64,000 bases of DNA from Amycolatopsis lexingtonensis (GTDB lineage Bacteria > Actinomycetota > Actinomycetes > Mycobacteriales > Pseudonocardiaceae): NCBI RefSeq assembly GCF_014873755.1, contig NZ_JADBEG010000001.1, positions 2,296,501-2,360,500 of the forward strand, written 5' to 3'. The notes below the pieces were generated by a model. It ran no database searches, was not told the DNA's origin, and saw only the letters and a program-made list of their open reading frames with translations. The translations under genes and the position numbers were made by a program. This document shows positions 1-64,000 of the stretch, piece by piece (position 1 is the stretch's first letter; every line of letters begins with the position of its first letter).

Positions 1-231
1 CCCAGTTTCGCCGTCACCGACAGCGAAACCGTGGCCGACGTGATCGCCGAGTTCGAGCGAGCGAGCGCCCGCTCACGCGAGATCGCGGCCCGCTTCGAAC
101 TCGACGACACGTGGAAGCACGACGTTCTCGGCGACGTCAGCCTCCGGTTCGTCTACCTGCTCCTGATCGAGGACTTCGCCCGCCACGCCGGCCACGGCGA
201 CATCCTGCGGGAGCAGCTCAGCGCGCGCTGA
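1..231 (+). CDS. DinB/DUF664-family protein, C-terminal end (partial)
   Basis: The frame is open from the first base, so the gene begins outside the window; only the last 76 residues are visible. The end of the product has the pattern of DUF664/DinB metal-dependent transferases: a helix containing SLRFVYLLLIEDFARHAGH followed by DILRE, matching the family's usual 'SLRWvllHMIeEyARHnGHaDLLRE' tail, including the C-terminal metal-ligand-type His. Members are four-helix bundle enzymes, often mycothiol-dependent in actinobacteria. The 3' end overlaps the convergent monooxygenase gene by 14 bp. Family call is by eye from the tail only. Confidence 0.6.
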   Translation, partial: PSFAVTDSETVADVIAEFERASARSREIAARFELDDTWKHDVLGDVSLRFVYLLLIEDFARHAGHGDILREQLSAR

Positions 232-1525
232 CCGCGTACTCCCCCGCCGGCTCGGCGACCACCCGGCGCTCCACAATGGACTGCAGGATCTCGCCCACCC
301 GCACCGCCGTGTTCGACAGCAGTGACGACGTGATGCCGTGTGTGTGCTCGGTGCCGCCCTGGAGGTAGATCCCGCCGCGCAGCGCCGGTTCCGTCGTGAG
401 GCGGTAGTCGCGCTCGACGCGCAGCCTGCCCTCCTCGTCCCGCGAACAGCGTGAGCCGAGCTCGCCCAGCAGCGGCGTCGGGTCGGCGGGCCGGTACCCG
501 GTGGCGTAGACGACCGCGTCGGCTTCCAGCACCGTGCGTTCGCCCGTCGTCAGCGATTCGACCGTGGCCGTCACCGCGGTTCCGGTGTCGGTCACCTCGA
601 CCGGGCGGGAGACGTTGAACAGCCGCAGCCGCTCCACGCCGAGGACCTTCTCGCGGTAGACGCGCCGGTACAGCTCGTCGATCAGGTCGATGTCGACGGC
701 CGAGTAGTTCGTCGCGCCGTGGTAGCGCATCAGGCGGTCCTTGACCGGCTCGCCCGCGCGGTAGAACTGGTCGACGGCTTCCGGGTCGAAGATCCGGTTC
801 GCGAACGCGCTGTCGTCGGCCGGGCTGTAGCCGTAGCGGGCGAACACCGCGCACACCTCGGCGTGCGGGAATTCGTCGTGCAGCAGCGCGGCCACCTCGG
901 CCGCGCTCTGGCCGGCGCCCACGACGACGAACCGCTTCGGCGACGTGCCGCGGAGGGCGTCGACGCGGAACAGCAGTTCGCTGTTGTGCCAGATCCGCGG
1001 CCCGGCGGCGATCCCCTCGGGCAGTTGCGGGCGCAGACCCGTGCCCACCACCAGGTTCCGGGCGCGCAGCGACGAGCCGTCCGACGCCTCGACGTCGAAG
1101 TAGGCCACCTCCGGACCGTCGTAAACCGGCTTCACCGACACGACCTCGGTGCCGTACGAGACGACGTCGTCGACCTTCGCGGCCGCCCACTCGAAGTAGT
1201 CGTGGAACTCGACCCGCAGCGGGAAGAGGTTCTTGTGGTTGATGAAGTCGACCAGCCGCCCCGCCGAGTGGAGGTAGTTGAGGAAGCTGAACTCGCTGGT
1301 CGGGTTCCGCATCGTGACCAGGTCCTTCAGGAACGACACCTGCATCGTGGCGGTGTCGATCAGCATCCCGCGGTGCCAGCCGAAGCGCGGCTGGCGCTCG
1401 AGGAAGTGCGCGGTCACCGGTTCCCCCGCGCCGGCGTTGTGCTCGGCGAGGGCGATCGCGAGGGCCAGGTTCGAAGGTCCGAAGCCCACGCCGACGATGT
1501 CGTAGATCGGGACCTCTGCAGTCAT
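218..1525 (-). CDS. L-ornithine N5-monooxygenase (SidA/PvdA/IucD family)
   Basis: A 435-residue flavin N-hydroxylating monooxygenase. It would use FAD, NADPH and O2 to make N5-hydroxyornithine (or N6-hydroxylysine), the hydroxamate precursor of siderophores. Seen: an N-terminal FAD-binding motif (GVGFGPSNLALA), the family's WH-x-GMLIDTATMQVSFLKDL segment, an NADPH-binding GAGQSAAE near residue 228, and the C-terminal ATGYRP motif. Length is typical. The ATG start is preceded by a 116-bp divergent gap holding an iron-box-like palindrome and then a formyltransferase, so ornithine is the more likely substrate: the pair would yield N5-formyl-N5-hydroxyornithine, as in coelichelin-type pathways. 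No NRPS follows in the window. Confidence 0.88.
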   Translation of the reverse strand: MTAEVPIYDIVGVGFGPSNLALAIALAEHNAGAGEPVTAHFLERQPRFGWHRGMLIDTATMQVSFLKDLVTMRNPTSEFSFLNYLHSAGRLVDFINHKNLFPLRVEFHDYFEWAAAKVDDVVSYGTEVVSVKPVYDGPEVAYFDVEASDGSSLRARNLVVGTGLRPQLPEGIAAGPRIWHNSELLFRVDALRGTSPKRFVVVGAGQSAAEVAALLHDEFPHAEVCAVFARYGYSPADDSAFANRIFDPEAVDQFYRAGEPVKDRLMRYHGATNYSAVDIDLIDELYRRVYREKVLGVERLRLFNVSRPVEVTDTGTAVTATVESLTTGERTVLEADAVVYATGYRPADPTPLLGELGSRCSRDEEGRLRVERDYRLTTEPALRGGIYLQGGTEHTHGITSSLLSNTAVRVGEILQSIVERRVVAEPAGEYAVSAR

Positions 1526-1573
1526 GTTGCTCCCTCGCGCGCTCCGGTACCGTTCAGGGAACCCTAACCTAAC

Positions 1574-1592
1574 TTAGGCGAGCCTCGCCTAG
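1574..1592. promoter_or_regulatory. IdeR/DmdR-type iron box
   Basis: A 19-bp near-palindrome, TTAGGCGAGCCTCGCCTAG, lies between the divergent hydroxylase and formyltransferase genes. It resembles the actinobacterial iron-box consensus TTAGGTTAGSCTAACCTAA, with both TTAGG/CCTA ends kept. A partly overlapping half-site (TAACCTAACTTAGG) lies just to the left. Iron-dependent repression of both genes is inferred. Confidence 0.7.
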
Positions 1593-1640
1593 TACGTTCG
1601 TGGTGATGTTCGTCCCCCGATCACGAAAGGGCACTCTCGA

Positions 1641-2585
1641 ATGCGCGTGGCGATGTTCGGCTACCAGACCTGGGGGCACCGGACCCTGCAGGCGCTCATC
1701 GACGCCGGGCACGACGTCGCCCTCGTGGTGACGCACCCGAAGAGCAACCACGCCTACGAGCGGATCTGGGCCGACTCGGTCGCCGACCTCGCCGAGGCCA
1801 ACGGCATCCGCGTGCTGCTGCGCAACCGCCCGGACGACGCCGAGCTGCTGGCCGAGCTCAAGGCCGCGGACCTCGACCTGATCGTGGCGAACAACTGGCG
1901 CACCTGGCTGCCCCCGGAGATCTTCGAGCTCCCGCGCCACGGCACGCTCAACATCCACGACTCGCTGCTGCCGGCGTACGCGGGCTTCTCCCCGCTCATC
2001 TGGGCGCTGATCAACGGCGAGCCCGAGGTCGGCGTCACCGCCCACATGATGGACGGCGAGCTCGACGCGGGCGACATCGTCCTGCAGCGCGCGATCCCGG
2101 TCGGCCCGGCGGACACCACGACGGACCTGTTCCACCGCACGGTCGACCTGATCGCCCCGCTCACCGCCGAGGCCATCTCGAAGATCGAGACGGGCTACAC
2201 CCCGGTGCCGCAGGACCGCTCGAAGGCCAGCTTCTTCCACAAGCGCGCCCGCCGCGACAGCCTGATCGACTGGACCCTCCCCCCGGCGGACCTCGAGCGT
2301 TTCGTGCGCGCGCTGTCGGACCCGTACCCGAACGCGTACACCCACCACCGCGGCGAGGAGCTGCGGATCCTCAAGGCGTCGGTGTCGCAGGGCCACTACG
2401 GCGGCACGCCGGGCCGGATCTTCATCAAGGAAGGCGACGGCGTGGTGATCGTGGCGGGGCCGGAGGCGCGGCGCGGGCAGTCGCCGGGGCTGGTGGTCGA
2501 GCGGGTCCGGACCGCCGACGGGACCGAGCTGCCGGCGCACGAGTACTTCAAGACCATGGGCGGGTACCTGACCGACCGGCCTTGA
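1641..2585 (+). CDS. N5-hydroxyornithine formyltransferase (Fmt-like)
   Basis: A 314-residue member of the methionyl-tRNA/10-formyl-THF formyltransferase fold. The N-terminal catalytic domain carries the family hallmark region NIHDSLLPAYAGFSPLIWAL with a following GVTAHMMDGELDAGDI; the C-terminal part is the shorter Fmt-like beta domain (LSDPYPNAYT onward). Asn-His-Asp-type residues are visible in NIHDS and MMDGELDAGD. Its divergence from an ornithine N-monooxygenase across an iron box points to formylation of N5-hydroxyornithine (CchA-like) rather than of Met-tRNA. An AAGGGC stretch lies 8 nt before the ATG. The NRPS that would use the building block is not in this window. Confidence 0.8.
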   Translation: MRVAMFGYQTWGHRTLQALIDAGHDVALVVTHPKSNHAYERIWADSVADLAEANGIRVLLRNRPDDAELLAELKAADLDLIVANNWRTWLPPEIFELPRHGTLNIHDSLLPAYAGFSPLIWALINGEPEVGVTAHMMDGELDAGDIVLQRAIPVGPADTTTDLFHRTVDLIAPLTAEAISKIETGYTPVPQDRSKASFFHKRARRDSLIDWTLPPADLERFVRALSDPYPNAYTHHRGEELRILKASVSQGHYGGTPGRIFIKEGDGVVIVAGPEARRGQSPGLVVERVRTADGTELPAHEYFKTMGGYLTDRP

Positions 2586-2641
2586 CCCGGTGAGCGGGAA
2601 ATCCTGGCCGCCGTGGTGCTCCGGCGGCCAGGATGGCCCGC

Positions 2642-4714
2642 ATGGCCGGGATCAGCTACCTCGACGACCACCGCACCTGGGTGCTCACCGGCGAATCCAG
2701 CACCTACGCCCTGCGGCTCGACGAAGACGACGTCCCCGCCCACGTCTACTGGGGTCCCCGGCTCTCCCCGCCCGAAGTCGTCGAACTGACCGCGAAAACG
2801 CTTCCCCGCTGGGACGGCTTCAACGACCCGAACGAAGGCCTCGACGAACTCGCGGCGGACAGCGGCACCCGCTACTGGACCCCAGCCCTGCAACTGCGCT
2901 TCGCCGACGGCGCCCGGGGCCTCGAATGGCGGCACGAAACCCACGAGAGCACCGGAAACCACCTCAAGATCTCCTTCACCGACCGCCACTACCCGGTACG
3001 GATCACGCTCCACTACCGCTTCCGAAAAGACGTCCTCGAACGCTGGACCGAGCTGGACGCCGACACCGACGTCGAGGTCGCCCGTGCCGATTCCGCGACC
3101 TGGGTGCTCCCCCTCCTCGACGACTACCGGCTCAGCCACACCACCGGCCGCTGGGCCGCGGAAACCCAGCTCCGGCGAGAAACCGCGTCGCACGGCGAAA
3201 CCGTCTTCGGCAGCCGACGCGGGATCACCAGCCACCACGCCAACCCGTGGGTCATGGTCGACGACGGCACCGCCACCGAACGCCACGGCGAGGTCTACGG
3301 CGTCGCCCTCGCGTGGAGCGGGTCGTGGCGCCTCACCACCACCCGGTCCTCGACCGGCCGCCTCACGGTCAGCGGCGGCTTCGGGCAAGACGGCGTCGTC
3401 CACCACGTCGGGCCGGGAAAGCCGCTGACCACCCCGGTCGCGGCGGGCCTCTACACCGAAGGCGGCTTCGGCGCCGCCAGCCGCGCGTGGCATGCCTACG
3501 TCCGAGAACACGTCCTGCCGCACCCAAGCGAACTGCGCCCGGTGCTCTACAACTCCTGGGAAGCCACGGGTTTCGCCGTCTCCGAAACCGGGCAGCGCGC
3601 GCTCGCCGAACAGGCCGCGGCACTCGGCGTCGAGCTGTTCGTGCTGGACGACGGCTGGTTCGGCGCCCGCACCGGCGACCACGCCGGGCTCGGCGACTGG
3701 CACGTCAACCGCGAGCGCTTTCCCGGCGGCCTCCAGCCACTGGTCGACGCCGTGCACGCGCTGGGCATGAAGTTCGGCCTCTGGGTCGAGCCCGAGATGG
3801 TCAACCCGGACAGCGACCTGTACCGCGCCCACCCGGACTGGGTCCTCCACCAGCCGCACCGGCGGCGCTCGGAACTGCGCCACCAGCTCGTTCTCGACTT
3901 CGCGCGGCCGGACGTCGCCGCGTGGGCGCACGGCTGGCTCGACCGGCTCGTCGGTGACCACGGCGTCGACTTCCTCAAGTGGGACATGAACCGCCCGTTC
4001 AGCGAAGCGGGCCAGGACCGCGTGTGGGTCGAGCACACCCGGGCCGTGTACGCGATCCTCGACCGCCTCCGGGAAGACCACCCCCACCTTCGCATCGAGG
4101 CGTGCAGCGGTGGTGGCGGCCGGCTCGACCTCGGCGTGCTCGCCCGCACCGACCAGGTCTGGCCGTCCGACAACACCGACGCCCTCGACCGGCTCCGCAT
4201 CCAGCACGGCTACAGCCAGCTCTACCCGGCCCGCGCGATGTCGGCGTGGGTCACCGACAACCCCGGCTTCGTCACCGGCCGCTCGGTGCCGCTGCGCTTC
4301 CGGTTCCACGTCGCCATGGCCGGCGTGCTCGGTCTCGGCGGCGACATCGCGCGCTGGCCGGAGGCCGACCTCGCGTTCGCCCGGGAGATGATCGCGCGCT
4401 ACCGCGAGATCCGGCCCGTTGTGCAGCACGGCGCGTTGTACCGGCTCCGGCCGCCGGTCGACGACGGGCTCGTCGCGCTCCAGTACGTCCTCGGCGACCG
4501 GTCGGTCGTCTTCGCCTACCGGCAGGCCGCGCACTTCGCCGAGCCGGACCGGCCGCTGCGGCTCGACGGACTCGATTCCGCTGAGCGGTACCTCGATCCG
4601 GATTCCGGGACCACGCACAGCGGCGCCGTACTGCTCGCCCACGGACTCCGCCTCGGCCTCCCGACCGGCGACTTCGCGAGCACGGTCGTCCGGTTGGAGC
4701 GAATTCCGCGCTAG
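2642..4714 (+). CDS. Alpha-galactosidase, GH36 family
   Basis: A 690-residue cytoplasmic glycoside hydrolase (no signal peptide) predicted to release alpha-galactosyl residues from melibiose/raffinose-type oligosaccharides. Seen: an N-terminal beta-sandwich, then the TIM barrel with VLDDGWFGAR, GLWVEPEMVN, the nucleophile motif KWDMNRPFSE (Asp of KWD) and the acid/base region EACSGGGGRLD, followed by QVWPSDNTDA, all GH36 signatures. The ATG at 2642 is preferred because AGGA sits 8 nt upstream; another ATG lies 9 nt earlier. It is followed by a sugar ABC importer in the same direction, which would deliver its substrate. Confidence 0.88.
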   Translation: MAGISYLDDHRTWVLTGESSTYALRLDEDDVPAHVYWGPRLSPPEVVELTAKTLPRWDGFNDPNEGLDELAADSGTRYWTPALQLRFADGARGLEWRHETHESTGNHLKISFTDRHYPVRITLHYRFRKDVLERWTELDADTDVEVARADSATWVLPLLDDYRLSHTTGRWAAETQLRRETASHGETVFGSRRGITSHHANPWVMVDDGTATERHGEVYGVALAWSGSWRLTTTRSSTGRLTVSGGFGQDGVVHHVGPGKPLTTPVAAGLYTEGGFGAASRAWHAYVREHVLPHPSELRPVLYNSWEATGFAVSETGQRALAEQAAALGVELFVLDDGWFGARTGDHAGLGDWHVNRERFPGGLQPLVDAVHALGMKFGLWVEPEMVNPDSDLYRAHPDWVLHQPHRRRSELRHQLVLDFARPDVAAWAHGWLDRLVGDHGVDFLKWDMNRPFSEAGQDRVWVEHTRAVYAILDRLREDHPHLRIEACSGGGGRLDLGVLARTDQVWPSDNTDALDRLRIQHGYSQLYPARAMSAWVTDNPGFVTGRSVPLRFRFHVAMAGVLGLGGDIARWPEADLAFAREMIARYREIRPVVQHGALYRLRPPVDDGLVALQYVLGDRSVVFAYRQAAHFAEPDRPLRLDGLDSAERYLDPDSGTTHSGAVLLAHGLRLGLPTGDFASTVVRLERIPR

Positions 4715-4763
4715 AGATCGGATCTCTGGGCCACTCTTCGACGGTTTCACGGCCGATGACCGC

Positions 4764-4792
4764 TTGACAGCCCGTCAGACGTCAGATCAAAT
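4764..4792 (+). promoter_or_regulatory. Promoter of the sugar ABC importer, with operator-like repeats
   Basis: TTGACA (4764-4769) is followed by a 17-nt spacer and TCAAAT (4787-4792, four of six matches to the -10 consensus), about 30 bp before the lipoprotein start. The spacer carries a tandem CGTCAGA direct repeat and, downstream, the inverted pair AGAT...ATCT flanks CGTCATACATCAC. This would suit a GntR- or LacI-type repressor, but no such regulator gene is adjacent. Confidence 0.5.
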
Positions 4793-4823
4793 GCGTCATA
4801 CATCACATCTGGTGGAGGGCTCG

Positions 4824-6089
4824 ATGAGAACGACATTGGCGCTCGGCGCGGCGGCGCTCCTGGCGGTGAGCGCGTGCTCGGTCGGGTCGAACACCGGCAG
4901 CGGCACCGAAATCACCTTCCTGACCTTCGAAACCCCGAACCTCACCCCGGCCTACTGGGACGCCGCCATCAAGCGCGTCACGGACAAGAACCCGGGCGTG
5001 AAGGTCAAGAAGCTCGTCGCCCCGACCGCCGACGGCCGGACGTCGTACGCGAAGCAGCTCCTGCAGTCCGGTCAGTTCCCGGACGTGCTGATCGCCGTCG
5101 ACTCGGCCGGTTTCGCCGAAGCCGGCAACCTCTACGCCTGGACGCCGGAGGAGCTCAAGGACTTCCAGTTCCCCGAAGCCAACCCGGTCAACGGGAAGCA
5201 CTACCAGCTGCCGGCGAACACCCAGACCATCCCGCCGATCTACTACAACAAGAAGATGTTCGCCGACGCCGGCATCGCCGCGCCGCCGAAGACGTGGGAC
5301 GAGCTCGTCGCCGACGCGGGAAAGCTGAAGGACAAGGGTTTCCCGCCGTTCACCATCGGCGGCGGCAAGGACGGCTTCCCGTCGTCGATGATCCTCTCCG
5401 GCCTGGTCTCCACCGAGGTCTACAACGCGATGCCGGACTGGCTGACCCAGCGCCGCCACGACCAGGTCAAGTTCACCGATCCCGCGTTCCAGCACGCCTT
5501 CGCGAAGCTCGCCGACCTCGCCGCGAAGGGGTACGTGGACAAGACCAGCGTGTCCCGCGACTACGCGGCGACCGAGCAGGCCTTCCTCGACGGCAAGAGC
5601 GCGATGTACCCGATGGGCAACTGGTTCGCCGCGAACGCCGACTCCAAGAAGCACGACTTCGAAGTGGGCGTTTTCGACTTCCCCACCGAGGACGGCAAGC
5701 TCGTCGTCCCGGCCTACACCGGCGGCGGCATGATCGTGAACGCGAAGGCCGCGAACCTCGACGCCGCCAAGAAGTTCGCCCTCGGGTTCCAGCTGGACAA
5801 GGACCAGCTCGACGCGTCGGTCAAGGCCGACGGCCTGTTCCCGGCCATCAAGGGCTACACCCCGCCGGCCGACGTCGGGCCGACGTTCAAGGCCGGCTAC
5901 GACCTGTACACCCGAGCCGTGCGGCAGAACGCCGTGGTGTCCGCGTTCCGCTGGGAGACCGCCGACGACGGGCTGCTGCCCGGCATGAAGGACAAGGTCG
6001 ACCAGGCCGCCCAGGACGTCATCACCGGCCGCAAGTCCGTGGCCGACGCGTGCGCGTTCCTGGACGCCGAGTGGGCGAAGGCGGGCTGA
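4824..6089 (+). CDS. Sugar ABC transporter substrate-binding lipoprotein
   Basis: A 421-residue extracellular solute-binding protein of the MalE/family-1 type. The N-terminus is a lipoprotein signal ending in the lipobox LAVSAC, with Cys about residue 19. The body has the family layout: EITFLTFE first strand, QFPDVLIAVDS, PIYYNKKMFADAGI, then PKTWDEL, and AMYPMGNW/GVFDFP near the ligand cleft. A GGTGGAGG ribosome-binding site precedes the ATG. It is followed two bases after its stop by a permease, forming a three-gene importer downstream of the GH36 gene, so an alpha-galactoside is the likely ligand. No ATPase is encoded, so a shared MsiK-type ATPase elsewhere is inferred. Confidence 0.85.
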   Translation: MRTTLALGAAALLAVSACSVGSNTGSGTEITFLTFETPNLTPAYWDAAIKRVTDKNPGVKVKKLVAPTADGRTSYAKQLLQSGQFPDVLIAVDSAGFAEAGNLYAWTPEELKDFQFPEANPVNGKHYQLPANTQTIPPIYYNKKMFADAGIAAPPKTWDELVADAGKLKDKGFPPFTIGGGKDGFPSSMILSGLVSTEVYNAMPDWLTQRRHDQVKFTDPAFQHAFAKLADLAAKGYVDKTSVSRDYAATEQAFLDGKSAMYPMGNWFAANADSKKHDFEVGVFDFPTEDGKLVVPAYTGGGMIVNAKAANLDAAKKFALGFQLDKDQLDASVKADGLFPAIKGYTPPADVGPTFKAGYDLYTRAVRQNAVVSAFRWETADDGLLPGMKDKVDQAAQDVITGRKSVADACAFLDAEWAKAG

Positions 6090-6090
6090 C

Positions 6091-6981
6091 TTGGCCACCC
6101 GCAAGCCGGTCCTGCCGCGGCTCGGGCACTTCGCGTCGTTCGGCGCTCCGGGAGTGCTCGTCTACCTGTGCTTCGTGCTGGCCCCGATCCTGATCAGCTT
6201 CGGGTACAGCCTGACGAACTACAACCCGTTCAACCCGCCGGTGAAGTTCACCGGGCTGGACAACTACCGGCTGCTCTTCACCGACGAGCAGTTCCTCACC
6301 GCACTGAAGGTGACCACGATCCTGACGCTGATCGTGGTCGTCGTGCCCAACGTCCTCGGCCTCGGCGTCGCCCTGCTGCTGGACCGGAAAGGCTGGCTGT
6401 ACAACGCGTTGCGGAGTGTGTTCTTCACGCCGGTGATCCTCAGCTCGGTCGTCGTCTCGATCGTCTGGTCGCGGCTGCTCGACGACGAAGGACCGCTCAA
6501 CAGCCTGTTGCGGGCGCTGGGGGTCGAGCACCCGCCGGGCTGGCTGTCCGACCCCGGCCTGGCGCTCTACTCGGTCGCCACGATCGTGTGCTGGCAGATG
6601 CTCGGGTTCTGCGTCGTCGTCTACCTGGCCGGGCTGCAAGGCGTGCCGGCGGAACTGCTGGAAGCCGCGGAGATCGACGGCGCCGGGCCGCTGCGCCGGT
6701 TCCGCGCGGTCACCTGGCCGCTGCTCGCGCCGTCGCTGACGATCAACACGGTGGTGCTGCTCATCTCCGCGTTCAAGACCTACGACTACGTGAAGGTGAT
6801 CACCAACGGCGGCCCGGGTTCCGGCGCCACCGCGACGATCGCGTTCGACGTGCTGCAGACCGGCTTCGACGCCAACCACGTCGGCTACGCGTCCGCGATG
6901 GCCGTGCTGATGCTGGTGATCGTCGCGGTCGTGACGACGGTCGTGCTGAACTTCCTCCGCCGCCGGGAGGTGGACCTGTGA
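6091..6981 (+). CDS. Sugar ABC transporter permease (MalF-like)
   Basis: A 296-residue inner-membrane permease with six predicted transmembrane segments, beginning with FGAPGVLVYLCFVLAPILISF. The cytoplasmic EAA loop EAAEIDGAGPLRRFRAVTWP, which contacts the ATPase, is present. Translation appears to start at TTG two bases after the stop of the binding-protein gene; no better start is near. It overlaps the next permease by four bases (GTGA). Pairs with the following gene to form the membrane channel. Confidence 0.85.
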   Translation: MATRKPVLPRLGHFASFGAPGVLVYLCFVLAPILISFGYSLTNYNPFNPPVKFTGLDNYRLLFTDEQFLTALKVTTILTLIVVVVPNVLGLGVALLLDRKGWLYNALRSVFFTPVILSSVVVSIVWSRLLDDEGPLNSLLRALGVEHPPGWLSDPGLALYSVATIVCWQMLGFCVVVYLAGLQGVPAELLEAAEIDGAGPLRRFRAVTWPLLAPSLTINTVVLLISAFKTYDYVKVITNGGPGSGATATIAFDVLQTGFDANHVGYASAMAVLMLVIVAVVTTVVLNFLRRREVDL

Positions 6982-7787
6982 CCCGGCCCGCGGTCGCCGT
7001 GGTCGTCAGCGCGGTGTTCTTCGTGCCGCTGTACCTGGTGCTGGCCAACGTCTTCAAGCGCGGCGACCTGATCGCGAAGGAACCGGCGGCCCCGCCGCTG
7101 CCGCCGACGCTGGCCAACGTCCACGCGGTGCTGACCCGCCCGGACGGGCTGTTCTGGGTCAGCCTGACCAACAGCGTCGTGGTCACCCTGTCGTCGATCC
7201 TGGTCCTGACGGTGCTTTCGGCGATGCTCGGCCACTACCTGGCGCGCTCGGCCAAGCGGTGGACGAAGGTGCTGACGCTGGTGCTGCTGGCCGGGCTGAT
7301 GATCCCGCCGCAGGTCATCCTGATCCCGATCACGGACGTCCTGCGCGTCACGCACCTGATGGCGACGCTGCCGGGGCTGATCCTGTTCAACGTCGGCTAC
7401 TACGTGCCGTTCGGGGTGTTCGTGTTCTCGGGCTTCATCCGCGGCGTGCCGGTGGAGCTGGAGGAAGCGGCCCTGCTCGACGGCGCGAGCCGGCTGCAGG
7501 TGTTCTGGCGCGTGGTGTTCCCGCTGCTGCGCCCGGCGACGGCGTCGGTGCTGATCTTCCTCGGCGTGTGGATCTGGAACGACTTCATCGACCCGCTGAT
7601 CATCCTCGGGCCGAGCCAGGGCACGACGATCACCACCGGCATCTACCGCTCGATCGGCCAGTACCAGGCGGACCTGGGCAGCGTGTTCGCCCTGATGTTC
7701 CTGGCGACGCTGCCGGTGCTGATCTTCTACCTGGCGCTGCAGAAGCAGTTCGTGAAGGGCCTGACCGGCGGCGCGACGAAGGGCTGA
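6978..7787 (+). CDS. Sugar ABC transporter permease (MalG-like)
   Basis: A 269-residue permease with six predicted membrane helices. The EAA loop is EEAALLDGASRLQVFWRVVF, and the C-terminal helix ends with the usual QKQFVKGLT segment of MalG-type subunits (FVKGLTGGATKG). The GTG start overlaps the stop of the MalF-like gene, indicating translational coupling. It is the last gene of the importer, ending inside a strong palindromic terminator shared with the convergent acetyltransferase gene. Confidence 0.85.
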   Translation: MTRPAVAVVVSAVFFVPLYLVLANVFKRGDLIAKEPAAPPLPPTLANVHAVLTRPDGLFWVSLTNSVVVTLSSILVLTVLSAMLGHYLARSAKRWTKVLTLVLLAGLMIPPQVILIPITDVLRVTHLMATLPGLILFNVGYYVPFGVFVFSGFIRGVPVELEEAALLDGASRLQVFWRVVFPLLRPATASVLIFLGVWIWNDFIDPLIILGPSQGTTITTGIYRSIGQYQADLGSVFALMFLATLPVLIFYLALQKQFVKGLTGGATKG

Positions 7788-7817
7788 AGCGGCACTTTCA
7801 CGTGAAAGTGCCGCTTC
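7786..7817. terminator. Bidirectional palindromic terminator
   Basis: A perfect 32-bp palindrome (arms GAAGCGGCACTTTCAC and its complement) begins at the permease stop codon and ends just before the stop of the convergent GNAT gene. The stem has no loop in the DNA palindrome, so folding would leave a small tetraloop; it can terminate transcripts from both sides. Confidence 0.75.
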
Positions 7818-7818
7818 T

Positions 7819-8301
7819 TCACAGGACTTTCACCATGGTGTCGGACTGCGCCGAGCCCGCGCCGGTGACTTCGTAGCCCACCGCGAGGTACAGCCGCTGC
7901 GCGAAGTTCTCGCGCTCGACGCTGAGGCTGATCCGCGCGATGCCGGCCTCCTTCGCGCGGGCCTCGACGGCGTGCAGCAACGCGCGCCCGACGCCGCGGC
8001 CGCGCCAGGCCGCCGCCACGCCGATGGTCAGCTCGGGGACGTCGGCGGCCACGAAGCCGTACCCCAGCTCACCCGGCGGGAAAAAGCGCAGCCACGCGGC
8101 GCCGACCCGCTCGGTATCCGCTTCGGCGACCACGCCCAGGTCGGTCTCCCGCGGCCAGCCGGCGATGTAGTGCGCGGTGTCCGGGGCCGCGAGCACGCGC
8201 CGTCGGCTCTTCGGCCGCCACCGCGGTGACCAGTTGACCGCGGCCACCAGCATGTCGGCCAAGAAGTCGCCGTCGTCGGCGGTGGCCGGGCGGAGCTTCA
8301 C
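7819..8301 (-). CDS. GNAT-family N-acetyltransferase
   Basis: A 160-residue acetyl-CoA-dependent transferase. Motif A is seen as LTIGVAAAWRGRGVGRALLHAVEARA (the RGRGVG pyrophosphate loop), followed by a motif B-like segment ISLSVERENFAQRLYLAVGYEV. The N-terminus VKLRPATADDGDFLADML is typical. The GTG start overlaps the stop of the ABC-F gene (GTGA), so the two are co-transcribed. The substrate cannot be read from the sequence. Confidence 0.82.
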   Translation of the reverse strand: MKLRPATADDGDFLADMLVAAVNWSPRWRPKSRRRVLAAPDTAHYIAGWPRETDLGVVAEADTERVGAAWLRFFPPGELGYGFVAADVPELTIGVAAAWRGRGVGRALLHAVEARAKEAGIARISLSVERENFAQRLYLAVGYEVTGAGSAQSDTMVKVL

Positions 8302-9935
8302 CGCTCGCGGACCTGCCCGCCCTCGACCTCGAGACGCCGCGTGACGTGCACGGCGTCCAGCATCCGGCGGTCGTGCGTCACCAGCAGCAGCGTCCCCGGG
8401 TACTGGTCGAGCGCCGACTCCAGCTGCTCGATCGCGGGCAGGTCGAGGTGGTTCGTCGGCTCGTCGAGCACCAGCAGGTTGACGCCGCGGGCCTGCAGCA
8501 GCGCCAGCGCCGCCCGCGTCCGCTCCCCCGGCGAAAGCGTCGCCGCCGACCGCAGCACGTGCGCGGCCTTGAGCCCGAACTTCGCCAGCAGCGTGCGGAC
8601 CTCGGCGTCGGCCAGCTCCGGGACCTCGCGCGCGAACGCGTCGGCGAGCGGGACGTCGCCGAGGAACAGCCGCCGGGCCTGGTCGACCTCGCCGACCACG
8701 ACGCCCGCGCCGAGCGCGGCGTTCCCCTCGTCGAGCGGGACCCGGCCGAGCAGCGCGGCCAGCAGCGTCGACTTGCCCGCGCCGTTCGCACCGGTGATGG
8801 CGACCTTGTCCGCCCAGTCGATCTGCAGGTCGACCGGCCCGAGCGTGAAGCCGCCGCGGCGGACGACCGCGCCGCGCAGGGTCGCGACCACCGCGCCCGC
8901 GCGCGGCGCCGCGGCGATCTCCATCCGCAGCTCCCACTCCTTGCGGGGTTCCTCGACGACGTCGAGGCGCTCGATCATCCGGTCGGTCTGCCGGGCCTTC
9001 GACGCCTGCTTCTCGGTGGCCTCGGCGCGAAACTTGCGGGCGTTCTTGTCGTTGTCGGGTTGCTTCCGGCGCGCGTTCTTGACGCCCTTCTCCATCCACG
9101 CCCGCTGCATCCGGCCGCGCGCTTCGAGTGACGCTTTCGTGTCGGCGTACTCCTCGTAATCCTCGCGCGCGTGCCGCCGCGCGACCGCGCGCTCCTCGAG
9201 GTACGCCTCGTAGCCACCGCCGTAGCTGTTGACCTGCTGCTGCGCCAGATCCAGCTCGACGACGCGGTCGACGGTCCTGGCGAGGAACTCGCGGTCGTGG
9301 CTGACCAGCACGGTCGGCGCCCGCAGCCCGGAGACGAACCGCTCGAGCCGGGCCAGGCCGTCCAGGTCGAGGTCGTTGGTCGGCTCGTCGAGCAGGAAGA
9401 CGTCGTAGCGGCTCAGCAACAGCGACGCGAGCCCCGCCCGCGCCGCCTGGCCGCCCGACAACGACGTCATCGGCTGGTCGAGGTCGACGGCGAGACCGAG
9501 GTCGGCAGCGACTTCGGCGGCGCGGTCGTCGAGGTCGGCGCCGCCGAGGGCGAGCCAGCGGTCGAGCGCCGCCGCGTACCGGTCGTCCGCGCCCGTTTCG
9601 CCCGCGGTGAGGGCTTCGGTCGCGGCGTCTAGATCGGCCTGCGCCGCCGACACGCCGGTGCGGCGCGCGAGGAATTCCCGGACCGACTCTCCTTCCCGCC
9701 GTTCCGGCTCCTGCGGCAGGTGCCCCACGGTCGCGGTCGGCGGGTTCAGCCGGATCTCGCCGCCGTCCGGTTTCGCGAGTCCGGCGAGGGTCCGCAGCAG
9801 CGTCGACTTGCCGGCGCCGTTGACGCCGACCAGGCCGACGACGTCGCCCGGGGCGACGACCAGATCCAGACCGGAGAAGAGGGTGCGGTCACCGTGGCCC
9901 GCGGCCAGGTCCTTCGCGACGAGTGTTGCGCTCAT
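8298..9935 (-). CDS. ABC-F family ATPase (translation factor / ribosome protection)
   Basis: A 545-residue soluble protein with two nucleotide-binding domains and no membrane segment. Domain 1 has Walker A GVNGAGKST, signature LSGGQ and Walker B VFLLDEPTNDLD. Domain 2 has GANGAGKST, a degenerate signature LSPGE and LLVLDEPTNHLD. Between them is a charged alpha-helical linker (about residues 235-330) rich in Lys/Arg/Glu, the P-site tRNA interaction motif region of ABC-F proteins. Such proteins act on the ribosome; some protect against antibiotics, others are translation factors. The subclass cannot be settled by eye. It is co-transcribed with the GNAT gene and divergent from paaX. Confidence 0.87.
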   Translation of the reverse strand: MSATLVAKDLAAGHGDRTLFSGLDLVVAPGDVVGLVGVNGAGKSTLLRTLAGLAKPDGGEIRLNPPTATVGHLPQEPERREGESVREFLARRTGVSAAQADLDAATEALTAGETGADDRYAAALDRWLALGGADLDDRAAEVAADLGLAVDLDQPMTSLSGGQAARAGLASLLLSRYDVFLLDEPTNDLDLDGLARLERFVSGLRAPTVLVSHDREFLARTVDRVVELDLAQQQVNSYGGGYEAYLEERAVARRHAREDYEEYADTKASLEARGRMQRAWMEKGVKNARRKQPDNDKNARKFRAEATEKQASKARQTDRMIERLDVVEEPRKEWELRMEIAAAPRAGAVVATLRGAVVRRGGFTLGPVDLQIDWADKVAITGANGAGKSTLLAALLGRVPLDEGNAALGAGVVVGEVDQARRLFLGDVPLADAFAREVPELADAEVRTLLAKFGLKAAHVLRSAATLSPGERTRAALALLQARGVNLLVLDEPTNHLDLPAIEQLESALDQYPGTLLLVTHDRRMLDAVHVTRRLEVEGGQVRER

Positions 9936-9980
9936 GAGACCGCCGAGTCTACGGGGCCGTGGTGAACTGTCAGATCATGG

Positions 9981-10018
9981 TCAAAGCCACCGACTGTGTG
10001 TGTCGGGTGGCGCTTTGA
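9981..10018. promoter_or_regulatory. Imperfect inverted repeat between abc-f and paaX-like genes
   Basis: The left arm TCAAAGCCACCGAC and right arm GTCGGGTGGCGCTTTGA pair with a small bulge across a GT-rich loop, in the 147-bp divergent gap. It could be an operator for the PaaX-family regulator or a leader hairpin for the ABC-F gene. No assignment is possible from sequence alone. Confidence 0.35.
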
Positions 10019-10082
10019 TCACTGAGTGTGGGTACCCTGTTCGGTTGTCGCGTCTTCCGTGCAGTGAGGTTGGTGAACACAG

Positions 10083-10994
10083 ATGGGCGAACCCGCTCCC
10101 CCGGTGACCCTCGGCCGCAGGCCGAAACCGAGGGAAGGCCGCCCCTCCGCGCCCCGGCCCACGGTGAGCCGGCGCCGCGAGGTGAGCCACGCCAGCGCCC
10201 GGTCGCTCCTGATGACCGTGCTCGGCGAGTACGCGCTCCCCCGCGACAAGCCCGTGTGGACGTCGATGCTCGTCGAGGTCCTCGGCATCCTCGACATCGA
10301 GGAGAAGTCGGCCCGGCAGGCACTGGCCCGCTCGGCCGCCGAGGGCTGGGTCGTCTCCGAACGCGTCGGGCGGCGGGTGCGCTGGTCGCTGACCCCGCCC
10401 GGGCGCCGGCTGCTGACCGAAGGCGCCGAGCGGATCTACGCGTTCGGCCGCGAACGGCCGCCGTGGAACGGGCAGTGGCTGATGCTGATCGTGTCCGTCC
10501 CGGAGGCCAAGCGCGACCTGCGGCACCGGCTGCGCACCCGGCTGACCTGGGCGGGTTTTGGTTCGCCGGTGGCCGGCGTGTGGGTCAGCCCGGACCTGTC
10601 CCGCCAGCGCGAGGCCCAGCAGATCGTCAGCGAGCTCGGCCTCGACGCGCAGGCGATGTCGTTCACCGCCGCGTACGGCGAGGTCGGCGAGCAGGAGTCC
10701 ATGGTGGCCCGGTCCTGGGACCTGACCGAGCTCAAGGACCGCTACGAGGACTTCATCGACCGGTTCACCGGCCTGCACCCCACCGGCGGCCGGGCGGTGC
10801 TGCGCGCGCAGACCGAGCTGGTCCACGAGTGGCGGCGGTTCCCGTTCCTCGACCCGCAGCTGCCCGCCGAGCTCCTCCCGGCGAAGTGGAGCGGGACGAA
10901 AGCCGCGGAACTGTTCCATCACAAACACGTCGACTGGCGCCCCGAGGCCCAGCAGTATTGGGACGACATCGTCGAAACCGAAGAAGCAGGGTGA
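10083..10994 (+). CDS. PaaX-family transcriptional regulator
   Basis: A 303-residue regulator of the PaaX type (phenylacetyl-CoA-responsive repressor family). Seen: an N-terminal winged helix (SLLMTVLGEYALPRDKPVWTSMLVEVLGILDIEEKSARQALARSAAEGWV), the central WNGQWLMLIVSVPE segment, GSPVAGVWVSP, and the C-terminal PaaX_C region RFPFLDPQLPAELLP. It is followed three bases after its stop by an enoyl-CoA hydratase, the usual actinobacterial pairing, so it probably controls a small acyl-CoA catabolic unit. No other paa genes are present, so phenylacetate itself is not implied. Confidence 0.85.
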   Translation: MGEPAPPVTLGRRPKPREGRPSAPRPTVSRRREVSHASARSLLMTVLGEYALPRDKPVWTSMLVEVLGILDIEEKSARQALARSAAEGWVVSERVGRRVRWSLTPPGRRLLTEGAERIYAFGRERPPWNGQWLMLIVSVPEAKRDLRHRLRTRLTWAGFGSPVAGVWVSPDLSRQREAQQIVSELGLDAQAMSFTAAYGEVGEQESMVARSWDLTELKDRYEDFIDRFTGLHPTGGRAVLRAQTELVHEWRRFPFLDPQLPAELLPAKWSGTKAAELFHHKHVDWRPEAQQYWDDIVETEEAG

Positions 10995-10996
10995 AC

Positions 10997-11776
10997 ATGA
11001 CTCAGCAGGTCCGCCTCGATCGTGACGGCGGGCTCGCCGTCCTGACCGTCGACGCTCCGCCGTTGAACCTCTACACGGCTTCGCTGCAGTCCTCGCTCGC
11101 TTCGGCCCTCGACTCGCTGGAGGCGGCCCCGGCGCGCGCCCTGCTGATCCGGGCCGAAGGCAAGATCGTCAGCGGCGGCGTCGACGTCTCGCTGTTCGAC
11201 GCGCAAGGTTCGCCCGCCGAGGCGAAGGTGCTGTTCGACGAGATGCTCGCGGTGCCGGACCGGATCGCGGCCCTGCCGTTCCCGACCGTGTTCGCCGCCC
11301 ACGGCCTCTGCCTGACCTGGGCGTTCGAGGTCGCCGTGGCCTGCGACCTCATCCTCGCCGCCTCGCGCGCCAAGTTCGGTCTGGTCGAGAAGGTCGTCGG
11401 GCTGACCCCGACCATGGGCGGCACCCAGCGGCTCGCCGCTCGCGCAGGAGTGGGCCGCGCCAAGGAGTTCGTGATGACCGGCGACACCTACGACGCGGCC
11501 ACGCTGGAGCGCTGGAACGTCGTCAACCGCGTGCTGCCGGACGAGGGCTTCGACGACGCTGCGCGGGAGTTCGCGCGTCAGCTGGCGGCCGGGCCGACCC
11601 AAGCGCACGCGGCGACCAAGCGCGTCCTCGACCACTTCTCCGCCGGCGGCGTCCCCGAGGCGAACGCGCACATCACGTCGATCGCGGCCGCGCTCTTCGA
11701 GACCGAAGACCTTCGCGGTGCGGTGAAGTCGTTCCTGGCCGACGGGCCGGGCAAAGCGACGTTCTCGGGCCGTTAA
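10997..11776 (+). CDS. Enoyl-CoA hydratase/isomerase family protein
   Basis: A 259-residue crotonase-fold enzyme. Seen: the oxyanion-hole segments IRAEGKIVSGGVDV and AAHGLCLTWAFEVAVACDLILA, the latter diverged from the usual GxxxGGGxELALACD; the catalytic glutamates of classical hydratases lie in EVAVACD-type and FGLVEKVVGLTP contexts, so activity may differ from a standard hydratase. It lies three bases behind the PaaX-like gene, suggesting one transcript. Substrate unknown. Confidence 0.8.
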   Translation: MTQQVRLDRDGGLAVLTVDAPPLNLYTASLQSSLASALDSLEAAPARALLIRAEGKIVSGGVDVSLFDAQGSPAEAKVLFDEMLAVPDRIAALPFPTVFAAHGLCLTWAFEVAVACDLILAASRAKFGLVEKVVGLTPTMGGTQRLAARAGVGRAKEFVMTGDTYDAATLERWNVVNRVLPDEGFDDAAREFARQLAAGPTQAHAATKRVLDHFSAGGVPEANAHITSIAAALFETEDLRGAVKSFLADGPGKATFSGR

Positions 11777-11842
11777 CCGTCCGTTCGGACGGCGGTAGCC
11801 GCCGTTCGGGCCTGCGCGGTTCTCCCCGCCCCGGGTTACATT

Positions 11843-11864
11843 CGATGTGGTCTAGACCACATCG
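11843..11864. promoter_or_regulatory. DasR-type dre operator of the chitinase gene
   Basis: A perfect 22-bp palindrome centred on TGGTCTAGACCA, 32 bp before the chitinase ATG. This core matches the dre sites bound by DasR, the GntR repressor released by N-acetylglucosamine-derived signals in actinomycetes. The position downstream of any plausible promoter fits repression of chitinase when chitin products are absent. Confidence 0.8.
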
Positions 11865-11896
11865 TCCCCGCCCCTTGTGCCGTCTGGAGAACCGCC

Positions 11897-14152
11897 ATGA
11901 GACGCACCCCTGCCCGACTACGCTCCGCGCTCGCCGCCTTGCTGATAGCGCTCGGCGGCACCGCGGCCCTCGCGCCACCCGCCGCCGCGGCCGGTTCGCT
12001 GACCGCCACCCTGGCGATGAGCGGCACGACCGGCACCTACACCGTCGCCAACACCGGGACCGCCTCGGTGAGCAACTGGGCGATCACCTTCACGCTGCCC
12101 GCCGGCGTCACCGCGTCGACCGGCGAAAACGGCACGGTGACCCAGAACGGCACGCAGGTCACGCTGACCCCCGCGTACTACATCGCGACGCTGGCGCCGG
12201 GCCGGAACACCTACCCGTACAGCCCGACGTTCCGGCTCAGCGCGGCCGCGACACCCACGCAATGCCGCGTCGACAACGCCAACTGCGACGGTTCACCGGA
12301 CACGCCACCGGGGGCGCCCAGTGGGCTCAGGCTGGTCACGAAGACGACCAAGACGGTGGCGCTGGCGTGGACCGCGTCGACGGCCGGGTCGTTGCCGGTG
12401 ACCGGGTACGACGTCTACCAGGGCAGCTCCCTGGCCGTGTCGGTGACCGGGACGAGCGCGACGATCACCGGGCTGTCGCCGGGGACAGCGTACTCGTTCG
12501 CGGTGAAGGCCAAGGACGCCAAGGGGAACACCTCCCCCGCGAGCACTCCCCTGTCCGTGACGACGAACAGCCCGGCCGACGACACGCAGGCGCCGTCGGC
12601 TCCGACCGGGTTGCGCTCGACGGGCGCAGACTCGGGCAGCGTCTCCCTGGCCTGGACGGCGTCGACGGACAACACCGGCGTGATCGGCTACGACGTGTAC
12701 CGCGGATCGGTACTGGCCACGACGGTGACCACGACGTTCGCCGTCGTGACCGGGCTGGCACCGTCCACTTCGTACACGTTCACGGTGCGGGCGCGCGACG
12801 GCTACGACAACGTGTCCGCGCCGAGCGCCGCGGTGACCGCCCGGACCGGCGACATCGTCTCGGGCTACGCGAAGGTCGGCTACTTCGTGCAGTGGGGCAT
12901 CTACGGGCGCCAGTACTTCGTGAAGAACCTCGAAACCTCGGGCGCGGCGGCGAAGCTGACGCACCTGCTGTACGCGTTCGAGAACATCGACCCGGTGAAC
13001 CTGACGTGCCTGTCCGGCGTCACGAAGGGCACCACGGCGAACCCCCAGGACCCCAATCAGGGTGACGGCGCCGGCGACGCCGAGGCGGACTACTCGCGCC
13101 CGTTCGCCGCGGCGCAGTCGGTGGACGGCGTGGCCGACACGGGCTGGGAGTCGCTGCGCGGCAACTTCAACCAGCTCAAGAAGCTCAAGGCGAAGCACCC
13201 CAATCTCAAGGTGCTGGTGTCGCTGGGCGGCTGGACGTACTCGAAGTACTTCTCCGACGTCGCGGCCACGGACGCGTCGCGCAAGAAGTTCGTCTCGTCG
13301 TGCGTCGACACGTGGCTGAAGGGCAACATCGCGCCCTACGGCGGCGCGGGCGGCCCGGGCACGGCGGCCGGCATCTTCGACGGCATCGACCTCGACTGGG
13401 AGTGGCCGGCGAGCGCCGACGGCCACCCGGGCAACCGCTGGAGCCCCGCTGACAAGGACAACCTGACGGCGCTGATGGCCGAATTCCGCACACAGATGGA
13501 CGCGTACGGCGCGACGACCGGCAAGCGGTACCAGCTGCACGCGTTCACCCCGGCGGACCCGAACAAGGTGGCGTCCGGCTGGGACCTGTCCCGCGTCTTC
13601 AACTACCTGGACGTCGCGAACGTGCAGGGCTACGACTTCCACGGCTCGGGCAGCGACAACTCGTGGGAGCCGAACCGCACCGGCCACCAGGGCAACCTGT
13701 ACGCCGACGCGGACGACCCGTACCCGTTCCACTTCAGCGCCGAGGCGGCGATCAACGCGTACACGAACGCGGGCGTCGACCCGCGGAGGCTGACGTTGGG
13801 CCTGGCGTTCTACGGCCGCGGCTGGCAGGGCGTGGCGGACGGTGGCAAGAACGGCGAATGGCAGTCGGCGACCGGCGCGGCCCCGGGCCAGTTCGCGGAG
13901 GAAGCGGGGACGCGCGGTTACGCCAACCTGGTCGCGAGCGTCCCGGGCTGCACGGTCCACCACGACACGGCCGCGGTGGCGACGTCCTGTTACACGGGCA
14001 ACGGCGGCCAGTGGTGGACGTTCGACGACGCCTGGTCGATCGGGCTCAAGACGACGTGGCTGAAGCAGCGCGGTCTCCTCGGTGTGATGGCGTGGGAGAT
14101 GTCGGGTGACACCGGTGTTCTGATGAACGCGGTCAGCGCCGGGCTCGGCTAG
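11897..14152 (+). CDS. Secreted multidomain chitinase, GH18
   Basis: A 751-residue exported enzyme that would hydrolyse chitin. Domains in order: signal peptide to about residue 32 (ending PPAAAA); a CBM2-like carbohydrate-binding beta-sandwich (about 33-125); two fibronectin type III repeats (about 140-228 and 233-318, each with the W-TAST... and GYDVY pattern); and a GH18 barrel (about 325-751) with SLGGWTYSKYF and the catalytic DGIDLDWEWP (DxxDxDxE). YDFHGSGSDNSWEP and the terminal VMAWEMSGD strand are also classic GH18. A dre operator lies upstream and a strong hairpin directly follows the TAG stop. Confidence 0.92.
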   Translation: MRRTPARLRSALAALLIALGGTAALAPPAAAAGSLTATLAMSGTTGTYTVANTGTASVSNWAITFTLPAGVTASTGENGTVTQNGTQVTLTPAYYIATLAPGRNTYPYSPTFRLSAAATPTQCRVDNANCDGSPDTPPGAPSGLRLVTKTTKTVALAWTASTAGSLPVTGYDVYQGSSLAVSVTGTSATITGLSPGTAYSFAVKAKDAKGNTSPASTPLSVTTNSPADDTQAPSAPTGLRSTGADSGSVSLAWTASTDNTGVIGYDVYRGSVLATTVTTTFAVVTGLAPSTSYTFTVRARDGYDNVSAPSAAVTARTGDIVSGYAKVGYFVQWGIYGRQYFVKNLETSGAAAKLTHLLYAFENIDPVNLTCLSGVTKGTTANPQDPNQGDGAGDAEADYSRPFAAAQSVDGVADTGWESLRGNFNQLKKLKAKHPNLKVLVSLGGWTYSKYFSDVAATDASRKKFVSSCVDTWLKGNIAPYGGAGGPGTAAGIFDGIDLDWEWPASADGHPGNRWSPADKDNLTALMAEFRTQMDAYGATTGKRYQLHAFTPADPNKVASGWDLSRVFNYLDVANVQGYDFHGSGSDNSWEPNRTGHQGNLYADADDPYPFHFSAEAAINAYTNAGVDPRRLTLGLAFYGRGWQGVADGGKNGEWQSATGAAPGQFAEEAGTRGYANLVASVPGCTVHHDTAAVATSCYTGNGGQWWTFDDAWSIGLKTTWLKQRGLLGVMAWEMSGDTGVLMNAVSAGLG

Positions 14153-14155
14153 TTA

Positions 14156-14200
14156 TTCAGCCCGCTGAACGGAATCGGCCTTTCCGTTCAGCGGGCTGAA
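14156..14200 (+). terminator. Rho-independent-type terminator of the chitinase gene
   Basis: Two perfect 19-bp arms (TTCAGCCCGCTGAACGGAA and its complement) with a 7-nt loop begin four bases after the chitinase stop. There is no long T-run, as is usual in high-GC genomes. Confidence 0.8.
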
Positions 14201-14246
14201 CCTTTCCTTCAAATCGCGAATAAAGAGCCTTTGCTCCTTGACTCTC

Positions 14247-14262
14247 GGTGGTCTGGACCATG
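14247..14262. promoter_or_regulatory. Second dre-like operator, upstream of the alginate-lyase-family gene
   Basis: TGGTCTGGACCA (14249-14260) is a near-perfect palindrome differing by one base from the dre core in front of the chitinase. It lies 56 bp before the next gene's ATG, so DasR control of this gene too is inferred. Confidence 0.65.
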
Positions 14263-14315
14263 AAACTGAGCGCAGCGCGCAGGGGATCCAAGACACCGTC
14301 GTCGCGAGGAGAGCC

Positions 14316-15488
14316 ATGTCCCGCTTCCGCAGAGTTTTCGCTTTGGGCGCCCTGATCCCGCTGGCACTGGGCTTGATCGCCACGCCGGCCCCCGCCGCCC
14401 CGGCGACGTTCACGCACCCGGGCGTGCTGGTGAGCCGCCCGCAACTGGACTTCGTGAAAACCCAGGTGAACGCCGGCGCCCAGCCCTGGAAAGCGGCGTA
14501 CGACCAGGCTTTGGCGAGTTCGTACGCCTCCCTGTCCCGCACCCCGAAACCGCGTGCGGTCGTGGAATGCGGCTCCTATTCGAACCCGAACTACGGCTGC
14601 ACGGACGAGCGCGAAGACGCGATCGCGGCGTACACGGACGCCCTGATCTGGTACATCTCCGGCGACGCCCGCTACGCCCAGAAGTCGATCGCGCTGATGG
14701 ACGCGTGGTCGGCGACGATCACGAGCCACACCAACAGCAACGCCCCGCTGCAGACGGGCTGGGCGGGCTCGTCGTGGCCGCGCGCGGCGGAGATCATCAA
14801 GTACACGTACTCGAGCTGGCCGAATTCCGGCCGGTTCGCCACGATGCTGCGCAATGTGTACCTGAACACCGTCATCAACGGCAGCAACAGCAACGGCAAC
14901 TGGGAACTGTCCATGATGGAGGCCGCGGTCGGCATCTCGGTGTTCCTGGAGGACAAGACGAACTTCGACAAGGCGGTAACCCGTTACCGCAACCGCGTCG
15001 CGGCCTATGTTTACTTGGCTTCGGACGGTTCGCTGCCGAAGACGGTCCCGGGCAGCGGTCTGGACACCCGTTCGGAGATCGTGAGCTACTGGCAGGGCCA
15101 GTCGACGTTCGTGGACGGCCTCACCCAGGAGACCTGCCGCGACTTCACCCACACGGGCTACGGCATCGCCGCGATCGCGGACGTGGCGGAGACGCTGCGC
15201 ATCCAGGGCCAGGACGTGTACGGAACGGACGTGGGCGAGCGCCTGCGCCAGGCCCTGGGCTTCCAGTCGAAGTACCAGCTGGGCACGGCGGTGCCCTCCT
15301 GGCTGTGCTCCGGCTCGTTGAAGCTCGGCCTGGGCCCCGTGACGGAGGTGGGGTTCAACGCGCTCCACACCCGCCTTGGGATCGCGATGACGAACACCCA
15401 GACGTTGACCGAGCGTCAGCGGCCGGCGGGGTCGAACAACCTCTTCGTGGCGTGGCAGACGCTGACGCACGCGGGGAACGCGGCTTGA
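14316..15488 (+). CDS. Secreted alginate lyase family protein
   Basis: A 390-residue exported protein with a signal peptide to about residue 28 (LIATPAPAA). The mature part resembles the alpha/alpha-toroid alginate_lyase domain: it opens with HPGVLVSRPQLDFVKTQVNAGAQPWKAAYD, typical of this family, then has WSAT, NGNWELSMMEAAVGISVF and a RDFTHTGYGIAAIADVAE segment with the His/Tyr arrangement of these lyases. Family members act on uronic-acid polymers, but substrate is not readable here. AGGAG precedes the ATG. Its dre-like operator links it with the chitinase, which suggests a role in degrading amino-sugar- or uronate-containing polymers. Confidence 0.78.
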   Translation: MSRFRRVFALGALIPLALGLIATPAPAAPATFTHPGVLVSRPQLDFVKTQVNAGAQPWKAAYDQALASSYASLSRTPKPRAVVECGSYSNPNYGCTDEREDAIAAYTDALIWYISGDARYAQKSIALMDAWSATITSHTNSNAPLQTGWAGSSWPRAAEIIKYTYSSWPNSGRFATMLRNVYLNTVINGSNSNGNWELSMMEAAVGISVFLEDKTNFDKAVTRYRNRVAAYVYLASDGSLPKTVPGSGLDTRSEIVSYWQGQSTFVDGLTQETCRDFTHTGYGIAAIADVAETLRIQGQDVYGTDVGERLRQALGFQSKYQLGTAVPSWLCSGSLKLGLGPVTEVGFNALHTRLGIAMTNTQTLTERQRPAGSNNLFVAWQTLTHAGNAA

Positions 15489-15546
15489 TCTTGGGCTCCG
15501 GTCCGCTTGGCTTGTTTCCGCAGGTCAGGCGGGCTGGGGACCCTGC

Positions 15547-15577
15547 TTGCAGAGGGGTTTGAGGGGCACGCTAGAGT
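15547..15577 (+). promoter_or_regulatory. Possible promoter of tRNA-Pro
   Basis: TTGCAG (15547-15552), a 19-nt spacer and TAGAGT (15572-15577) lie 30 bp before the tRNA 5' end. Spacing is slightly long, so this is tentative. Confidence 0.4.
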
Positions 15578-15606
15578 ACTTCTCACGCACTCAGCGAGTG
15601 CGGGTC

Positions 15607-15684
<78 letters not shown>

Positions 15685-15694
15685 CAAGCTTAAG

Positions 15695-15731
15695 GCTCGT
15701 GATCGGCGTATCTGCTGGTCACGAGCTTTTT
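15695..15731 (+). terminator. Element-supplied terminator for tRNA-Pro
   Basis: GCTCGTGA and TCACGAGC form an 8-bp stem with a 16-nt loop followed by TTTTT, 15 bp after the tRNA. It lies inside the element, beyond the att core, so it is not the ancestral tRNA terminator (see the hairpin just beyond attR). Confidence 0.75.
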
Positions 15732-15775
15732 GTGTCCGCACAATCCTCTGCCCCCGGCATCTACCCGCGCCCAGC

Positions 15776-15797
15776 CTGGGGACCACGGGGGGACCAC
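15776..15797 (+). repeat. Left subterminal repeat, candidate integrase arm-type site
   Basis: A 22-bp block made of two GGGGACCAC-type 9-mers, 92 bp inside the attL core. It matches 27898-27919, 95 bp inside attR, at 21 of 22 positions in the same orientation. A second short match, GAACCAACCCAC at 15823-15834, pairs with GAACCAACTCAC at 27867-27878. Near-equal distances from both cores fit integrase or excisionase binding sites. Confidence 0.5.
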
Positions 15798-16026
15798 GAG
15801 TTACAAGCAGCCTCGTCCAGCGGAACCAACCCACGCAAGGCTGACACAACCTCTACGGCCACCAGCACGCCCGGGGACTCGATCGACATCCAGACAGGGG
15901 CAGCCCACCCGACGAGCCTTTCCACCTCGTGCCCACCCTCCGAGCAAAAGATCACGGTTCGAGAACCAAGTTTGCGACACGCCGACAGATCGTAACGACT
16001 TCCCCATTGGAACCGACTGGGTCTAG
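15798..16026. other. Non-coding left end of the element
   Basis: Between the left subterminal repeat and the HEPN gene nothing codes convincingly; short ORFs here are low-complexity or antisense to the tRNA. The final 60 bp become AT-richer (GATCGTAACGACTTCC) and may hold the HEPN gene's promoter, but no clear -35/-10 pair or ribosome-binding site is seen. Confidence 0.4.
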
Positions 16027-17640
16027 ATGACCCCGACTGATCATGAGATTTTGTTCCTGGCTGACTCAGCTCTTGCCGCGGCCTACGAGCACGTGGACGA
16101 CCAACCCAGCGAAGCAGCATCTGTCGCCAAGGAAATATTCTCTCGACTTCAAAGAATTACCCCGGGCCCAATCCAGCAGCAAGTACTAGTGAACTGCTCA
16201 AGCCTTTTGATCGACGCTGGCTCTCGGGCCTCCGACAAGGAAGCGCTAGATATTGCCGCCGAACTGACAGCCGAACTGATTTCTTCTCCCCATCTGGCAC
16301 ATGAAGAAGTTGCCAGGGCGAAATATAATAGAGCCAACTGCCTCACCTCAATTGTCGAATATGAATTCGCAATCACGATCACAGAATCTACCGACGAAGC
16401 CAAGTTAGACGACGAGACCATTAGGGCGAAAGAACTTGTACATAGACTTAATAGTCGCACCCTTCTTACTGAGGCTCGACGCCTTTACTATGCTGCCGGA
16501 ACGGACGAAACCATCGATGCCGACCAGAGGGGACGCAGTTTTTGCAACTTGGCGAATCAACTGGACTTCTCCGGACGGTGGGCGGAAGCTTACGATGCAT
16601 ACCTGAGTGCGCTCACAATCGATCCCACCAACGGAAATGCAGCAGGAAATGCCGCCATGCTTCTGCGCATTGCCATGCAGGCAGGCACAGTCGACGTCGG
16701 CCATGCCGCAGTATTGCACAATAGGTTCCTTCGAATCGCACATGATCACCTAGACAGGGTCGCCGAACTGGCCGGACCAGATACTGCAGATTTCTGGAGA
16801 GGCCTTGAACTCTTCGACGTAGAAGATCATTGGCACCCCGGTAATCCGGATGACCATCTTCAGAGCTGGCTTATCAAGCATCGCTTAATCCTTGCTACGA
16901 CAGCCCTAGAAGGACTCGGGTCCACGGAGGTCAAGTGGGACAGCGTACACATCGATACCGTCTACACACCTATAATACAGGATGGCCCTCCCGAAATTTT
17001 TGCGATGATTAATTCAATTAAAGCAGAGTATCTCGTCGCCAGAAGGACCATCTATACCGCCTGCCAGATGGCCGAAGAGTCCGAGGGGCGGCAGCATCAC
17101 TCAGATACAGGCTGGTATGCCGACACTGAAGACAACAGACTTTACGGGCAAATGCCAGGGATGTTTGTACTTGGCCAGCGAGCGACACTTGATGTTCTGG
17201 ACAAGATTTGCGTTTGCATCAACGAGCATTTTCAAATTGGAGACCGACCCTCATCGGTGGCTTTCCGAAGCTTTCTTGCCAAGAAGGATACCTTAGGGTT
17301 TCGAGCAGAGATTCTTAACAAGCTAGATATTAGCCCTACGCTTGTCGCACTGCGAGAACTTGTTGATGACGTCAACCCGAACGGGCTCTACCCGGACGCC
17401 TACAATCTCAGAAACGCCGGGACCCATCGAATCGTGGTAGCAACTTCAGATGAAACAAAGGACTTAGGAGTCGATTCAATCAGCCTTATTGGGATCGACA
17501 ATCTTGAAAAAGTTGCGATTCAAGCTTTGCAAGTCACGCGCGCCGCGATAATGTACCTAGTTGCCCTGGTCAACCATACAGAGCGACTGAAAGGTGTCAA
17601 AGATCGAGTGATCAAACTTCCCGTCGTTGGACAGAAATAG
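16027..17640 (+). CDS. TPR-like protein with C-terminal LA2681-like HEPN domain
   Basis: A 537-residue protein with no membrane segment. The N-terminal two-fifths is helical with TPR-like repeats (RGRSFCNLANQLDFSGRWAEAYDAYLSALTIDPTNGNAAGNAAML is a clear TPR pair). The C-terminal part (about 300-537) resembles the LA2681-like HEPN family and contains RNAGTH at residues 462-467, the R-x4-H pattern of HEPN ribonucleases. HEPN proteins cleave RNA in defence or toxin systems; that role is inferred, and no antitoxin-like partner is adjacent. GC content is clearly lower than neighbouring genes and codon use is relaxed, so it is recent cargo. It lies beside attL, convergent with the integrase. No ribosome-binding site precedes the ATG, so it may be leaderless. 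Confidence 0.65.
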   Translation: MTPTDHEILFLADSALAAAYEHVDDQPSEAASVAKEIFSRLQRITPGPIQQQVLVNCSSLLIDAGSRASDKEALDIAAELTAELISSPHLAHEEVARAKYNRANCLTSIVEYEFAITITESTDEAKLDDETIRAKELVHRLNSRTLLTEARRLYYAAGTDETIDADQRGRSFCNLANQLDFSGRWAEAYDAYLSALTIDPTNGNAAGNAAMLLRIAMQAGTVDVGHAAVLHNRFLRIAHDHLDRVAELAGPDTADFWRGLELFDVEDHWHPGNPDDHLQSWLIKHRLILATTALEGLGSTEVKWDSVHIDTVYTPIIQDGPPEIFAMINSIKAEYLVARRTIYTACQMAEESEGRQHHSDTGWYADTEDNRLYGQMPGMFVLGQRATLDVLDKICVCINEHFQIGDRPSSVAFRSFLAKKDTLGFRAEILNKLDISPTLVALRELVDDVNPNGLYPDAYNLRNAGTHRIVVATSDETKDLGVDSISLIGIDNLEKVAIQALQVTRAAIMYLVALVNHTERLKGVKDRVIKLPVVGQK

Positions 17641-17662
17641 GAAATTTAGTTCCATTGTCGAA

Positions 17663-18862
17663 CTATATTGCCCTCAGACCTATTTTGCCGTCACGCTTTA
17701 AGTAGCTTGATAAAAGATCGCCAGCCTCGGTTACCGACCGTTGACTAGGGTGCAAGTATCGCTGCGTGGTAGACAACGACCCATGTCCTGCGATCTTTCG
17801 CAGGTGGTGCACGGGAACGCCGGCATCCGCCATCCACGTCAACCCTGTGTGTCTCAAGTCGTGTCGCCGGAGATGGTCGTAACCCAGATTTGCTACTACG
17901 TCGTCCCATGCCGTCGCATCTCGGAGCACCGCTGTCGTGATCCGACCCCCACGGGGCCCCTTGAAAAGCCGGCCGTCCGGCTCGTTGCCAGCGAGCGCGA
18001 TACGTCGCTGAACCAACTCTCGGATGTCCTCGATCAGCGGGACCGTCCGAGCCCGTTTCCCCTTCGTTCCCTTGTCCACCAGTCCACCAGGTGACGGCGT
18101 CGTCTGCCGGCGAACCGTCCAAGTCCACGACGAGGTATCGATATCCGCAACCCGGCAGCCCGAGACTTCCCCGATCCGGGCCGCCGTACAAGCAGCGAAC
18201 AGAACCACGTCACCCCAACCCCGGTACTCCCCCGACGACCGCGCTACCAGGGCGTTAGCCAGCGTAGTGAGCGAGATCCAGTCCGGCAGCGCCAGCGACC
18301 TCGGATCGTCCAACTCGTCCTCGGCGCGCTTGTACTCCTGCTGCCAGCCGGTCACCCGGGCCGGGTTTCGGTCGATGATCCCGTCCCGAAGCGCCTGCTC
18401 CATGACCCTGACCAGCACCGCGATGCTGTTCTTCACCGTCGACCGGCTGCACTCGTCCGCGATCCACGCGTGAACCGCACGGTCGACCGCCCCGTTCGTG
18501 ATCATGCTGACCGGCAGGTGCCCCAGCGTCGGGACGACCCGCTTCCGCCACCCGGCCAGGTACGGATCGGTGGTCTTGGCCTCCAGCCCACGCAGAGCGA
18601 ACGTCATGTTCGTCGTCCCATAGTCGGCCAGCTTCATCGTCGCCGTGTTCGGATCGACCCCCTGGGCGGCGGCACGCTCCATCCGGGTGATCCAGTCGCG
18701 AGCTTCGTCCTCGGACGCGAACGCCTCCGACTTGCTCGGACGCCTCTTCGTCACCGGGTCGATCCACCGCACCCGAGCGCGGTACGGACTCGGCCGTCCA
18801 GGCCGGTACTCGACATCAGACGACAACGAGACGCCGAGCGGCAGACGCACATCGCCGGCCAT
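17663..18862 (-). CDS. int: Tyrosine recombinase (AICE integrase)
   Basis: A 399-residue phage-type integrase that would recombine attP with the tRNA-Pro attB site. Seen: an N-terminal AP2-like DNA-binding segment (YRARVRWIDPVTKRRPSKSEAFASEDEARDW), an SAM-like core-binding domain, and the catalytic domain with ARIGE (Arg), HDLRHTGLTW (His-x-x-Arg), GHGSLSTTQRYLHP (second His and nucleophile Tyr). Length matches pSAM2-type integrases. The ATG overlaps the xis stop (TGATG); a GTG one codon earlier is an alternative. Position next to the tRNA at attL is usual for AICEs. Confidence 0.95.
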   Translation of the reverse strand: MAGDVRLPLGVSLSSDVEYRPGRPSPYRARVRWIDPVTKRRPSKSEAFASEDEARDWITRMERAAAQGVDPNTATMKLADYGTTNMTFALRGLEAKTTDPYLAGWRKRVVPTLGHLPVSMITNGAVDRAVHAWIADECSRSTVKNSIAVLVRVMEQALRDGIIDRNPARVTGWQQEYKRAEDELDDPRSLALPDWISLTTLANALVARSSGEYRGWGDVVLFAACTAARIGEVSGCRVADIDTSSWTWTVRRQTTPSPGGLVDKGTKGKRARTVPLIEDIRELVQRRIALAGNEPDGRLFKGPRGGRITTAVLRDATAWDDVVANLGYDHLRRHDLRHTGLTWMADAGVPVHHLRKIAGHGSLSTTQRYLHPSQRSVTEAGDLLSSYLKRDGKIGLRAI

Positions 18863-19086
18863 CACGCAGCTGCCTGACCTGGATCAACGCGCCTACTCCG
18901 TAGCCACGCTTCGACGTCCGACGCGCTGTACACGGTCACCCGCTCGGACAGCTGCACGAAGGGCGGTCCCTGCGGCGGCCGGGATGTTCGCCACCTGCGC
19001 ACCGTCGACGGATCAACGCCGAGCAGGGCGCCCAACTCCTCAGTCGTGAGCCACCGCCCATCCACCAGTCGCAGCTCCATGTCCAC
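18862..19086 (-). CDS. xis: Excisionase (MerR-like helix-turn-helix)
   Basis: A 74-residue protein with a winged helix-turn-helix: WLTTEELGALLGVDPSTVRRWRTSRPPQGPPFVQL followed by YSASDVEAWLRSRR, the HTH_17/Xis pattern. It would bend att DNA and steer the integrase toward excision. The stop overlaps the integrase start, so both are translated together. Confidence 0.88.
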   Translation of the reverse strand: MDMELRLVDGRWLTTEELGALLGVDPSTVRRWRTSRPPQGPPFVQLSERVTVYSASDVEAWLRSRRVDPGQAAA

Positions 19087-19093
19087 TCCCCTC

Positions 19094-20689
19094 TTACGCC
19101 GCCAGCTCGGTTGCCGAAGTTTCTGGAGGTCTCCCCGCCGCCAATAGCGCCCGGTCGTACTCGGCCTTCCACGTGATCCGTTCCGCGATCGCGCGCATGA
19201 CCAGGTGTGGCCGGGGTGGGACCTGCGGGTCGCCGGGCTCGACCTTGCGCCAGACCTGCTGCGAGCGGTCGGCGTCCGGCTTCTCGATCCCGACGGCCGC
19301 GAGCGCTTGGAGCACGAAGGCTCGCCGGTCGGCCTTGTGGTCCATCAGCGTCCTGCCGGACCACTTTCGCGAGACCAGGACACGGCGGCCGGGCAGGCCG
19401 AGCGTGGTCCGGCGGTGAGCCCGGCCCTTGCAGTGCCCCGGGGTGGTCTTGCCCGTGACGCCCTTGGGCTGGACGCCGTAGAGCAGCCATACCGCGCAGC
19501 GCGGCGAGCACGGCGTGACCGACAGCTCGGCGTGAAGCCGGTCGTGGTGATCGGCTTGTGCCGCGCTGTCTGCCTCGACCACTTCGCCGGTGGACTTGGT
19601 GAGGTACTTGGTCAGGTAGCCGATGTGGCGGCCGGCCTCGTCAGTCCCGCCCAGGATGCCCTTCGAGTGCACCTGCCGCCCGAACCGGACCACGTGCGAC
19701 GGACACTCGACCGCCTCCACCGCGTCGTCCCACCGAGTCAGCGGCTCACGCGTCTCCGGATCAACGAAGCCGGCCTCAGGGCCGTCCCAGACCGGCAGCC
19801 GATCGGCGTAGACGATCTCGTCATGCGCCGGCCACCAGACCTGGTGATAGGTGGCCTCAGTGACCTGCCGGATCACGTCATGCGGCACCGAGCCCCGAAT
19901 CGCCGCGTGCAGGTGTGGCGCGGCCCGACGCTGCGGCTCGACCGTGGCGAAGTACTGCGCGTCCCAACCGACGACCCGGCGCAGGTTCTGCCACCACCGA
20001 TCCACCAACGCCGAGAAGTGCACCGCATCCCGAGCAGCCCGCCGGTAGTCGTACCGGGCCGGGTCGACCGGAGCACCGTCACCGCGAACCGGCCCGTAGG
20101 TGTCGCAGGTCAGCGTCACGAACATGGACGGCCGAAACTTCCCCGCGTACTCCCGGCCCACGGTGGTCTTCGCGACCTTTCGCCGAGGAAGGTTTGGCGT
20201 GTCCTGCCTGCGCTTGGTCGAGCGCTTCACCGCCCGCCTGGCCGGGACGTCGAGGGCGGGAAGCCGGCCCCGCAGCCCGAGTTGCCGAAGTTCCGCATCA
20301 ACCCCGGCAACCTCCTCCCGCAGCTCCTCGGCCTCCACCTGGTCGTGCTCGACCACCTCCCGGTAGGCCGCGACGAGGTCGGCGCGGTACGTCAGCAGTT
20401 CCTTGTGGTTCTCCGACGGAGGAGCAGGGGTGAGGCTCGGTTCTTCGGTCATGTGCCAGCCTTCGCGGCACTGGACCTGCCGCAGCGCCTTCGCCTTCCG
20501 GGCGCAGGGCAGACAGACCGACTCGACAGTGGACCCACAGGGCACCGGGACGTACCGAAGTTCGCCGGTCGTGGTGTCCCCCACCTCCATCGTGAACGGG
20601 CGGACACAGACCCCGTGCTTCTCCGCCGTCGCCCGGATCACGTCAGCAGCCAGCGGTGTCCGCATCCGCTCTGCACGTGTCTCACCCAT
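19094..20689 (-). CDS. repSA: RepSA-type replication initiator (HUH endonuclease)
   Basis: A 531-residue rolling-circle initiator of the pSAM2 RepSA family, which nicks the double-strand origin so that the excised element can replicate. Seen: an N-terminal Cys-rich patch (CLPCARKAKALRQVQC...), FVTLTCDTYGPV (motif 1), the HUH motif in PHLHAAIRG, and YLTKYLTKS with the candidate nicking tyrosines. A second Cys/His cluster (CSPRCAVW...PGHCKGRAH) precedes the C-terminus. The start at 20689 is chosen because it forms an ATGA overlap with the upstream gene. Confidence 0.9.
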   Translation of the reverse strand: MGETRAERMRTPLAADVIRATAEKHGVCVRPFTMEVGDTTTGELRYVPVPCGSTVESVCLPCARKAKALRQVQCREGWHMTEEPSLTPAPPSENHKELLTYRADLVAAYREVVEHDQVEAEELREEVAGVDAELRQLGLRGRLPALDVPARRAVKRSTKRRQDTPNLPRRKVAKTTVGREYAGKFRPSMFVTLTCDTYGPVRGDGAPVDPARYDYRRAARDAVHFSALVDRWWQNLRRVVGWDAQYFATVEPQRRAAPHLHAAIRGSVPHDVIRQVTEATYHQVWWPAHDEIVYADRLPVWDGPEAGFVDPETREPLTRWDDAVEAVECPSHVVRFGRQVHSKGILGGTDEAGRHIGYLTKYLTKSTGEVVEADSAAQADHHDRLHAELSVTPCSPRCAVWLLYGVQPKGVTGKTTPGHCKGRAHRRTTLGLPGRRVLVSRKWSGRTLMDHKADRRAFVLQALAAVGIEKPDADRSQQVWRKVEPGDPQVPPRPHLVMRAIAERITWKAEYDRALLAAGRPPETSATELAA

Positions 20690-21075
20690 CAGGCCGCCAC
20701 CTCCTCCGGCGAGGACCAACCACGCAGAAGGAACACCGGCATGTCCTGCTTCGCTCCGGCCGGGAGATCCGGGAACGTGCTCGGCTCAAACCGCACCACG
20801 CCGAACACCACGACGGGGATGCCGCACGGCGTCCGGCCGGTGATCGACAGGTGCACCTGCGTCCCGTCGACCAGCCGCCATAGCCGAGCCGAGACGTCCT
20901 CGAGCGTCTGCGTCCACACCAGCAACGCGCGCGCGACCTCCGGCAGCCCGTCCACGTCGAGCTGAACGGTGATCGGGCTGGACCAGGCGTTGACGTCCAC
21001 CGACGCGGCCGGCGGCAGCTGGTGCGAGTCCAGATGATCACGGATGGCGTCGAGGAATATCATCAGCCGGTTCAC
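20689..21075 (-). CDS. Hypothetical AICE protein between tra and repSA
   Basis: A 128-residue protein of unknown function, tightly coupled on both sides (ATGA overlaps with the Tra stop and RepSA start). Predicted mixed alpha/beta; it contains VQLDVDGLPEVARALLVWTQTLEDVSARLWRLVDGTQVHLSITG, no metal motif and no membrane helix. Genes of this size at this place are common in pSAM2-like elements, so a role in replication or transfer is possible but unproven. Confidence 0.7.
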   Translation of the reverse strand: MNRLMIFLDAIRDHLDSHQLPPAASVDVNAWSSPITVQLDVDGLPEVARALLVWTQTLEDVSARLWRLVDGTQVHLSITGRTPCGIPVVVFGVVRFEPSTFPDLPAGAKQDMPVFLLRGWSSPEEVAA

Positions 21076-22625
21076 GCGGCCACCCCCTCACCGCCGTGCC
21101 GCAGATCCGCGACACCCCCATTAGTCACGTATGCCTCCAGCGCCTTGACCGTGGCGTCGGAGACCCACCCGGCCCGGATGCGCAGGGGTTCGCGGATGCC
21201 TTCACCCCACACGTAGCCCACGCCGGCCTCCGAGTCGCCGATCCGGTTCGCCCACGCCCCGCGCTCGTACGCGCCGTCACCCAGCACCATCCCGACGTGC
21301 GTCTTCGAGGTGACGCGCAGGCACACCCGCCGGGTGAACAGCTCCCGGACCGGGACGGTGTCCTTGGTGGGCTCCTGGACGTAGCCGCGGACCGAGATCC
21401 CCAGCGCACGCCCCTGCGTCGTCAGCAGTGCGACGCGCTCCACAATGGCCTCACGGGTCTTGCGGTCGGTGTACTTCGTGAGCGCCCCGATCTCGTCGAA
21501 CTCCAGTAGCTCCAACGGATACTCCGTCGACACCGGGATCGTGCGCAGCCGACCGGCGAACGCGCGCTTGCGGGATTCCATCTCCTCCACCAGGCCGTCA
21601 AGCACCTCGACCGCGTCCTTGCCGCCCACCGCGTAGCGGGCGAAGATCCCACGCCCGTAGGCCAGTTCCATGCCCTTGGGATCGATCCCGCACATGCGCA
21701 CCACCCCGGCCCGGATCGCCGGAGCAGCGGCCACGAGCGGACACCACATGACGCTGTTCTTGCCTGCACCCGAGGCACCAGCGGTCAGGCAGTGCGCACC
21801 AGAGCCCAGCAGCGGGACCCGCCAGTCACGCCCGTACTCGGTCCGCCCGGCCCACACGTTGCGCAGGTCCACCCCGGTCGAGTCGACGCCGTCCGGGACC
21901 TGGGGGCCGGCCACCCCGCCGCCGAGCAGGTCACGGCGTTGGAAGTCGATCGAGACGACGTTGGGGGCCAGTTCGCGGACCTGGCAGCGAGCGACCTTCC
22001 GCGCGACGGCCAAGGCACGAGCGGCGTCGTCGAAGTCCTCCGGCTTCTGCCCGGCCACCAGCTCCACCCGCACCTCATCCCACGACGCGCCGGAGCGGAC
22101 GCTGAGCACCTTGGGCATCCGTGCGTTCGGCCGGTTCGAGGTCGAGCGGGAGAGCGCGCGTCGACGGCCGACGAGGTTGACGTTCACCACCACCGGCAGC
22201 GCCTCATCCCGCACCGAGAGACCGCACGCGTGCAGCCACTCCGGCAGCTTCCGGCCGTACACGGCCCAGCGAGCCCACCAGGAGCGCAGGAACCGCCAGC
22301 ACCACTGGTCGAACGAGACGGCGTCGATCGCCCACCAAGCGGCAAGGATTGTCGCGAGGCCGCCGAGGGTGATCGCCAGCGACAGCCAGCCGAACAGCTC
22401 ACACCAGCCATAGACCGCGACTATGGCAAGGCTGGTCCGCCACCGGGTCACGACCTGGGCGAGCATCCACACGACAGCCTTGCACAGCCACCACAGGGCC
22501 ACGAACACCACGGCCGCCGCAGCCAGAGCTTCCAGAATCGAGGCCAGGGCGCGGCCGACCTTGTGCAGCACCCACACACCGAGCCCCAGCCCAGCCAAGG
22601 CCACTACCGCGAAGCCGGCAGACAT
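21072..22625 (-). CDS. tra: FtsK/SpoIIIE-type DNA translocase (conjugal Tra)
   Basis: A 517-residue septal DNA pump that moves the element as double-stranded DNA between mycelial cells. Seen: an N-terminal membrane region with several hydrophobic helices (about residues 3-105), then the motor domain with Walker A in TAGASGAGKNSV, Walker B LLEFDEIGAL, and the Tra pattern RGYVQEPTKDTVPVRELFTRRVCLRV. The residue after GK is Asn where related Tra proteins commonly have Gly, Ser or Thr. A C-terminal segment (IREPLRIRAGWVSDATVKALEAYV) could be the DNA-recognition part. The ATG overlaps the stop of a zinc-ribbon micro-ORF (TGATG). Confidence 0.92.
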   Translation of the reverse strand: MSAGFAVVALAGLGLGVWVLHKVGRALASILEALAAAAVVFVALWWLCKAVVWMLAQVVTRWRTSLAIVAVYGWCELFGWLSLAITLGGLATILAAWWAIDAVSFDQWCWRFLRSWWARWAVYGRKLPEWLHACGLSVRDEALPVVVNVNLVGRRRALSRSTSNRPNARMPKVLSVRSGASWDEVRVELVAGQKPEDFDDAARALAVARKVARCQVRELAPNVVSIDFQRRDLLGGGVAGPQVPDGVDSTGVDLRNVWAGRTEYGRDWRVPLLGSGAHCLTAGASGAGKNSVMWCPLVAAAPAIRAGVVRMCGIDPKGMELAYGRGIFARYAVGGKDAVEVLDGLVEEMESRKRAFAGRLRTIPVSTEYPLELLEFDEIGALTKYTDRKTREAIVERVALLTTQGRALGISVRGYVQEPTKDTVPVRELFTRRVCLRVTSKTHVGMVLGDGAYERGAWANRIGDSEAGVGYVWGEGIREPLRIRAGWVSDATVKALEAYVTNGGVADLRHGGEGVAA

Positions 22626-22789
22626 CACCGACCACCCCGCTTCACGTCGAGGTCCAGCGGCAGCATTCCCAGACAGGGAGCGCACTGGGTCTCGCCGGGC
22701 AGGAGTTTGGCGAAGCGTTTGCAGGAGGCGCAGCGCGTTCGGGTGACCCCCGTTGACGCGCGCCGGTTGTCGTCGTTTAGCGTTGTCAT
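22625..22789 (-). CDS. Zinc-ribbon micro-protein upstream of tra
   Basis: A 54-residue ORF with two CxxC knuckles, CASC (residues 20-23) and CAPC (36-39), twelve residues apart, a typical small zinc ribbon. The flanks are basic (TRTRCASCKRFAKLLPGETQCAPC...DVKRGGR). Its TGA overlaps the Tra ATG (TGATG), indicating translational coupling. Start ATG at 22789. Function unknown; coupling suggests a role in transfer or its control. Confidence 0.65.
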   Translation of the reverse strand: MTTLNDDNRRASTGVTRTRCASCKRFAKLLPGETQCAPCLGMLPLDLDVKRGGR

Positions 22790-22959
22790 TGTTCACTTCC
22801 GCTGGTTGTGGACAGCGCAGGAGCGGCAAGGTTGGTAGCCAGGCACCGCTTCTGCGCCTTAACGGATCACACGCACCCGCAACAGGACGTGCTTCATCGC
22901 CGCACGTCGGAGAGTGCGTTTTCACTGATACTGTTGACTTTTCGGTCGTCTACATGCGA

Positions 22960-23211
22960 CTACTCAGCAGGCGTCCCTTCCCTCTGAAGGTCCGCCGAGA
23001 TCTCACCCGCCTTCCGCTCCTCGTATCCGGCCCAGTACAGCGCCTCGTGGTGATGACCCCGGTCGACGTCCGCGACGGCCTTATAGAGCCGTGCGTTGCC
23101 GAGGCGGAACGCCAGCCACACCGACGGGTTGGCGTCGGTCGGTGGCCGGCGGTCCATCACGACCTCATGGGCGTCCCGCAGCGTCCTTGGCTCACCCTTG
23201 CGCACGATCAC
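22960..23211 (-). CDS. Small AICE protein (AMED_5909-like)
   Basis: An 83-residue protein starting at GTG. The segment PSVWLAFRLGNARLYKAVADVDRGHHHEALYWAGYEERKA recalls small conserved proteins of Amycolatopsis elements (AMED_5909-like, by memory). No catalytic motif is seen. Its start overlaps the stop of the 166-residue ORF upstream (GTGA). About 170 bp without a gene separate it from the zinc-ribbon ORF. Confidence 0.6.
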   Translation of the reverse strand: MIVRKGEPRTLRDAHEVVMDRRPPTDANPSVWLAFRLGNARLYKAVADVDRGHHHEALYWAGYEERKAGEISADLQREGTPAE

Positions 23212-23458
23212 GCCTCTCCGCGCGGGCTTCCAGCAGCGCCGCCAGGTCCTCGGCGTGGTCGCGGAGCCGGCGAAGGAACGCCGCGCACCCCGCCCAGGCG
23301 TCCTGGTCCTCCGGCGGCACCAGCGTCACCACGCACAGCCCACCAGCCAGCACCAGGACCGGCGGATGTGACGCGCCCATCCCGGTCTCCTCCACCGTCA
23401 CCTCGGTACCCGCGCCCACCGTCCACCGCAGCCCCAGCCCGTCCCACGTTGCCGTCAT
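23192..23458 (-). CDS. Hypothetical protein, 88 residues
   Basis: The product (MTATWDGLGLRWTVGAG...) has natural composition: a beta-rich N-terminal half (PPVLVLAGGLCVVTLVPPEDQDAWAG) and a helical end (FLRRLRDHAEDLAALLEARAERRD). It overlaps the 166-residue ORF in another frame for its full length. Its composition, unlike that of the other frame, suggests this is the real coding frame from 23458 down. Confidence 0.55.
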   Translation of the reverse strand: MTATWDGLGLRWTVGAGTEVTVEETGMGASHPPVLVLAGGLCVVTLVPPEDQDAWAGCAAFLRRLRDHAEDLAALLEARAERRDRAQG

Positions 23459-23708
23459 GCTGTTCCCATTCCCGGGCCAGATCGGCGAACCCCTCGGCCG
23501 CCGACTCCAGCGCCGCCACACACCACCACGGCAACCCGCGCGCCTGCGCCAGCTCGTGCCACGCCCGGGAGACCCGCCGCGCAGCGTTCGCCGTGTTCGT
23601 CGCACTCACCGGCGACAGCACCGCACGACCGTGCTCCCACGCGGCCATGTAGTCCCGGTACGCCTGCTCCCACGCCTCGACCCGCTCGCGGAAGCCCATC
23701 CCTGTCAC
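23208..23708 (-). CDS. Hypothetical protein, possibly frameshifted C-terminus
   Basis: The first 84 residues (MGFRERVEAWEQAYRDYMAAWEHG...FADLAREWEQHDG) are helical and look genuine. The rest is Gly/Arg/Pro-rich and looks like a shadow of the 88-residue ORF in another frame. TGA stands out of frame in the CAGCATGAC context at the start of that ORF, so a one-base change upstream would end this gene in an ATGA overlap. The present 166-residue length may thus reflect an indel, a sequencing error or a true long overlap. The ATG overlaps the pra-like stop. Confidence 0.5.
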   Translation of the reverse strand: MTGMGFRERVEAWEQAYRDYMAAWEHGRAVLSPVSATNTANAARRVSRAWHELAQARGLPWWCVAALESAAEGFADLAREWEQHDGNVGRAGAAVDGGRGYRGDGGGDRDGRVTSAGPGAGWWAVRGDAGAAGGPGRLGGVRGVPSPAPRPRRGPGGAAGSPRGEA

Positions 23709-24160
23709 GCCGCCTTCGCCGTCTCACCGGACCCACCGGACCCACCGGACCGGGAAGACTTGCTCGCGGCCTGCTTGAACCCCGTCGCGCGGAACACGTA
23801 GGACTGGTACTTGAACTCACCCTGACCAGCCACCTTCGGCTCAGCCGTCAGCCCCTCCAGCTCGATCGGCCGCATCCCCGGCAACGCCTCCGACGTCGTC
23901 GGCACCGGCTGCACGTCAGCCAAGAGCGTGATCTCGAACGACGCCCGCTTCGCCCGCGTCTCCGCCGGGTCGGTGACCATCACCTTCCACTGCCGCTTAC
24001 CGGTCACCTCGTCGACCCGCTGCCGCACCGGTCGATTGGCGGCCCGGTCCTCACGCGACTGATACTCGTTGTCGGGCGACACCTCGCCCACCATCACCAG
24101 GCCCTGGGTGAACGCGTCGTCGAAGTCGATGCTGAACCGGTGTCCCTTGTCGATAGCCAT
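23705..24160 (-). CDS. pra: Pra-like activator of replication, integration and excision
   Basis: A 151-residue protein resembling pSAM2 Pra: MAIDKGHRFSIDFDDAFTQGLVMVGEVSPDNEY, then RQRVDEVTGKRQWKVMVTDP, KRASFEITLLADVQPVP and IELEGLTAEPKV, the conserved blocks of that family. In pSAM2, Pra switches on the rep-xis-int genes, and it is itself repressed. Here it heads the leftward core operon and lies near the divergent regulator, the matching arrangement. The last 20 residues are a Ser/Gly linker and may vary. Confidence 0.75.
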   Translation of the reverse strand: MAIDKGHRFSIDFDDAFTQGLVMVGEVSPDNEYQSREDRAANRPVRQRVDEVTGKRQWKVMVTDPAETRAKRASFEITLLADVQPVPTTSEALPGMRPIELEGLTAEPKVAGQGEFKYQSYVFRATGFKQAASKSSRSGGSGGSGETAKAA

Positions 24161-24182
24161 GCTGAATCCCTTGTGTCGTCTG

Positions 24183-24407
24183 CTAGTTGGTTACTTCGGG
24201 CGGTTCTCCGCCTCGTGCCGCTGCGGCGTCCAGTGCCGCGCTCACCTCGTCCAGTTCCCTCCGCAGTACGGCGATGGCGTCGGAGTCCACGAGCAGGACC
24301 ACCGGGAACGCCTTGCCGAACCGGACTTCCGCGCGGTTTGCGTACGTCAGCGCCCTGACACGAATCGGCAGATCAGCCGTGACGTGGATCTGAACCGTGT
24401 CGCGCAT
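24183..24407 (-). CDS. Small hypothetical protein heading the pra operon
   Basis: A 74-residue beta-strand-rich protein (VQIHVTADLPIRVRALTYANRAEVRFGKAFPVVLLVD) with a C-terminal helix (AIAVLRRELDEVSAALDAAAARG). It lies 22 bp upstream of the pra-like gene and is the first ORF after the divergent regulatory region. No family recognised. Confidence 0.6.
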   Translation of the reverse strand: MRDTVQIHVTADLPIRVRALTYANRAEVRFGKAFPVVLLVDSDAIAVLRRELDEVSAALDAAAARGGEPPEVTN

Positions 24408-24560
24408 GCCACGCCGCGCCTACGCCGCACGTCGGCGAGGTACCGCCCGCTTGTCCAAGCCAGCCGGCCGGACGGCGGTTTCAATCGTCACGCCTACCTC
24501 CTCGGTGTCCTGGCACCGGGCCTGCCCCGGCAACCTGACACCCAGACTCCGCCAAAACGC

Positions 24561-24635
24561 GGGACGTGATCACCACGTGGCGGGACATCTTGGGACGTCC
24601 CTGGTACCGTCCAAGACGTCCCTACACGTCCCAAG
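24561..24635. promoter_or_regulatory. ACGTCCC repeat cluster: candidate operator of the AICE switch
   Basis: In the gap between the leftward core operon and the rightward regulator, the unit ACGTCCC or its complement occurs repeatedly: GGGACGT at 24561, a related GGGACAT at 24582, the palindrome GGGACGTCCC at 24592-24601, GACGTCCC at 24615, and ACGTCCCAAG at 24626-24635. CTTGGGACGT (24589-24598) and the last unit form a perfect 10-bp inverted repeat. The cluster ends 8 bp before the regulator's ATG, fitting autoregulation. Confidence 0.6.
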
Positions 24636-24643
24636 GGGTGCCG

Positions 24644-25387
24644 ATGCCGAACGAACGCCTGCGTGACGCGCTACTGCGCAACGGCCTGACGCTGGAGCAG
24701 GTCGCCAAGGCCGTCGGCGTCGATCAGAAGACCGTCGAGCGCTGGATCACCAAGAACCGGACGCCCTACCCCAAACACCGGCACAAGATCGCCGCCATGG
24801 CACGCGAGTCAGAGACCTACCTGTGGCCGGACTCGATCGCACCGGAGCGCAAAGCCGAGACAGCCGCCGCCGAGCTTGTGCAGGTCTTCCCGCACCGCAA
24901 CGCCGTCCCCGTCGAGCTGTGGGACCGGCTGATCAAGGAAGCATCGGACACCGTCGAGATCCTGGTCCACGCAGCGTTGTTCCTGGTCGAACGCCCACGA
25001 TTCATCAAGGACCTGACAGCCAAGGCAGCGGCCGGCGCTCGAATCCGGCTCGCGTTCGGAGACCCCGAGGGTGACAGCGTCGCCCTGCGCGGCAAGGAAG
25101 AGCAACTCGGCGACGGGACGCTTGCGGCGCGCATCCGCAACGCGCTCGCGTCCTACCGGCCGCTGGTTGGGGTCGATGGCATAGAGATGCGGTTCCACAA
25201 CACGACGCTCTACAACTCGATCTTCCGGTTCGACGACGAGATGATCATCAACACGCACGTGTACGGGTTCCAGGGAGCCCACGCCCCGTCCCTTCACCTG
25301 CGGAGACTGTCCGCCGGAGACCTCTTCGAGACCTACTCGGAGAGCTTCGAGTCAGTCTGGAACCTCGCCAAGCCGGCCACCTTCTAG
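24644..25387 (+). CDS. XRE-type regulator with phospholipase-D-like domain
   Basis: A 247-residue protein. The N-terminus is a helix-turn-helix (RLRDALLRNGLTLEQVAKAVGVDQKTVERWITKNRTPYPKHR). The C-terminal two-thirds resembles a PLD-like fold seen in AICE regulators (EILVHAALFLVERPRFIKDLTAKAAAGARIRLAFGDPEG ... GIEMRFHNTTLYNSIFRFDDEMIINTHVYG). A full HxKxxxxD catalytic motif is not obvious, so a ligand-sensing role is more likely than hydrolysis. It faces the pra operon across ACGTCCC repeats, the place that KorSA fills in pSAM2, so it is the likely repressor. It is followed 8 bp later by the NUDIX gene. Confidence 0.78.
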   Translation: MPNERLRDALLRNGLTLEQVAKAVGVDQKTVERWITKNRTPYPKHRHKIAAMARESETYLWPDSIAPERKAETAAAELVQVFPHRNAVPVELWDRLIKEASDTVEILVHAALFLVERPRFIKDLTAKAAAGARIRLAFGDPEGDSVALRGKEEQLGDGTLAARIRNALASYRPLVGVDGIEMRFHNTTLYNSIFRFDDEMIINTHVYGFQGAHAPSLHLRRLSAGDLFETYSESFESVWNLAKPATF

Positions 25388-25395
25388 GAGGCAGC

Positions 25396-25863
25396 ATGTC
25401 CCGAGTCGACTACTACAACGACCCGAACGCACCCAAGGCCAACAGCATCGCAGTAGCAGTGTCGGCGTTCATCCAGGACGACGAAGGCCGGATCCTGATG
25501 ATCAGGCGCACGGACAACGACCTGTACTCCATCCCAGGTGGCCAACTGGAGCTTGGCGAGACATTGGCCCAGGCTGCGGTCCGTGAGGTACGCGAGGAGA
25601 CCGGCATCGAGTGCCAGGTCACGGGAGTGATCGGTCTGTACTCCAACCCGAAGCACGTCATCGCCTACGACGATGGCGAAGTCCGCCAAGAGTTCTCTAT
25701 TTGTTTTCGAGCGTTGCCGGTAGGCGGAATCACTCGACGGAGCAACGAAAGCAGCGAAGTCCTTTGGATAAAACCGAAGGACCTGGAACAATTGGATATC
25801 CACGAGTCTATTAGGCTTAGGATTAATCACGCACTCGAAAGGGGCGATATCTACTTCAGCTAG
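25396..25863 (+). CDS. NUDIX hydrolase
   Basis: A 155-residue pyrophosphohydrolase. The Nudix box is complete: GGQLELGETLAQAAVREV followed by REETGIE, giving the metal-binding REVREE glutamates. The substrate (nucleoside diphosphate derivative) cannot be read. GGAGG lies 8 bp before the ATG. NUDIX genes next to the regulator are common in AICEs. From about base 25,690 the gene turns AT-richer than its first half, a possible recombination join with the right-hand cargo. Confidence 0.9.
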   Translation: MSRVDYYNDPNAPKANSIAVAVSAFIQDDEGRILMIRRTDNDLYSIPGGQLELGETLAQAAVREVREETGIECQVTGVIGLYSNPKHVIAYDDGEVRQEFSICFRALPVGGITRRSNESSEVLWIKPKDLEQLDIHESIRLRINHALERGDIYFS

Positions 25864-25891
25864 GCTCATCACCAAGCAGAGGACAAACGCC

Positions 25892-26698
25892 TTGCTTCCG
25901 ACGACATTTGCCCAGATAGCCGTACTATCACTACTTGTTATCCCAGGATTTGTCTACAATTCCACAAGGTCAAAATTCAGAGGACCGACGCCGGAGGATC
26001 GCGAGCTAGGAGTTCGGGTTCTGCGCGCCCTTGGCGTGTCAGCCGTTCTCGCACTGGTATACATCGCCCTACTGGGACGCTGGATGCGCCCAGACCTTGT
26101 CAACCCCGCCCACCTTTTGGACAGCCCTCGCCGCTCCGCCGCCAAAGCCCTTCTTCTGATCTTCATTATTCCAGCACTGCTAGGGATAACTTCACACGTC
26201 AACTGGGCCCACAGTAGAATTATCAAATTCCCATTATCCAAGAAACCTCGTTGGAACAGAGACAAATGGGTCGAATGGTGGAAGTTGACCTTTCGGTCAT
26301 ATAGTCCAACTCCGACCGCGTGGGACCACATGGGACCGAAGGTCGACGGATTCGTTAGAATCTTGACGAAAGATCAAGTTTGGATTGGCGGATACGCCTC
26401 TGCCCAGAAGTTTATCAGCGCCTACCCAGAAGGCAGAGAAATCTTTCTAGACTTCGCCTACGAAATGACCGCGGACGGAGAATTCGGCGAACCGATTCCA
26501 GACTCCGAGGGCGTCTGGATCAATTGCGCAGACGCTCTAGTCGTCCAGTTGATCTCGGCAAACTCCAACGACGACAGCGAGGATTTCGTCGAAGAGCAAC
26601 AGGAACCTAGCGCGGCCATGAGCAGGCTGGCACAACGAGGCCGCCTGTGGATAATGAACCATACAAAGGGACTTCGGAGGCGCAGTGACGAAGGGTGA
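25892..26698 (+). CDS. DUF6338-like membrane protein (cargo)
   Basis: A 268-residue protein with membrane helices near residues 5-22, 45-65 and 85-105, then a cytoplasmic domain. That domain has the DUF6338 pattern by memory: SPTPTAWDHMGPKVDGFVRI, KDQVWIGGYASAQKFISAYP, REIFLDFAYEM and GEPIPDSEGVWINCADALVVQLI. The start is TTG, chosen because the first helix begins there and no ATG is near. Function unknown; the neighbourhood of two tiny basic proteins on an AICE suggests a defence or competition module. GC content is low for this genome. Confidence 0.65.
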   Translation: MLPTTFAQIAVLSLLVIPGFVYNSTRSKFRGPTPEDRELGVRVLRALGVSAVLALVYIALLGRWMRPDLVNPAHLLDSPRRSAAKALLLIFIIPALLGITSHVNWAHSRIIKFPLSKKPRWNRDKWVEWWKLTFRSYSPTPTAWDHMGPKVDGFVRILTKDQVWIGGYASAQKFISAYPEGREIFLDFAYEMTADGEFGEPIPDSEGVWINCADALVVQLISANSNDDSEDFVEEQQEPSAAMSRLAQRGRLWIMNHTKGLRRRSDEG

Positions 26699-26852
26699 TC
26701 GAAACAAGAAGGTCGAAGACACCAAGAAGTGGTACGCGCCTCGAAGCGGCGGCTATACAAGTCGCTCAACACAGACAGGCGACGTTGCGAAGCAACCACC
26801 CCGCCCGCCGAAAGGCTCCGGTGGAATAGTAACCAAAAGAGGAACCAAGTAG
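26685..26852 (+). CDS. Tiny basic protein, first of a pair
   Basis: A 55-residue ORF starting at GTG with GGAGG four bases upstream. It overlaps the DUF6338-like gene's end by 14 bp. Lys/Arg-rich N-terminus (TKGDRNKKVEDTKKWYAPRSGGY) and a tail PPRPPKGSGGIVTKRGTK. The tail matches the next ORF's end in the pattern PKG-x-GGI-x(3)-[RK]G-[ST]-K. No known family. Confidence 0.6.
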   Translation: MTKGDRNKKVEDTKKWYAPRSGGYTSRSTQTGDVAKQPPRPPKGSGGIVTKRGTK

Positions 26853-26864
26853 AGGGGATATCCC

Positions 26865-27071
26865 ATGCCCAAAAAGGAAGGACGCCACGTCACAGGTGGC
26901 GGCTGGGTTGGCAAAGCACAACCCGCTTCACGCGATGCGAACGGAGCCCAAGGACAAAGCGGAAGTTCCGAAGAACGCGGTGGCTGGGTTTCATCAAATC
27001 CCCGCCCGACGACCCCACCAAAGGCACCAAAAGGTAAAGGTGGAATCTCTCCCGCCAAGGGTTCGAAGTAA
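26865..27071 (+). CDS. Tiny basic protein, second of a pair
   Basis: A 68-residue ORF, ATG with AGAGGGG eight bases upstream, 12 bp after the first tiny ORF. Gly-, Pro- and Lys-rich, with two GGW segments (TGGGWVGKA and ERGGWVSSN) and a tail PPKAPKGKGGISPAKGSK related to the first ORF's tail. Probably a diverged tandem duplicate; function unknown. Confidence 0.6.
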   Translation: MPKKEGRHVTGGGWVGKAQPASRDANGAQGQSGSSEERGGWVSSNPRPTTPPKAPKGKGGISPAKGSK

Positions 27072-27326
27072 GCGGCTCTCAGCGACCTTGCCGAACTTGG
27101 CTCTACTGGATCAAGGCGCCGCCGCTGGCGGCGCGCACGTCACCGTCCGCACGGCGAACCTGCCCAGGCGACACGCCGACCTGCCGCTCCGCTCCGGCCG
27201 GCGGCCGCCGGGCAGGCCCGCCGATCCGTTAGCAGCGCACGCGCGCCGCCAACGGGACTCCCACATGCCTAGGAAGCCCAGCCGCACCGACCGTCCTGCC
27301 TCTCTACTACCAGCGAAAGCACCAGG

Positions 27327-27614
27327 TCACTGGACTCGCCGACTCCTTGGCTCGACCAGCCAACCCCGCACTTCGCTGTCGTCGTGCAGGTAGTCGCCGC
27401 CAGACCCGTCATGTAGATCGATTCCGTGGAGCAGATCCAAGGCCCACAAGCTCAGCTCATCCCACGAGAGACCGTCATCCGTCCGCCACCGTCCAGCCCA
27501 TCGGTCGACCGCGTCACGGCTCATTCGGCCATCAAGAAGCGCAACGAAGTGCGCCTCAATCTCGTCCAAGTCCGGCTGCGTACCAGCGATCATGCGTCGA
27601 CCGTACCGCGTCAT
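27327..27614 (-). CDS. Hypothetical protein near attR
   Basis: A 95-residue acidic protein. The core DLDEIEAHFVALLDGRMSRDAVDRWAGRWRTDDGLSWDELSLWALDLLHGIDLHDG looks well formed and is predicted helical; no family recognised. Other ATGs at 27632 and 27593 are possible and none has a clear ribosome-binding site. It reads leftward, opposite to the cargo genes. Confidence 0.5.
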   Translation of the reverse strand: MTRYGRRMIAGTQPDLDEIEAHFVALLDGRMSRDAVDRWAGRWRTDDGLSWDELSLWALDLLHGIDLHDGSGGDYLHDDSEVRGWLVEPRSRRVQ

Positions 27615-27897
27615 GCCAGCTGACGACATCACCGGACGCTAAAGCGCCGGACCACAGCCACCCGCCGCTCAGCTCCCCACCTGAGGTCCAAAAGCAGTGG
27701 TCACCAGCGGCTGTCCTCGCCTCCGATTCTCTAACGCCGAGCCACCCGCATCAAGGCGGGAAAGATGCCTTGACACGGCCGTCTCAACGCTAGGAGCCGC
27801 ATGGGCGAGAACGACGACCAAGACCAGGACTTCCGCTCGGGAGGCCCGCCGGCCGCCAGCAGGACCGAACCAACTCACCCTCTGGACCTGGGCGGAG

Positions 27898-27919
27898 CTG
27901 GGGACCACGTGGGGACCAC
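27898..27919 (+). repeat. Right subterminal repeat, candidate integrase arm-type site
   Basis: Matches the left copy (15776-15797) at 21 of 22 positions in direct orientation and lies 95 bp inside the attR core. Directly after it, ACACGTGGTCC adds an inverted half. See the left copy for the argument. Confidence 0.5.
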
Positions 27920-28013
27920 ACGTGGTCCGCGCCCTTGAACGAACCGCATGTGAGCGAACTTCAGGTGATCTTGCGAACCGCCGCTGACCTGTGGAAACCG
28001 CTACTCCAACGTC

Positions 28014-28059
28014 CTGGGGGTCAAGGGGTCGCAGGTTCAAATCCTGTCAGCCCGACGGA
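28014..28059 (+). repeat. attR core (46-bp direct repeat)
   Basis: Exact copy of 15639-15684: the 3' part of tRNA-Pro from the anticodon loop plus four bases. It has no 5' tRNA half and is not a functional tRNA. Confidence 0.93.
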
Positions 28060-28060
28060 A

Positions 28061-28092
28061 AAGCCACGTTTACGCACGCAGACGTGGCTTTC
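28061..28092 (+). terminator. Ancestral tRNA-Pro terminator, displaced by the insertion
   Basis: AAGCCACGT and ACGTGGCTT form a 9-bp stem with a 12-nt loop, starting right after attR. Without the element this hairpin would directly follow tRNA-Pro, so it is most simply the original terminator, now 12.4 kb away. Confidence 0.65.
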
Positions 28093-28201
28093 GTCGTCTC
28101 CGGGGTCCGTCCAGGCCGACAACCTCCTGAGTACCTTCCGTACCCCTCCCCCTCCCTCGATGAGCGCTACCGTCGGCGCACCCGGGATACCCAGGAGGGT
28201 C

Positions 28202-29188
28202 ATGCTCGACATCATCGGTCTCCGCGAAGCCGACCTCGACGTCTACCAAGTCTTCGCCGGCTCCGGATCGATGACCTCCGCCCAGCTTCGCGAAGCCACC
28301 GGGCTCTCCGACGAACAGCTCCGCCCCATCCTCCGGCTCCTCACCCGCAAAGGTCTCCTCGCCCGCCTGCCCGGCACCCCCAAGGCCTACGCCGCCGTGC
28401 GGCCGGAAGTTGCCATTGGGGCCATGCTCAGCCGCAAACAGCAAGAACTCGCCGCTGCCAGGGTGATTGCCGAACGGCTTGAAGAACGGTTCCGGGAAGC
28501 GCCCGCGCAACACCCCGTCGACCTCATCGAAGTCGTCCACGGCACTGAACGCATCGCCGAACGGGCCGACGGACTGCTCCGGCAAGCGAAACAAGAAGTC
28601 ACCTTCATCGACAAGCCCCCGTACGCCCAGCCGCCCACCGTTCTACACCCCGCCGAACGGGAGCTGCTCGAGCGTGGTGTGCGGTTTCGCGGTGTCTACG
28701 ACCGCAGTGCGCTCGAACTGCACGATCTTCCCACCGACCTCGAAGCCGGGCTCGTGCTCGGCGAGGAGGCCCGGGTCGTGCCCGAAGCGCCGCTCAAAAT
28801 GATTCTCGTCGACCGGGACTTCGGGCTCGTGCCACTGCGAACAGACCTGCCGGAGATCCGCACCGCCCTCGTCATCCGGCGCTGCGCCTTGCTCGACGCG
28901 CTCAGTGCGCTCTTCACCCTGCTCTGGCGCGAAGGCCTCCCCCTGCGCCTCCCCGCGGCCGAGCAGCCGGGCGTCCTCTCCTTCGACGACGCCCGGCTGC
29001 TCGCCCTGCTCACCACCGGCCTGCCCGATCGCAGCATCGCCAAGCAGCTCGGCATGAGCTACCGGACCTTCCAGCGCCGGCTGCAGAACCTCATGACCCA
29101 GCTCGGGGCCGGCACCCGGTTCCAAGCCGGACTGCAGGCCGCCGCTCGGGGGTGGGTTGCGCTGCCTCGGCCTGACGTCAGTGAGTGA
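28202..29188 (+). CDS. TrmB/LuxR-type transcriptional regulator
   Basis: A 328-residue regulator with two DNA-binding modules. The N-terminus is a TrmB-like winged helix (GLREADLDVYQVFAGSGSMTSAQLREATGLSDEQLRPILRLLTRKGLL). The middle has a PLD-like TrmB sensor region (QEVTFIDKPPYAQPP ... RGVRFRGVYDRSALE). The C-terminus is a LuxR helix-turn-helix (LLALLTTGLPDRSIAKQLGMSYRTFQRRLQNLMTQLGAGTRFQAGLQA). The ATG at 28202 has AGGAGG only 3 nt upstream; an ATG 43 bp earlier is out of a good context. It is convergent with the subtilisin gene, overlapping by 11 bp, and may control it. Confidence 0.82.
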   Translation: MLDIIGLREADLDVYQVFAGSGSMTSAQLREATGLSDEQLRPILRLLTRKGLLARLPGTPKAYAAVRPEVAIGAMLSRKQQELAAARVIAERLEERFREAPAQHPVDLIEVVHGTERIAERADGLLRQAKQEVTFIDKPPYAQPPTVLHPAERELLERGVRFRGVYDRSALELHDLPTDLEAGLVLGEEARVVPEAPLKMILVDRDFGLVPLRTDLPEIRTALVIRRCALLDALSALFTLLWREGLPLRLPAAEQPGVLSFDDARLLALLTTGLPDRSIAKQLGMSYRTFQRRLQNLMTQLGAGTRFQAGLQAAARGWVALPRPDVSE

Positions 29189-32100
29189 GTGCGTACGCCC
29201 GCTGGATCGTCTGCGTGACCGTGTTGCCCGAGCTGTCCCGTGCTTCCGTGCGCAGCCAGACGTAGTCGCCGGTCGGCTGGTCTACCGTGACCGTCCACAC
29301 CGGACCGCCGGACGGCTTGGCGGCCGCCGGGGTCCACGTGCGGCCTTCGTCCACTGAGGACGACACCCGCAGCTGGGTCACCGGACCGCCGCCGCGTGCA
29401 CCTGAATGGGACGACGCCGCGATGTCGAACGTGAACGACGGGCCGGGTGCCCGGTTGGCCGGGTCGAGCGGGAACCGGTAGTCCAGCTGGATCAGCGGCT
29501 GGAAGGAGCACGCGGCGCCAGCCGGGTAGCAGGTGAAACCCGCGGGTGGCGCCGCGCTCGAACGCTCCGAGGTGAACGTCCACGACGTGTCCGTCCGCGG
29601 CGAGTGCTGGAACAGGACGCCGCTGGGGGTGCCGACCTGGGATTGGGGCGGCATCACGTCGGTGACGTCCAGGCGGTAGGCCGCGCGCTCCGGGGCGAGC
29701 CGGAACACCGGGAACAGCGCCAGTGGATCGTCCGCATTGGACCTCGGGACTTCGTGGCCGTCGCGGAACAGGCGCGCCGTCGTGCCCGTGAAGTACCGGG
29801 CGTTCTCGTACGGGCTCGCGTAGTGCGCGCCGTCGGTCCACTGCAGCGCCGGGACGAACAGGTCCGGGTCCTGGCCGCCGCGGCAGAACGAGCAGAGCAC
29901 CGTCCAGCCGGCCGCCGTCGCCGGGTAGCGGGCCGGGTGGTCGGGTGGGAGTTCCACCGCCGTGCTGTGGAGCGCCGCGCGGAACCAGTGCTCGTCCGGC
30001 CTTGTCCGCTCGCCCGCGCGGTAGGCACCCTGCGCGTTCATCGCCATCGACGCCCGCCTGCCCGCCGCGTCGTTGCCGGACAGCGTCACGACCCGCTTCC
30101 ACACCAGCCGGTCGTCCCCCGGTCCGGTGTACTCCGTCCACGAGCCCGGCACCGGGATCTTCGTGCCCTGCACCAGCTGCGTCTTCCACGAGCCGGTCGG
30201 GAACGCGTACCAGTTCTTCTGCCCGCTCAAGCCCGGCCGGTCGGCGTGGTAGGTCGTCTTCGTCGCGACCAGCGCCGCCCGGTCGACCCGCCGCACGAGG
30301 TCCTTCGGGACGCCGTTGCGCTCGAAGTAGCTCAGGTTGTACATCGCGTCGGGAGCCGCGCGCACCACCAGGTGCACCGACGCCGCCGCTCGCAGCGCCT
30401 CACCCTGCTCGGAACCCAGGGACAACGTCGGCACCACCGCGCTCGTGAGCCCCGGGATCGGCGCCGCGCCCGCGTACGGGAGCATGACGACACCACCCCC
30501 GGCGGCTACGACACGCGCCGCGTTCGACGCGCCGGCCGCGACGTCGTCGGGCGAACCCGCCGGGATCCGCACCAGGACGGCCTTTCCGCGGACGTCCGTG
30601 GCGGGCAGGTCGGCCGCGTCCGCAAACACGAGCGGCAGCGTGCGTTCACCCGGCAGTTTCGCCGTGAGGGACGGGACGTCGTACGCGGGGTTCAACACCG
30701 TCTGGCCCGCCCTGAGGTCGACCGCCGCCGAAGACAGGACCGCGCTGTCCTGCAACGAGATCGTGCCGGTCGCCGTGGCGGCCGCCGGGGCGACCCGGAC
30801 CTCCCACGCGGATCCGCCAGTCGACAGCCCCGCTTCGCCGATGTACCCGTTCGTGCTCGCGGACGGGGGAATCACCCGGCGCAGCATCACCGTGCGGTCC
30901 CGCAGATCGGCCGGTTCGGGCATGGAGAAGCCGGCCGGGACGGCGGTCGCCGCGTTCAGGGTGATCTCCACCGGACCGGACACCGCGACCCCGGCCGCGC
31001 TGACGGCCGACCAGCGGCGCGTCGTCGCGTCACGCTCGACGACCCAGCCGAGGGCCGAGTACCGGCCGGCGGGCACGGCGACCCGGCCGACCCCACCCAC
31101 CAGGTCGACCTGCTGGCTGACCTGGTCGAGGAAGGGGTCGTTGCGGTTCGCGCCGCCCCCGCTGTCGTCGATCAGCTGCGCCGAGGCCAGCTCCGCGGGC
31201 TTGCCCGCCGAGTCCAGTACCCGCAGCGTCACCGGGGCCAGTACCGCCGCGTTGTACGCGCTCACGGCGGTCCGCACCGCGCTGCCGTCCGCGGTCGTGG
31301 CGAGCACCGAGCCGCCGTAGACCCCGGCCGTGCCCTGGTTCGGATCTTCGCTCAGCTCCACGGACTTCGTGGATTTCGGCGGGACGGACACGGTCGTGCC
31401 CGACAGCCGCATCCCGGGCAGCGGGCCGGCCTGGTCGTCCCACGGGCGCACCTGGAGCTTCAGGCTGAGTTCCAGCGGCCGGTCCCCGGTGTTGGCGTAC
31501 GTCAGCGTCCGGACGACCGGCGCCGCGGCCGTGCGCTCGGTGCGGCCGAAGCTCGCCACCGCCGTGCCGCTGGCGTCCTGCGACACCGCGCGGGCGATGT
31601 CCAGCAGGCCGGCACCCTGCTCGTACCACCGCAGGCCGACGTCCTTGGCCGTGCTGACCAGCGTGTTCTTCAGCGCTTCCCCCGACAGGTCCGGGTGCTG
31701 CTGCAGCAGGATCGCCGCCGCGCCCGCGACGTGCGGGGTCGCCATCGACGTGCCGGACACCCGCGTGTAGAAGTCGTCGACCGGGTCGCCCAGCGACGTG
31801 CCGGCCGCGCGGGCGGCGGCGATGCCGACGCCCGGCGCGGAGATCTCCGGCTTCACCACCGCGTCGCGCAGGCGCGGGCCACGGCTGCTGAACCACGCCA
31901 GGGTGTTGTCGCGGTCGAGCGCGCCCACGGTCAGCGCCGACGACGCCGAGCCCGGTGTCGTGACCGTCCGGTCGCCCGGGCCCGCGTTGCCCGCGGCGAC
32001 CACGAACAGCGTGCCGTTCTTCGCCGAGAGCGTGTCGAGCTGCTGGCTCAGCGGGTCGAAGCCGTCGCTGACCCCGGCGCCCAGGCTCAGGTTGACGATC

Positions 32101-33089
32101 TTCGCGCCCTGCGCCACGGCCCAGTCGATCCCGGCCATCACCTGCGCGGTGTCCCCTTCGCCCGAGGCGTCGAAGACCTTGGCCACGACCAGTTTCGCGT
32201 CCGGCGCGACGCCCTTGAAGCGCCCGCCGGAGGCCGCGCCGGTGCCGCTGATGATCGACGCGACGTGCGTGCCGTGGCCGTGGCGATCGACGACGTCGCC
32301 TTCCCCGCTGAAGTCGGCGGCGGCGGTCGTCTTGCCCACCAGGTCGGGGTGCTGCGCGTCGATACCGGTGTCGACGACGGCGACCGTCGTCCCGGCGCCG
32401 GTCAGGCCGCGCTGCCACGCGGCCGGCGCGCCCACCTGCGCGGTGCTGCGGTCCAGCGCCACGCGGACCTTGCGGTCGAGGCGGACGTCGGAAATCCCCG
32501 CCGCCAGCGCGGGTTTGCCCGCGGGGTCGCGGGTCACCAGTGCGTGCCAGAAGTCGGCCGCGCCGGCCTTTTCGACGTGCAGGCCGACGCCGTTGGCCGT
32601 GGTCAGCGGGATGCGGTGGTTCGTGCGCGGGAGTGCCTTCGCCTTGGCGTCGAGCGCCGGCGCGGAGAAGGCCGTGCGGCCGTAGCGGGCGATGACCGGG
32701 ATGGTCGCGGACGCGGTGTCGTCGCGGCCGTCCTCGACGAGTTCGGTGAGGTTGAACAGGTCGCGGTTCAGCGCGCCGCTGGTGATCAGCGGGAGTGCGT
32801 CCGAGGGGTAGACGAGCAGGCCTTCGGCCGTCGTCGTGAGGTGGAACGCGGGCCGCGGCCGGTCCGGGCGGAGCGCCGGTTCGACCTGGGCGGTGCGGTG
32901 GCCAGCGCCGTCCTGTTCGTAGGTGACCACGTCGCCGGTGAGCAATGTGACGTGGTGGACGGTGGGTGCTGCCGCGGGCGGGGCGGCGGCAACGGCTGCG
33001 GCAGCGGTTTCCGGTACGGGCAGGAGGGACAGGACGATCGCGGCGACGACGGTCAGGTGCTTTCGCCGGTGAGGGGAACGCGGGGACAT
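29178..33089 (-). CDS. Large secreted subtilisin-like serine protease (S8)
   Basis: A 1303-residue exported protease. A signal peptide (HLTVVAAIVLSLLPVPETAAAA) is followed by a propeptide and a peptidase S8 domain (about residues 225-520) with catalytic Asp in VAVVDTGIDAQHPDL, His in RHGHGTHVASIISG and Ser in SGTSMATPHVAG. The long C-terminal region is beta-rich, including a PA-like segment (GKAVLVRIPAGSPDDV), and ends with an immunoglobulin-like domain (PVTQLRVSSSVDEGRTW). The start at 33089 is chosen because the signal peptide begins there; longer upstream reading is low-complexity. It is convergent with the TrmB/LuxR-type gene. Confidence 0.9.
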   Translation of the reverse strand: MSPRSPHRRKHLTVVAAIVLSLLPVPETAAAAVAAAPPAAAPTVHHVTLLTGDVVTYEQDGAGHRTAQVEPALRPDRPRPAFHLTTTAEGLLVYPSDALPLITSGALNRDLFNLTELVEDGRDDTASATIPVIARYGRTAFSAPALDAKAKALPRTNHRIPLTTANGVGLHVEKAGAADFWHALVTRDPAGKPALAAGISDVRLDRKVRVALDRSTAQVGAPAAWQRGLTGAGTTVAVVDTGIDAQHPDLVGKTTAAADFSGEGDVVDRHGHGTHVASIISGTGAASGGRFKGVAPDAKLVVAKVFDASGEGDTAQVMAGIDWAVAQGAKIVNLSLGAGVSDGFDPLSQQLDTLSAKNGTLFVVAAGNAGPGDRTVTTPGSASSALTVGALDRDNTLAWFSSRGPRLRDAVVKPEISAPGVGIAAARAAGTSLGDPVDDFYTRVSGTSMATPHVAGAAAILLQQHPDLSGEALKNTLVSTAKDVGLRWYEQGAGLLDIARAVSQDASGTAVASFGRTERTAAAPVVRTLTYANTGDRPLELSLKLQVRPWDDQAGPLPGMRLSGTTVSVPPKSTKSVELSEDPNQGTAGVYGGSVLATTADGSAVRTAVSAYNAAVLAPVTLRVLDSAGKPAELASAQLIDDSGGGANRNDPFLDQVSQQVDLVGGVGRVAVPAGRYSALGWVVERDATTRRWSAVSAAGVAVSGPVEITLNAATAVPAGFSMPEPADLRDRTVMLRRVIPPSASTNGYIGEAGLSTGGSAWEVRVAPAAATATGTISLQDSAVLSSAAVDLRAGQTVLNPAYDVPSLTAKLPGERTLPLVFADAADLPATDVRGKAVLVRIPAGSPDDVAAGASNAARVVAAGGGVVMLPYAGAAPIPGLTSAVVPTLSLGSEQGEALRAAASVHLVVRAAPDAMYNLSYFERNGVPKDLVRRVDRAALVATKTTYHADRPGLSGQKNWYAFPTGSWKTQLVQGTKIPVPGSWTEYTGPGDDRLVWKRVVTLSGNDAAGRRASMAMNAQGAYRAGERTRPDEHWFRAALHSTAVELPPDHPARYPATAAGWTVLCSFCRGGQDPDLFVPALQWTDGAHYASPYENARYFTGTTARLFRDGHEVPRSNADDPLALFPVFRLAPERAAYRLDVTDVMPPQSQVGTPSGVLFQHSPRTDTSWTFTSERSSAAPPAGFTCYPAGAACSFQPLIQLDYRFPLDPANRAPGPSFTFDIAASSHSGARGGGPVTQLRVSSSVDEGRTWTPAAAKPSGGPVWTVTVDQPTGDYVWLRTEARDSSGNTVTQTIQRAYALTH

Positions 33090-33546
33090 CGGGACCTCAC
33101 TCTCCTCGGATGCCACACGGCGGCCGTTGCGCACGGCCGCCGCGAGAAGGTTTTCCGAGGATGAGGGAGGTTTTGGCGGAAGGACACAGGTTGGGATGGC
33201 GGGGTGTCGCCATCGGCGACATCCCGCCACGGGACAGGCCCGGGCCGCGGGGTGATGCGCCCCAAGGCGGCCTTGGTTGCGTCTGACGCACCGAAGGCCG
33301 CCTTGGGTGCGTCAGACGCACCGAAGGCCACATTGGGGCGCTCGGGGTCGGCGGGTGAGCCGGTTCCGCGATGCCGGGCGAGCGGCCTGGGGAGCGGCCG
33401 CCCGCCCGGCGGGAGCCCGAGCCGTGAGGGCGACCCGGGCTGGTGAGTGCGGCCGCGTCGCGGGGGCCCTGCCGCACCCCGCGACGCGGCCGCTGGCCGG
33501 GGCCGCCCGGAACAACACGAACCGGGCGGCCATCAGGGACGCAGGG
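33090..33546. other. Intergenic region upstream of the subtilisin gene
   Basis: No gene is seen in 457 bp. It holds the protease ribosome-binding site region (GAGGAGAGTGAGG), an 85-bp palindromic repeat element at 33257-33341, and a GC-rich inverted segment (CGCGGGGGCCCTGCCGC / GCGACGCGGCCG) near 33460-33500 that may end transcription from the next gene's far side. Confidence 0.4.
33257..33341. repeat. 85-bp palindromic intergenic repeat, copy 1
   Basis: Exactly 85 bp with termini GCGCCCCAA and TTGGGGCGC, and internal units ending GACGCACCGAAGG. The centre differs from copies 2 and 3 (AAGGCGGCCTTGG replaces AATGTGGCG), showing paired changes that keep the hairpin. Confidence 0.8.
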
Positions 33547-34164
33547 TCAGTTCTCCATGCCCGGCGTGCGCTGGTGCAGCGAGAAGTCGACGCGGTTGTT
33601 GTCGGTGTCGGTGCTCAGGATGTCGCGGGCGCTCGCCGCCGCGAGCTGTTCCGTGGCCGCCGTTTCCGGCAGCGCTGCCTGGCCCTCGCGCGGGGTGGCC
33701 GCCGCCGCGTTGAAGGCGACGCCGTCGACCTTGGTGCCCGTCTGGCTGAAGACCGCGATGCCGCCGTTCGTCGGGATGCCCTCCGGGCCGGCCAGGAAGA
33801 ACGGGACGACGTTGGTCTGGTCGGAGATGGTGCCGGAGAAGTTCTGGCCGGTCAGCACCATGAACTGGCCGGGGTTGCCCTTGGGCTGCAGCACCATGCC
33901 CGCCGGCAGCGTGATCGTGTCGAGCACCGCGTTGGACGGGCCGTAGACGCGGATCGTGTAGCCGGTCAGGTCCTGCGAACGGTTCGACACGTTGCGGATC
34001 TCGATGAACTCGTCGGTCGCGCCGTTCGGGCCCCGGGTCGAGACCTCGTTGATCACCACCGACGACGAGACCGCGGGCTGCTCTTCGGTCGCGGCGGCCA
34101 CACCGCCGGCCGCCAGGCCCGCCAGTGCGGTCAGGATTGCCGAGCCGGCCAGAAGACGACGCAT
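33547..34164 (-). CDS. Exported lamin-tail-domain protein
   Basis: A 205-residue protein with a signal peptide (RRLLAGSAILTALAGLAAGGVAAA) and a lamin-tail (LTD) beta-sandwich: SSVVINEVSTRGPNGATDEFIEIRN, DLTGYTIRVYG, PAGMVLQPKGNPGQFMVLTG, and GGIAVFSQTGTKVDGVAFN. The tail ends DTDNNRVDFSLHQRTPG, a motif of nuclease- and surface-associated LTD proteins. Ligand unknown. AAAGGA precedes the ATG. Shares its tail pattern with the second LTD gene 0.5 kb away. Confidence 0.82.
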   Translation of the reverse strand: MRRLLAGSAILTALAGLAAGGVAAATEEQPAVSSSVVINEVSTRGPNGATDEFIEIRNVSNRSQDLTGYTIRVYGPSNAVLDTITLPAGMVLQPKGNPGQFMVLTGQNFSGTISDQTNVVPFFLAGPEGIPTNGGIAVFSQTGTKVDGVAFNAAAATPREGQAALPETAATEQLAAASARDILSTDTDNNRVDFSLHQRTPGMEN

Positions 34165-34278
34165 GATCGAATCCTTTCGGGAGAAATAGAGAAATACCGT
34201 TTTCCGCCATTCTGAAACTGTTTCCGTCGGCGGTGAGACCAGTATCCAACGAAGATCGACGGCGCCGGAAGGGGCCAG

Positions 34279-34581
34279 TTATCCGGTACTTTCCCGATCG
34301 GCCGAACGGCGCCGGCTGCGGGTCACCGCCGCCGCCAGCTCCAGCTCGGCGCACGGCGTGTCCAGCGCCCGGCTGAGCCAGCTCCGCCAGTACGGGCCCG
34401 GAATCCTTTTACCGCGCTCCCACCGGGAAACCTCCTCCCGGGTGACGCTGTCGTTGCCGGACATCGCGTGCAGCCTCGTCGCCAGGTCGTCCTGGGACCA
34501 GCCTTTCGCGGACCGCCGTTCGGCGAGCAGCTCGCACATCGAAAAGCGAACCGATCCGTGCCTGCTTCGTGCGGGCACCAC
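34279..34581 (-). CDS. Small XRE-family regulator between two LTD genes
   Basis: A 100-residue protein with an XRE helix-turn-helix (MCELLAERRSAKGWSQDDLATRLHAMSGNDSVTREEVSRWERGKRIP) and a Cro/CI-like tail (GPYWRSWLSRALDTPCAELELAAAV). The GTG at 34581 has GGAAAGG 7 nt upstream; an internal ATG at 34539 directly before the domain is an alternative. It probably regulates the flanking LTD genes. Confidence 0.75.
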   Translation of the reverse strand: MVPARSRHGSVRFSMCELLAERRSAKGWSQDDLATRLHAMSGNDSVTREEVSRWERGKRIPGPYWRSWLSRALDTPCAELELAAAVTRSRRRSADRESTG

Positions 34582-34613
34582 GAACACCCCTTTCCACGAG
34601 ATTCGACAGAAAA

Positions 34614-35138
34614 TCAGTTCCGCGCGCGGACACAGCTGAAGTCGACGCGGTTGTCGTCGGTGTCCCGGCTCGCCGCGTCGCGCGATTCCGCGAGCCCGGG
34701 GCACGCCACCGCGGCTTCCCGTTCCCGGCACGGCGAAGATGCCGCCCAGCCGACGGCGTCGGCGCGCACGCGGCGGTGGTCCAAGAGCATTTCGCCGTCG
34801 CCGGGGACCTCCGGCACGACCAGCTCCGCCGCTTCGGTCCCGCCGAAGCCGGCGGCGGCGATCAGGAAGCGGCCGCCGGCGGGGATTTCCGCGCCCGCGG
34901 GCAGCAGCGCCAGCTCGACCGGCGCCGGGCCGCCCGTGCACGACCGCACGGACCAGCCGCTCAGGTCGGCCGTCGCAGCGCCGGCGTTGCGCAGGACGAG
35001 GTACCCCGCCGGGCCCGCCAGGACCTCCTGGATCTTGACCTGGGGTGCGGGTCCGGCCGGGAGCCCGCCGAGCGCGAGCACCAGGGCCAGCGCGCCCAGC
35101 ACGGTCACGGAACCGGCCTCCCGGAAAACGGCTGCCAC
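34614..35138 (-). CDS. Second exported lamin-tail-domain protein
   Basis: A 174-residue protein with an N-terminal signal or anchor (VTVLGALALVLALGGLPAGPA) and a degenerate LTD fold: VKIQEVLAGPAGYLVLRNAGAATADLSGWSVRSC, LLPAGAEIPAGGRFLIAAAG, and GEMLLDHRRVRADAVGWA. It ends SRDTDDNRVDFSCVRARN, like the end of the first LTD protein. Two Cys pairs are possible disulfides. Upstream of the XRE gene on the same strand. Confidence 0.75.
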   Translation of the reverse strand: MAAVFREAGSVTVLGALALVLALGGLPAGPAPQVKIQEVLAGPAGYLVLRNAGAATADLSGWSVRSCTGGPAPVELALLPAGAEIPAGGRFLIAAAGFGGTEAAELVVPEVPGDGEMLLDHRRVRADAVGWAASSPCREREAAVACPGLAESRDAASRDTDDNRVDFSCVRARN

Positions 35139-35211
35139 GCCGAAGTCGTCACTCCGGCCAGCCTAGGAAGAAGATCGCCGGCTCACAGGATCCGGCCGGT
35201 ACCGAACCTCG

Positions 35212-35253
35212 CCCGGCCGCGGTACCCCCGGTACCGCCGGTACCGCGGCCGGG
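35212..35253 (-). terminator. Terminator of the NarL-like regulator
   Basis: Perfect 15-bp arms (CCCGGCCGCGGTACC and complement) with a 12-nt loop directly abut the regulator's stop codon. GGTAC also repeats in the loop, allowing an alternative pairing. Confidence 0.75.
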
Positions 35254-35922
35254 TCAACCGCCGGCACCCGGCGGGCGGAACGGGCCCGCGCACGGGACCG
35301 GGCCCGCCGGTGCCCCGAGCGCGTGCACCAGCTCCCGCCGGCTCGAGAACCCGAGCTTGTGCAGGATCCGGCTGGCGTAGTTCTTCACCGTCTGCCGGGC
35401 CAGGTGCAGCTCGCCGGCGATCTCGTCGTTCGACCAGCGGCACAGCATCAGCGCCAGGATGTCCTCCTCCCGCTTGGTCATCACGCTCGGGTACGGCACG
35501 GACCCGGGCAGCAGCGGCGCCGTCTCCCCCGCCGGTACCCAGACCCGCCCGCCGGCGAGGGTGGACCGCACCGCGGCCATCAGCCGCGTCCCGCTGGCGG
35601 ACTTGTGCACGAAGCTGTCGGCGCCGGCGTTGAGGGCCGTGGCGACGGCCGCGGGCGAGGCGTCGCCGGAGAACACCAGCACGGCCGCGCGGTCGAGGTG
35701 TTCCTTGGCGAACTGGCAGATGGCCGCACCGGCTGGCGCACCGGCGAGGGACAGCTCGGTGATGACCATGTCGGGGTGGTCCACCTCGCAGTGCCGCAAC
35801 GCTTCCCGCTCGGTACCGGCTTCGCTGACCACCCGGACCCCGGCGTAGTCCCGCAGCAGCTGCCGGACCGCGTACCTGAGCACGGGCTGGTCGTCCACCA
35901 CGAGCGTCGTGACGCAGTGCAT
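35254..35922 (-). CDS. NarL/LuxR-type response regulator with Glu at the phospho site
   Basis: A 222-residue regulator. Receiver domain: acidic pair D10-D11 (LVVDDQP), Ser85 (VFSGD) and Lys107 (FVHK) are present, but the acceptor position reads ITELSL with Glu56 where Asp is expected. The C-terminal LuxR helix-turn-helix is normal (MTKREEDILALMLCRWSNDEIAGELHLARQTVKNYASRILHKLGF). A Glu there may mimic the phosphorylated state or show phosphorylation independence. No sensor kinase gene is adjacent. The ATG at 35922 is chosen as it directly precedes the receiver strand. A strong terminator follows. Confidence 0.85.
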   Translation of the reverse strand: MHCVTTLVVDDQPVLRYAVRQLLRDYAGVRVVSEAGTEREALRHCEVDHPDMVITELSLAGAPAGAAICQFAKEHLDRAAVLVFSGDASPAAVATALNAGADSFVHKSASGTRLMAAVRSTLAGGRVWVPAGETAPLLPGSVPYPSVMTKREEDILALMLCRWSNDEIAGELHLARQTVKNYASRILHKLGFSSRRELVHALGAPAGPVPCAGPFRPPGAGG

Positions 35923-36090
35923 GGTTCCCCTTGTGTGTTGTCCGGGCTCGGGCCAGCTGCGATCTTCCCGCTTCCGCAGCCGGGCGCAGACCGTCATCCG
36001 GGTGATACGGCGCGTACTCGCACCGGGTGGCGGGCACGCCGAACGCCACCCCGGCGGTGGTGCCGGGGTGGCGGCCGGGAACGGGTCCCC

Positions 36091-36630
36091 TCAGCCGGGG
36101 CTGCAGACGTCCAGTGCCGAAACGGCCTCCTCGAGGTGGTCGTGCAGCACGGGCGCCGACCGGGCGGCCAGCGCCTTGACCTCCGGCGACCACCCGTGCC
36201 GGGTCTCCCGCTCGCCCAGCGCGATCGCCTCCAGGTGCGCACCGATCTGGTCGCGCAGCCAGGCCGCGTCGAAGTCCGGGCCGGACCGGGCCGCCAGGTC
36301 GGCGAGCTGCGCGAGCTTCCCGGGCTCCGGCACGGAATACAGCGTGACGCCCTCCCGGGACGCCACGCCGATCAGGTCGGCGTCCAGTTCCGTGTGGTGC
36401 GCGGCGAAGCGGGGGCCCAGCTCCCGCACGGCGGCGCACTTGCCGCGATCGGTGAGGTCACCGGCGAAGATCTCGAACAGGTTGTTCTGGTGGGTCCGGT
36501 TGAGGTACTCGCGGTCCTCCGCCGACACGTCGGCCCGTACCGGTGGCGCCGGGACGGCGGCCGCGGCCGGTGCCACCGGCAGCAGGACACCGAGCAACGC
36601 GGTGGCGGCCAACGCGGACCGTGCTTTCAT
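36091..36630 (-). CDS. Exported DUF4142 protein
   Basis: A 179-residue protein with a signal peptide (SALAATALLGVLLPVAPAAAA) and a four-helix DUF4142 fold: DREYLNRTHQNNLFEIFAGDLTDRGKCAAVRELGPRFAAHHTELDADL, followed by two more helices ending GWSPEVKALAARSAPVLHDHLEEAVSALD. Such domains are found in periplasmic or cell-surface proteins of unknown function. It lies 97 bp downstream of the diaminobutyrate aminotransferase gene on the same strand with no terminator visible between, so it may be read through from that operon. Confidence 0.75.
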   Translation of the reverse strand: MKARSALAATALLGVLLPVAPAAAAVPAPPVRADVSAEDREYLNRTHQNNLFEIFAGDLTDRGKCAAVRELGPRFAAHHTELDADLIGVASREGVTLYSVPEPGKLAQLADLAARSGPDFDAAWLRDQIGAHLEAIALGERETRHGWSPEVKALAARSAPVLHDHLEEAVSALDVCSPG

Positions 36631-36727
36631 CGTGTTCTCCCATGGTCGGGGTCGGGTCGGTCCGATCGTCGGGGTTCCGTTGCGGCGCGGGCAATCCGCG
36701 CACCGAAGCCCGGCGTCCGATCCGGCG

Positions 36728-38092
36728 TCACACCGGTCGGCAGTGTTCGATCGCTTCGAGCAGGATCGTGCTCGCCACCTCCACGACGTCCGCGGTCACG
36801 GTGAGCGGCGGCAGCAGCCGGACGACGCCGTCGTCGCGGCCGCCCAGTTCGACGATCAGGCCGTTGCGCAGCGCGTGCGCCTGCACCGCGCGGGCGTAGT
36901 CCGCCGCGGGGCGGCCGTCGTGCGGGGATGCCAGCTCGATGCCCCACATCAGGCCGATCCCGCGCACTTCCCGCACCCACGGCCGGCCGCGCAGCACCGA
37001 CAGGGCCCGCCCGAGCTGCTCGCCGCGCCGCCGGACGTTGCCGAGGACGTCGTCGCGCAGCATGATCCGCACGGTCTCCGTGCCGGCGGCGAACGCGGCC
37101 TGGTTGCCGCGGAAGGTCCCCGTGTGCGCGCCGGGCGCCCACCGGTCCAGCCGCCGGTCGTAGAGGATGACCGCGACCGGCAGGCCCATCCCGCTCAGCG
37201 CCTTCGACGCGACGACGACGTCGGGCTCGATGTCGTACCGCTCGAAGGCGAACCAGGTACCGGTGCGGCCGCAGCCGGTCTGCACCTCGTCGACGACGAG
37301 CGGGATGTCGAGTTCGCGGGTCAGCGCGCGGACCCGGTGGACGAACTCGCGGCGGGCCGGGATCACCCCGCCTTCGCCCTGCACCAGTTCCAGCACCACG
37401 GCGGCGGGCCGGGGCACCCCGCCGAGCGGATCGCGCAGCGCCCGTTCCAGCAGGACCGCGCAGTTGATCTCGCAGTCGTCCGGCGTCAGCCCGAGCGGAC
37501 AGCGGGAGCATGACGAGTACGGGAAGAAGTGCACGCCCGGCATTCCGTTGGCGATCGGCTGCTTCTGCCGGACCAGGCCGGTCAGCGCCATCGCCGCGTG
37601 GCTCGCGCCGTGGAACCCGCCTTGGAACGACACGACGTCCCCGCGCCCGGTCGCGGTCTTGCACAGCTTGAGCGCCGCGTCCACCGCGTTCGCCCCCGCC
37701 GGGCCGCAGAAGTGGATCTTCATCCGCGACCGCAGCGCGGGCGGGAGCATCGCCAGCTGCGCGTCGACGAACGCGCGTTTCGCCGGCGTCGGGAAGTCCA
37801 GCCCGTGCGTGAGCCGCCGGAGCTGCGCGTTCGCCGCGGCGACGACTTCGGGGTGGTTGTGGCCCAGCGCCAGCACCCCGGCACCGGACAGGAAGTCGAT
37901 GAAGACGTTGCCGTCGACGTCGCGGACGTGGCTGCCGTCCCCTTCGGCCAGCGCCACCGGCAGGTTCCGCGGGTAGACGCGGGCGTTGGACTCCCAGCGC
38001 TCCTGGTGCGCGAGGTACTCGGCCGACCGCGGGCCGGGCAGGTCGCCCGTGACGTGCGGCCGCGGTCCCGCGGCGATGGGGACGCCGGTCAT
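36728..38092 (-). CDS. dat: L-2,4-diaminobutyrate aminotransferase
   Basis: A 454-residue class-III (PLP fold type I) aminotransferase of the diaminobutyrate:2-oxoglutarate family. It would convert aspartate-4-semialdehyde to L-2,4-diaminobutyrate. Seen: GAGVLALGHNHP near the N-terminus, CGPAGANAVDAALKLCKTATGR for cofactor phosphate, GGFHGAS, VVDEVQTGCGRTG (D268) and the Schiff-base lysine in VVASKALSG (K297), plus the Cys-rich YSSCSRCPLG segment typical of this branch. Its ATG overlaps the synthetase stop (ATGA). No ectA or ectC is nearby, so ectoine synthesis is unlikely and supply of monomer to the adjacent polymerase is the probable role. Confidence 0.88.
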   Translation of the reverse strand: MTGVPIAAGPRPHVTGDLPGPRSAEYLAHQERWESNARVYPRNLPVALAEGDGSHVRDVDGNVFIDFLSGAGVLALGHNHPEVVAAANAQLRRLTHGLDFPTPAKRAFVDAQLAMLPPALRSRMKIHFCGPAGANAVDAALKLCKTATGRGDVVSFQGGFHGASHAAMALTGLVRQKQPIANGMPGVHFFPYSSCSRCPLGLTPDDCEINCAVLLERALRDPLGGVPRPAAVVLELVQGEGGVIPARREFVHRVRALTRELDIPLVVDEVQTGCGRTGTWFAFERYDIEPDVVVASKALSGMGLPVAVILYDRRLDRWAPGAHTGTFRGNQAAFAAGTETVRIMLRDDVLGNVRRRGEQLGRALSVLRGRPWVREVRGIGLMWGIELASPHDGRPAADYARAVQAHALRNGLIVELGGRDDGVVRLLPPLTVTADVVEVASTILLEAIEHCRPV

Positions 38093-41000
38093 GACACCCT
38101 CCCCTGGACGAGTTCCCCGGCCCCTTCGGTGGCCGGGTTGCCCCGCCAGCGCGACCGCGGCGGGGTCACGGAGCCCTTCATCAGGAACGCGTCGGCTTCG
38201 ACGACGGTCCCCTCGCCGACCGTGACTCCGTAGTGGACGAACGCGCCGACGCCGATCGTGCTGCCGGCGCCGACCGTCGTGTGGTCGGACTTGAACGTGC
38301 CGTCCTCGAGCGAATGGCACTGGAGCACGCTGCCGGCGTTGAGGACGACGTCGTCGCCGATCGTGACCAGCGACTTCTCCGGGATCCCGCACCCGTCGTC
38401 GTAGACGCGGCGGCCGATCCGGACGCCGAGCAGGCGCCACAGGACGCCCTTGAACGGCGTGCCGTCGAACAGCGCGAGGTGACGGCCGGGACTCAGCTTC
38501 CAGAACCGTTCGTGCCGCCAGAACACCGGGTCGTAGATCGAGCAGAACCGCGGCCGCAGCCGCCGGAACCCCTGCGCGGCGCGCTCGGCCAGCACCAGGA
38601 ACAGGACCGAGAACAGCAGCGCGCCGGCGATGCCCCCGGCCGTGGCGAAGGCTCCGAACCGCGGGTGCAGGCCGCCCGCGACGACACCGATCCCGAGGAC
38701 GCCGGTCAGGTTCAGCCACTGCACCACCAGGTACCAGCCCATGGTGGCCGTGTTGTGGCGCAGCTTGGCCGCGAGGCCGCGGCGGCGGGCGGCGCCGGTC
38801 CACAGGTGGTCGAAGCCGCGGTCCCGCCGGACCGAGCGCGGGATCTCGAACGCCGGCGAGCCGAGCAGGCCGACGTCTTCGCGGACCGGCCCGTCGAGCG
38901 GGACGAGGACCTTGGTCGCCAGCAGGCAGTTCCGGCCGACGCGCGCTCCCGGCGGGTAGGCGATGTCGTTGCCCAGGAACGTCTCCGGCGCGACGGCGGT
39001 GCGGCGGAGGCGGAACGACGAGCCGGAGTAGTCCGCGTTGAGCAGGGAAAGCCCGTCCGAGACCATGGTCCCGGTGCCGACCGTGCACAGGAACGGCGTC
39101 TCGTGCTTGACCTCCACGCCGAAGTTGGACCCGGTCTGGCGGACCTGGGACAGGTCGTACCCGAGCGCCCGCAGGTAGTGCACGATGTAGCTGCTGTCGC
39201 CGAACAGGTAGGTGAAGGTGCGCAGGTTGGTCAAGCGCGCGATGGCCCGCTGGACGGCGTGGTGGAACCCGTAGAGCGGGTAGACGCGGTCCGGCACCAG
39301 GAACGGCGCCAGCAGCCGGGGCAAGGTCAGCACGAGCGTGAGACCGCCGGCGAGGGCCCCGGCGTAGAGCAGCGTCGAGGACGCCAGCTGGTCGCGGTAG
39401 AACGCCCAGCCGGTGAGGTCCGCCTGGGCGGGCTGGACGAAGTGCGCGACGACCGTGCCCAGCGCGAGCGTGAGCGGCGTCGTCACCAGCAGGAAGGACG
39501 CCAGCTGGGCCACCGCGAACGCCGTCCGCCGCGCGCGCCCGGCGAGTCCCGCGGGCAGGGCCTGGTAGTCCACTGTGGAGGGACGGCCGGGCGAGCCGTG
39601 CCAGTGCTCCCCGGCCGGCACCGCCTGTCCCGCGGCGAGCGACGAGGAATGCCCGAGCTGGGCGTCGTCGCCGAGCGCGGTGCCGATGTCGAGCACGGCC
39701 GTCTCGCCGACGAACGCCCGGTTCCCGATGGTGACCCGGCCGGTCCGGATCCGGCCCGCTTCGGCCCGGTAGCAGGCGATCGAGGCGTCCTTCCGGATGA
39801 CGGCGCCCGCGCCGACGGTCAGCAGATCGGTGCACACCGGCGGCCGCCGGACGAGGATCACCGCCCCGGCACCGATCTTCGCCCCGAGCAGCCTCAGGTA
39901 CAGCGAGTACAGCGGCGAGCCGGCGAACAGGGCCAGCGGGCAGAACCGGGTGACCGTCTTGACCGTCCAGAACCGCAGGTAGGCTGGGCTCCACAGCGGG
40001 ATCTCCCCCGGTTGCCAGCGCCCGACGAGGAGCCACTTCACCACGACCGGCACCACGCAGAGCGCCGCGAACCCGGTGCCGGCCGCGGCGACCGCGCGCA
40101 GGTAGCCGTCGAGCAGGCCGCCCGCCGCCGACACCCAGTCGTAGGCCGTGTCGGCCAGCACCGCCGACCCCGCGATGTAGGCCAGGAAGACCAGCAGCTG
40201 GTAGGCCCCGCACAGGACGTGGGCCGGTGTGCTCGCCCGGTGCGGCGTTCCGGTCCGGACCGGCCGGGGCCGCGCTGCGGGTACCGAGCGGGCCAGCTCG
40301 CGCACGGTCGGGTGCAGGTAGAGCTGCTTGACCGGCAGCGTGAGCTCGCCCGACTCCCGCACGCGCGAGCAGAACTTCGCCAGCAGCAGCGAATCCGCGG
40401 CGAGGTCGGCGAAGAAGTGCGCGGTGACCGAGACGCGGTCGAGCCGGCACACCTCGGCGAGCGCGCCGGCAAGGAGCCGTTCGGTGTTCGTTTCCGGTGG
40501 CGTGTACGCCGTTTCCGCGGCAAGCGCCCGCGGGCCGGCCGGAGCGGGCAGGTGCGCGCGGTCGGCCTTGTGGCTCGGCGTCATCGGAATCCGGTCGAGC
40601 CGCTCGAAGTACGCCGGCACCATGTAGGCGGGCAGGCGTTCGCGCAGTAGGCGTCGCAGCTCGCCGGGGTCGGCGCCCGGCGCGTCCCGGCGCAGGCTGT
40701 AGTAGGCCACTAGCTCGGTCGTCCCCGGCTCCGGTTCGTGGGTCCCGACGACGGCCTGCGCCACGCCCGGCGCCCGCAGCAGGATCGACTCGATCTCGGT
40801 GAGCTCGATCCGGTAGCCGCGCACCTTGACCTGGGTGTCGGTCCGCCCGTGGTACTCGATCTCGCCGTCGGCGGTGATCCGGCCGAGGTCGCCGGTGCGG
40901 TAGATCCGCCCGGACGGGTTACCGTCGATGCCGAGGAAGTCCGGGATGAACGCGCGCTCGGTCAGGTCCGGGCGGTTCAGGTAGCCCTCGGCCAGCCCGG

Positions 41001-42099
41001 CCCCGGCGATGCCGATCTCCCCGAGTTCCCCGGCGGGCAGTGCCCGCGGCTCCGCCGGGTCGAGGATGACCACGGAGTACGTCGGCAGCGGCACGCCGAT
41101 GGTGACCGGCCGGTCCGGGTGCAGCACCGACCAGGTCGCGGTGACCGTCGTTTCGGTCGGGCCGTAGACGTTGAGGAAGCGGCGGCCGGGCCGGGACCAG
41201 CGCGCGACCAGGTCCTCCGGGCAGGCTTCCCCGGACACCAGCAGAAACCGCAGGTCCGGCAGGTCGTCCTCGAGGGTGGCCAGCAGCGTCGGCACGCAGC
41301 ACAACGCCGTGATCCCGGTGGCGCGCAGGAAGTCCTGGAGCTCGGCCCCGGCCGGTGCGCCGCCCGCGGGCCGGGGCACCAGTGTCGCGCCGGACAGCAG
41401 CGGCACCCAGATCTCCTCCACGGAGAAGTCGAAGGCGATCGTCATGCCCTGGTAGACGCGGTCCCCCGGCCCCAGGCCGTACGCCTCGGCGGCGACGCCG
41501 ACGAAGTTGCCGATGGCGGCGTGGTGGATCGGCACGCCCTTCGGCCGTCCGGTGGAGCCGGAGGTGTAGACGACGTAGCAGAGGTCCCCGGCCGGGACGT
41601 GCGCCGGCCGGGTGCCCGGACGGGCGGTGATCCGGGCGGCCTCCTCGTCGACGCAGAGCAGGTCCTTGCCCTCGCCGAACCGGTCGCGCAGCGGGGACGC
41701 GGTCAGCACCAGCCGGACCCCGGCGTCCCGCAGGATGAAGGCCAGCCGGTCGTCGGGGAAGGCCGCGTCGAGGGGCACGTATGCCGCGCCGGCCTTGAGG
41801 ACGGCGAGCATCGCGACGTAGCTGTCGACCGGTTCGGTCAGGAGCAGGCCGATCCGGTCGCCGGGCCGCACGCCGCGGGCGAGCAGGTGGCGGGCCAGGC
41901 GGTTGGCGCGGGCGTCCAGGTCGCCGAAGGTCAGCCGGACGGCGCCCGCGTCGACGGCGAGCCGATCGGCTTCGCGGTCGCAGAGCCGCTCGAAGAGGTG
42001 GTCGAGCCGGGTGGCTTCGCCCGGGCGGGGGCCGCCGGCGCCGGTGAGGACGCGACCGTCGGCCGTCGACACGGCCGAGGGCGTTTCGCGCGGGGTCAC
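38089..42099 (-). CDS. pls: Pls-like membrane NRPS, predicted poly(2,4-diaminobutyrate) synthetase
   Basis: A 1336-residue single-module synthetase with the architecture of epsilon-poly-L-lysine synthetase (about 1300 residues). Adenylation domain (about 25-515): YVVYTSGSTGRPKG, NVYGPTETT, YRTGDL, and K511 in SHKADR. Carrier domain: FFADLAADSLLLAKF with phosphopantetheine Ser570. From about 625 on come membrane helices (ending near 690, and about 860-930 and later) alternating with three related soluble C-terminal domains that show hexapeptide-like repeats (KIGAGAVILVRR, VTIGNRAFVGE). No standard condensation HHxxxDG or thioesterase is seen, as in Pls. Such enzymes activate one diamino acid and polymerise it through the side-chain amine at the membrane. 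The GTG start overlaps the aspartokinase stop and the stop overlaps the aminotransferase start; these partners argue for diaminobutyrate, not lysine, as the monomer. Confidence 0.85.
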   Translation of the reverse strand: MTPRETPSAVSTADGRVLTGAGGPRPGEATRLDHLFERLCDREADRLAVDAGAVRLTFGDLDARANRLARHLLARGVRPGDRIGLLLTEPVDSYVAMLAVLKAGAAYVPLDAAFPDDRLAFILRDAGVRLVLTASPLRDRFGEGKDLLCVDEEAARITARPGTRPAHVPAGDLCYVVYTSGSTGRPKGVPIHHAAIGNFVGVAAEAYGLGPGDRVYQGMTIAFDFSVEEIWVPLLSGATLVPRPAGGAPAGAELQDFLRATGITALCCVPTLLATLEDDLPDLRFLLVSGEACPEDLVARWSRPGRRFLNVYGPTETTVTATWSVLHPDRPVTIGVPLPTYSVVILDPAEPRALPAGELGEIGIAGAGLAEGYLNRPDLTERAFIPDFLGIDGNPSGRIYRTGDLGRITADGEIEYHGRTDTQVKVRGYRIELTEIESILLRAPGVAQAVVGTHEPEPGTTELVAYYSLRRDAPGADPGELRRLLRERLPAYMVPAYFERLDRIPMTPSHKADRAHLPAPAGPRALAAETAYTPPETNTERLLAGALAEVCRLDRVSVTAHFFADLAADSLLLAKFCSRVRESGELTLPVKQLYLHPTVRELARSVPAARPRPVRTGTPHRASTPAHVLCGAYQLLVFLAYIAGSAVLADTAYDWVSAAGGLLDGYLRAVAAAGTGFAALCVVPVVVKWLLVGRWQPGEIPLWSPAYLRFWTVKTVTRFCPLALFAGSPLYSLYLRLLGAKIGAGAVILVRRPPVCTDLLTVGAGAVIRKDASIACYRAEAGRIRTGRVTIGNRAFVGETAVLDIGTALGDDAQLGHSSSLAAGQAVPAGEHWHGSPGRPSTVDYQALPAGLAGRARRTAFAVAQLASFLLVTTPLTLALGTVVAHFVQPAQADLTGWAFYRDQLASSTLLYAGALAGGLTLVLTLPRLLAPFLVPDRVYPLYGFHHAVQRAIARLTNLRTFTYLFGDSSYIVHYLRALGYDLSQVRQTGSNFGVEVKHETPFLCTVGTGTMVSDGLSLLNADYSGSSFRLRRTAVAPETFLGNDIAYPPGARVGRNCLLATKVLVPLDGPVREDVGLLGSPAFEIPRSVRRDRGFDHLWTGAARRRGLAAKLRHNTATMGWYLVVQWLNLTGVLGIGVVAGGLHPRFGAFATAGGIAGALLFSVLFLVLAERAAQGFRRLRPRFCSIYDPVFWRHERFWKLSPGRHLALFDGTPFKGVLWRLLGVRIGRRVYDDGCGIPEKSLVTIGDDVVLNAGSVLQCHSLEDGTFKSDHTTVGAGSTIGVGAFVHYGVTVGEGTVVEADAFLMKGSVTPPRSRWRGNPATEGAGELVQGRVS

Positions 42100-43364
42100 G
42101 GCCTCGCCTCCGCCGGCCGGTCGAGGTGGAACGCCCGGTGCAGCGCGCGGACCGCGTGGTCGAGCCGGTCGAGCGGCAGCACCGCGGTGAGCCGGCCGGC
42201 GGAGATCGCCATCGCGGGCATCGTGGCGCCGAGCTCGCCGGCGGTGCGCAGGACTTCGGCGGGCATGTCCGGCCGGTCGAGCAGGCCGGTGCCGACCACC
42301 GACACCGCACCCAGGTCGTCGTCGAGGGTCCAGCGCGCGCCGAGGTCTTCGACGAGCTGCCGGGCCGGGCCGGCGAAGGGCGCGGTCCCGCGCAGCGTGA
42401 ACCGCAGCTCGCCGGCCCCCGGCCAGCTCAGCGTGTCCGGGTGCAGCCCGTGCCGGGCCAGGTCGGCCAGCAGCCGCGCCCCGCGGTCCGGGGACAGCCC
42501 CGGTGCTTCGATCCGCAACAGCCGCACGTCGCGGTCGTGCGCGATGCCGACCACCTCCCCGCCGCGCTCGAGCGCCGGTTCCACGGCCCGCACGCGGGTG
42601 CTCGCGCCCGTGCGCGAAGAGTGCCGCACGTGCACCGTCACCCCGTGCTGCCCGGCCAGCTCGACCGATCTCGGGTGCAGGACCCGCGCGCCGCCCCTGG
42701 CGAGCTCGGACATGGCTTCGTAGGAGATCGACGGCACCTGCCGGGTGTCCGGCACGATCCGCGGGTCCGCGGTCCGCACGCCCTCGACGTCGGTGCAGAT
42801 CTCGCACTCGGCCGCGCCGAGCACGGCCGCGAGGGCGACGGCGGTGGTGTCGGAGCCGCCTCGCCCCAGCGTGCGGAGTTCGCCGTCGTGGTCGCGGCCC
42901 TGGAACCCGGCGACCACGACGACCCGGCCGTCGCGCAGCCCGTCGAGGATCCGGTCCGGGTCGATGTGCGCGATCGTGCCCGCCCCGGGCCCGCCGGTCA
43001 CCTCGATGCCCGCCTGGTCGCCCGTGAGCGAGACGGCGTCCACTCCGCGGCGGGTCAGCGCCAGGGTCAGCACGGCGGCCGAGACCTGTTCCCCGGTCGC
43101 CAGCAGCTGGTCCAGCTCACGGGGATCCGGCCGGTCGGTGAACTGCCCGGCCAGCGCGACCAGCCGGTCGGTCGCGTCGCCCATCGCCGAGACGACCACG
43201 ACGATCCGCCGTCCGGCCGCGGCCAGGTCCGCGACCCGCGCGGCCACCCCGCGCACCAGCTCCGGCGTCGCCAGCGACGAACCACCGTATTTCCGCACCA
43301 CGATCCCGGCCACGCGTGCGTCGCCCGATATGCCGGATTCCGCCATCGCCCATGAATTATTCAC
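42096..43364 (-). CDS. lysC: Aspartokinase dedicated to the polymer operon
   Basis: A 422-residue aspartate kinase, first enzyme toward aspartate semialdehyde. Seen: the kinase motif KYGGSS (K25), VSAMGDATD, LLATGEQVSAAVL, LGRGGSDTTAVALAA, and two C-terminal ACT regions (VGIAHDRDVRLLRIEA and GAVSVVGTGLL). The GTG at 43364 is chosen because GGAGG stands 8 nt upstream; an ATG 18 bp later is possible. Its stop overlaps the synthetase start (GTGA), coupling precursor supply to polymer synthesis. ACT effector residues that would show feedback insensitivity cannot be judged by eye. Aspartate-semialdehyde dehydrogenase is missing here and must come from elsewhere. Confidence 0.9.
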   Translation of the reverse strand: MNNSWAMAESGISGDARVAGIVVRKYGGSSLATPELVRGVAARVADLAAAGRRIVVVVSAMGDATDRLVALAGQFTDRPDPRELDQLLATGEQVSAAVLTLALTRRGVDAVSLTGDQAGIEVTGGPGAGTIAHIDPDRILDGLRDGRVVVVAGFQGRDHDGELRTLGRGGSDTTAVALAAVLGAAECEICTDVEGVRTADPRIVPDTRQVPSISYEAMSELARGGARVLHPRSVELAGQHGVTVHVRHSSRTGASTRVRAVEPALERGGEVVGIAHDRDVRLLRIEAPGLSPDRGARLLADLARHGLHPDTLSWPGAGELRFTLRGTAPFAGPARQLVEDLGARWTLDDDLGAVSVVGTGLLDRPDMPAEVLRTAGELGATMPAMAISAGRLTAVLPLDRLDHAVRALHRAFHLDRPAEARP

Positions 43365-43391
43365 CTGTCGCCCCTCCACTTTCGGCAAACC

Positions 43392-43409
43392 GCCCACGAC
43401 GTCGTGGGC
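43392..43409. promoter_or_regulatory. Palindromic operator candidate of the polymer operon
   Basis: GCCCACGAC and GTCGTGGGC form a perfect 18-bp palindrome 28 bp upstream of the aspartokinase GTG, just before its GGAGG. The place suits a repressor operator or a leader hairpin. Confidence 0.5.
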
Positions 43410-43712
43410 AGAACTTCCGGACGCCCATTCCCGTGCCACCGATAGCGGGCTCGACGCGCGGATTTCCCTTGCCCGACCGCGAGAACCGGTCGTACACAGT
43501 GAACCTAGTTCGCCATTTCCGGGCCCGGTACCTCCGTAAGCGGTAACCAAAACTGCCGCCATTACCGGCATCGATCTTCCGTTCATACGATCGACCGAGC
43601 CAAAAAGACGACGCATTCCATCGACACGCCGGTAAAACGTCGAGACAACCGACGGACAACGACCGGCAACCGATTGCGCACCGCCGTTCACCGCGAATTC
43701 CGCGGGCCCCCA

Positions 43713-43728
43713 CCCTCAGCCGGGGGTA
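43713..43728. promoter_or_regulatory. 16-bp motif shared with the LuxR gene upstream region
   Basis: CCCTCAGCCGGGGGTA is the exact reverse complement of 48219-48234. It is a quasi-palindrome (CCCTC...GGGGG). Two exact copies in regulatory gaps 4.5 kb apart suggest one shared regulator. Confidence 0.45.
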
Positions 43729-43922
43729 ATGACGTAACGCCCGGACCACCAGTGCACGCAAATGGCGGAAAGATCGCCTGCGAATGCCGTCGTACTTCGT
43801 GATGAATCGTCGACGATGCCCCGGCGAACCCCGCGTTTTCCGGTATCGTCGCCCCCGGCCGGGCCGCCCGCCCGGCCGGTCCCCAGTGCCCGGCTCCGGC
43901 CGTGAAACCCCCGGGAGAACGC

Positions 43923-44342
43923 GTGAACTCCGCTGCGCAGACCCGCTGCCGCCGTCCGGACCCGGCCGCCATCGTGCTCGCGCAGCAGGCGCTCCTGCGG
44001 TTCGGCGCCGGCGACTTCGCCGGGGTCGCGCAATTGCTCGCCCCGCGCGTCGAATGGCACGGGCCCACTCCGGCGAAGCCGGGCGGCACCTCCGAAACCT
44101 GCACCCGGCGGCAGGTGGAATCGTTCCTTTCCGCCTTCGATTCCGCGCTGACCGTCGCCGGGCTCAGCGTGGGCCGCTGGGTCTGCGAGGAGGACACCGT
44201 CGTGGTGCTGGGCCGCATCCGCTGCCAGGCCAGGGCCGACGGCGCCGAGAAGTCGTTCGAGTTCGCCGTGTCCCTGACGGCCGGGGCGGACCTCGTCGAC
44301 TCGTGCTGGCTGCTCGCGCACCCGGCGGGTCCCGCGACGTGA
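43923..44342 (+). CDS. NTF2/SnoaL-like protein
   Basis: A 139-residue protein with the cone-shaped alpha+beta fold of the NTF2/SnoaL group: IVLAQQALLRFGAGDFAGVAQLLAPRVEWHGPTP, then VESFLSAFDSALTV and strands CEEDTVVVLGRIRC and EKSFEFAVSLTA. Members include isomerases and cyclases but many have no known activity, and no catalytic pair is clear. The GTG start has GGGAG 6 nt upstream; it overlaps the next TetR gene (GTGA). Confidence 0.7.
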   Translation: MNSAAQTRCRRPDPAAIVLAQQALLRFGAGDFAGVAQLLAPRVEWHGPTPAKPGGTSETCTRRQVESFLSAFDSALTVAGLSVGRWVCEEDTVVVLGRIRCQARADGAEKSFEFAVSLTAGADLVDSCWLLAHPAGPAT

Positions 44343-44968
44343 CCGGCACCGCCCGGGGCCGCCGGACGCGCGAGGAACTGGTCGACGCGGCCGCCGCGAT
44401 CTTCGACCGGGTCGGGTTCGCGGGCAGCACGCTGGAAACCGTCTGCGCGGAGGCCGAAGTGACGAAAGGGGCGCTGTACTGCCACTTCCCGTCCAAGGCC
44501 GCGCTGGCCGCGGCCGTCGTCGAGCGGTACTGCCCGCTGTGGTGGGAACTGGCGGCGCGGCTGTCCGCGCGGCACCCCAGCCCGGTCCAGGTCCTCGTCG
44601 GGCTCACTTTCGAGGTCGCCCGGCGGCTGCAGCACGACCCGGCGTACCGGGCGAGCGTCCGGCTGCCCCTGCACGCCGAACTGGCGGACGTGCTCGCGCC
44701 CGCGCACTTCCTCGGCTGGCTCGCGGTGGTGCGCGACCTCCTGCGCCGGGCCCGGCGCGCGGGCGAACTCCGCGGAGATGTGGACGTGCGCGCGGCCACC
44801 GAAAGCACGGTCGCGGAGTTCGCGGGTACCCACCTGCTCGCCCGCGCGACGGCCGGCGAGCACGACCTGGTCGGGCGGGTGCGTGCGATGTGGCGGCAGC
44901 GGCTGCCCGGGTTGGTCGAGCCCGGCACGTCCGCGCGGCTGCGGCTCGAACCGCCGGAGCCGGAATGA
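44339..44968 (+). CDS. TetR-family regulator
   Basis: A 209-residue repressor. The N-terminal helix-turn-helix (RTREELVDAAAAIFDRVGFAGSTLETVCAEAEVTKGALYCHFPSKAALAAAVVERY) resembles that of gamma-butyrolactone receptors (TKGALY-x-HF-x-SK), but the ligand domain is too diverse to assign. Translationally coupled to the NTF2-like gene and divergent from the polymer operon, so it may act on the 558-bp gap between them. Confidence 0.82.
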   Translation: MTGTARGRRTREELVDAAAAIFDRVGFAGSTLETVCAEAEVTKGALYCHFPSKAALAAAVVERYCPLWWELAARLSARHPSPVQVLVGLTFEVARRLQHDPAYRASVRLPLHAELADVLAPAHFLGWLAVVRDLLRRARRAGELRGDVDVRAATESTVAEFAGTHLLARATAGEHDLVGRVRAMWRQRLPGLVEPGTSARLRLEPPEPE

Positions 44969-45014
44969 CCGCCGCAATCCCGCCTGTTGTCACGCACCGA
45001 AAGTCGGTCGACGA

Positions 45015-45099
45015 GCGCCCCAATGTGGCGTTCGGTGCGTCCAGCGCACCCAATGTGGCGTTCGGTGCGTTGGACGCAACCAACGCCACATTGGGGCGC
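45015..45099. repeat. 85-bp palindromic intergenic repeat, copy 2
   Basis: Termini GCGCCCCAA and TTGGGGCGC; inside, CAATGTGGCGTTCGGTGCGT occurs twice 30 bp apart, then CCAACGCCACATTGG in inverse orientation. It lies between a convergent TetR and esterase gene pair. Confidence 0.85.
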
Positions 45100-45228
45100 A
45101 TCGCCGGACCGCTGCCGGCGCCTCTCCCGCTCCGGTGGGGTGAACCCCGCCGCCCGCAAGGGAACGTACGGACGCGGCCGCGCGGGGCCCACCTCCGGGC
45201 GGGTGATACCCGGGGAATCCTCAGCTCG

Positions 45229-46275
45229 TCAGCCGCCGAGGCGCAGGGGCTGGGTCAGCATCGGGAACGACTGGTGCAGGGAACGCTGCCACCACGGCCA
45301 GTTGTGCGTGCCCGGCCCGTAGAAGTCCGTCGTCACCTGCGCCCCGACCTCGCGCAGCCGCCGGGCGAGCGCGGTGTTCATCTCCGCGCACAGCGGCTCG
45401 ATGAACAGGTCCGGTGGCGTGCCCGGCGGGTCGAGCACGCCCGGGGTTCCGTTGCCGCACGCCAGGTACAGCGGGATGCCGGCCAGGTTGCGGGCCAGGT
45501 CGTACGGGTTGTGCGCGGCCCAGACGTTCGCGTTCAGGTTCGGATCTCCCCACAGCGCCGTGGGGTCGTAGCCGTCCTTCACCAGAACACCCTGGATCAG
45601 GCTCGGCCCGCGGGCTCCCTCGTACGTCGTGTGCACGACGCCGCTGTAGGACGCCGCCGCCACGAACATCCCCGGGTGCCGTCCCGCGTAGGCCAGTGCG
45701 CCCAGCCCGCCCATCGACAGGCCTGCGATCGACCGGACCGTCCCGGCGCCGTAGCCCCGCTCGAGGATCTGGCGCAGTTCGGTCAGGTGGAAGGTCTCCC
45801 AGCCCGGCGCGCCGCCCGCGCCCCGGTTGTACCAGTCCGAATAGAACCCGTCCCGCCCGCCGGACGGCATCACCACCAGCATCTCGGCGCCGCGGGTGAA
45901 GGTGGCGACGTCGGTCGAGCGCGTCCACGACGTGTAGTCGTCGCCCGCGCCGTGCAGCAGGTACAGGACCGGCCAGGTGCGCGTGGAGCCGGGTGTCCAG
46001 TCCGCCGGGTGCAGCAGCCGCACCATCGCCGTGGCCGCGAGGGCCGGGGATTCGACGGTCAGGTCGAGCATGGTGGGGCTCAGCCGGTGTTCGGCGACCA
46101 CCCGTGCCCCGCCGTCGGCCACCGCGGCGGCGTTCGCGGTACGGGGCAGGGCGGCGACGGCGAGCGCGGACAACCCCGCGGTCGCGCCGAGGACGAACTT
46201 GCGCCGGGATACTTGCGACGGCGGGGGTGCCACCGCGCGGGTCGGGATCTGCCGGTCTTCGACGGGCCTGGGCAT
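45229..46275 (-). CDS. Tat-exported alpha/beta-hydrolase esterase (antigen-85/esterase D-like)
   Basis: A 348-residue exported hydrolase. A twin-arginine signal (SRRKFVLGATAGLSALAVAALPRTANA) is followed by the putative-esterase fold: PVLYLLHGAGDDYTSWT, VVMPSGGRDGFYSDWYN, nucleophile Ser in IAGLSMGGLGA, and the His in YGPGTHNWPWW. This resembles mycolyltransferase and acetyl-xylan/feruloyl esterase relatives; the substrate is unknown. Two hairpins lie between it and the upstream acyl-CoA synthetase gene, so it is a separate unit. Confidence 0.85.
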   Translation of the reverse strand: MPRPVEDRQIPTRAVAPPPSQVSRRKFVLGATAGLSALAVAALPRTANAAAVADGGARVVAEHRLSPTMLDLTVESPALAATAMVRLLHPADWTPGSTRTWPVLYLLHGAGDDYTSWTRSTDVATFTRGAEMLVVMPSGGRDGFYSDWYNRGAGGAPGWETFHLTELRQILERGYGAGTVRSIAGLSMGGLGALAYAGRHPGMFVAAASYSGVVHTTYEGARGPSLIQGVLVKDGYDPTALWGDPNLNANVWAAHNPYDLARNLAGIPLYLACGNGTPGVLDPPGTPPDLFIEPLCAEMNTALARRLREVGAQVTTDFYGPGTHNWPWWQRSLHQSFPMLTQPLRLGG

Positions 46276-46305
46276 CGTTGCCTCCAGGGGTGTGGGACAC
46301 GAGGT

Positions 46306-46362
46306 CCTGGCGTCCCCGGGCGTGCTCGGGCGCGCCGGTGCGACCGGCCCGGGGACGCCAGG
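46306..46362 (-). terminator. Long hairpin downstream of the acyl-CoA synthetase gene
   Basis: Perfect 15-bp arms (CCTGGCGTCCCCGGG and complement) around a 27-nt loop. With the adjoining hairpin it forms a tandem structure between two leftward genes; it could also fold in the 5' leader of the esterase mRNA. Confidence 0.5.
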
Positions 46363-46367
46363 TGTGC

Positions 46368-46392
46368 GCAGGAGAGCCGAACGCTCTCCTGC
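46368..46392 (-). terminator. Compact terminator hairpin of the acyl-CoA synthetase gene
   Basis: GCAGGAGAGC and GCTCTCCTGC form a perfect 10-bp stem with a 5-nt loop, 117 bp beyond the synthetase stop. Confidence 0.6.
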
Positions 46393-46508
46393 CCCCGCGC
46401 GGGGCGTGGACCGGCGCGGGAGACGGGGATCCCGGGCAGCCGGAACCGGGCCGGCGCGCGGGCAGGAGGAGTCACCCGGGGGTCACCCGGGCCGGTGCGG
46501 CGGGACGG

Positions 46509-48140
46509 CTATCGGGAGTGCCGGTGCGCGTAGCGCAGGGCGGAGCGCTGGAGCTTGCCGCTCGGCGTCTTCGGCAGCTCCGGGACGAAGTGGACGATCC
46601 GCGGGTAGGCGTGCGCGGCGAACCGGGTCTTCACCAGTGCCTGCAGCTCGCCCGCCAGTTCCGGGCCGGCGACGCGGCCGGGCCGCACGACGACGTGCGC
46701 GGTGACGACTTCGCCCCGCAGGTCGTCGGGGGCGCCGACCACGGCGGCCTCGGCGACGGCCGGGTGGGACTGCAGCACGGACTCCACTTCGGACGGTCCG
46801 ATCCGGTAGCCCGCCATCAGGATGATGTCGTCGTCACGGGCGGCGAAGTGGAAGCGCCCGCCGGCGTCCCGCGCGGCCGTGTCGCCGGTGAGGTACCAGC
46901 GCCGGTCGGCGGTGAACCGCTCGGCCGTGCGGCCGGACGCGCCGCGGTACCCGGTGAACCACATCAGCGGGCTGGCGGTCAGGTCCACCGCGAGCCGGCC
47001 GCGTTCCCCGTCGGCGGCGGGCTCCGCGGTGTCCGGCCGCAGCACGTCCAGCCGCCAGCCCGGCAGCGCGCGGCCCATCGAGCCGGGCCGCCGTTCGGCG
47101 CGGACGTCCGGGTGCCAGGCGTTCGCGACCGCCATGCCGAGCTCCGTCTGCCCGTAGTGGTCGAGGACCGGCACGCCGAACGTGCGTTCCGCCCAGTCGC
47201 TCACCTCCGGCGGCAGCGGTTCCCCCGCCGACGAACAGGCCCGCAGCGCCAGGTCGGGTGGGGCCAGGTCCTCCGCGGCGCGCAGCGCGCGGTACACCGT
47301 CGGCCCGGCGGTGAAGTTGGTGACCCGGAAGGCGCCCAGCACCGCCCAGGTGAGGTGCGCGGAGAATCCACTGTGGAGCAACAGGGCGCGGCGGCCGAGG
47401 GCGAGCGGGCCGAGGATCGCGTGGTAGAGGCCGTACGCCCAGCCCGGGTCGGCGGCGTTCCAGAAGACGTCGGACGGCTGGTGGTCGAGCCCGAACTCCT
47501 GGTAGGAGCACATCGAAGCGACCGCCCACAGCGGCACGGGCACGCCCTTGGGCGGCCCGGTGGTGCCCGACGTGTAGAGCTCGACGAGCGTGGCGTCCCC
47601 GCCCATTCCCGCCGGGGACACCTGCGGTGGCGCCTCCAGCAGGCGCTCGAAGGGGTGGTCGCCCGGGTGGTGGTTCCCGGCGGCGCCGGTGGTGACCACG
47701 GTCAGCCGCCACGCCGCCGGGATGTCCTCGTTCGGGCCGAGTTTCGCGCGCTGCCCGGGTTCGGTGACCACGATCCGCGCGCCGCTGCCCTGGATCCGGG
47801 TGGCGATCGCGGGCGGGGCCAGCGCGGTGAACAGCGGGACGTGGACGGCGCCGACCCGCCAGATCGCGAGCAGCGTCACGACCAGGTCCGCCGACTTGCC
47901 GAGCAGGGTCGCGACGCGGTCGCCCGGTCCGGCGCCGAGCCCGGCCAGCGCCGTGGCCAGCCGCGCGGACCGGGCGCGCAGCTCGCCGTAGGTCCAGTCG
48001 CGCCAGGAAAGATCCGGCTCGACGACGGTGAACGCCACGGCGTCGGCGGGGTGCCGGTCGCACAGCAGTTCCGCGGCCCGCGCCCGGGGGCGGTCGAACC
48101 GCGAAACCAGATCCTCGACATGGCGGTGGATGCTCGTCAT
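46509..48140 (-). CDS. AMP-binding acyl-CoA synthetase (acetyl-CoA synthetase-like)
   Basis: A 543-residue adenylate-forming enzyme that would activate a short or medium carboxylic acid as acyl-AMP and acyl-CoA. Seen: VELYTSGTTGPPKGVP (P-loop-like A3), HYGQTELGM, WYLTGDTA, FAARDDDIILMAGYRIGPSEVESVL and the catalytic lysine in KTPSGKLQRSALR near the end. Length and spacing are those of stand-alone ligases, with no carrier domain. The substrate cannot be read. It diverges from a LuxR-type regulator that may control it. Confidence 0.87.
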   Translation of the reverse strand: MTSIHRHVEDLVSRFDRPRARAAELLCDRHPADAVAFTVVEPDLSWRDWTYGELRARSARLATALAGLGAGPGDRVATLLGKSADLVVTLLAIWRVGAVHVPLFTALAPPAIATRIQGSGARIVVTEPGQRAKLGPNEDIPAAWRLTVVTTGAAGNHHPGDHPFERLLEAPPQVSPAGMGGDATLVELYTSGTTGPPKGVPVPLWAVASMCSYQEFGLDHQPSDVFWNAADPGWAYGLYHAILGPLALGRRALLLHSGFSAHLTWAVLGAFRVTNFTAGPTVYRALRAAEDLAPPDLALRACSSAGEPLPPEVSDWAERTFGVPVLDHYGQTELGMAVANAWHPDVRAERRPGSMGRALPGWRLDVLRPDTAEPAADGERGRLAVDLTASPLMWFTGYRGASGRTAERFTADRRWYLTGDTAARDAGGRFHFAARDDDIILMAGYRIGPSEVESVLQSHPAVAEAAVVGAPDDLRGEVVTAHVVVRPGRVAGPELAGELQALVKTRFAAHAYPRIVHFVPELPKTPSGKLQRSALRYAHRHSR

Positions 48141-48218
48141 GGGGACCTCCCGGACCTACGCGATACCGCCAAGGTGCCGTACCGTGGCAAAAATGTCCCA
48201 TCGCGCCGAGGTCCCAGC

Positions 48219-48234
48219 TACCCCCGGCTGAGGG
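48219..48234. promoter_or_regulatory. 16-bp motif upstream of the GAF-LuxR gene
   Basis: TACCCCCGGCTGAGGG, reverse complement of 43713-43728, 40 bp before the LuxR start and 79 bp from the divergent synthetase start. It has quasi-palindromic ends (TACCCC...GGGGA). Confidence 0.5.
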
Positions 48235-48273
48235 GAGGGGCCCCCGTTCGCGACGTTTTGCGAGGAGGCAGGC

Positions 48274-49122
48274 GTGAACCCGAACGCCACGGCCGACGAC
48301 CGCCCGGAGATCCACCGCGCACTCGCCCGGATGCGGGACGCGACCGGCCTGCCGATCACCTTCGGCGGTGAAGTGGGCGCCGGGCGGCAGGTGAAGCTGA
48401 GCCAGATCGCGGGCCCGAACACCGGCGCGCTCCGGGGCGTCAGCCTCGAGTACGGGCGCGGGCTCGGCGGGAAGGCGGTGGCGCAGCGGCGGCCGGTCGT
48501 CGTCGACGACTACGTGCGCTCCCCCGGCATCAGCCACCACTACGACCACATCATCGTCGCCGAGGGGCTGCGCGCGATGGTCGCCGTGCCGGTGGTGGTG
48601 ACGCGGACCGTGCGCGGCGTGCTCTACGGCGCGTTGCGCAGTTCGATGCCGCTGGGCGACCGCGTGGTCCAGTCCGTCGTGGAGTCGGCGCGGGAGCTGG
48701 AGCAGAGCCTGGCCGTCCGCGACGAGGTGACCCGGCGGCTCGCCTGGCTCGACCGCTACGACGCGACCGACTGCCACCGGCCGCACTGGGAACTGGTCCG
48801 CGAGGCCTACGCCGAACTGCGGATCCTGACCCAGAGCGTCGACGACCCGGTGCTGCGCGCCCGCGTGCGCTCGGTCTGCGACACGCTGTCCGCCGTCGCC
48901 GGCCGCCCGGCGCGGACCGGGACCGTGCCGTCGCTGTCGGCCCGCGAGCTCGACGTGCTCGCCTGCGTCGCGCTCGGCTGGACCAACGTCCAGATCGCGG
49001 ACGATCTCGGGCTCACCGCGGAAACGGTGAAGAGCTACCTGCGCAGCGCCATGCGCAAATTGGTGGCGCGCAGCCGGATGGAGGCCGTGGTCACCGCCCG
49101 CCGGTTCGGTCTTCTCCCGTGA
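48274..49122 (+). CDS. GAF-like LuxR-family regulator
   Basis: A 282-residue regulator with an N-terminal GAF-like sensor (YGRGLGGKAVAQRRPVVVDDYVRSPGISHHYDHIIVAEGLRAMVAVPVVV is typical) and a C-terminal LuxR helix-turn-helix (LSARELDVLACVALGWTNVQIADDLGLTAETVKSYLRSAMRKLVARSRMEAVVTARR). The GTG start has GAGGAGG a few bases upstream. It diverges from an acyl-CoA synthetase; small carboxylates or their CoA esters are possible signals. Confidence 0.83.
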   Translation: MNPNATADDRPEIHRALARMRDATGLPITFGGEVGAGRQVKLSQIAGPNTGALRGVSLEYGRGLGGKAVAQRRPVVVDDYVRSPGISHHYDHIIVAEGLRAMVAVPVVVTRTVRGVLYGALRSSMPLGDRVVQSVVESARELEQSLAVRDEVTRRLAWLDRYDATDCHRPHWELVREAYAELRILTQSVDDPVLRARVRSVCDTLSAVAGRPARTGTVPSLSARELDVLACVALGWTNVQIADDLGLTAETVKSYLRSAMRKLVARSRMEAVVTARRFGLLP

Positions 49123-49133
49123 GGGTACCGGAT

Positions 49134-49151
49134 GCGGTACGGTAGTACCGC
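49134..49151. promoter_or_regulatory. Inverted repeat, candidate TetR operator
   Basis: GCGGTAC and GTACCGC flank a 4-bp centre, 41 bp before the TetR gene's ATG. The 18-bp size and place fit autorepression. Confidence 0.55.
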
Positions 49152-49191
49152 GCGCCGCTTCGAACCCGGGCGTGTGCGAGGCTACGGAACC

Positions 49192-49824
49192 ATGACCGCG
49201 AAGCCACCTTGGATGACGCCACCGGGAGCGCGCACGGCGCGAAGCCGACGCATGTCCGACGCCAAGCGCGAGGAGCTGATCCTGCGCCTGGAGCGGCTTT
49301 TCCTGGACGAAGGCTTCGCCCGGCTGACCGTCGACGACCTGGCCAGCAGGCTCCAGTGTTCGAAGTCGACGCTGTACGCGGTGGCCGGCAGCAAGGAACA
49401 GCTCGTCGTCGTCGCCGTCCGGCACTTCTTCCAGGAGGCGGCCGCGCGGGTCGAGGAGAAGGTCGGCCCGATCTCCGATCCCCCGCAGCGCATCGCCGAA
49501 TACCTCTCCGGGCTGGGCGCGGAACTGCGGCGGATGTCGCCGGAGTGCTACGCGGACCTGCTCACCTTCGAGGCCACCGCCGAGCTGTACGCGCGGCATT
49601 CGCTCGCCGCCGCGCACCGCGTCCGCGAGTCCATTCAGGACGGTGTCGCCTCGGGCGCGTTCCGCGCGGTCAACGCGGACTTCGTCGGCGCGGCGGTCAG
49701 CCTGCTCATCGACGGCATCCAGCACGGCGAACTGCTGGACCGGTCGGGCCTGTCGATGGCCGACGCGTACACGGAACTGGGGGCGCTGGTGCTCGCCGCG
49801 CTGACCAACCAGACGGCGAAGTAG
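49192..49824 (+). CDS. TetR-family regulator
   Basis: A 210-residue repressor with a helix-turn-helix (KREELILRLERLFLDEGFARLTVDDLASRLQCSKSTLYAVAGSKEQLVVVAVRHFF) and a C-terminal ligand-binding domain of the TetR_C type (SPECYADLLTFEATAELYARH...FVGAAVSLLIDGIQHGELLDR). The ATG at 49192 avoids including the operator-like palindrome in the coding region. The next gene on this strand is 520 bp away, so it is probably monocistronic. Confidence 0.85.
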   Translation: MTAKPPWMTPPGARTARSRRMSDAKREELILRLERLFLDEGFARLTVDDLASRLQCSKSTLYAVAGSKEQLVVVAVRHFFQEAAARVEEKVGPISDPPQRIAEYLSGLGAELRRMSPECYADLLTFEATAELYARHSLAAAHRVRESIQDGVASGAFRAVNADFVGAAVSLLIDGIQHGELLDRSGLSMADAYTELGALVLAALTNQTAK

Positions 49825-49925
49825 CGCTTTCCGCCAGCGAGATTCCCCTGTCCGCGACCCGTCTGCGTCGGCCAGGACGGCGGCCGACTCGGGTCGGTGC
49901 AGCTCGCAGCGTTGCACCAGCGTCT

Positions 49926-50171
49926 TGAATGAGTCATTCAGGACCTCCGAAGACCTGAATGAGTCATTCAAGACGTGGGGGCGAGCGGGTCACCGACGGC
50001 AGAGCGGCCCGGCCGCGTGACTTTGCCGGGACCCCGGCCGTGATGTCGTGAACGACTCGTTCAGGTCGTCTGGTGAGGTGAACGACCCGTTCATGACGTG
50101 CGGGCAGCCGGATCGGCCGTGCTGATCCGACTTTGCCGGGGCCCTGCCGGGTGTCTTGAATGAGCCATTCA
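49926..50171. repeat. Five copies of a 15-bp palindrome
   Basis: TGAATGAGTCATTCA at 49926 and 49956, TGAACGACTCGTTCA at 50049, TGAACGACCCGTTCA at 50079 and TGAATGAGCCATTCA at 50157: consensus TGAAYGASYCRTTCA. The first four form two pairs, each 30 bp apart. GACTTTGCCGGG also occurs twice between them (about 50020 and 50128). The 520-bp gap 49825-50344 holds no gene; its last part must carry the promoter of the CocE operon. Confidence 0.8.
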
Positions 50172-50344
50172 GGACACGCGACGGGCCGCCGGCGAGACCG
50201 GACGCGCCGCGACAGCACCGCCGGGGCCACGTCTCACCTTCGCGAGGGCTTGCGCCGTCGCGGCGTCTGTGTCTAACGTACGGAATCCGGTACTGAAGTA
50301 TTCGATCTCGTACCCACGCGATTCCGGCGACAGCGGAGGCGAAG

Positions 50345-52210
50345 ATGCCTGCACGCACGGACACCGAACGACGCCACGGAGTCGTGCTCCGGCGCGACGT
50401 CCGGATCCCCACGCCCGAACCGGGAGTGTCCCTTTCGGCCAACCTGTTCCTGCCCGACGGGCCGGGCCCGTTCCCGCTGCTGGTCACCGTGCTGCCCTAC
50501 CGGCGGGACATCGCGGCGCTGAACGGGTCGCCCACCGAACGCTGGTTCGCCGAGCGGGGCTACGCGTCCCTGCTCGTCGACCTGCAGGGCACCGGCTCCT
50601 CCGACGGCGTCCCGCGGCCGCCGTTCGACCCCGGGGAGGCCGACGACGCGCTCGACGCCATCCGCTGGGGTGCCGGGCAGGCGTGGTGCAGCGGCGCGGT
50701 CGGTATGTGGGGCGGTTCCTACGGCGCCATCACGACCTTGCGCACCGCCGCCCGGCGCCCCGAAGCGCTCAAGGCGATCATCGCGCTGGAAGGCCCCACC
50801 GATCCCGGCCGCGAATTCGTCCACCCCGGCGGGACGCGCGGCGCCTTCTCGCCGCTGGCGTCGTGGTCGGTGAGCACGCTGTTCAACCAGCTGCTGCCCC
50901 CGGTCGACGACTTCGCCGACCCGGACGAGCAGGCACGCTGGCACCGGCGCCTGACCTTCGCGCCCTACGTGCTCGACCTGTTCCGGAACGGCCCCGGCTC
51001 CCCGGTCTGGCCCCGGCGCCGGATCGACGTCGCGGCCGTGGAGGTTCCCGCGCTGTGCGTCGCCGGCTGGCGCGACCTGTTCGTCGACGGCGCGGTCCGC
51101 GCGTACGAAGAACTGCGCGGCACCAAGGCGCTGATCGCCGGTCCGTGGATGCACGTCATGCCGCAGGAGTGCCCGGTCACGCCGATCGACTTCCTGGAGA
51201 TCGCCCGCTCCTGGTGGGACCGCTGGCTCCTCGACACCGACGACGGCCCGGACTTCCCCGAGGTCCGGCTCCACGTCCAGGGCGACCGGCCGCGCTGGCT
51301 CGCCTTCGACACGTGGCCGCCGGAGGGCTCCGTCCGCACAGAGGACCTGGCCGGCTGGCAGCGCTCCGCCCCGGCCGCGCCGGATCCGGCCACCGGCTTG
51401 CAGTCCGGGCTGTGGGCGACGCCCGCCGGGCAGTTCGGGCTGCCGCTGGACCAGCACGGCGACGACAGCCGCAGCCTCTGCCACACTTCGCCGCCGCTGC
51501 CCCGGCCGCGGCTGATCAGCGGCCGGCCGTCGGTGACGCTCATCCCGGCGTGGCCGCGGGTGTCGGTGAAGCTCACCGACGTCGACCCCGCCGGGCGGTC
51601 GGTGCTGATCTGCGCCGGGATCGCCTGCGGGGGCGAAGGCGAGCTCACCGTGGAGCTGACGCCGACCACCTACGAAGTCGCGGCCGGACACCGGCTCCGC
51701 GTCGTCGTCGCCCCCGGCGACTTCCCCCGGGTCTGGCCGCAGAAGCCGCCCGAGGGCTGGCCGGTGGCGCGGACACTCGCCCTGCCCTACGCCGATCCCG
51801 CACGCGGGGTCGGCTGCTCGATGCCGGAGCCGGCCGAGCCCGCGCTCGCCGGCCTCGAGGACCAGTTGGACGGCGAAGCCGGCGACCAGGCCGCGTCCTG
51901 GGAAGTCACCGAGGACCTCTTGCACGACACGGTTTCCCTGCGCCTGGCGGGCCGGCACCGGATCCGCCCGGAGGACGTGCCCGGCGGGCGGCACACGCTG
52001 AGGGTGGACCAGGAACTCGTCGCCACCGCGCACCGGCTCGAGCCGGACGCGTCCACCGTCACCGGCCACCTCACCGGCACCGTCGACACCGCGACCGGCG
52101 CCCACGTCACCGTCGAAGTCACCGTCACCGCGACCGCGACCACCCTCGACGCCCACGGGAAAGTCGTCCACGACGGCGTTTCCCTGCTCGACCGGCACTG
52201 GCGCGGCTGA
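50345..52210 (+). CDS. CocE/NonD-family hydrolase, first gene of an uptake operon
   Basis: A 621-residue serine hydrolase of the X-Pro dipeptidyl-peptidase/CocE type. The N-terminal alpha/beta-hydrolase has GTGSSDG, nucleophile Ser in GMWGGSYGAI, a helical cap, GWRDLFVDG with the acid, and AGPWMHV with the catalytic His; the C-terminal half is the beta jelly roll (RPSVTLIPAWPRVSVKLTDVDPAGRS). Members cleave esters or amides. No signal peptide, so cytoplasmic. GCGGAGG lies 5 nt before the ATG. It leads an oligopeptide-type importer operon. A paralogue of similar length lies at 61.3-63.2 kb on the other strand. Confidence 0.86.
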   Translation: MPARTDTERRHGVVLRRDVRIPTPEPGVSLSANLFLPDGPGPFPLLVTVLPYRRDIAALNGSPTERWFAERGYASLLVDLQGTGSSDGVPRPPFDPGEADDALDAIRWGAGQAWCSGAVGMWGGSYGAITTLRTAARRPEALKAIIALEGPTDPGREFVHPGGTRGAFSPLASWSVSTLFNQLLPPVDDFADPDEQARWHRRLTFAPYVLDLFRNGPGSPVWPRRRIDVAAVEVPALCVAGWRDLFVDGAVRAYEELRGTKALIAGPWMHVMPQECPVTPIDFLEIARSWWDRWLLDTDDGPDFPEVRLHVQGDRPRWLAFDTWPPEGSVRTEDLAGWQRSAPAAPDPATGLQSGLWATPAGQFGLPLDQHGDDSRSLCHTSPPLPRPRLISGRPSVTLIPAWPRVSVKLTDVDPAGRSVLICAGIACGGEGELTVELTPTTYEVAAGHRLRVVVAPGDFPRVWPQKPPEGWPVARTLALPYADPARGVGCSMPEPAEPALAGLEDQLDGEAGDQAASWEVTEDLLHDTVSLRLAGRHRIRPEDVPGGRHTLRVDQELVATAHRLEPDASTVTGHLTGTVDTATGAHVTVEVTVTATATTLDAHGKVVHDGVSLLDRHWRG

Positions 52211-52237
52211 CCACCCAGCCCCAGCGAAAGGTGCTCC

Positions 52238-53785
52238 ATGTCCTCCCCTGCCGTCCTCACCCGCCGCGACTTCACCGTCGGCGGCCTGCTGCTCGCCGCC
52301 GGCCTGGCCGCCGGCGCGTGCGGCGGGCCGTCCGGTTCCCCCGGCGCGGACCGCACCCTGCGCATCGGCCAGTACTGGCCGCCGACCAGCCTCGACCCGG
52401 CGAAGGCGGGCGGGGAGTCGCAGTTCTTCCTGCAGCCCGCCTACGACCCGCTGATCTACCGCGCCGCCGACGGCGGGTACGAGCCCCGCCTCGCGACCGC
52501 CTGGCGGTACGTGGGCACCGGCAACACCGCCTTCGAGATCACGTTGCGGGACGGCGTGACCTTCAGCGACGGCACCCCGCTGACCGCCGAGGGCCTCAAG
52601 GCGAGCATCGAGCACTTCCGCGCGTCCGCGGGCCAGGCGGCGGCCTTCCTCGCCCCGATCGCCACGATGACCGCGCAGGGACCGCTGGTGCTGCGGCTGA
52701 CGCTGAACCAGCCGCACCCGCTGCTGCCGTCGCTGTTCACGCAGGACTTCCTCGCCGGCGACGTGATCAGCACGCGCGGCGTGGCCGCGCCGGCGGAGCT
52801 CGCGACCCGCACCTCGGGCGCCGGGCCGTACGTCCTGCTGCCCGGCGAAACCGTCGCCAACGACCACTACACCTACGGCCCCAACCCGAAGTACTGGAAC
52901 TCCGCGGGCCGGTTCTACGACCGGATCACCGTCAAGGTCCTGCCCAACGAGAACACCGCCCTCGCCGCGCTCAAGACCGGTCAGGTCGACGTCGTCGCCG
53001 GCAGCTACACCATCGCCGGCGGCGCGAAGGCCGCCGGGTTCGAGGTGGCGTCGAGCCCCGCGATCGTGATGGGGCTGCAGCTCAACGACCGGGCCGGCAC
53101 GCTGTCCCCGCCGCTGGCCGACGTGCGCGTGCGGCAGGCGCTCAACTACGCGGTCGACCGCGCGAAGATCACCTCGGCCCTGCTCGGCGAGTACGGCATC
53201 CCGGTCGACCAGCCCTCGGCCCCCGGGGAGGCCGGTTACAGCGAACAACCCTTCTACACCCACGATCCCGGCAAGGCCCGGCAGCTGCTGGCCGACGCCG
53301 GCCACGGCGGCGGGTTCGAGCTGCCGGTGGTGATCCCGTCCACGCCCGCGTTCCCCGGCGACCTGGCCCAGGCGATCGCGTCGGACCTGCGCGAGGTCGG
53401 CGTCACGCTGCGGGTCACGGCCAAGGAACCCACGGCCGCCAACAGCGCGCTCACCCAGTTCCCGGCGTCCAGCATGGGCTGGGGCGTGCTGCCCGCCTAC
53501 TTCATGGGCCGCGGGCTCTGGCTGAAGGACGCCATCGGGATGAACCCGTTCCACAGCAGCGATCCCGAGCTGGAGCGCCTCGACCGGCAGGCCGCGGCCG
53601 CCGACGAAGCCACCCGGCCCGCCCTCGACCGGAAGGTCATCCGCCGCGTCGTCGAGCTGGGCTGGTTCCTGCCGGTGTGCCTGAGCCCTGGCCTGCTGTT
53701 CTACCGGAACACGGTCGGCGTGGACCCGGTGCCCGGCAAGCCGTTCCCCAGCGTCGCCTCCTGGCACCCGGCCGGCCGGGGATGA
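52238..53785 (+). CDS. Oligopeptide/dipeptide ABC substrate-binding lipoprotein (SBP family 5)
   Basis: A 515-residue exported binding protein. The N-terminus combines a twin-arginine motif (LTRRDFTVGG) with a lipobox (LAAGAC). The body has the family-5 pattern: LRIGQYWPPTSLDPAKAGGES, AYDPLIYRAADGGYEPRLATAW, FEITLRDGVTFSDGTPLTAE, and VRQALNYAVDRAKI. Ligands of this family range from peptides to sugars and nickel; the GH1 gene that follows with an ATGA overlap suggests a glycoside. AGCGAAAGG precedes the ATG. Confidence 0.88.
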   Translation: MSSPAVLTRRDFTVGGLLLAAGLAAGACGGPSGSPGADRTLRIGQYWPPTSLDPAKAGGESQFFLQPAYDPLIYRAADGGYEPRLATAWRYVGTGNTAFEITLRDGVTFSDGTPLTAEGLKASIEHFRASAGQAAAFLAPIATMTAQGPLVLRLTLNQPHPLLPSLFTQDFLAGDVISTRGVAAPAELATRTSGAGPYVLLPGETVANDHYTYGPNPKYWNSAGRFYDRITVKVLPNENTALAALKTGQVDVVAGSYTIAGGAKAAGFEVASSPAIVMGLQLNDRAGTLSPPLADVRVRQALNYAVDRAKITSALLGEYGIPVDQPSAPGEAGYSEQPFYTHDPGKARQLLADAGHGGGFELPVVIPSTPAFPGDLAQAIASDLREVGVTLRVTAKEPTAANSALTQFPASSMGWGVLPAYFMGRGLWLKDAIGMNPFHSSDPELERLDRQAAAADEATRPALDRKVIRRVVELGWFLPVCLSPGLLFYRNTVGVDPVPGKPFPSVASWHPAGRG

Positions 53786-55134
53786 GCGACCCGGATCCGC
53801 TGTTCCCGCCGGGGTTCCGGTGGGGCGTCGCCACGGCCGCCTTCCAGATCGAAGGGGCGTGGAACGCCGACGGGAAGGGACCGTCCAACTGGGACACCCG
53901 GGCGCACCACGCCGGCGGCCTGGCCGGAGGCGCGACCGGCGACGTCGCCTGCGACCACTACCACCGGCTGACCGAGGACCTCGACCTGATGGCCGGGCTC
54001 GGCGTGGGCAGCTACCGGTTTTCCGTGTCCTGGCCACGGGTCCAGCCCGCCGGGCACGGCCGCTGGAACGGGCGCGGGCTGGCCTTCTACGACCGGCTGG
54101 TCGACGGGCTGCTGGCCCGGCGGATCGAGCCGCTGCTCACGGTCTACCACTGGGACCACCCGCAGCCGGTCGAGGACGCCGGCGGCTGGGCCGCCCGAGA
54201 CACCGCGGCCCGGTTCGCCGACTACGCCGAGGGACTCGCCGTCCGGTTCGGCGACCGCGTCCGGCGCTGGCTCACGCTCAACGAGCCGCTTTCGGTGATG
54301 CACGCGGAGCTGAGCGGCCGGCCGGGGCCGCGGGCGCGACGGCACGGGTTGCGGGTGGCTCACCACCTGATGCTCGGGCACGGCCTGGCCGTCCCGCGCC
54401 TGCGGGCGCACGCGCCCGACGCGGCGATCGGGATCAGCCTCAACCTGGCCGGGACGACGCCGGCCACCGACCGGCCGGCGGACCTCACGGCGGCCGACCG
54501 GGCGGAGGCCTACGAGGACCGGCTGTTCCTGGATCCCTTGCTGCGCGGCGACTATCCGCACCTCGACGGCCGGCCGGTGATCGAGGCCGACGAAGCCGAC
54601 CGCCGCCTCATCGCCGCTCCGCTGGATTTCGTCGGGGTCAACTGGTACGCGCCGGCCCGGGTCGCCGCGTCGGCGGCCGGGGTGTTCGGCTACGCCCGGG
54701 TGCCGTTCCCGGACGTGCGCACGAACCTGCTCGGCTGGCCGGTGGCACCGGAGCAGCTCGGCGCGCTGCTGGCCTGGCTGCGCGCGGACTACCCGGAGCT
54801 GCCGCCGATCGAGATCACCGAGAACGGCTACCCCGACGTGGACGAGCCGGACGCCACCGGCTCGGTGCCGGACCTGCCGCGCATCGCGTACCTGCGGGCG
54901 TGCCTGCACCAGGTCCGTGCCGCCCTCGACGCCGGCTCGGACATCCGCGGCTACCACGTCTGGTCGCTGCTGGACAACCTCGAATGGGACCACGGCTACC
55001 GCCCGCGCTTCGGGCTGGTGCACGTCGATTTCGCGACGCTCGCCCGCACGCCCAAGGCGTCTTACCGGTGGTACCGGCAGCTCATCTCCGCCCAGCGGAG
55101 CGACGGGAAGGACGGGCGGGCATGCTCCGGTTGA
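53782..55134 (+). CDS. Beta-glucosidase, GH1 family
   Basis: A 450-residue cytoplasmic retaining beta-glycosidase. Seen: the N-terminal FRWGVATAAFQIEGAWNADGKGPSNWDT, acid/base Glu in LTLNEPLSV, nucleophile Glu in IEITENGYPD, and HVWSLLDNLEWDHGYRPRFGLVHVDF near the C-terminus, all GH1 hallmarks. The ATG overlaps the stop of the binding-protein gene and the gene's end overlaps the permease start by 13 bp. It would hydrolyse a glycoside imported by this transporter. Confidence 0.92.
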   Translation: MSDPDPLFPPGFRWGVATAAFQIEGAWNADGKGPSNWDTRAHHAGGLAGGATGDVACDHYHRLTEDLDLMAGLGVGSYRFSVSWPRVQPAGHGRWNGRGLAFYDRLVDGLLARRIEPLLTVYHWDHPQPVEDAGGWAARDTAARFADYAEGLAVRFGDRVRRWLTLNEPLSVMHAELSGRPGPRARRHGLRVAHHLMLGHGLAVPRLRAHAPDAAIGISLNLAGTTPATDRPADLTAADRAEAYEDRLFLDPLLRGDYPHLDGRPVIEADEADRRLIAAPLDFVGVNWYAPARVAASAAGVFGYARVPFPDVRTNLLGWPVAPEQLGALLAWLRADYPELPPIEITENGYPDVDEPDATGSVPDLPRIAYLRACLHQVRAALDAGSDIRGYHVWSLLDNLEWDHGYRPRFGLVHVDFATLARTPKASYRWYRQLISAQRSDGKDGRACSG

Positions 55135-56063
55135 TCGCGCATCGCCTGGTCGTGTCGGTGGCGCTGGTGTTCGTCGTCTCGCTGGCGGCTTTCCTGCTGC
55201 AGTCCGCCGCGCCCGGCGACCTCGCCCGCGCCATCCTCGGCCAGAACTTCAGCGTCGAGGCGTACGACCAGCTGCGCCACCAGCTCGGCCTCGACCAGCC
55301 CGTGCTGACGCAGTACGGGCAGTGGCTCCGCGACGCGCTGCACGGCGATCTCGGCACGTCGCCGATCAGCGGCCTGTCGGTGGCGGACGAGATCGCCCAC
55401 CGGCTGCCCGTGACACTTTCGCTGATCGGCTGCGCCACCGTGGTGACCGCCTTCGTCGGCGTCGCCCTCGGGGTGGTCAGCGCCGTCCACGGCGGCCGGA
55501 TCGGCCGCGTCGTCGACGTGCTCTCGCTGATCGGCTACGCGCTGCCCAGCTTCTGGTTCGCACTCACGATGGTGACGCTCTTCGCGGTCACGGTCCGGCT
55601 GCTGCCCGCGACCGGGTACGTCTCGCTGGGCACGTCACCCGCCGCGTGGGCGCGCAGCCTGGTGCTGCCGGTCGCGACCCTGGCGCTGCCCGGCATCGCC
55701 GTGTTCGCCAAGCAGACGCGGGACGCGATGCTGGACGCGCTCTCCCGCGACTACGTGACGGCGCTGCGGGCCCACGGCGTCCCCGAGGTGTCGGTGGTGC
55801 TGCGCCACGCGCTGCGCAACGCGGCGATCCCGGTGGTGACCCTGGTGGGGCTGACGTTCATCGGGCTGCTGAGCGGCACGGTGTTCGTGGAATCGGTCTT
55901 CGCCATGCCGGGCCTGGGCGGGCTGGCGGTCCAGTCCACCTCCCTGCACGACATTCGCATGATCCAAGGCGTGGTGGTGGTGTTCACGGTGATCGTCGTC
56001 GCGGTCAACCTGGTGGTGGACCTGGCCTACGGCTGGCTGAACCCGAAGGCGCGGGTCCGGTGA
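55122..56063 (+). CDS. ABC permease DppB-like
   Basis: A 313-residue permease with six predicted membrane helices, the large periplasmic loop after helix 1 (QNFSVEAYDQLRHQLGLDQPVLTQYGQWLRDALHGDLGTS) typical of DppB/OppB, and the cytoplasmic contact loop RDYVTALRAHGVPEVSVVLRHALRNA. GVFVESVFAMPGLGG-type ending (SGTVFVESVFAMPGLGGL) is also diagnostic. Overlaps both neighbours. Confidence 0.9.
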   Translation: MLRLIAHRLVVSVALVFVVSLAAFLLQSAAPGDLARAILGQNFSVEAYDQLRHQLGLDQPVLTQYGQWLRDALHGDLGTSPISGLSVADEIAHRLPVTLSLIGCATVVTAFVGVALGVVSAVHGGRIGRVVDVLSLIGYALPSFWFALTMVTLFAVTVRLLPATGYVSLGTSPAAWARSLVLPVATLALPGIAVFAKQTRDAMLDALSRDYVTALRAHGVPEVSVVLRHALRNAAIPVVTLVGLTFIGLLSGTVFVESVFAMPGLGGLAVQSTSLHDIRMIQGVVVVFTVIVVAVNLVVDLAYGWLNPKARVR

Positions 56064-57979
56064 CCGCGGGCATCGAGGAGTTCGTCGCGCGCGGTGTCCG
56101 GCCCGGGCGGCGGTGGCTCGCCGCGTTCCGCCGCCCGCTCGCGTGGGCGCCGCTGGGGTACCTCGCGCTGCTGGTGGCCGGTTCGGTGCTGGCGCCCGTC
56201 CTCGCGCCCTACAGCCCGGTCACGACCGACCTGGACCAGGTGCTCGCCGGGCCGGGTGCCGCGCACCCCCTCGGCACCGACGCGCTCGGCCGGGACGTGC
56301 TGACGCGGCTGATGTACGGCGGCCAGATCAGCCTGCTGCACGCCGGGATCGTCGTGGTCACCGTCATCGGGGTGGGCGTCACCAGCGGGGTCGTGGCCGG
56401 GTACGCCGGCGGCTGGTTCGACCGGGGGTTCACCTGGGTCGTGGACGTGCTGCTGGCGATCCCGGTCCTGATGACGCTGCTGGTGGTGCTGGCCGTCGTG
56501 GGCGAGCACCAGACCGTCGTGATGATCGCGCTCGGCGTGCTCGTCTCGCCCGGGCTCGCGCGGGTCGTCCGCGGCGCCACCTTGGCCGTGCGCAAGGAGC
56601 TGTACGTCGCCGCCGCGCGGGTGTGCGGGCTGCCGCACCGCCGGATCGTGGCGGCGCACGTCCTGCCGCGGATCGCCGGCCCGGTCATCGTCCAGATCTC
56701 ACTGCTGGCAGGCGGCGCGCTGCTGATCGACGCCGGGCTCAGCTACCTCGGCTTCGGCGCGCAGCCCCCGGACCCGACGTGGGGCGACATGATCGCGCAG
56801 GCCGCGTCGGTGATCGACCGGCAGCCGTGGCTGCTCGTGCCCCCGGGAGTCGTGCTGGGCCTGGCGATCCTCGCCTTCGGCCTGCTTGGCGACGTCGTCC
56901 GGGACGCGACCGCGGACCACCACGCCGAACCGCTGCGCGACCGGCTGCACCGCGCGCACCGGGCGGCCGCGCCGGCGCTGACGCCGCGCGGCGAACCGTC
57001 CACCGCTCTGCTTTCCCTGCGGGACGTCGAGGTCACGCTGTCCGGCGACCGGGTCGTCGTGACGGGCCTGGACCTCGACGTCGGCCACGGCGAAACCGTC
57101 GCGCTGGCCGGCGAATCCGGCTGCGGCAAGTCGATCACCGGCCGCGCGGTCCTCGACCTGCTCCCGGCGGGCGGCGCGGTCACCGCCGGGAGCCTCCTGT
57201 TCGACGGCGCCGACCTGGCACTGGCGGGGCCGCGGGCGGTGCGCCGGCTGCGCGGCTCGCGGATCGCCCTGATCTCGCAGGACCCGGTCGCGGCGCTCGA
57301 CCCGGTGTGCACGGTGGCGAACCAGCTCGGCGAGCTGGTCCGGCTGCGGCACGGCGGCTCGCGGGCTTCGGTGCGCGAACGCGCGCTGGGCCTGCTGCAC
57401 GACGTCAACCTGCCGGCGGCGGTCGCCCGCCGCTACCCGCACGAACTCTCCGGTGGCATGGCCCAGCGCGTCGCGATCGCCATGGCGCTGGCCGGCGAGC
57501 CGAGCCTGCTCATCGCCGACGAGCCGACGACCGCGCTCGACGCCGCCGTGCAGGACGAGGTGCTGGGCCTGCTCGGGCGGCTGCAGGCCGAACGCGGGAT
57601 GGCGATCCTGCTCATCACCCACGACTGGTCGGTGGTCTCCGCGTTCTGCCGCCGCGCGTACGTCATGTACGCCGGGCAGATCGTGGAATCCGGCGCGGTC
57701 GGCGACCTGATGACGCGGCCGCGTCACCCCTACACCGAGGGCCTGCTCGGCGCGATGCCGAGCCGGGCCCGGCCGGGCTCGCGGCTGGCCGCCATCCCCG
57801 GCTCGGTGCCGGAACCCGCGCGGTGGCCGCACGGCTGTCACTTCGCCCCGCGGTGCCCGCTGGCGACGGCCGAGTGCCGCGCGGCGCCGGTCCCCGTCTT
57901 CGAGCCCGCCGCCGGGCACCGGACCCGGTGCCTGTACCACGCCAAGCTGTCCTCCGGAGGGGAACGTGCCTCTGCTTGA
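56060..57979 (+). CDS. Fused ABC permease-ATPase (DppC-DppD)
   Basis: A 639-residue fusion. Residues about 1-290 form a DppC-type permease (LAWAPLGYLALLVAGSVLAPVLAPYSP, the HPLGTDALGRDVLTRLMYGG motif, contact loop YVAAARVCGLPHRRIVAAHVLPRI). After a linker, residues about 312-639 form a DppD-type ATPase: Walker A GESGCGKS, Q-loop LISQDPVAALDPV, signature LSGGM, Walker B LLIADEPTTALD, and the Cys-rich oligopeptide C-terminal segment CHFAPRCPLATAEC. GTG start overlaps the DppB stop. Such fusions are known in actinobacteria. Confidence 0.9.
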   Translation: MTAGIEEFVARGVRPGRRWLAAFRRPLAWAPLGYLALLVAGSVLAPVLAPYSPVTTDLDQVLAGPGAAHPLGTDALGRDVLTRLMYGGQISLLHAGIVVVTVIGVGVTSGVVAGYAGGWFDRGFTWVVDVLLAIPVLMTLLVVLAVVGEHQTVVMIALGVLVSPGLARVVRGATLAVRKELYVAAARVCGLPHRRIVAAHVLPRIAGPVIVQISLLAGGALLIDAGLSYLGFGAQPPDPTWGDMIAQAASVIDRQPWLLVPPGVVLGLAILAFGLLGDVVRDATADHHAEPLRDRLHRAHRAAAPALTPRGEPSTALLSLRDVEVTLSGDRVVVTGLDLDVGHGETVALAGESGCGKSITGRAVLDLLPAGGAVTAGSLLFDGADLALAGPRAVRRLRGSRIALISQDPVAALDPVCTVANQLGELVRLRHGGSRASVRERALGLLHDVNLPAAVARRYPHELSGGMAQRVAIAMALAGEPSLLIADEPTTALDAAVQDEVLGLLGRLQAERGMAILLITHDWSVVSAFCRRAYVMYAGQIVESGAVGDLMTRPRHPYTEGLLGAMPSRARPGSRLAAIPGSVPEPARWPHGCHFAPRCPLATAECRAAPVPVFEPAAGHRTRCLYHAKLSSGGERASA

Positions 57980-58676
57980 AGTCCAGGACCTGCGCGTCGG
58001 CTACCGGCCCCGGCACCCGGTGGTGGACGGCGTCGGCTTCGTCGTCCGGGCCGGGGAGACGCTCGGGCTGCTCGGCGAGTCCGGCTCGGGGAAGTCGACG
58101 ATCGGGCACGCGATCGTCGGCCTCGTCCGGCCCGAGAGCGGCCGGATCCGGTTCCACGGCGAGGACATCGCGCACGCGAGCGCCCGCCGTCGGCGCGAGC
58201 TGAGCCAGCACCTGCAGATCGTCTTCCAGGACCCGCACGGCTCGCTCAACCCGTCCCGCACGGTCGGCAGCACGCTCGCCGAGCCCCTGCGGGTCGTCCG
58301 CCGGCTGCCCCGCCGGGCGGCCGAGGAGCGCGTCGCCGGCGTCCTGGACCGGGTCGGCCTGCCCCCGGCCGCGGCGGCCCGCTACCCCGGCTCGTTCTCC
58401 GGCGGCCAGCTGCAGCGCATCGCCATCGCCCGCGCGCTGGTGCTGGAGCCGGAGCTGGTGGTCTGCGACGAGCCGACCAGCGCGCTCGACCTTTCGGTGC
58501 AGGCCCAGATCCTGAACCTGCTGCTGGACCTGCAGCAGCAGCTGGGCCTGAGCTACCTGTTCATCTCCCACGACACCGACGTGGTCCGGTTCTTCTGCCA
58601 CCGGGTCGTGGTGCTGCGGGACGGCCGGATCGCCGAGCGGGGCCCGGTGCCTACGCGAGCGCTTCCAGCACCTTGA
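57966..58676 (+). CDS. ABC ATPase DppF-like, short form
   Basis: A 236-residue ATPase: Walker A GESGSGKST, Q-loop IVFQDPHGSLNPS, signature FSGGQ, Walker B LVVCDEPTSALD and the switch His in FISHD. It stops shortly after the ATPase core, while related DppF/OppF proteins have about 80-100 more residues including the oligopeptide C-terminal domain. The GTG start has GGAGGGG upstream and overlaps the fusion gene. Its end overlaps the convergent glycosyltransferase by 26 bp. The truncation could be natural, or the tail may have been lost when the neighbouring unit joined. Confidence 0.85.
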   Translation: MPLLEVQDLRVGYRPRHPVVDGVGFVVRAGETLGLLGESGSGKSTIGHAIVGLVRPESGRIRFHGEDIAHASARRRRELSQHLQIVFQDPHGSLNPSRTVGSTLAEPLRVVRRLPRRAAEERVAGVLDRVGLPPAAAARYPGSFSGGQLQRIAIARALVLEPELVVCDEPTSALDLSVQAQILNLLLDLQQQLGLSYLFISHDTDVVRFFCHRVVVLRDGRIAERGPVPTRALPAP

Positions 58677-59922
58677 CCGCCTCGCCGGTGCCGTCCTCCG
58701 CGCGGATCAGCTCGCCCAGTTCCTTCGCCCGGGCGGGCACGGTCCCCGCGACGGCGTCGCCGATCGCCCGGGCCAGGCCGTCCGCCGTCAGCTCCCGCAG
58801 CGGCTGCGGTGGCGGGGCCACGCCGAGCGCGAACAGCCGCCTGCCGAAGTACGGCTGGTCGAACATGAAGGGGCAGACCACCTGCGGCTTGCCCGCCGCC
58901 AGCGCCGCGCCCGTCGTGCCCGCTCCGCCGTGTTGCACGACCGCGGCCATGCGGGGGAAGAGCCAGTCGTGCGGGGCTTGGGTCAGGCAGAACGCGTCGC
59001 GACCCAGGCCGTCCGGGCGGATCCCGCCGCGGCCCAGCGCGACGACCGCGCGAACGCCCGTCGCGCGCAAGGCCGCCGCGACGACCTGGCCGATACGGGC
59101 CGGGTCGCTGCCGACCATGCTGCCGAACCCGAGGTAGACCGGCGGCGGTCCCGCGGCGAGGAAACCGGCGAGGTCCGCGGGCGGCGTCCACGGCGCCGGC
59201 GGCAGGAAGAAGAACCCCGGCGTGTGCACGGGTTCGGGGTACCAGGCCCGCGGCGGCAGCACGTGCCTGCTGAACGCCTGCAGGACCGGCGCGCGCGTGC
59301 CGTCGGGCCACCGCAGCGGATCGTGGGCGAAGCGGCGGCGGGTCAGCCCGAGCCCCTCCCGCCGGAACCGCGCGGGGCTTCCGGTGAGGGCCCGCACGAA
59401 CGTCCTGGTCGACGCGTACGACGCCGGGTTGAGCGCCGCCGGCAGCCGGTACGGGAACAGCGGGTCGGGGAACGACGGCGTCGGCACCCAGAACGGCTGC
59501 AGGCACACCGGGACCGCCGGCACGCCCAGCAGCTCGGCGATCGCGTGCCCGGGCACGTTGACCTGGTGCACGACGAGGTCGACGTCGCCGGCTTCGGCCA
59601 GCGTCCGGCCCAGCGCCCCGAGGTCGCCGAACACCCGGGCCATCGCGGCGCGGTTGTGGCGCAGCAGCCGCAGCCCGAGCCGTTTCCCGCGCAGGCCGCG
59701 GAAGTTGCGCTCGACGGCCTCCCACGCCGCGCGGTCGTCGACGAGCTTGTTCGTCCCGTCGTCGAGCGGGATCACCCCGGCGCAGAACGGTTCGGCCACC
59801 GCGGCGGACGACGCGGGCGCGGCCACGACCACCTCGTGCCCGGCCCCGGTGAGGGCCGCGGCCAGCGCGGCGAACGGCTGGACGTCACCGCGGCTGCCGT
59901 GGGTCAGCAGCAGGAATTTCAC
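58651..59922 (-). CDS. GT1-family glycosyltransferase
   Basis: A 423-residue UDP/TDP-sugar-dependent glycosyltransferase with a GT-B fold. N-terminal acceptor domain: LTHGSRGDVQPFAALAAAL, the pattern of sterol and antibiotic glucosyltransferases. C-terminal donor domain: VYLGFGSMVGSDP, VQHGGAGTTGAALAAGKPQVVCPFMFDQPYFGRRL, the diagnostic nucleotide-sugar site. No signal peptide. GTG start at 59922. It is the last gene of the leftward unit and is separated from the acyltransferase by an 85-bp repeat. It may decorate the product of the upstream genes or inactivate a toxic compound; the acceptor is unknown. Confidence 0.88.
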   Translation of the reverse strand: MKFLLLTHGSRGDVQPFAALAAALTGAGHEVVVAAPASSAAVAEPFCAGVIPLDDGTNKLVDDRAAWEAVERNFRGLRGKRLGLRLLRHNRAAMARVFGDLGALGRTLAEAGDVDLVVHQVNVPGHAIAELLGVPAVPVCLQPFWVPTPSFPDPLFPYRLPAALNPASYASTRTFVRALTGSPARFRREGLGLTRRRFAHDPLRWPDGTRAPVLQAFSRHVLPPRAWYPEPVHTPGFFFLPPAPWTPPADLAGFLAAGPPPVYLGFGSMVGSDPARIGQVVAAALRATGVRAVVALGRGGIRPDGLGRDAFCLTQAPHDWLFPRMAAVVQHGGAGTTGAALAAGKPQVVCPFMFDQPYFGRRLFALGVAPPPQPLRELTADGLARAIGDAVAGTVPARAKELGELIRAEDGTGEAVKVLEALA

Positions 59923-59964
59923 GGATTCCGTTCCTCTCTGGATGTGGTCGGATCCCGGTGCCGA

Positions 59965-60049
59965 GCGCCCCAATGCCACATTGGGTGCGTCCAGCGCACC
60001 CAATGTGGCGTTCGGTGCGTTCAACGCACCCAACGCCACATTGGGGCGC
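59965..60049. repeat. 85-bp palindromic intergenic repeat, copy 3
   Basis: Same length and termini as the other two copies. Its first unit is inverted relative to copy 2 (CAATGCCACATTGGGTGCGT), then CAATGTGGCGTTCGGTGCGT and CCAACGCCACATTGG follow. It lies between two leftward genes, so it splits or ends their transcript. Confidence 0.85.
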
Positions 60050-60067
60050 TTGCCGGCCGAGTTCTCC

Positions 60068-61264
60068 CTACGCCGAAGCGCCGATGATGAGCAGCTGCTC
60101 GTGCAGCTCCCGGACGAGCCGGTCGACGTCGCCGGGGGTGAAGAACCGGTCGGTGAAGATGTGCAGCACCGTCAGGCGGTCCCGGTAGGTCGAGACGTAG
60201 TAGCCGGGGAAGAACGTGTCGCCGACGGTGTTGAGGATGTGGATCTCGGTGAACTCCAGCCCGGCCGGCGCCGGGAACTCCGGCACCACCCCGAGGTTGC
60301 TGATCAGCGCGAAGGAAAGGTTGCGGCCGAGCGCGTCCTCCATCGGCGCCGCTTCCCGGACGCCTTCCGGGCCCGCGAGGACCTCGTCCATCCGGGCCTT
60401 GACCTCGCGGCCGACCAGAACCGGGCTCAGCCGCGGGGACACGCCCGTTTCGGCCACGTAGGACATCATGAAGTTGGTCGTCTCCAGCTCGCCTACCGGC
60501 GGATCGACCCGGCGCCGGAAGTCCACCGGCGACACGCAATACATCGGCACGGTCTCGCGGCCGCCCGCCAGCACGCGCTGGGCGAGCAGGATCGCGCCCG
60601 AGACCAGGCCGTGCACCGTGGTTTCGTACCGGCGGGCCGCGCGCTTGAGCCACTGGGTCTCCTCCACCGAGAGCCGCAGGTAACCGCTGAGCAGGCCCGC
60701 GGTCCCGGCCGTCGGCTCGGGCGGGACCGCGGAGTGGAACAGCCGCCGGTCGTAGGGGATCAGGCCGAGCCGTTCGTGGAAGAGCGCCGCGGGCGGCGCG
60801 GGCAGCGCCGTGCCCGGCTCGCTCACCGGCTCCTCCCCCGACGCGAACGCCGTGAACAACCGCAGCAGCTCGCGGAAGGTGCCGAGCCACGCGTTCGCGT
60901 CGGTGATCGAATGGTCGGTGCGCAGGGCGACGAACCCGTGCCCGTCCCCCTGGACGAGCACGAGGTCGGCGACCCCGGCCGTGACGTCCCACGGCAGCCC
61001 GGCGATCCGCTCCAGCGCGTCCGGCCCGTCCACCAGCACGGTCAGGTCCGGTTCGTGCTCGGGCGAAACCGCCAGCACGGCTTCCGGCGAGGTCCCCCGG
61101 ACGCGGGCCCGCAGCACCGGGTGCACCGTGCAGAGGTGCCGGAACGCGCGCGCCAGCACGCTGGCGTCCAGCTCGCCTTCATACTCCGCGGCCATGATCA
61201 CCACCCGGTCGAGATGGGCCAGTTCCAGGTAGTTCAGCGGACGTTCGAGCCCGGTCAGGTCCAT
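60068..61264 (-). CDS. PapA-like/condensation-fold acyltransferase
   Basis: A 398-residue enzyme of the CoA-dependent acyltransferase/condensation superfamily, closest in look to PapA5. Seen: the N-terminal RPLNYLELAHLDRVVIMAAEYEGELDASVLARAFRHLCTVHPVLRARV, the active-site motif DHSITDA (H-x3-D, first His of HHxxxD replaced by Asp), and the bridge region NLSFALISNLGVVPEF. Members esterify alcohols with acyl groups from a carrier or CoA. The ATG overlaps the CocE stop region by 10 bp, so it is coupled to the ketosynthase-hydrolase unit. Confidence 0.82.
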   Translation of the reverse strand: MDLTGLERPLNYLELAHLDRVVIMAAEYEGELDASVLARAFRHLCTVHPVLRARVRGTSPEAVLAVSPEHEPDLTVLVDGPDALERIAGLPWDVTAGVADLVLVQGDGHGFVALRTDHSITDANAWLGTFRELLRLFTAFASGEEPVSEPGTALPAPPAALFHERLGLIPYDRRLFHSAVPPEPTAGTAGLLSGYLRLSVEETQWLKRAARRYETTVHGLVSGAILLAQRVLAGGRETVPMYCVSPVDFRRRVDPPVGELETTNFMMSYVAETGVSPRLSPVLVGREVKARMDEVLAGPEGVREAAPMEDALGRNLSFALISNLGVVPEFPAPAGLEFTEIHILNTVGDTFFPGYYVSTYRDRLTVLHIFTDRFFTPGDVDRLVRELHEQLLIIGASA

Positions 61265-63240
61265 TTCCACTCCCGCGTGAAGAACTGCGTGCCGTTGACG
61301 AGCACTTCGGCCGTGACCGCGGCGTCCGCGGCTCCCATGTCGATGCCGGCTCGGACGACGACCCGGTCGCCGTCCGGGGTTTCGGCCGTCTTCTCCCCCG
61401 TCGCCGTCATGCGCGTCGCCGCCGGGTGGTGCTCGGGCACGCCCAGGTCCACCTGCGTCGTCATGGCGAGGAAGTCCCGGTCGTCGCCGGGAATCCTGAT
61501 GCGGTCCCGCTTCTCCACGGTCAGCCGGACCGCCGAGCGGAGGTGGTCGCGGGCGATTTCCCAGCGGTCCCGGCCGGGCCCGGCTGGGCCGCGGCGGTCC
61601 GGCGGCGGGACCAGGACGTCGGTGAGCGCCGCCGGGTCGGCGGCGGGCAGGCTCAGCGTCGTGGCCTGGTGGCCTTCGTACTCCTCGGCGGCGAGGCCGA
61701 CGTAGTCGCCGGGACCGCGGATCACCCGGACCCCGAGCAGCCCCGGCTCGGCGGCGGGCCACAGCCGCGGGATGTCCGCCTCGGCCAGCACCAGCCGCAC
61801 GCGGTGGCCCGCCGCGATCCGGTAGCACGTCGGGTCGAGCTCGACCTGGACGACGTCCTCGCGCCGGGCCAGGTTCACCGTGCCCGACGCGATGAGCAGC
61901 GACCGGTCCTGCTCGTCGACGTCGGTCACCTTGAGCACGCACCGGGTCGCGGTGGTGCCGGGCCCGAGCAGGAGCCGCACCGAAGGCCGGCCGGCGATCA
62001 GCAGCGGCTCCGGCAGCGGCGCGCTGGTGAACGCGAGCGTCCGGGCGTCGTCGTCGTGCTGGTCCAGCGGGTAGCCGAACCGGTCGGTCGGGTGCTTCGT
62101 GAGGCCGCTCAGCGCGCCCACGGTGGGGTCGCCCCGGCCGGTGACCGTCGTGGCCGCCGACGGCCGCCCGCCCGGCGCGGACCGGTACAGGTGCCCGGAG
62201 CGGGAGGTGACGAAGACGTGATCGGCCTTCTTCTCCGGCGGCCACTGCCCGGCCCGCACCCAGCGGGAGCCGGTGCCCTGGACGAAGAACGTCGCGGTCC
62301 GCTCGCGGGTCCCGCCCCGCGGCGCCCGGCCGTGCAGCCACCGGTCCCACCACGCGCAGGCGAGCACGGCCGACGGGAACGGCGCGACCGCGGCCACGTC
62401 CGGGAAAGTGTGCAGCCACGGGCCGACGATCAGGTGCTTGGGCGCCCGGATCTGCTGGTAGGCGGCGATCATCCCGTCGCAGAACAGGTCGCGCCAGCCG
62501 GCGACGCACAACGACGGCACGGTGATCCGCCGCGCGTCGATCCGGCGCTCCGCCCACACCGCGTGCCCCGGCGGGTGCTCCCAGGCGTCGGCGAACCACG
62601 GCTCGAACTTCTCCAGCCGTTCCTTCCACACGCTCTCGTAGTTCTCGCGGTCGCCGTCCCGCAACGGCGGCAGCAGCGCGCAGAAGATGTGGTACAGGCT
62701 CAGGTGCCCGAACATCCCGATCCCGCCGCGCAGCCCGGCCGGGTGCACCAGGTCGCGTTCGACGTCGGTCCAGCCCATCACCGGGAAGATCGCCTTGAGC
62801 GCGGGCGGGCGCTGCGCCGCGACGGCCAGCGTCGTCATCCCGCCGTGGGACAGGCCCCACATGCCGACCCGGCCGGTGCACCACGGCTGCGCGGCGGCCC
62901 ACTGCACCACCGAGACGCCGTCGGCGACCTCGCCCGGGCTCAGCAGAGGCCGCGGCGTGCCCTCCGACGTCCCGATCCCGAAGCAGTCCACGTACAGCAC
63001 CGCGTAGCCCCGCTCAGCGAAGTACCGCAGGTACCGGCTCGCCGCGATGCCGCCGAGGCCGTCCTTGCGTCCGGTGTGGAGGGTCACCAGCACCGGCACG
63101 CGGTGCGCCGTCTTCGGCAGGTAGAGGTCGGCGCCGAGGGTCAGCCCCGGCTCGCTCGACGGGATGCGGACGTCCCCGCGGAACTCGACGTCGTGGCGCG
63201 GTGGGCCGGACGGCGGCACGCGCACCGGAGGCCGGATCAC
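61255..63240 (-). CDS. CocE/NonD-family hydrolase
   Basis: A 661-residue serine hydrolase: VEFRGDVRIPSSEPGLTLGADLYLP, GIGTSEGTPRP, nucleophile Ser in GMWGLSHGGM, GWRDLFCDG, and GPWLHTFPD for the His; the jelly-roll half begins near RPSVRLLLGPG. It aligns along its length with the CocE protein at 50.3-52.2 kb, so the two are paralogues. The GTG start overlaps the ketosynthase stop (GTGA). No signal peptide. Substrate is unknown; ester or amide cleavage is expected. Confidence 0.86.
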   Translation of the reverse strand: MIRPPVRVPPSGPPRHDVEFRGDVRIPSSEPGLTLGADLYLPKTAHRVPVLVTLHTGRKDGLGGIAASRYLRYFAERGYAVLYVDCFGIGTSEGTPRPLLSPGEVADGVSVVQWAAAQPWCTGRVGMWGLSHGGMTTLAVAAQRPPALKAIFPVMGWTDVERDLVHPAGLRGGIGMFGHLSLYHIFCALLPPLRDGDRENYESVWKERLEKFEPWFADAWEHPPGHAVWAERRIDARRITVPSLCVAGWRDLFCDGMIAAYQQIRAPKHLIVGPWLHTFPDVAAVAPFPSAVLACAWWDRWLHGRAPRGGTRERTATFFVQGTGSRWVRAGQWPPEKKADHVFVTSRSGHLYRSAPGGRPSAATTVTGRGDPTVGALSGLTKHPTDRFGYPLDQHDDDARTLAFTSAPLPEPLLIAGRPSVRLLLGPGTTATRCVLKVTDVDEQDRSLLIASGTVNLARREDVVQVELDPTCYRIAAGHRVRLVLAEADIPRLWPAAEPGLLGVRVIRGPGDYVGLAAEEYEGHQATTLSLPAADPAALTDVLVPPPDRRGPAGPGRDRWEIARDHLRSAVRLTVEKRDRIRIPGDDRDFLAMTTQVDLGVPEHHPAATRMTATGEKTAETPDGDRVVVRAGIDMGAADAAVTAEVLVNGTQFFTREWKWT

Positions 63241-64000
63241 CGGAGCTCCGCGGGCTTGCGCGGGCGGGTCCAGCGCAGCGTGGCGCCGCCCCAGCTCATC
63301 CCGCCGCCGAACGCCACGAGCAGGACGACGTCGTCGTCGAACAGCCGCCCGGTGCGGACGGCGTCGTCGAGGGTGATCGGGACCGAGGCCGCGCCGGTGT
63401 TGCCGTAGCGCTCGACGGTCAGGTGCATCTGCTCCGGCCGCAGGTCGAGGGTCTTGGCCAGGTCCTGCAGCATCCGGCCGTTCGCCTGGTGCGGCACGAT
63501 GAGGTCGATCTCCGACACCTCCAGCTCCGCCGACTTCGCGACGTCGACGACGAGGTCGGGCAGCACCCGCGAGGCGAGGTCCCGGACCTGCCTGCCGCGC
63601 ATGGCGAAGTAGTGCTCGCCCGCGGCGAGGGTGGCCGCGCTCGCCGGCCGCCGGCTCCCGCCGCCGGGCACGGTGACGAAGTCGGCCGTCGTCCCGTCGG
63701 AGCCCAGCGCGCTCGAGAGCAGCCCGCGGCCGCCGCCGCGCTTGCCGAGCACGACCGCCCCGGCCCCGTCGCCGAACAGCACGCAGGTGCGCCGGTCCTC
63801 GTAGTTCAGGATGCGCGAGTAGGTGTCCGCGCCGATGACGAGAGCGTTGCGGGGCAACGGGTCCGCGTCCAGCAGCGCGTGCGCCGTGACCAGCGCGTAG
63901 ACGAACCCGCTGCACACCGAGTCGACGTCGAAGGCCGCCGCGCGCATCGCCCCGAGGTTGGCCTGCACGGCGCAGGCGGTGGCCGGGATCGGCTGGTCGG
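63237..64000 (-). CDS. Beta-ketoacyl-ACP synthase III-like enzyme (N-terminus beyond window)
   Basis: The visible 254 residues cover the C-terminal two-thirds of a FabH/KAS III-type thiolase-fold enzyme. The catalytic triad is present: Cys in DVDSVCSGFVYAL, His in IVPHQANGRM and Asn in ERYGNTGAASVP. Also GADTYSRILNYEDRRTCVLFGDGAGAVVL. The frame runs open past the last base (DQPIPATACAVQANLG is upstream of the first candidate GTG), so the true start lies outside. The downstream CocE gene overlaps its stop. It could start a fatty acyl chain or transfer an acyl group, as in CerJ-like relatives. Confidence 0.9.
   Translation of the reverse strand, partial: DQPIPATACAVQANLGAMRAAAFDVDSVCSGFVYALVTAHALLDADPLPRNALVIGADTYSRILNYEDRRTCVLFGDGAGAVVLGKRGGGRGLLSSALGSDGTTADFVTVPGGGSRRPASAATLAAGEHYFAMRGRQVRDLASRVLPDLVVDVAKSAELEVSEIDLIVPHQANGRMLQDLAKTLDLRPEQMHLTVERYGNTGAASVPITLDDAVRTGRLFDDDVVLLVAFGGGMSWGGATLRWTRPRKPAELR

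Follow-up and report, generated by a model that had tools for sequence, protein, structure and literature searches.

Cationic isopeptide homopolymers have antimicrobial and cell-penetrating activity, and to our knowledge few of their producers have been characterised. Among the described systems closest to the locus studied here, the poly-L-diaminobutyrate (poly-L-Dab) synthetase has its source in Streptomyces celluloflavus according to passages of PMC8117764, where the legend of Fig. 1C, citing Yamanaka 2020, gives pldA together with dat and ask. The poly-D-Dab cluster of Streptoalloteichus hindustanus, as outlined in passages of PMC8225329, consists of the synthetase PddA, the racemase PddB, the transaminase PddC and the aspartate kinase PddD. 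The PDAP synthetase of Streptomyces albulus PD-1 uses Dap, and the relevant passages of PMC4668381 place its own precursor genes not close by; the same passages state that it weakly activates Dab in vitro, so adenylation-domain preference need not fix the polymer.

We analysed a window of 64,000 nucleotides from Amycolatopsis lexingtonensis, whose host contig is a single one of 10.7 Mb. Three consecutive minus-strand genes encode an aspartokinase (AsK, PddD-like, 42096..43364), a Pls/PosA-family single-module synthetase of 1336 aa (Pls, 38089..42099), which we predict to be a poly-L-Dab synthetase, and an L-2,4-diaminobutyrate:2-oxoglutarate transaminase of 454 aa (DAT, PddC-like, 36728..38092). 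They are joined by a GTGA overlap between AsK and Pls (42096..42099, minus strand) and an ATGA overlap between Pls and DAT (38089..38092, minus strand). AsK matched AA_kinase PF00696 at 168.6 bits and TIGR00657 above its cut-off, and its ACT region is degenerate; it may start at GTG 43364, ATG 43346 or GTG 43298, with the stop codon ending at 42096. DAT scored 418.6 bits against TIGR00709 (cut-off 401.6). The original prediction had placed three overlapping genes here and had read the flanking ones as the first and last enzymes from aspartate to L-Dab; the genes and overlaps are real, the overlaps recur in relatives, and both enzyme families were matched.

We examined 25 relatives, 20 of them other genomes of the genus and five from the family. 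All 25 keep the 4-base AsK/Pls overlap; a DAT was matched in 23, and all of these except L121 (22 of 23) keep the 4-base Pls/DAT overlap as well. Such conservation is not chance and strongly indicates that the three genes form a single translationally coupled unit. The 20 genus loci were hand-picked among the matches listed, and two more of similar appearance (G006, G058) were left out. Two of the 20 (L094, L099) have lost DAT or hold only a fragment of it, and in another (L082) it is split over two frames; AsK and Pls are retained in all three. On the plus strand, a divergent neighbour at 44339..44968 (start approximate) encodes an ScbR-type TetR regulator of the butyrolactone receptor family (NF041196, 172 bits, cut-off 150). 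It also adjoins the operon in L082 and L093, the closest two relatives fetched, and is a possible regulator and only a candidate as an operon member. No Rfam family reached its gathering score in window positions 34000-46000.

The best explanation, to which we assign a probability of about 0.8 from sequence comparison, is that the operon is of the poly-(gamma-L-2,4-diaminobutyrate) type, of the published pldA-dat-ask kind, with that polymer as its predicted product. AsK would convert aspartate to aspartyl phosphate, the cell's Asd would presumably reduce this to the semialdehyde, and DAT would transaminate the semialdehyde to L-Dab. The adenylation domain would then adenylate L-Dab and load it onto the carrier domain, and the membrane-embedded tandem domains would link Dab units repeatedly by isopeptide bonds. 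An AsK that lacks the usual ACT motif and has escaped feedback would let supply track synthetase expression. The original prediction of a Dab homopolymer with hard-wired precursor supply agrees with the pocket, the gene context, the fusions and the overlaps reported below; its product stays a predicted one.

The synthetase matched the Pls/PosA terminal-domain model TIGR02353 at 695.7 bits, against a curated cut-off of 423.1, over model positions 2-695 of 695, with one adenylation and one carrier domain before it, as in the Pls/PosA family. The adenylation domain (residues 36-511; 40567..41994, minus strand) was found by Pfam (PF00501, PF13193) and its pocket read by alignment. It is followed by the carrier (PCP) domain (PF00550, residues 542-604; 40288..40476, minus strand) and by the terminal region (residues 630-1323; 38131..40212, minus strand), which is expected to hold membrane segments together with three transferase-like domains in tandem. 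Crude hydropathy gave clusters near residues 626-692, 732-750, 862-931 and 1124-1170, where the family expectation is six or seven membrane segments surrounding three soluble tandem domains. The original prediction of a Pls-like adenylation-carrier-membrane/tandem-C architecture is thus borne out for the adenylation, carrier and terminal domains. Its "tandem-C" wording needs changing, since the C-terminal part gave no Pfam match to a condensation domain. Pfam's weak matches in this part are to hexapeptide-transferase repeats, among them PF00132 at a score under cut-off, and section 5 of PMC8117764 terms the three tandem domains acetyltransferase-related. Elsewhere, several Pls-family proteins end in a 4'-phosphopantetheinyl transferase domain (P0090 above the Pfam cut-off and L022 8001-13055 below it, with P0038, P0077 and P0101 also listed); such proteins may activate their own carrier domain.

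We next consider the gene context of related synthetases. Named Pls loci were found by two conserved peptide patterns, and 80 matches at distinct contig places are listed, which are no random sample. A same-strand DAT lies within 5 kb in 59 of these 80 loci, 34 at 65% identity or more to the window DAT and 25 at 42% or less, and some of the latter may be EctB-like proteins or further class-III aminotransferases. AsK is present in at least 32 of the 80, all 32 of which also have DAT; it was counted by a match to the window AsK at 100 bits, so that divergent or partial copies, such as the partial one in the L147 genome, are missed. Loci L119-L157 were selected by DAT and excluded from these linkage counts, 12 of the 39 having no Pls match at 500 bits. 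Among the loci, L148 and L149 (genus genomes G045 and G048) carry a DAT 68-69% identical to that of the window, but the 19 kb retrieved around it gave no match to Pls at 500 bits. A Pls-family gene above cut-off occurs in all 80 genus genomes searched (79 others and the host), and among the synthetase's best 14 relatives listed, those named are Amycolatopsis.

In some relatives the two proteins are one. Pls followed by DAT in a single open reading frame was seen in four rows from three genomes among 81 same-strand Pls/DAT pairs (DAT match above 300 bits), namely L024 8001-13886 (Pseudonocardia sp. N23), L051 8001-14150 (Pseudonocardia dioxanivorans, the genome also of L143) and L135; all three genomes are Pseudonocardia. 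In L051, L024 and the environmental protein P0349, Pfam found AMP-binding and class-III aminotransferase domains within a single protein, and P0323 is listed with both as well. Natural fusions of this kind favour Dab as the substrate. Several genomes are counted twice in the alignment, tree, fusion and ACT rows, for example as L001/L089 and L051/L143.

The pocket residues of the window synthetase are D224, F225, E228, C267, L287, S289, V311, V319, T320 and K511, giving DFECLSVVTK. Passages of PMC10522769 assign Phe at position 2 to PDAP and PDAB synthetases (the S. albulus PD-1 enzyme thereby sharing Phe as well as architecture with the window Pls), Met to ornithine and Ala to lysine synthetases. 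The window Pls has Phe there and not the Ala of lysine enzymes. A second Pls in the genome (C1:44979-48950, in locus L107; at C1:46863), 30% identical to the window Pls, has the pocket DAESIGTVVK, which differs from DFECLSVVTK at six of ten positions and by which only it is classed as lysine-like; no DAT or AsK match occurs in the 16-kb stretch L107. DFECLSVVTK itself was read in 109 of 139 aligned Pls rows (the pocket was unreadable in three, and several genomes are represented twice). Pls adjoining other DAT/AsK pairs have DFECLSAVTK, and two racemase-linked loci, including that of PddA of S. hindustanus (L142), have DFECLSCVSK. Among the 59 DAT-bearing named loci listed, Cys stands at position 4 in 58 and Ser at position 6 in all 59. 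By comparison, none of the seven DFEY[LIV]GTVTK loci with long flanks (L112, L189-L194) has a DAT or AsK match; the short loci of this type, L196-L208, have little flank, come in part from the genomes already named, and were left uncounted. This DAT-free group would seem to hold the better Dap candidates.

The pocket code by itself is no proof of Dab, since 16 of the 21 named loci listed without a same-strand DAT within 5 kb have the identical DFECLSVVTK. Three of these 21 have a DAT on the opposite strand and six have short flanks. For 15 relatives that lack DAT, the neighbouring genes were judged by their first residues; no Dap-synthesis gene stood out, which does not prove that none is present.

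Phylogenetic analysis with FastTree assigned the window Pls to a 122-row core clade (support 1.0) and PddA (L142) with L125, L126, L147 and L112 in a separate clade (support 0.996), and a 19-row tree agreed. The comparison suggested with the original prediction puts the window synthetase in a clade apart from PddA, in a sampling that does not include PldA. Within this deep clade we found no characterised member, PldA and the Dap synthetase being outside the comparison; neither S. celluloflavus nor S. albulus was among the named rows in the top 120 of a Streptomyces-centred protein search. PldA of S. celluloflavus may fall beside the PddA-side loci or within the window clade. On the PddA side, no racemase match was found near L188 and L126 (Pls, DAT and AsK) or near L147 (Pls and DAT). 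A plasmid of Streptomyces sp. NBC_01527 carries an annotated Pls/PosA synthetase, a diaminobutyrate transaminase and an aspartate kinase; this synthetase, a row of neither tree, is 52% identical to PddA.

How does the locus compare with the two published clusters? As in pld and pdd, DAT and a pathway aspartate kinase are linked to the synthetase, and a separate LysC is encoded elsewhere. The likeness to pldA-dat-ask of S. celluloflavus, for which an L-Dab polymer is expected, lies in the combination of synthetase, DAT and aspartate kinase and is drawn from the legend in PMC8117764, with identity, clade and gene order outside the comparison. The L142 row runs Pls, DapF-like gene, DAT, AsK, and its DapF-like protein is 100% identical to an S. 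hindustanus record, from which we infer that L142 is pddABCD. Measured against L142, the window DAT is 69-70% identical, the aspartate kinase 40% and the synthetase 36-37%. The window operon differs in having no racemase corresponding to PddB and in its gene order, AsK-Pls-DAT as against Pls-racemase-DAT-AsK.

To assess the regulatory part of the kinase, we compared the operon AsK with the genome's own LysC (7854740). Identity is 48-49% in the kinase domain and 24-25% in the ACT region. The control comprised 29 aspartokinase loci from 25 genomes of the family. In each of the other 24 genomes (L159-L182), the best match is 75-97% identical to LysC in the kinase domain and 70-95% identical in the ACT region, and 24 of 24 retain the TSEIRIS motif, which we take to be part of the LysC inhibitor-binding site. 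The motif is likewise present in L183 (kinase 65%, ACT 64%), which is the Pls-linked copy in L126. The control loci without it are L184, L185, L186 and L187, the last two Pls-linked. Across 77 Pls- or DAT-linked kinase rows (duplicates included; the stretches of L131, L138, L153 and L154 lack a Pls match), exact TSEIRIS occurs in one (L126), and the kinase domains are 42-68% identical, the ACT regions 21-64%. An eroded ACT region beside an intact kinase domain suggests that the operon AsK has lost feedback by Lys and Thr, which we predict it escapes. L184 and L185 are ACT-eroded aspartokinases from two other genera of the family. Kinases of this type are candidates for feedback-free aspartate-family supply.

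Other products have to be weighed against poly-L-Dab. Membership of the same protein family would also suit an epsilon-poly-lysine synthetase whose flanking enzymes merely boost aspartate-family flux, and aspartokinase does feed lysine as well; DAT is outside the lysine pathway. With natural Pls-DAT fusions within the window's own clade and a pocket so different from DAESIGTVVK, this reading is extremely improbable, and a lysine polymer was rejected by the pocket. Very unlikely, too, is a poly-D-Dab product as with PddA, made with a racemase encoded elsewhere. The set of AsK, Pls and DAT is the same in S. hindustanus L142, but the two racemase-linked synthetases have DFECLSCVSK and belong to the other clade, and no DapF-like racemase lies near the window operon; a whole-genome PF01678 search returned one protein, at 4833221-4833958, distant from it. 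That location makes L-Dab a better guess than D-Dab for the predicted monomer, and the D-Dab polymer was rejected for want of a racemase at the operon and for the different clade.

The enzymes might instead chiefly supply Dab for use elsewhere, for instance in ectoine or in the product of a nearby NRPS. In favour of this, the window start and the sequence just left of it hold a large frame for an NRPS and an ornithine/lysine N-oxygenase. The 4-base overlaps that tie DAT and AsK to Pls in relatives make this hardly credible. Supply of ectoine was rejected, a separate TIGR00709 gene, 37% identical to the operon DAT, being present at 8135989. The product could also be a polymer of a different short diamino acid (Dap), a chain that combines Dab with another unit, or an oligomer that is short or capped. 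This reading is unlikely, yet several observations would fit it: section 10 of PMC10522769 calls PDAP and PDAB synthetases hard to tell apart by alignment, the 16 same-code named relatives among those listed lack a same-strand DAT, and no characterised member of the window clade was found, with PldA outside the comparison. Against it, DAT and AsK overlap the synthetase gene, DAT is fused to the synthetase in relatives, and the DFEY[LIV]GTVTK group would be the better home for Dap.

The poly-L-Dab reading makes the operon a clear candidate producer of a cationic homopolymer in Amycolatopsis. The original prediction's claim that a tight Pls operon with both enzymes merits a first description falls away: pldA-dat-ask, listed in PMC8117764, already makes the operon kind known, pddABCD is published as well, and both enzymes occur in at least 32 of the 80 named loci listed. 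In the open-access literature searched, subscription papers being outside it, we found no earlier description of an Amycolatopsis poly-Dab operon or of an ACT-eroded Pls-linked aspartokinase. What the analysis adds to the known kind is the deeper position in the tree, the conserved overlaps, the fused proteins of relatives and the eroded ACT region. A further-reaching idea, possible but doubtful, is that the window clade is a third, uncharacterised and very widespread Dab-polymerase lineage of actinobacteria, with looser proteobacterial kin, which is repeatedly coupled or fused to its own DAT and joined by an ACT-decayed AsK. It would then be a self-supplied, feedback-free poly-L-Dab factory, possibly with its own chain length or end group.

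The pocket comparison suggests a genomic key, in which Cys at position 4 and Ser at position 6 with a DAT would indicate Dab, Tyr at 4 and Gly at 6 without DAT would mark Dap candidates, and Ala at 2 would indicate Lys. For D-Dab, Cys at 7 and Ser at 9 with a racemase is suggested from two loci only. The key would serve where Dap and Dab synthetases are, in the passages of PMC10522769, hard to distinguish.

Two further elements were seen in the window. An ornithine/lysine N-monooxygenase (218-1525) stands beside a 6078-aa NRPS frame to the left of the window (C1:2275578-2292395), together probably a hydroxamate siderophore cluster. The stretch 15607-28059 is probably an integrated pSAM2-like element (AICE). 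It includes tRNA-Pro(ggg) (15607-15681), and at least 46 bp from the 3' part of this tRNA gene are present as identical copies at 15639 and 28014. The putative element encodes a RepSA initiator (19094-20719, minus strand), an FtsK/SpoIIIE-like protein (21072-22925, minus strand) and a HEPN_LA2681 protein (16027-17640, plus strand), and its GC content is lower.
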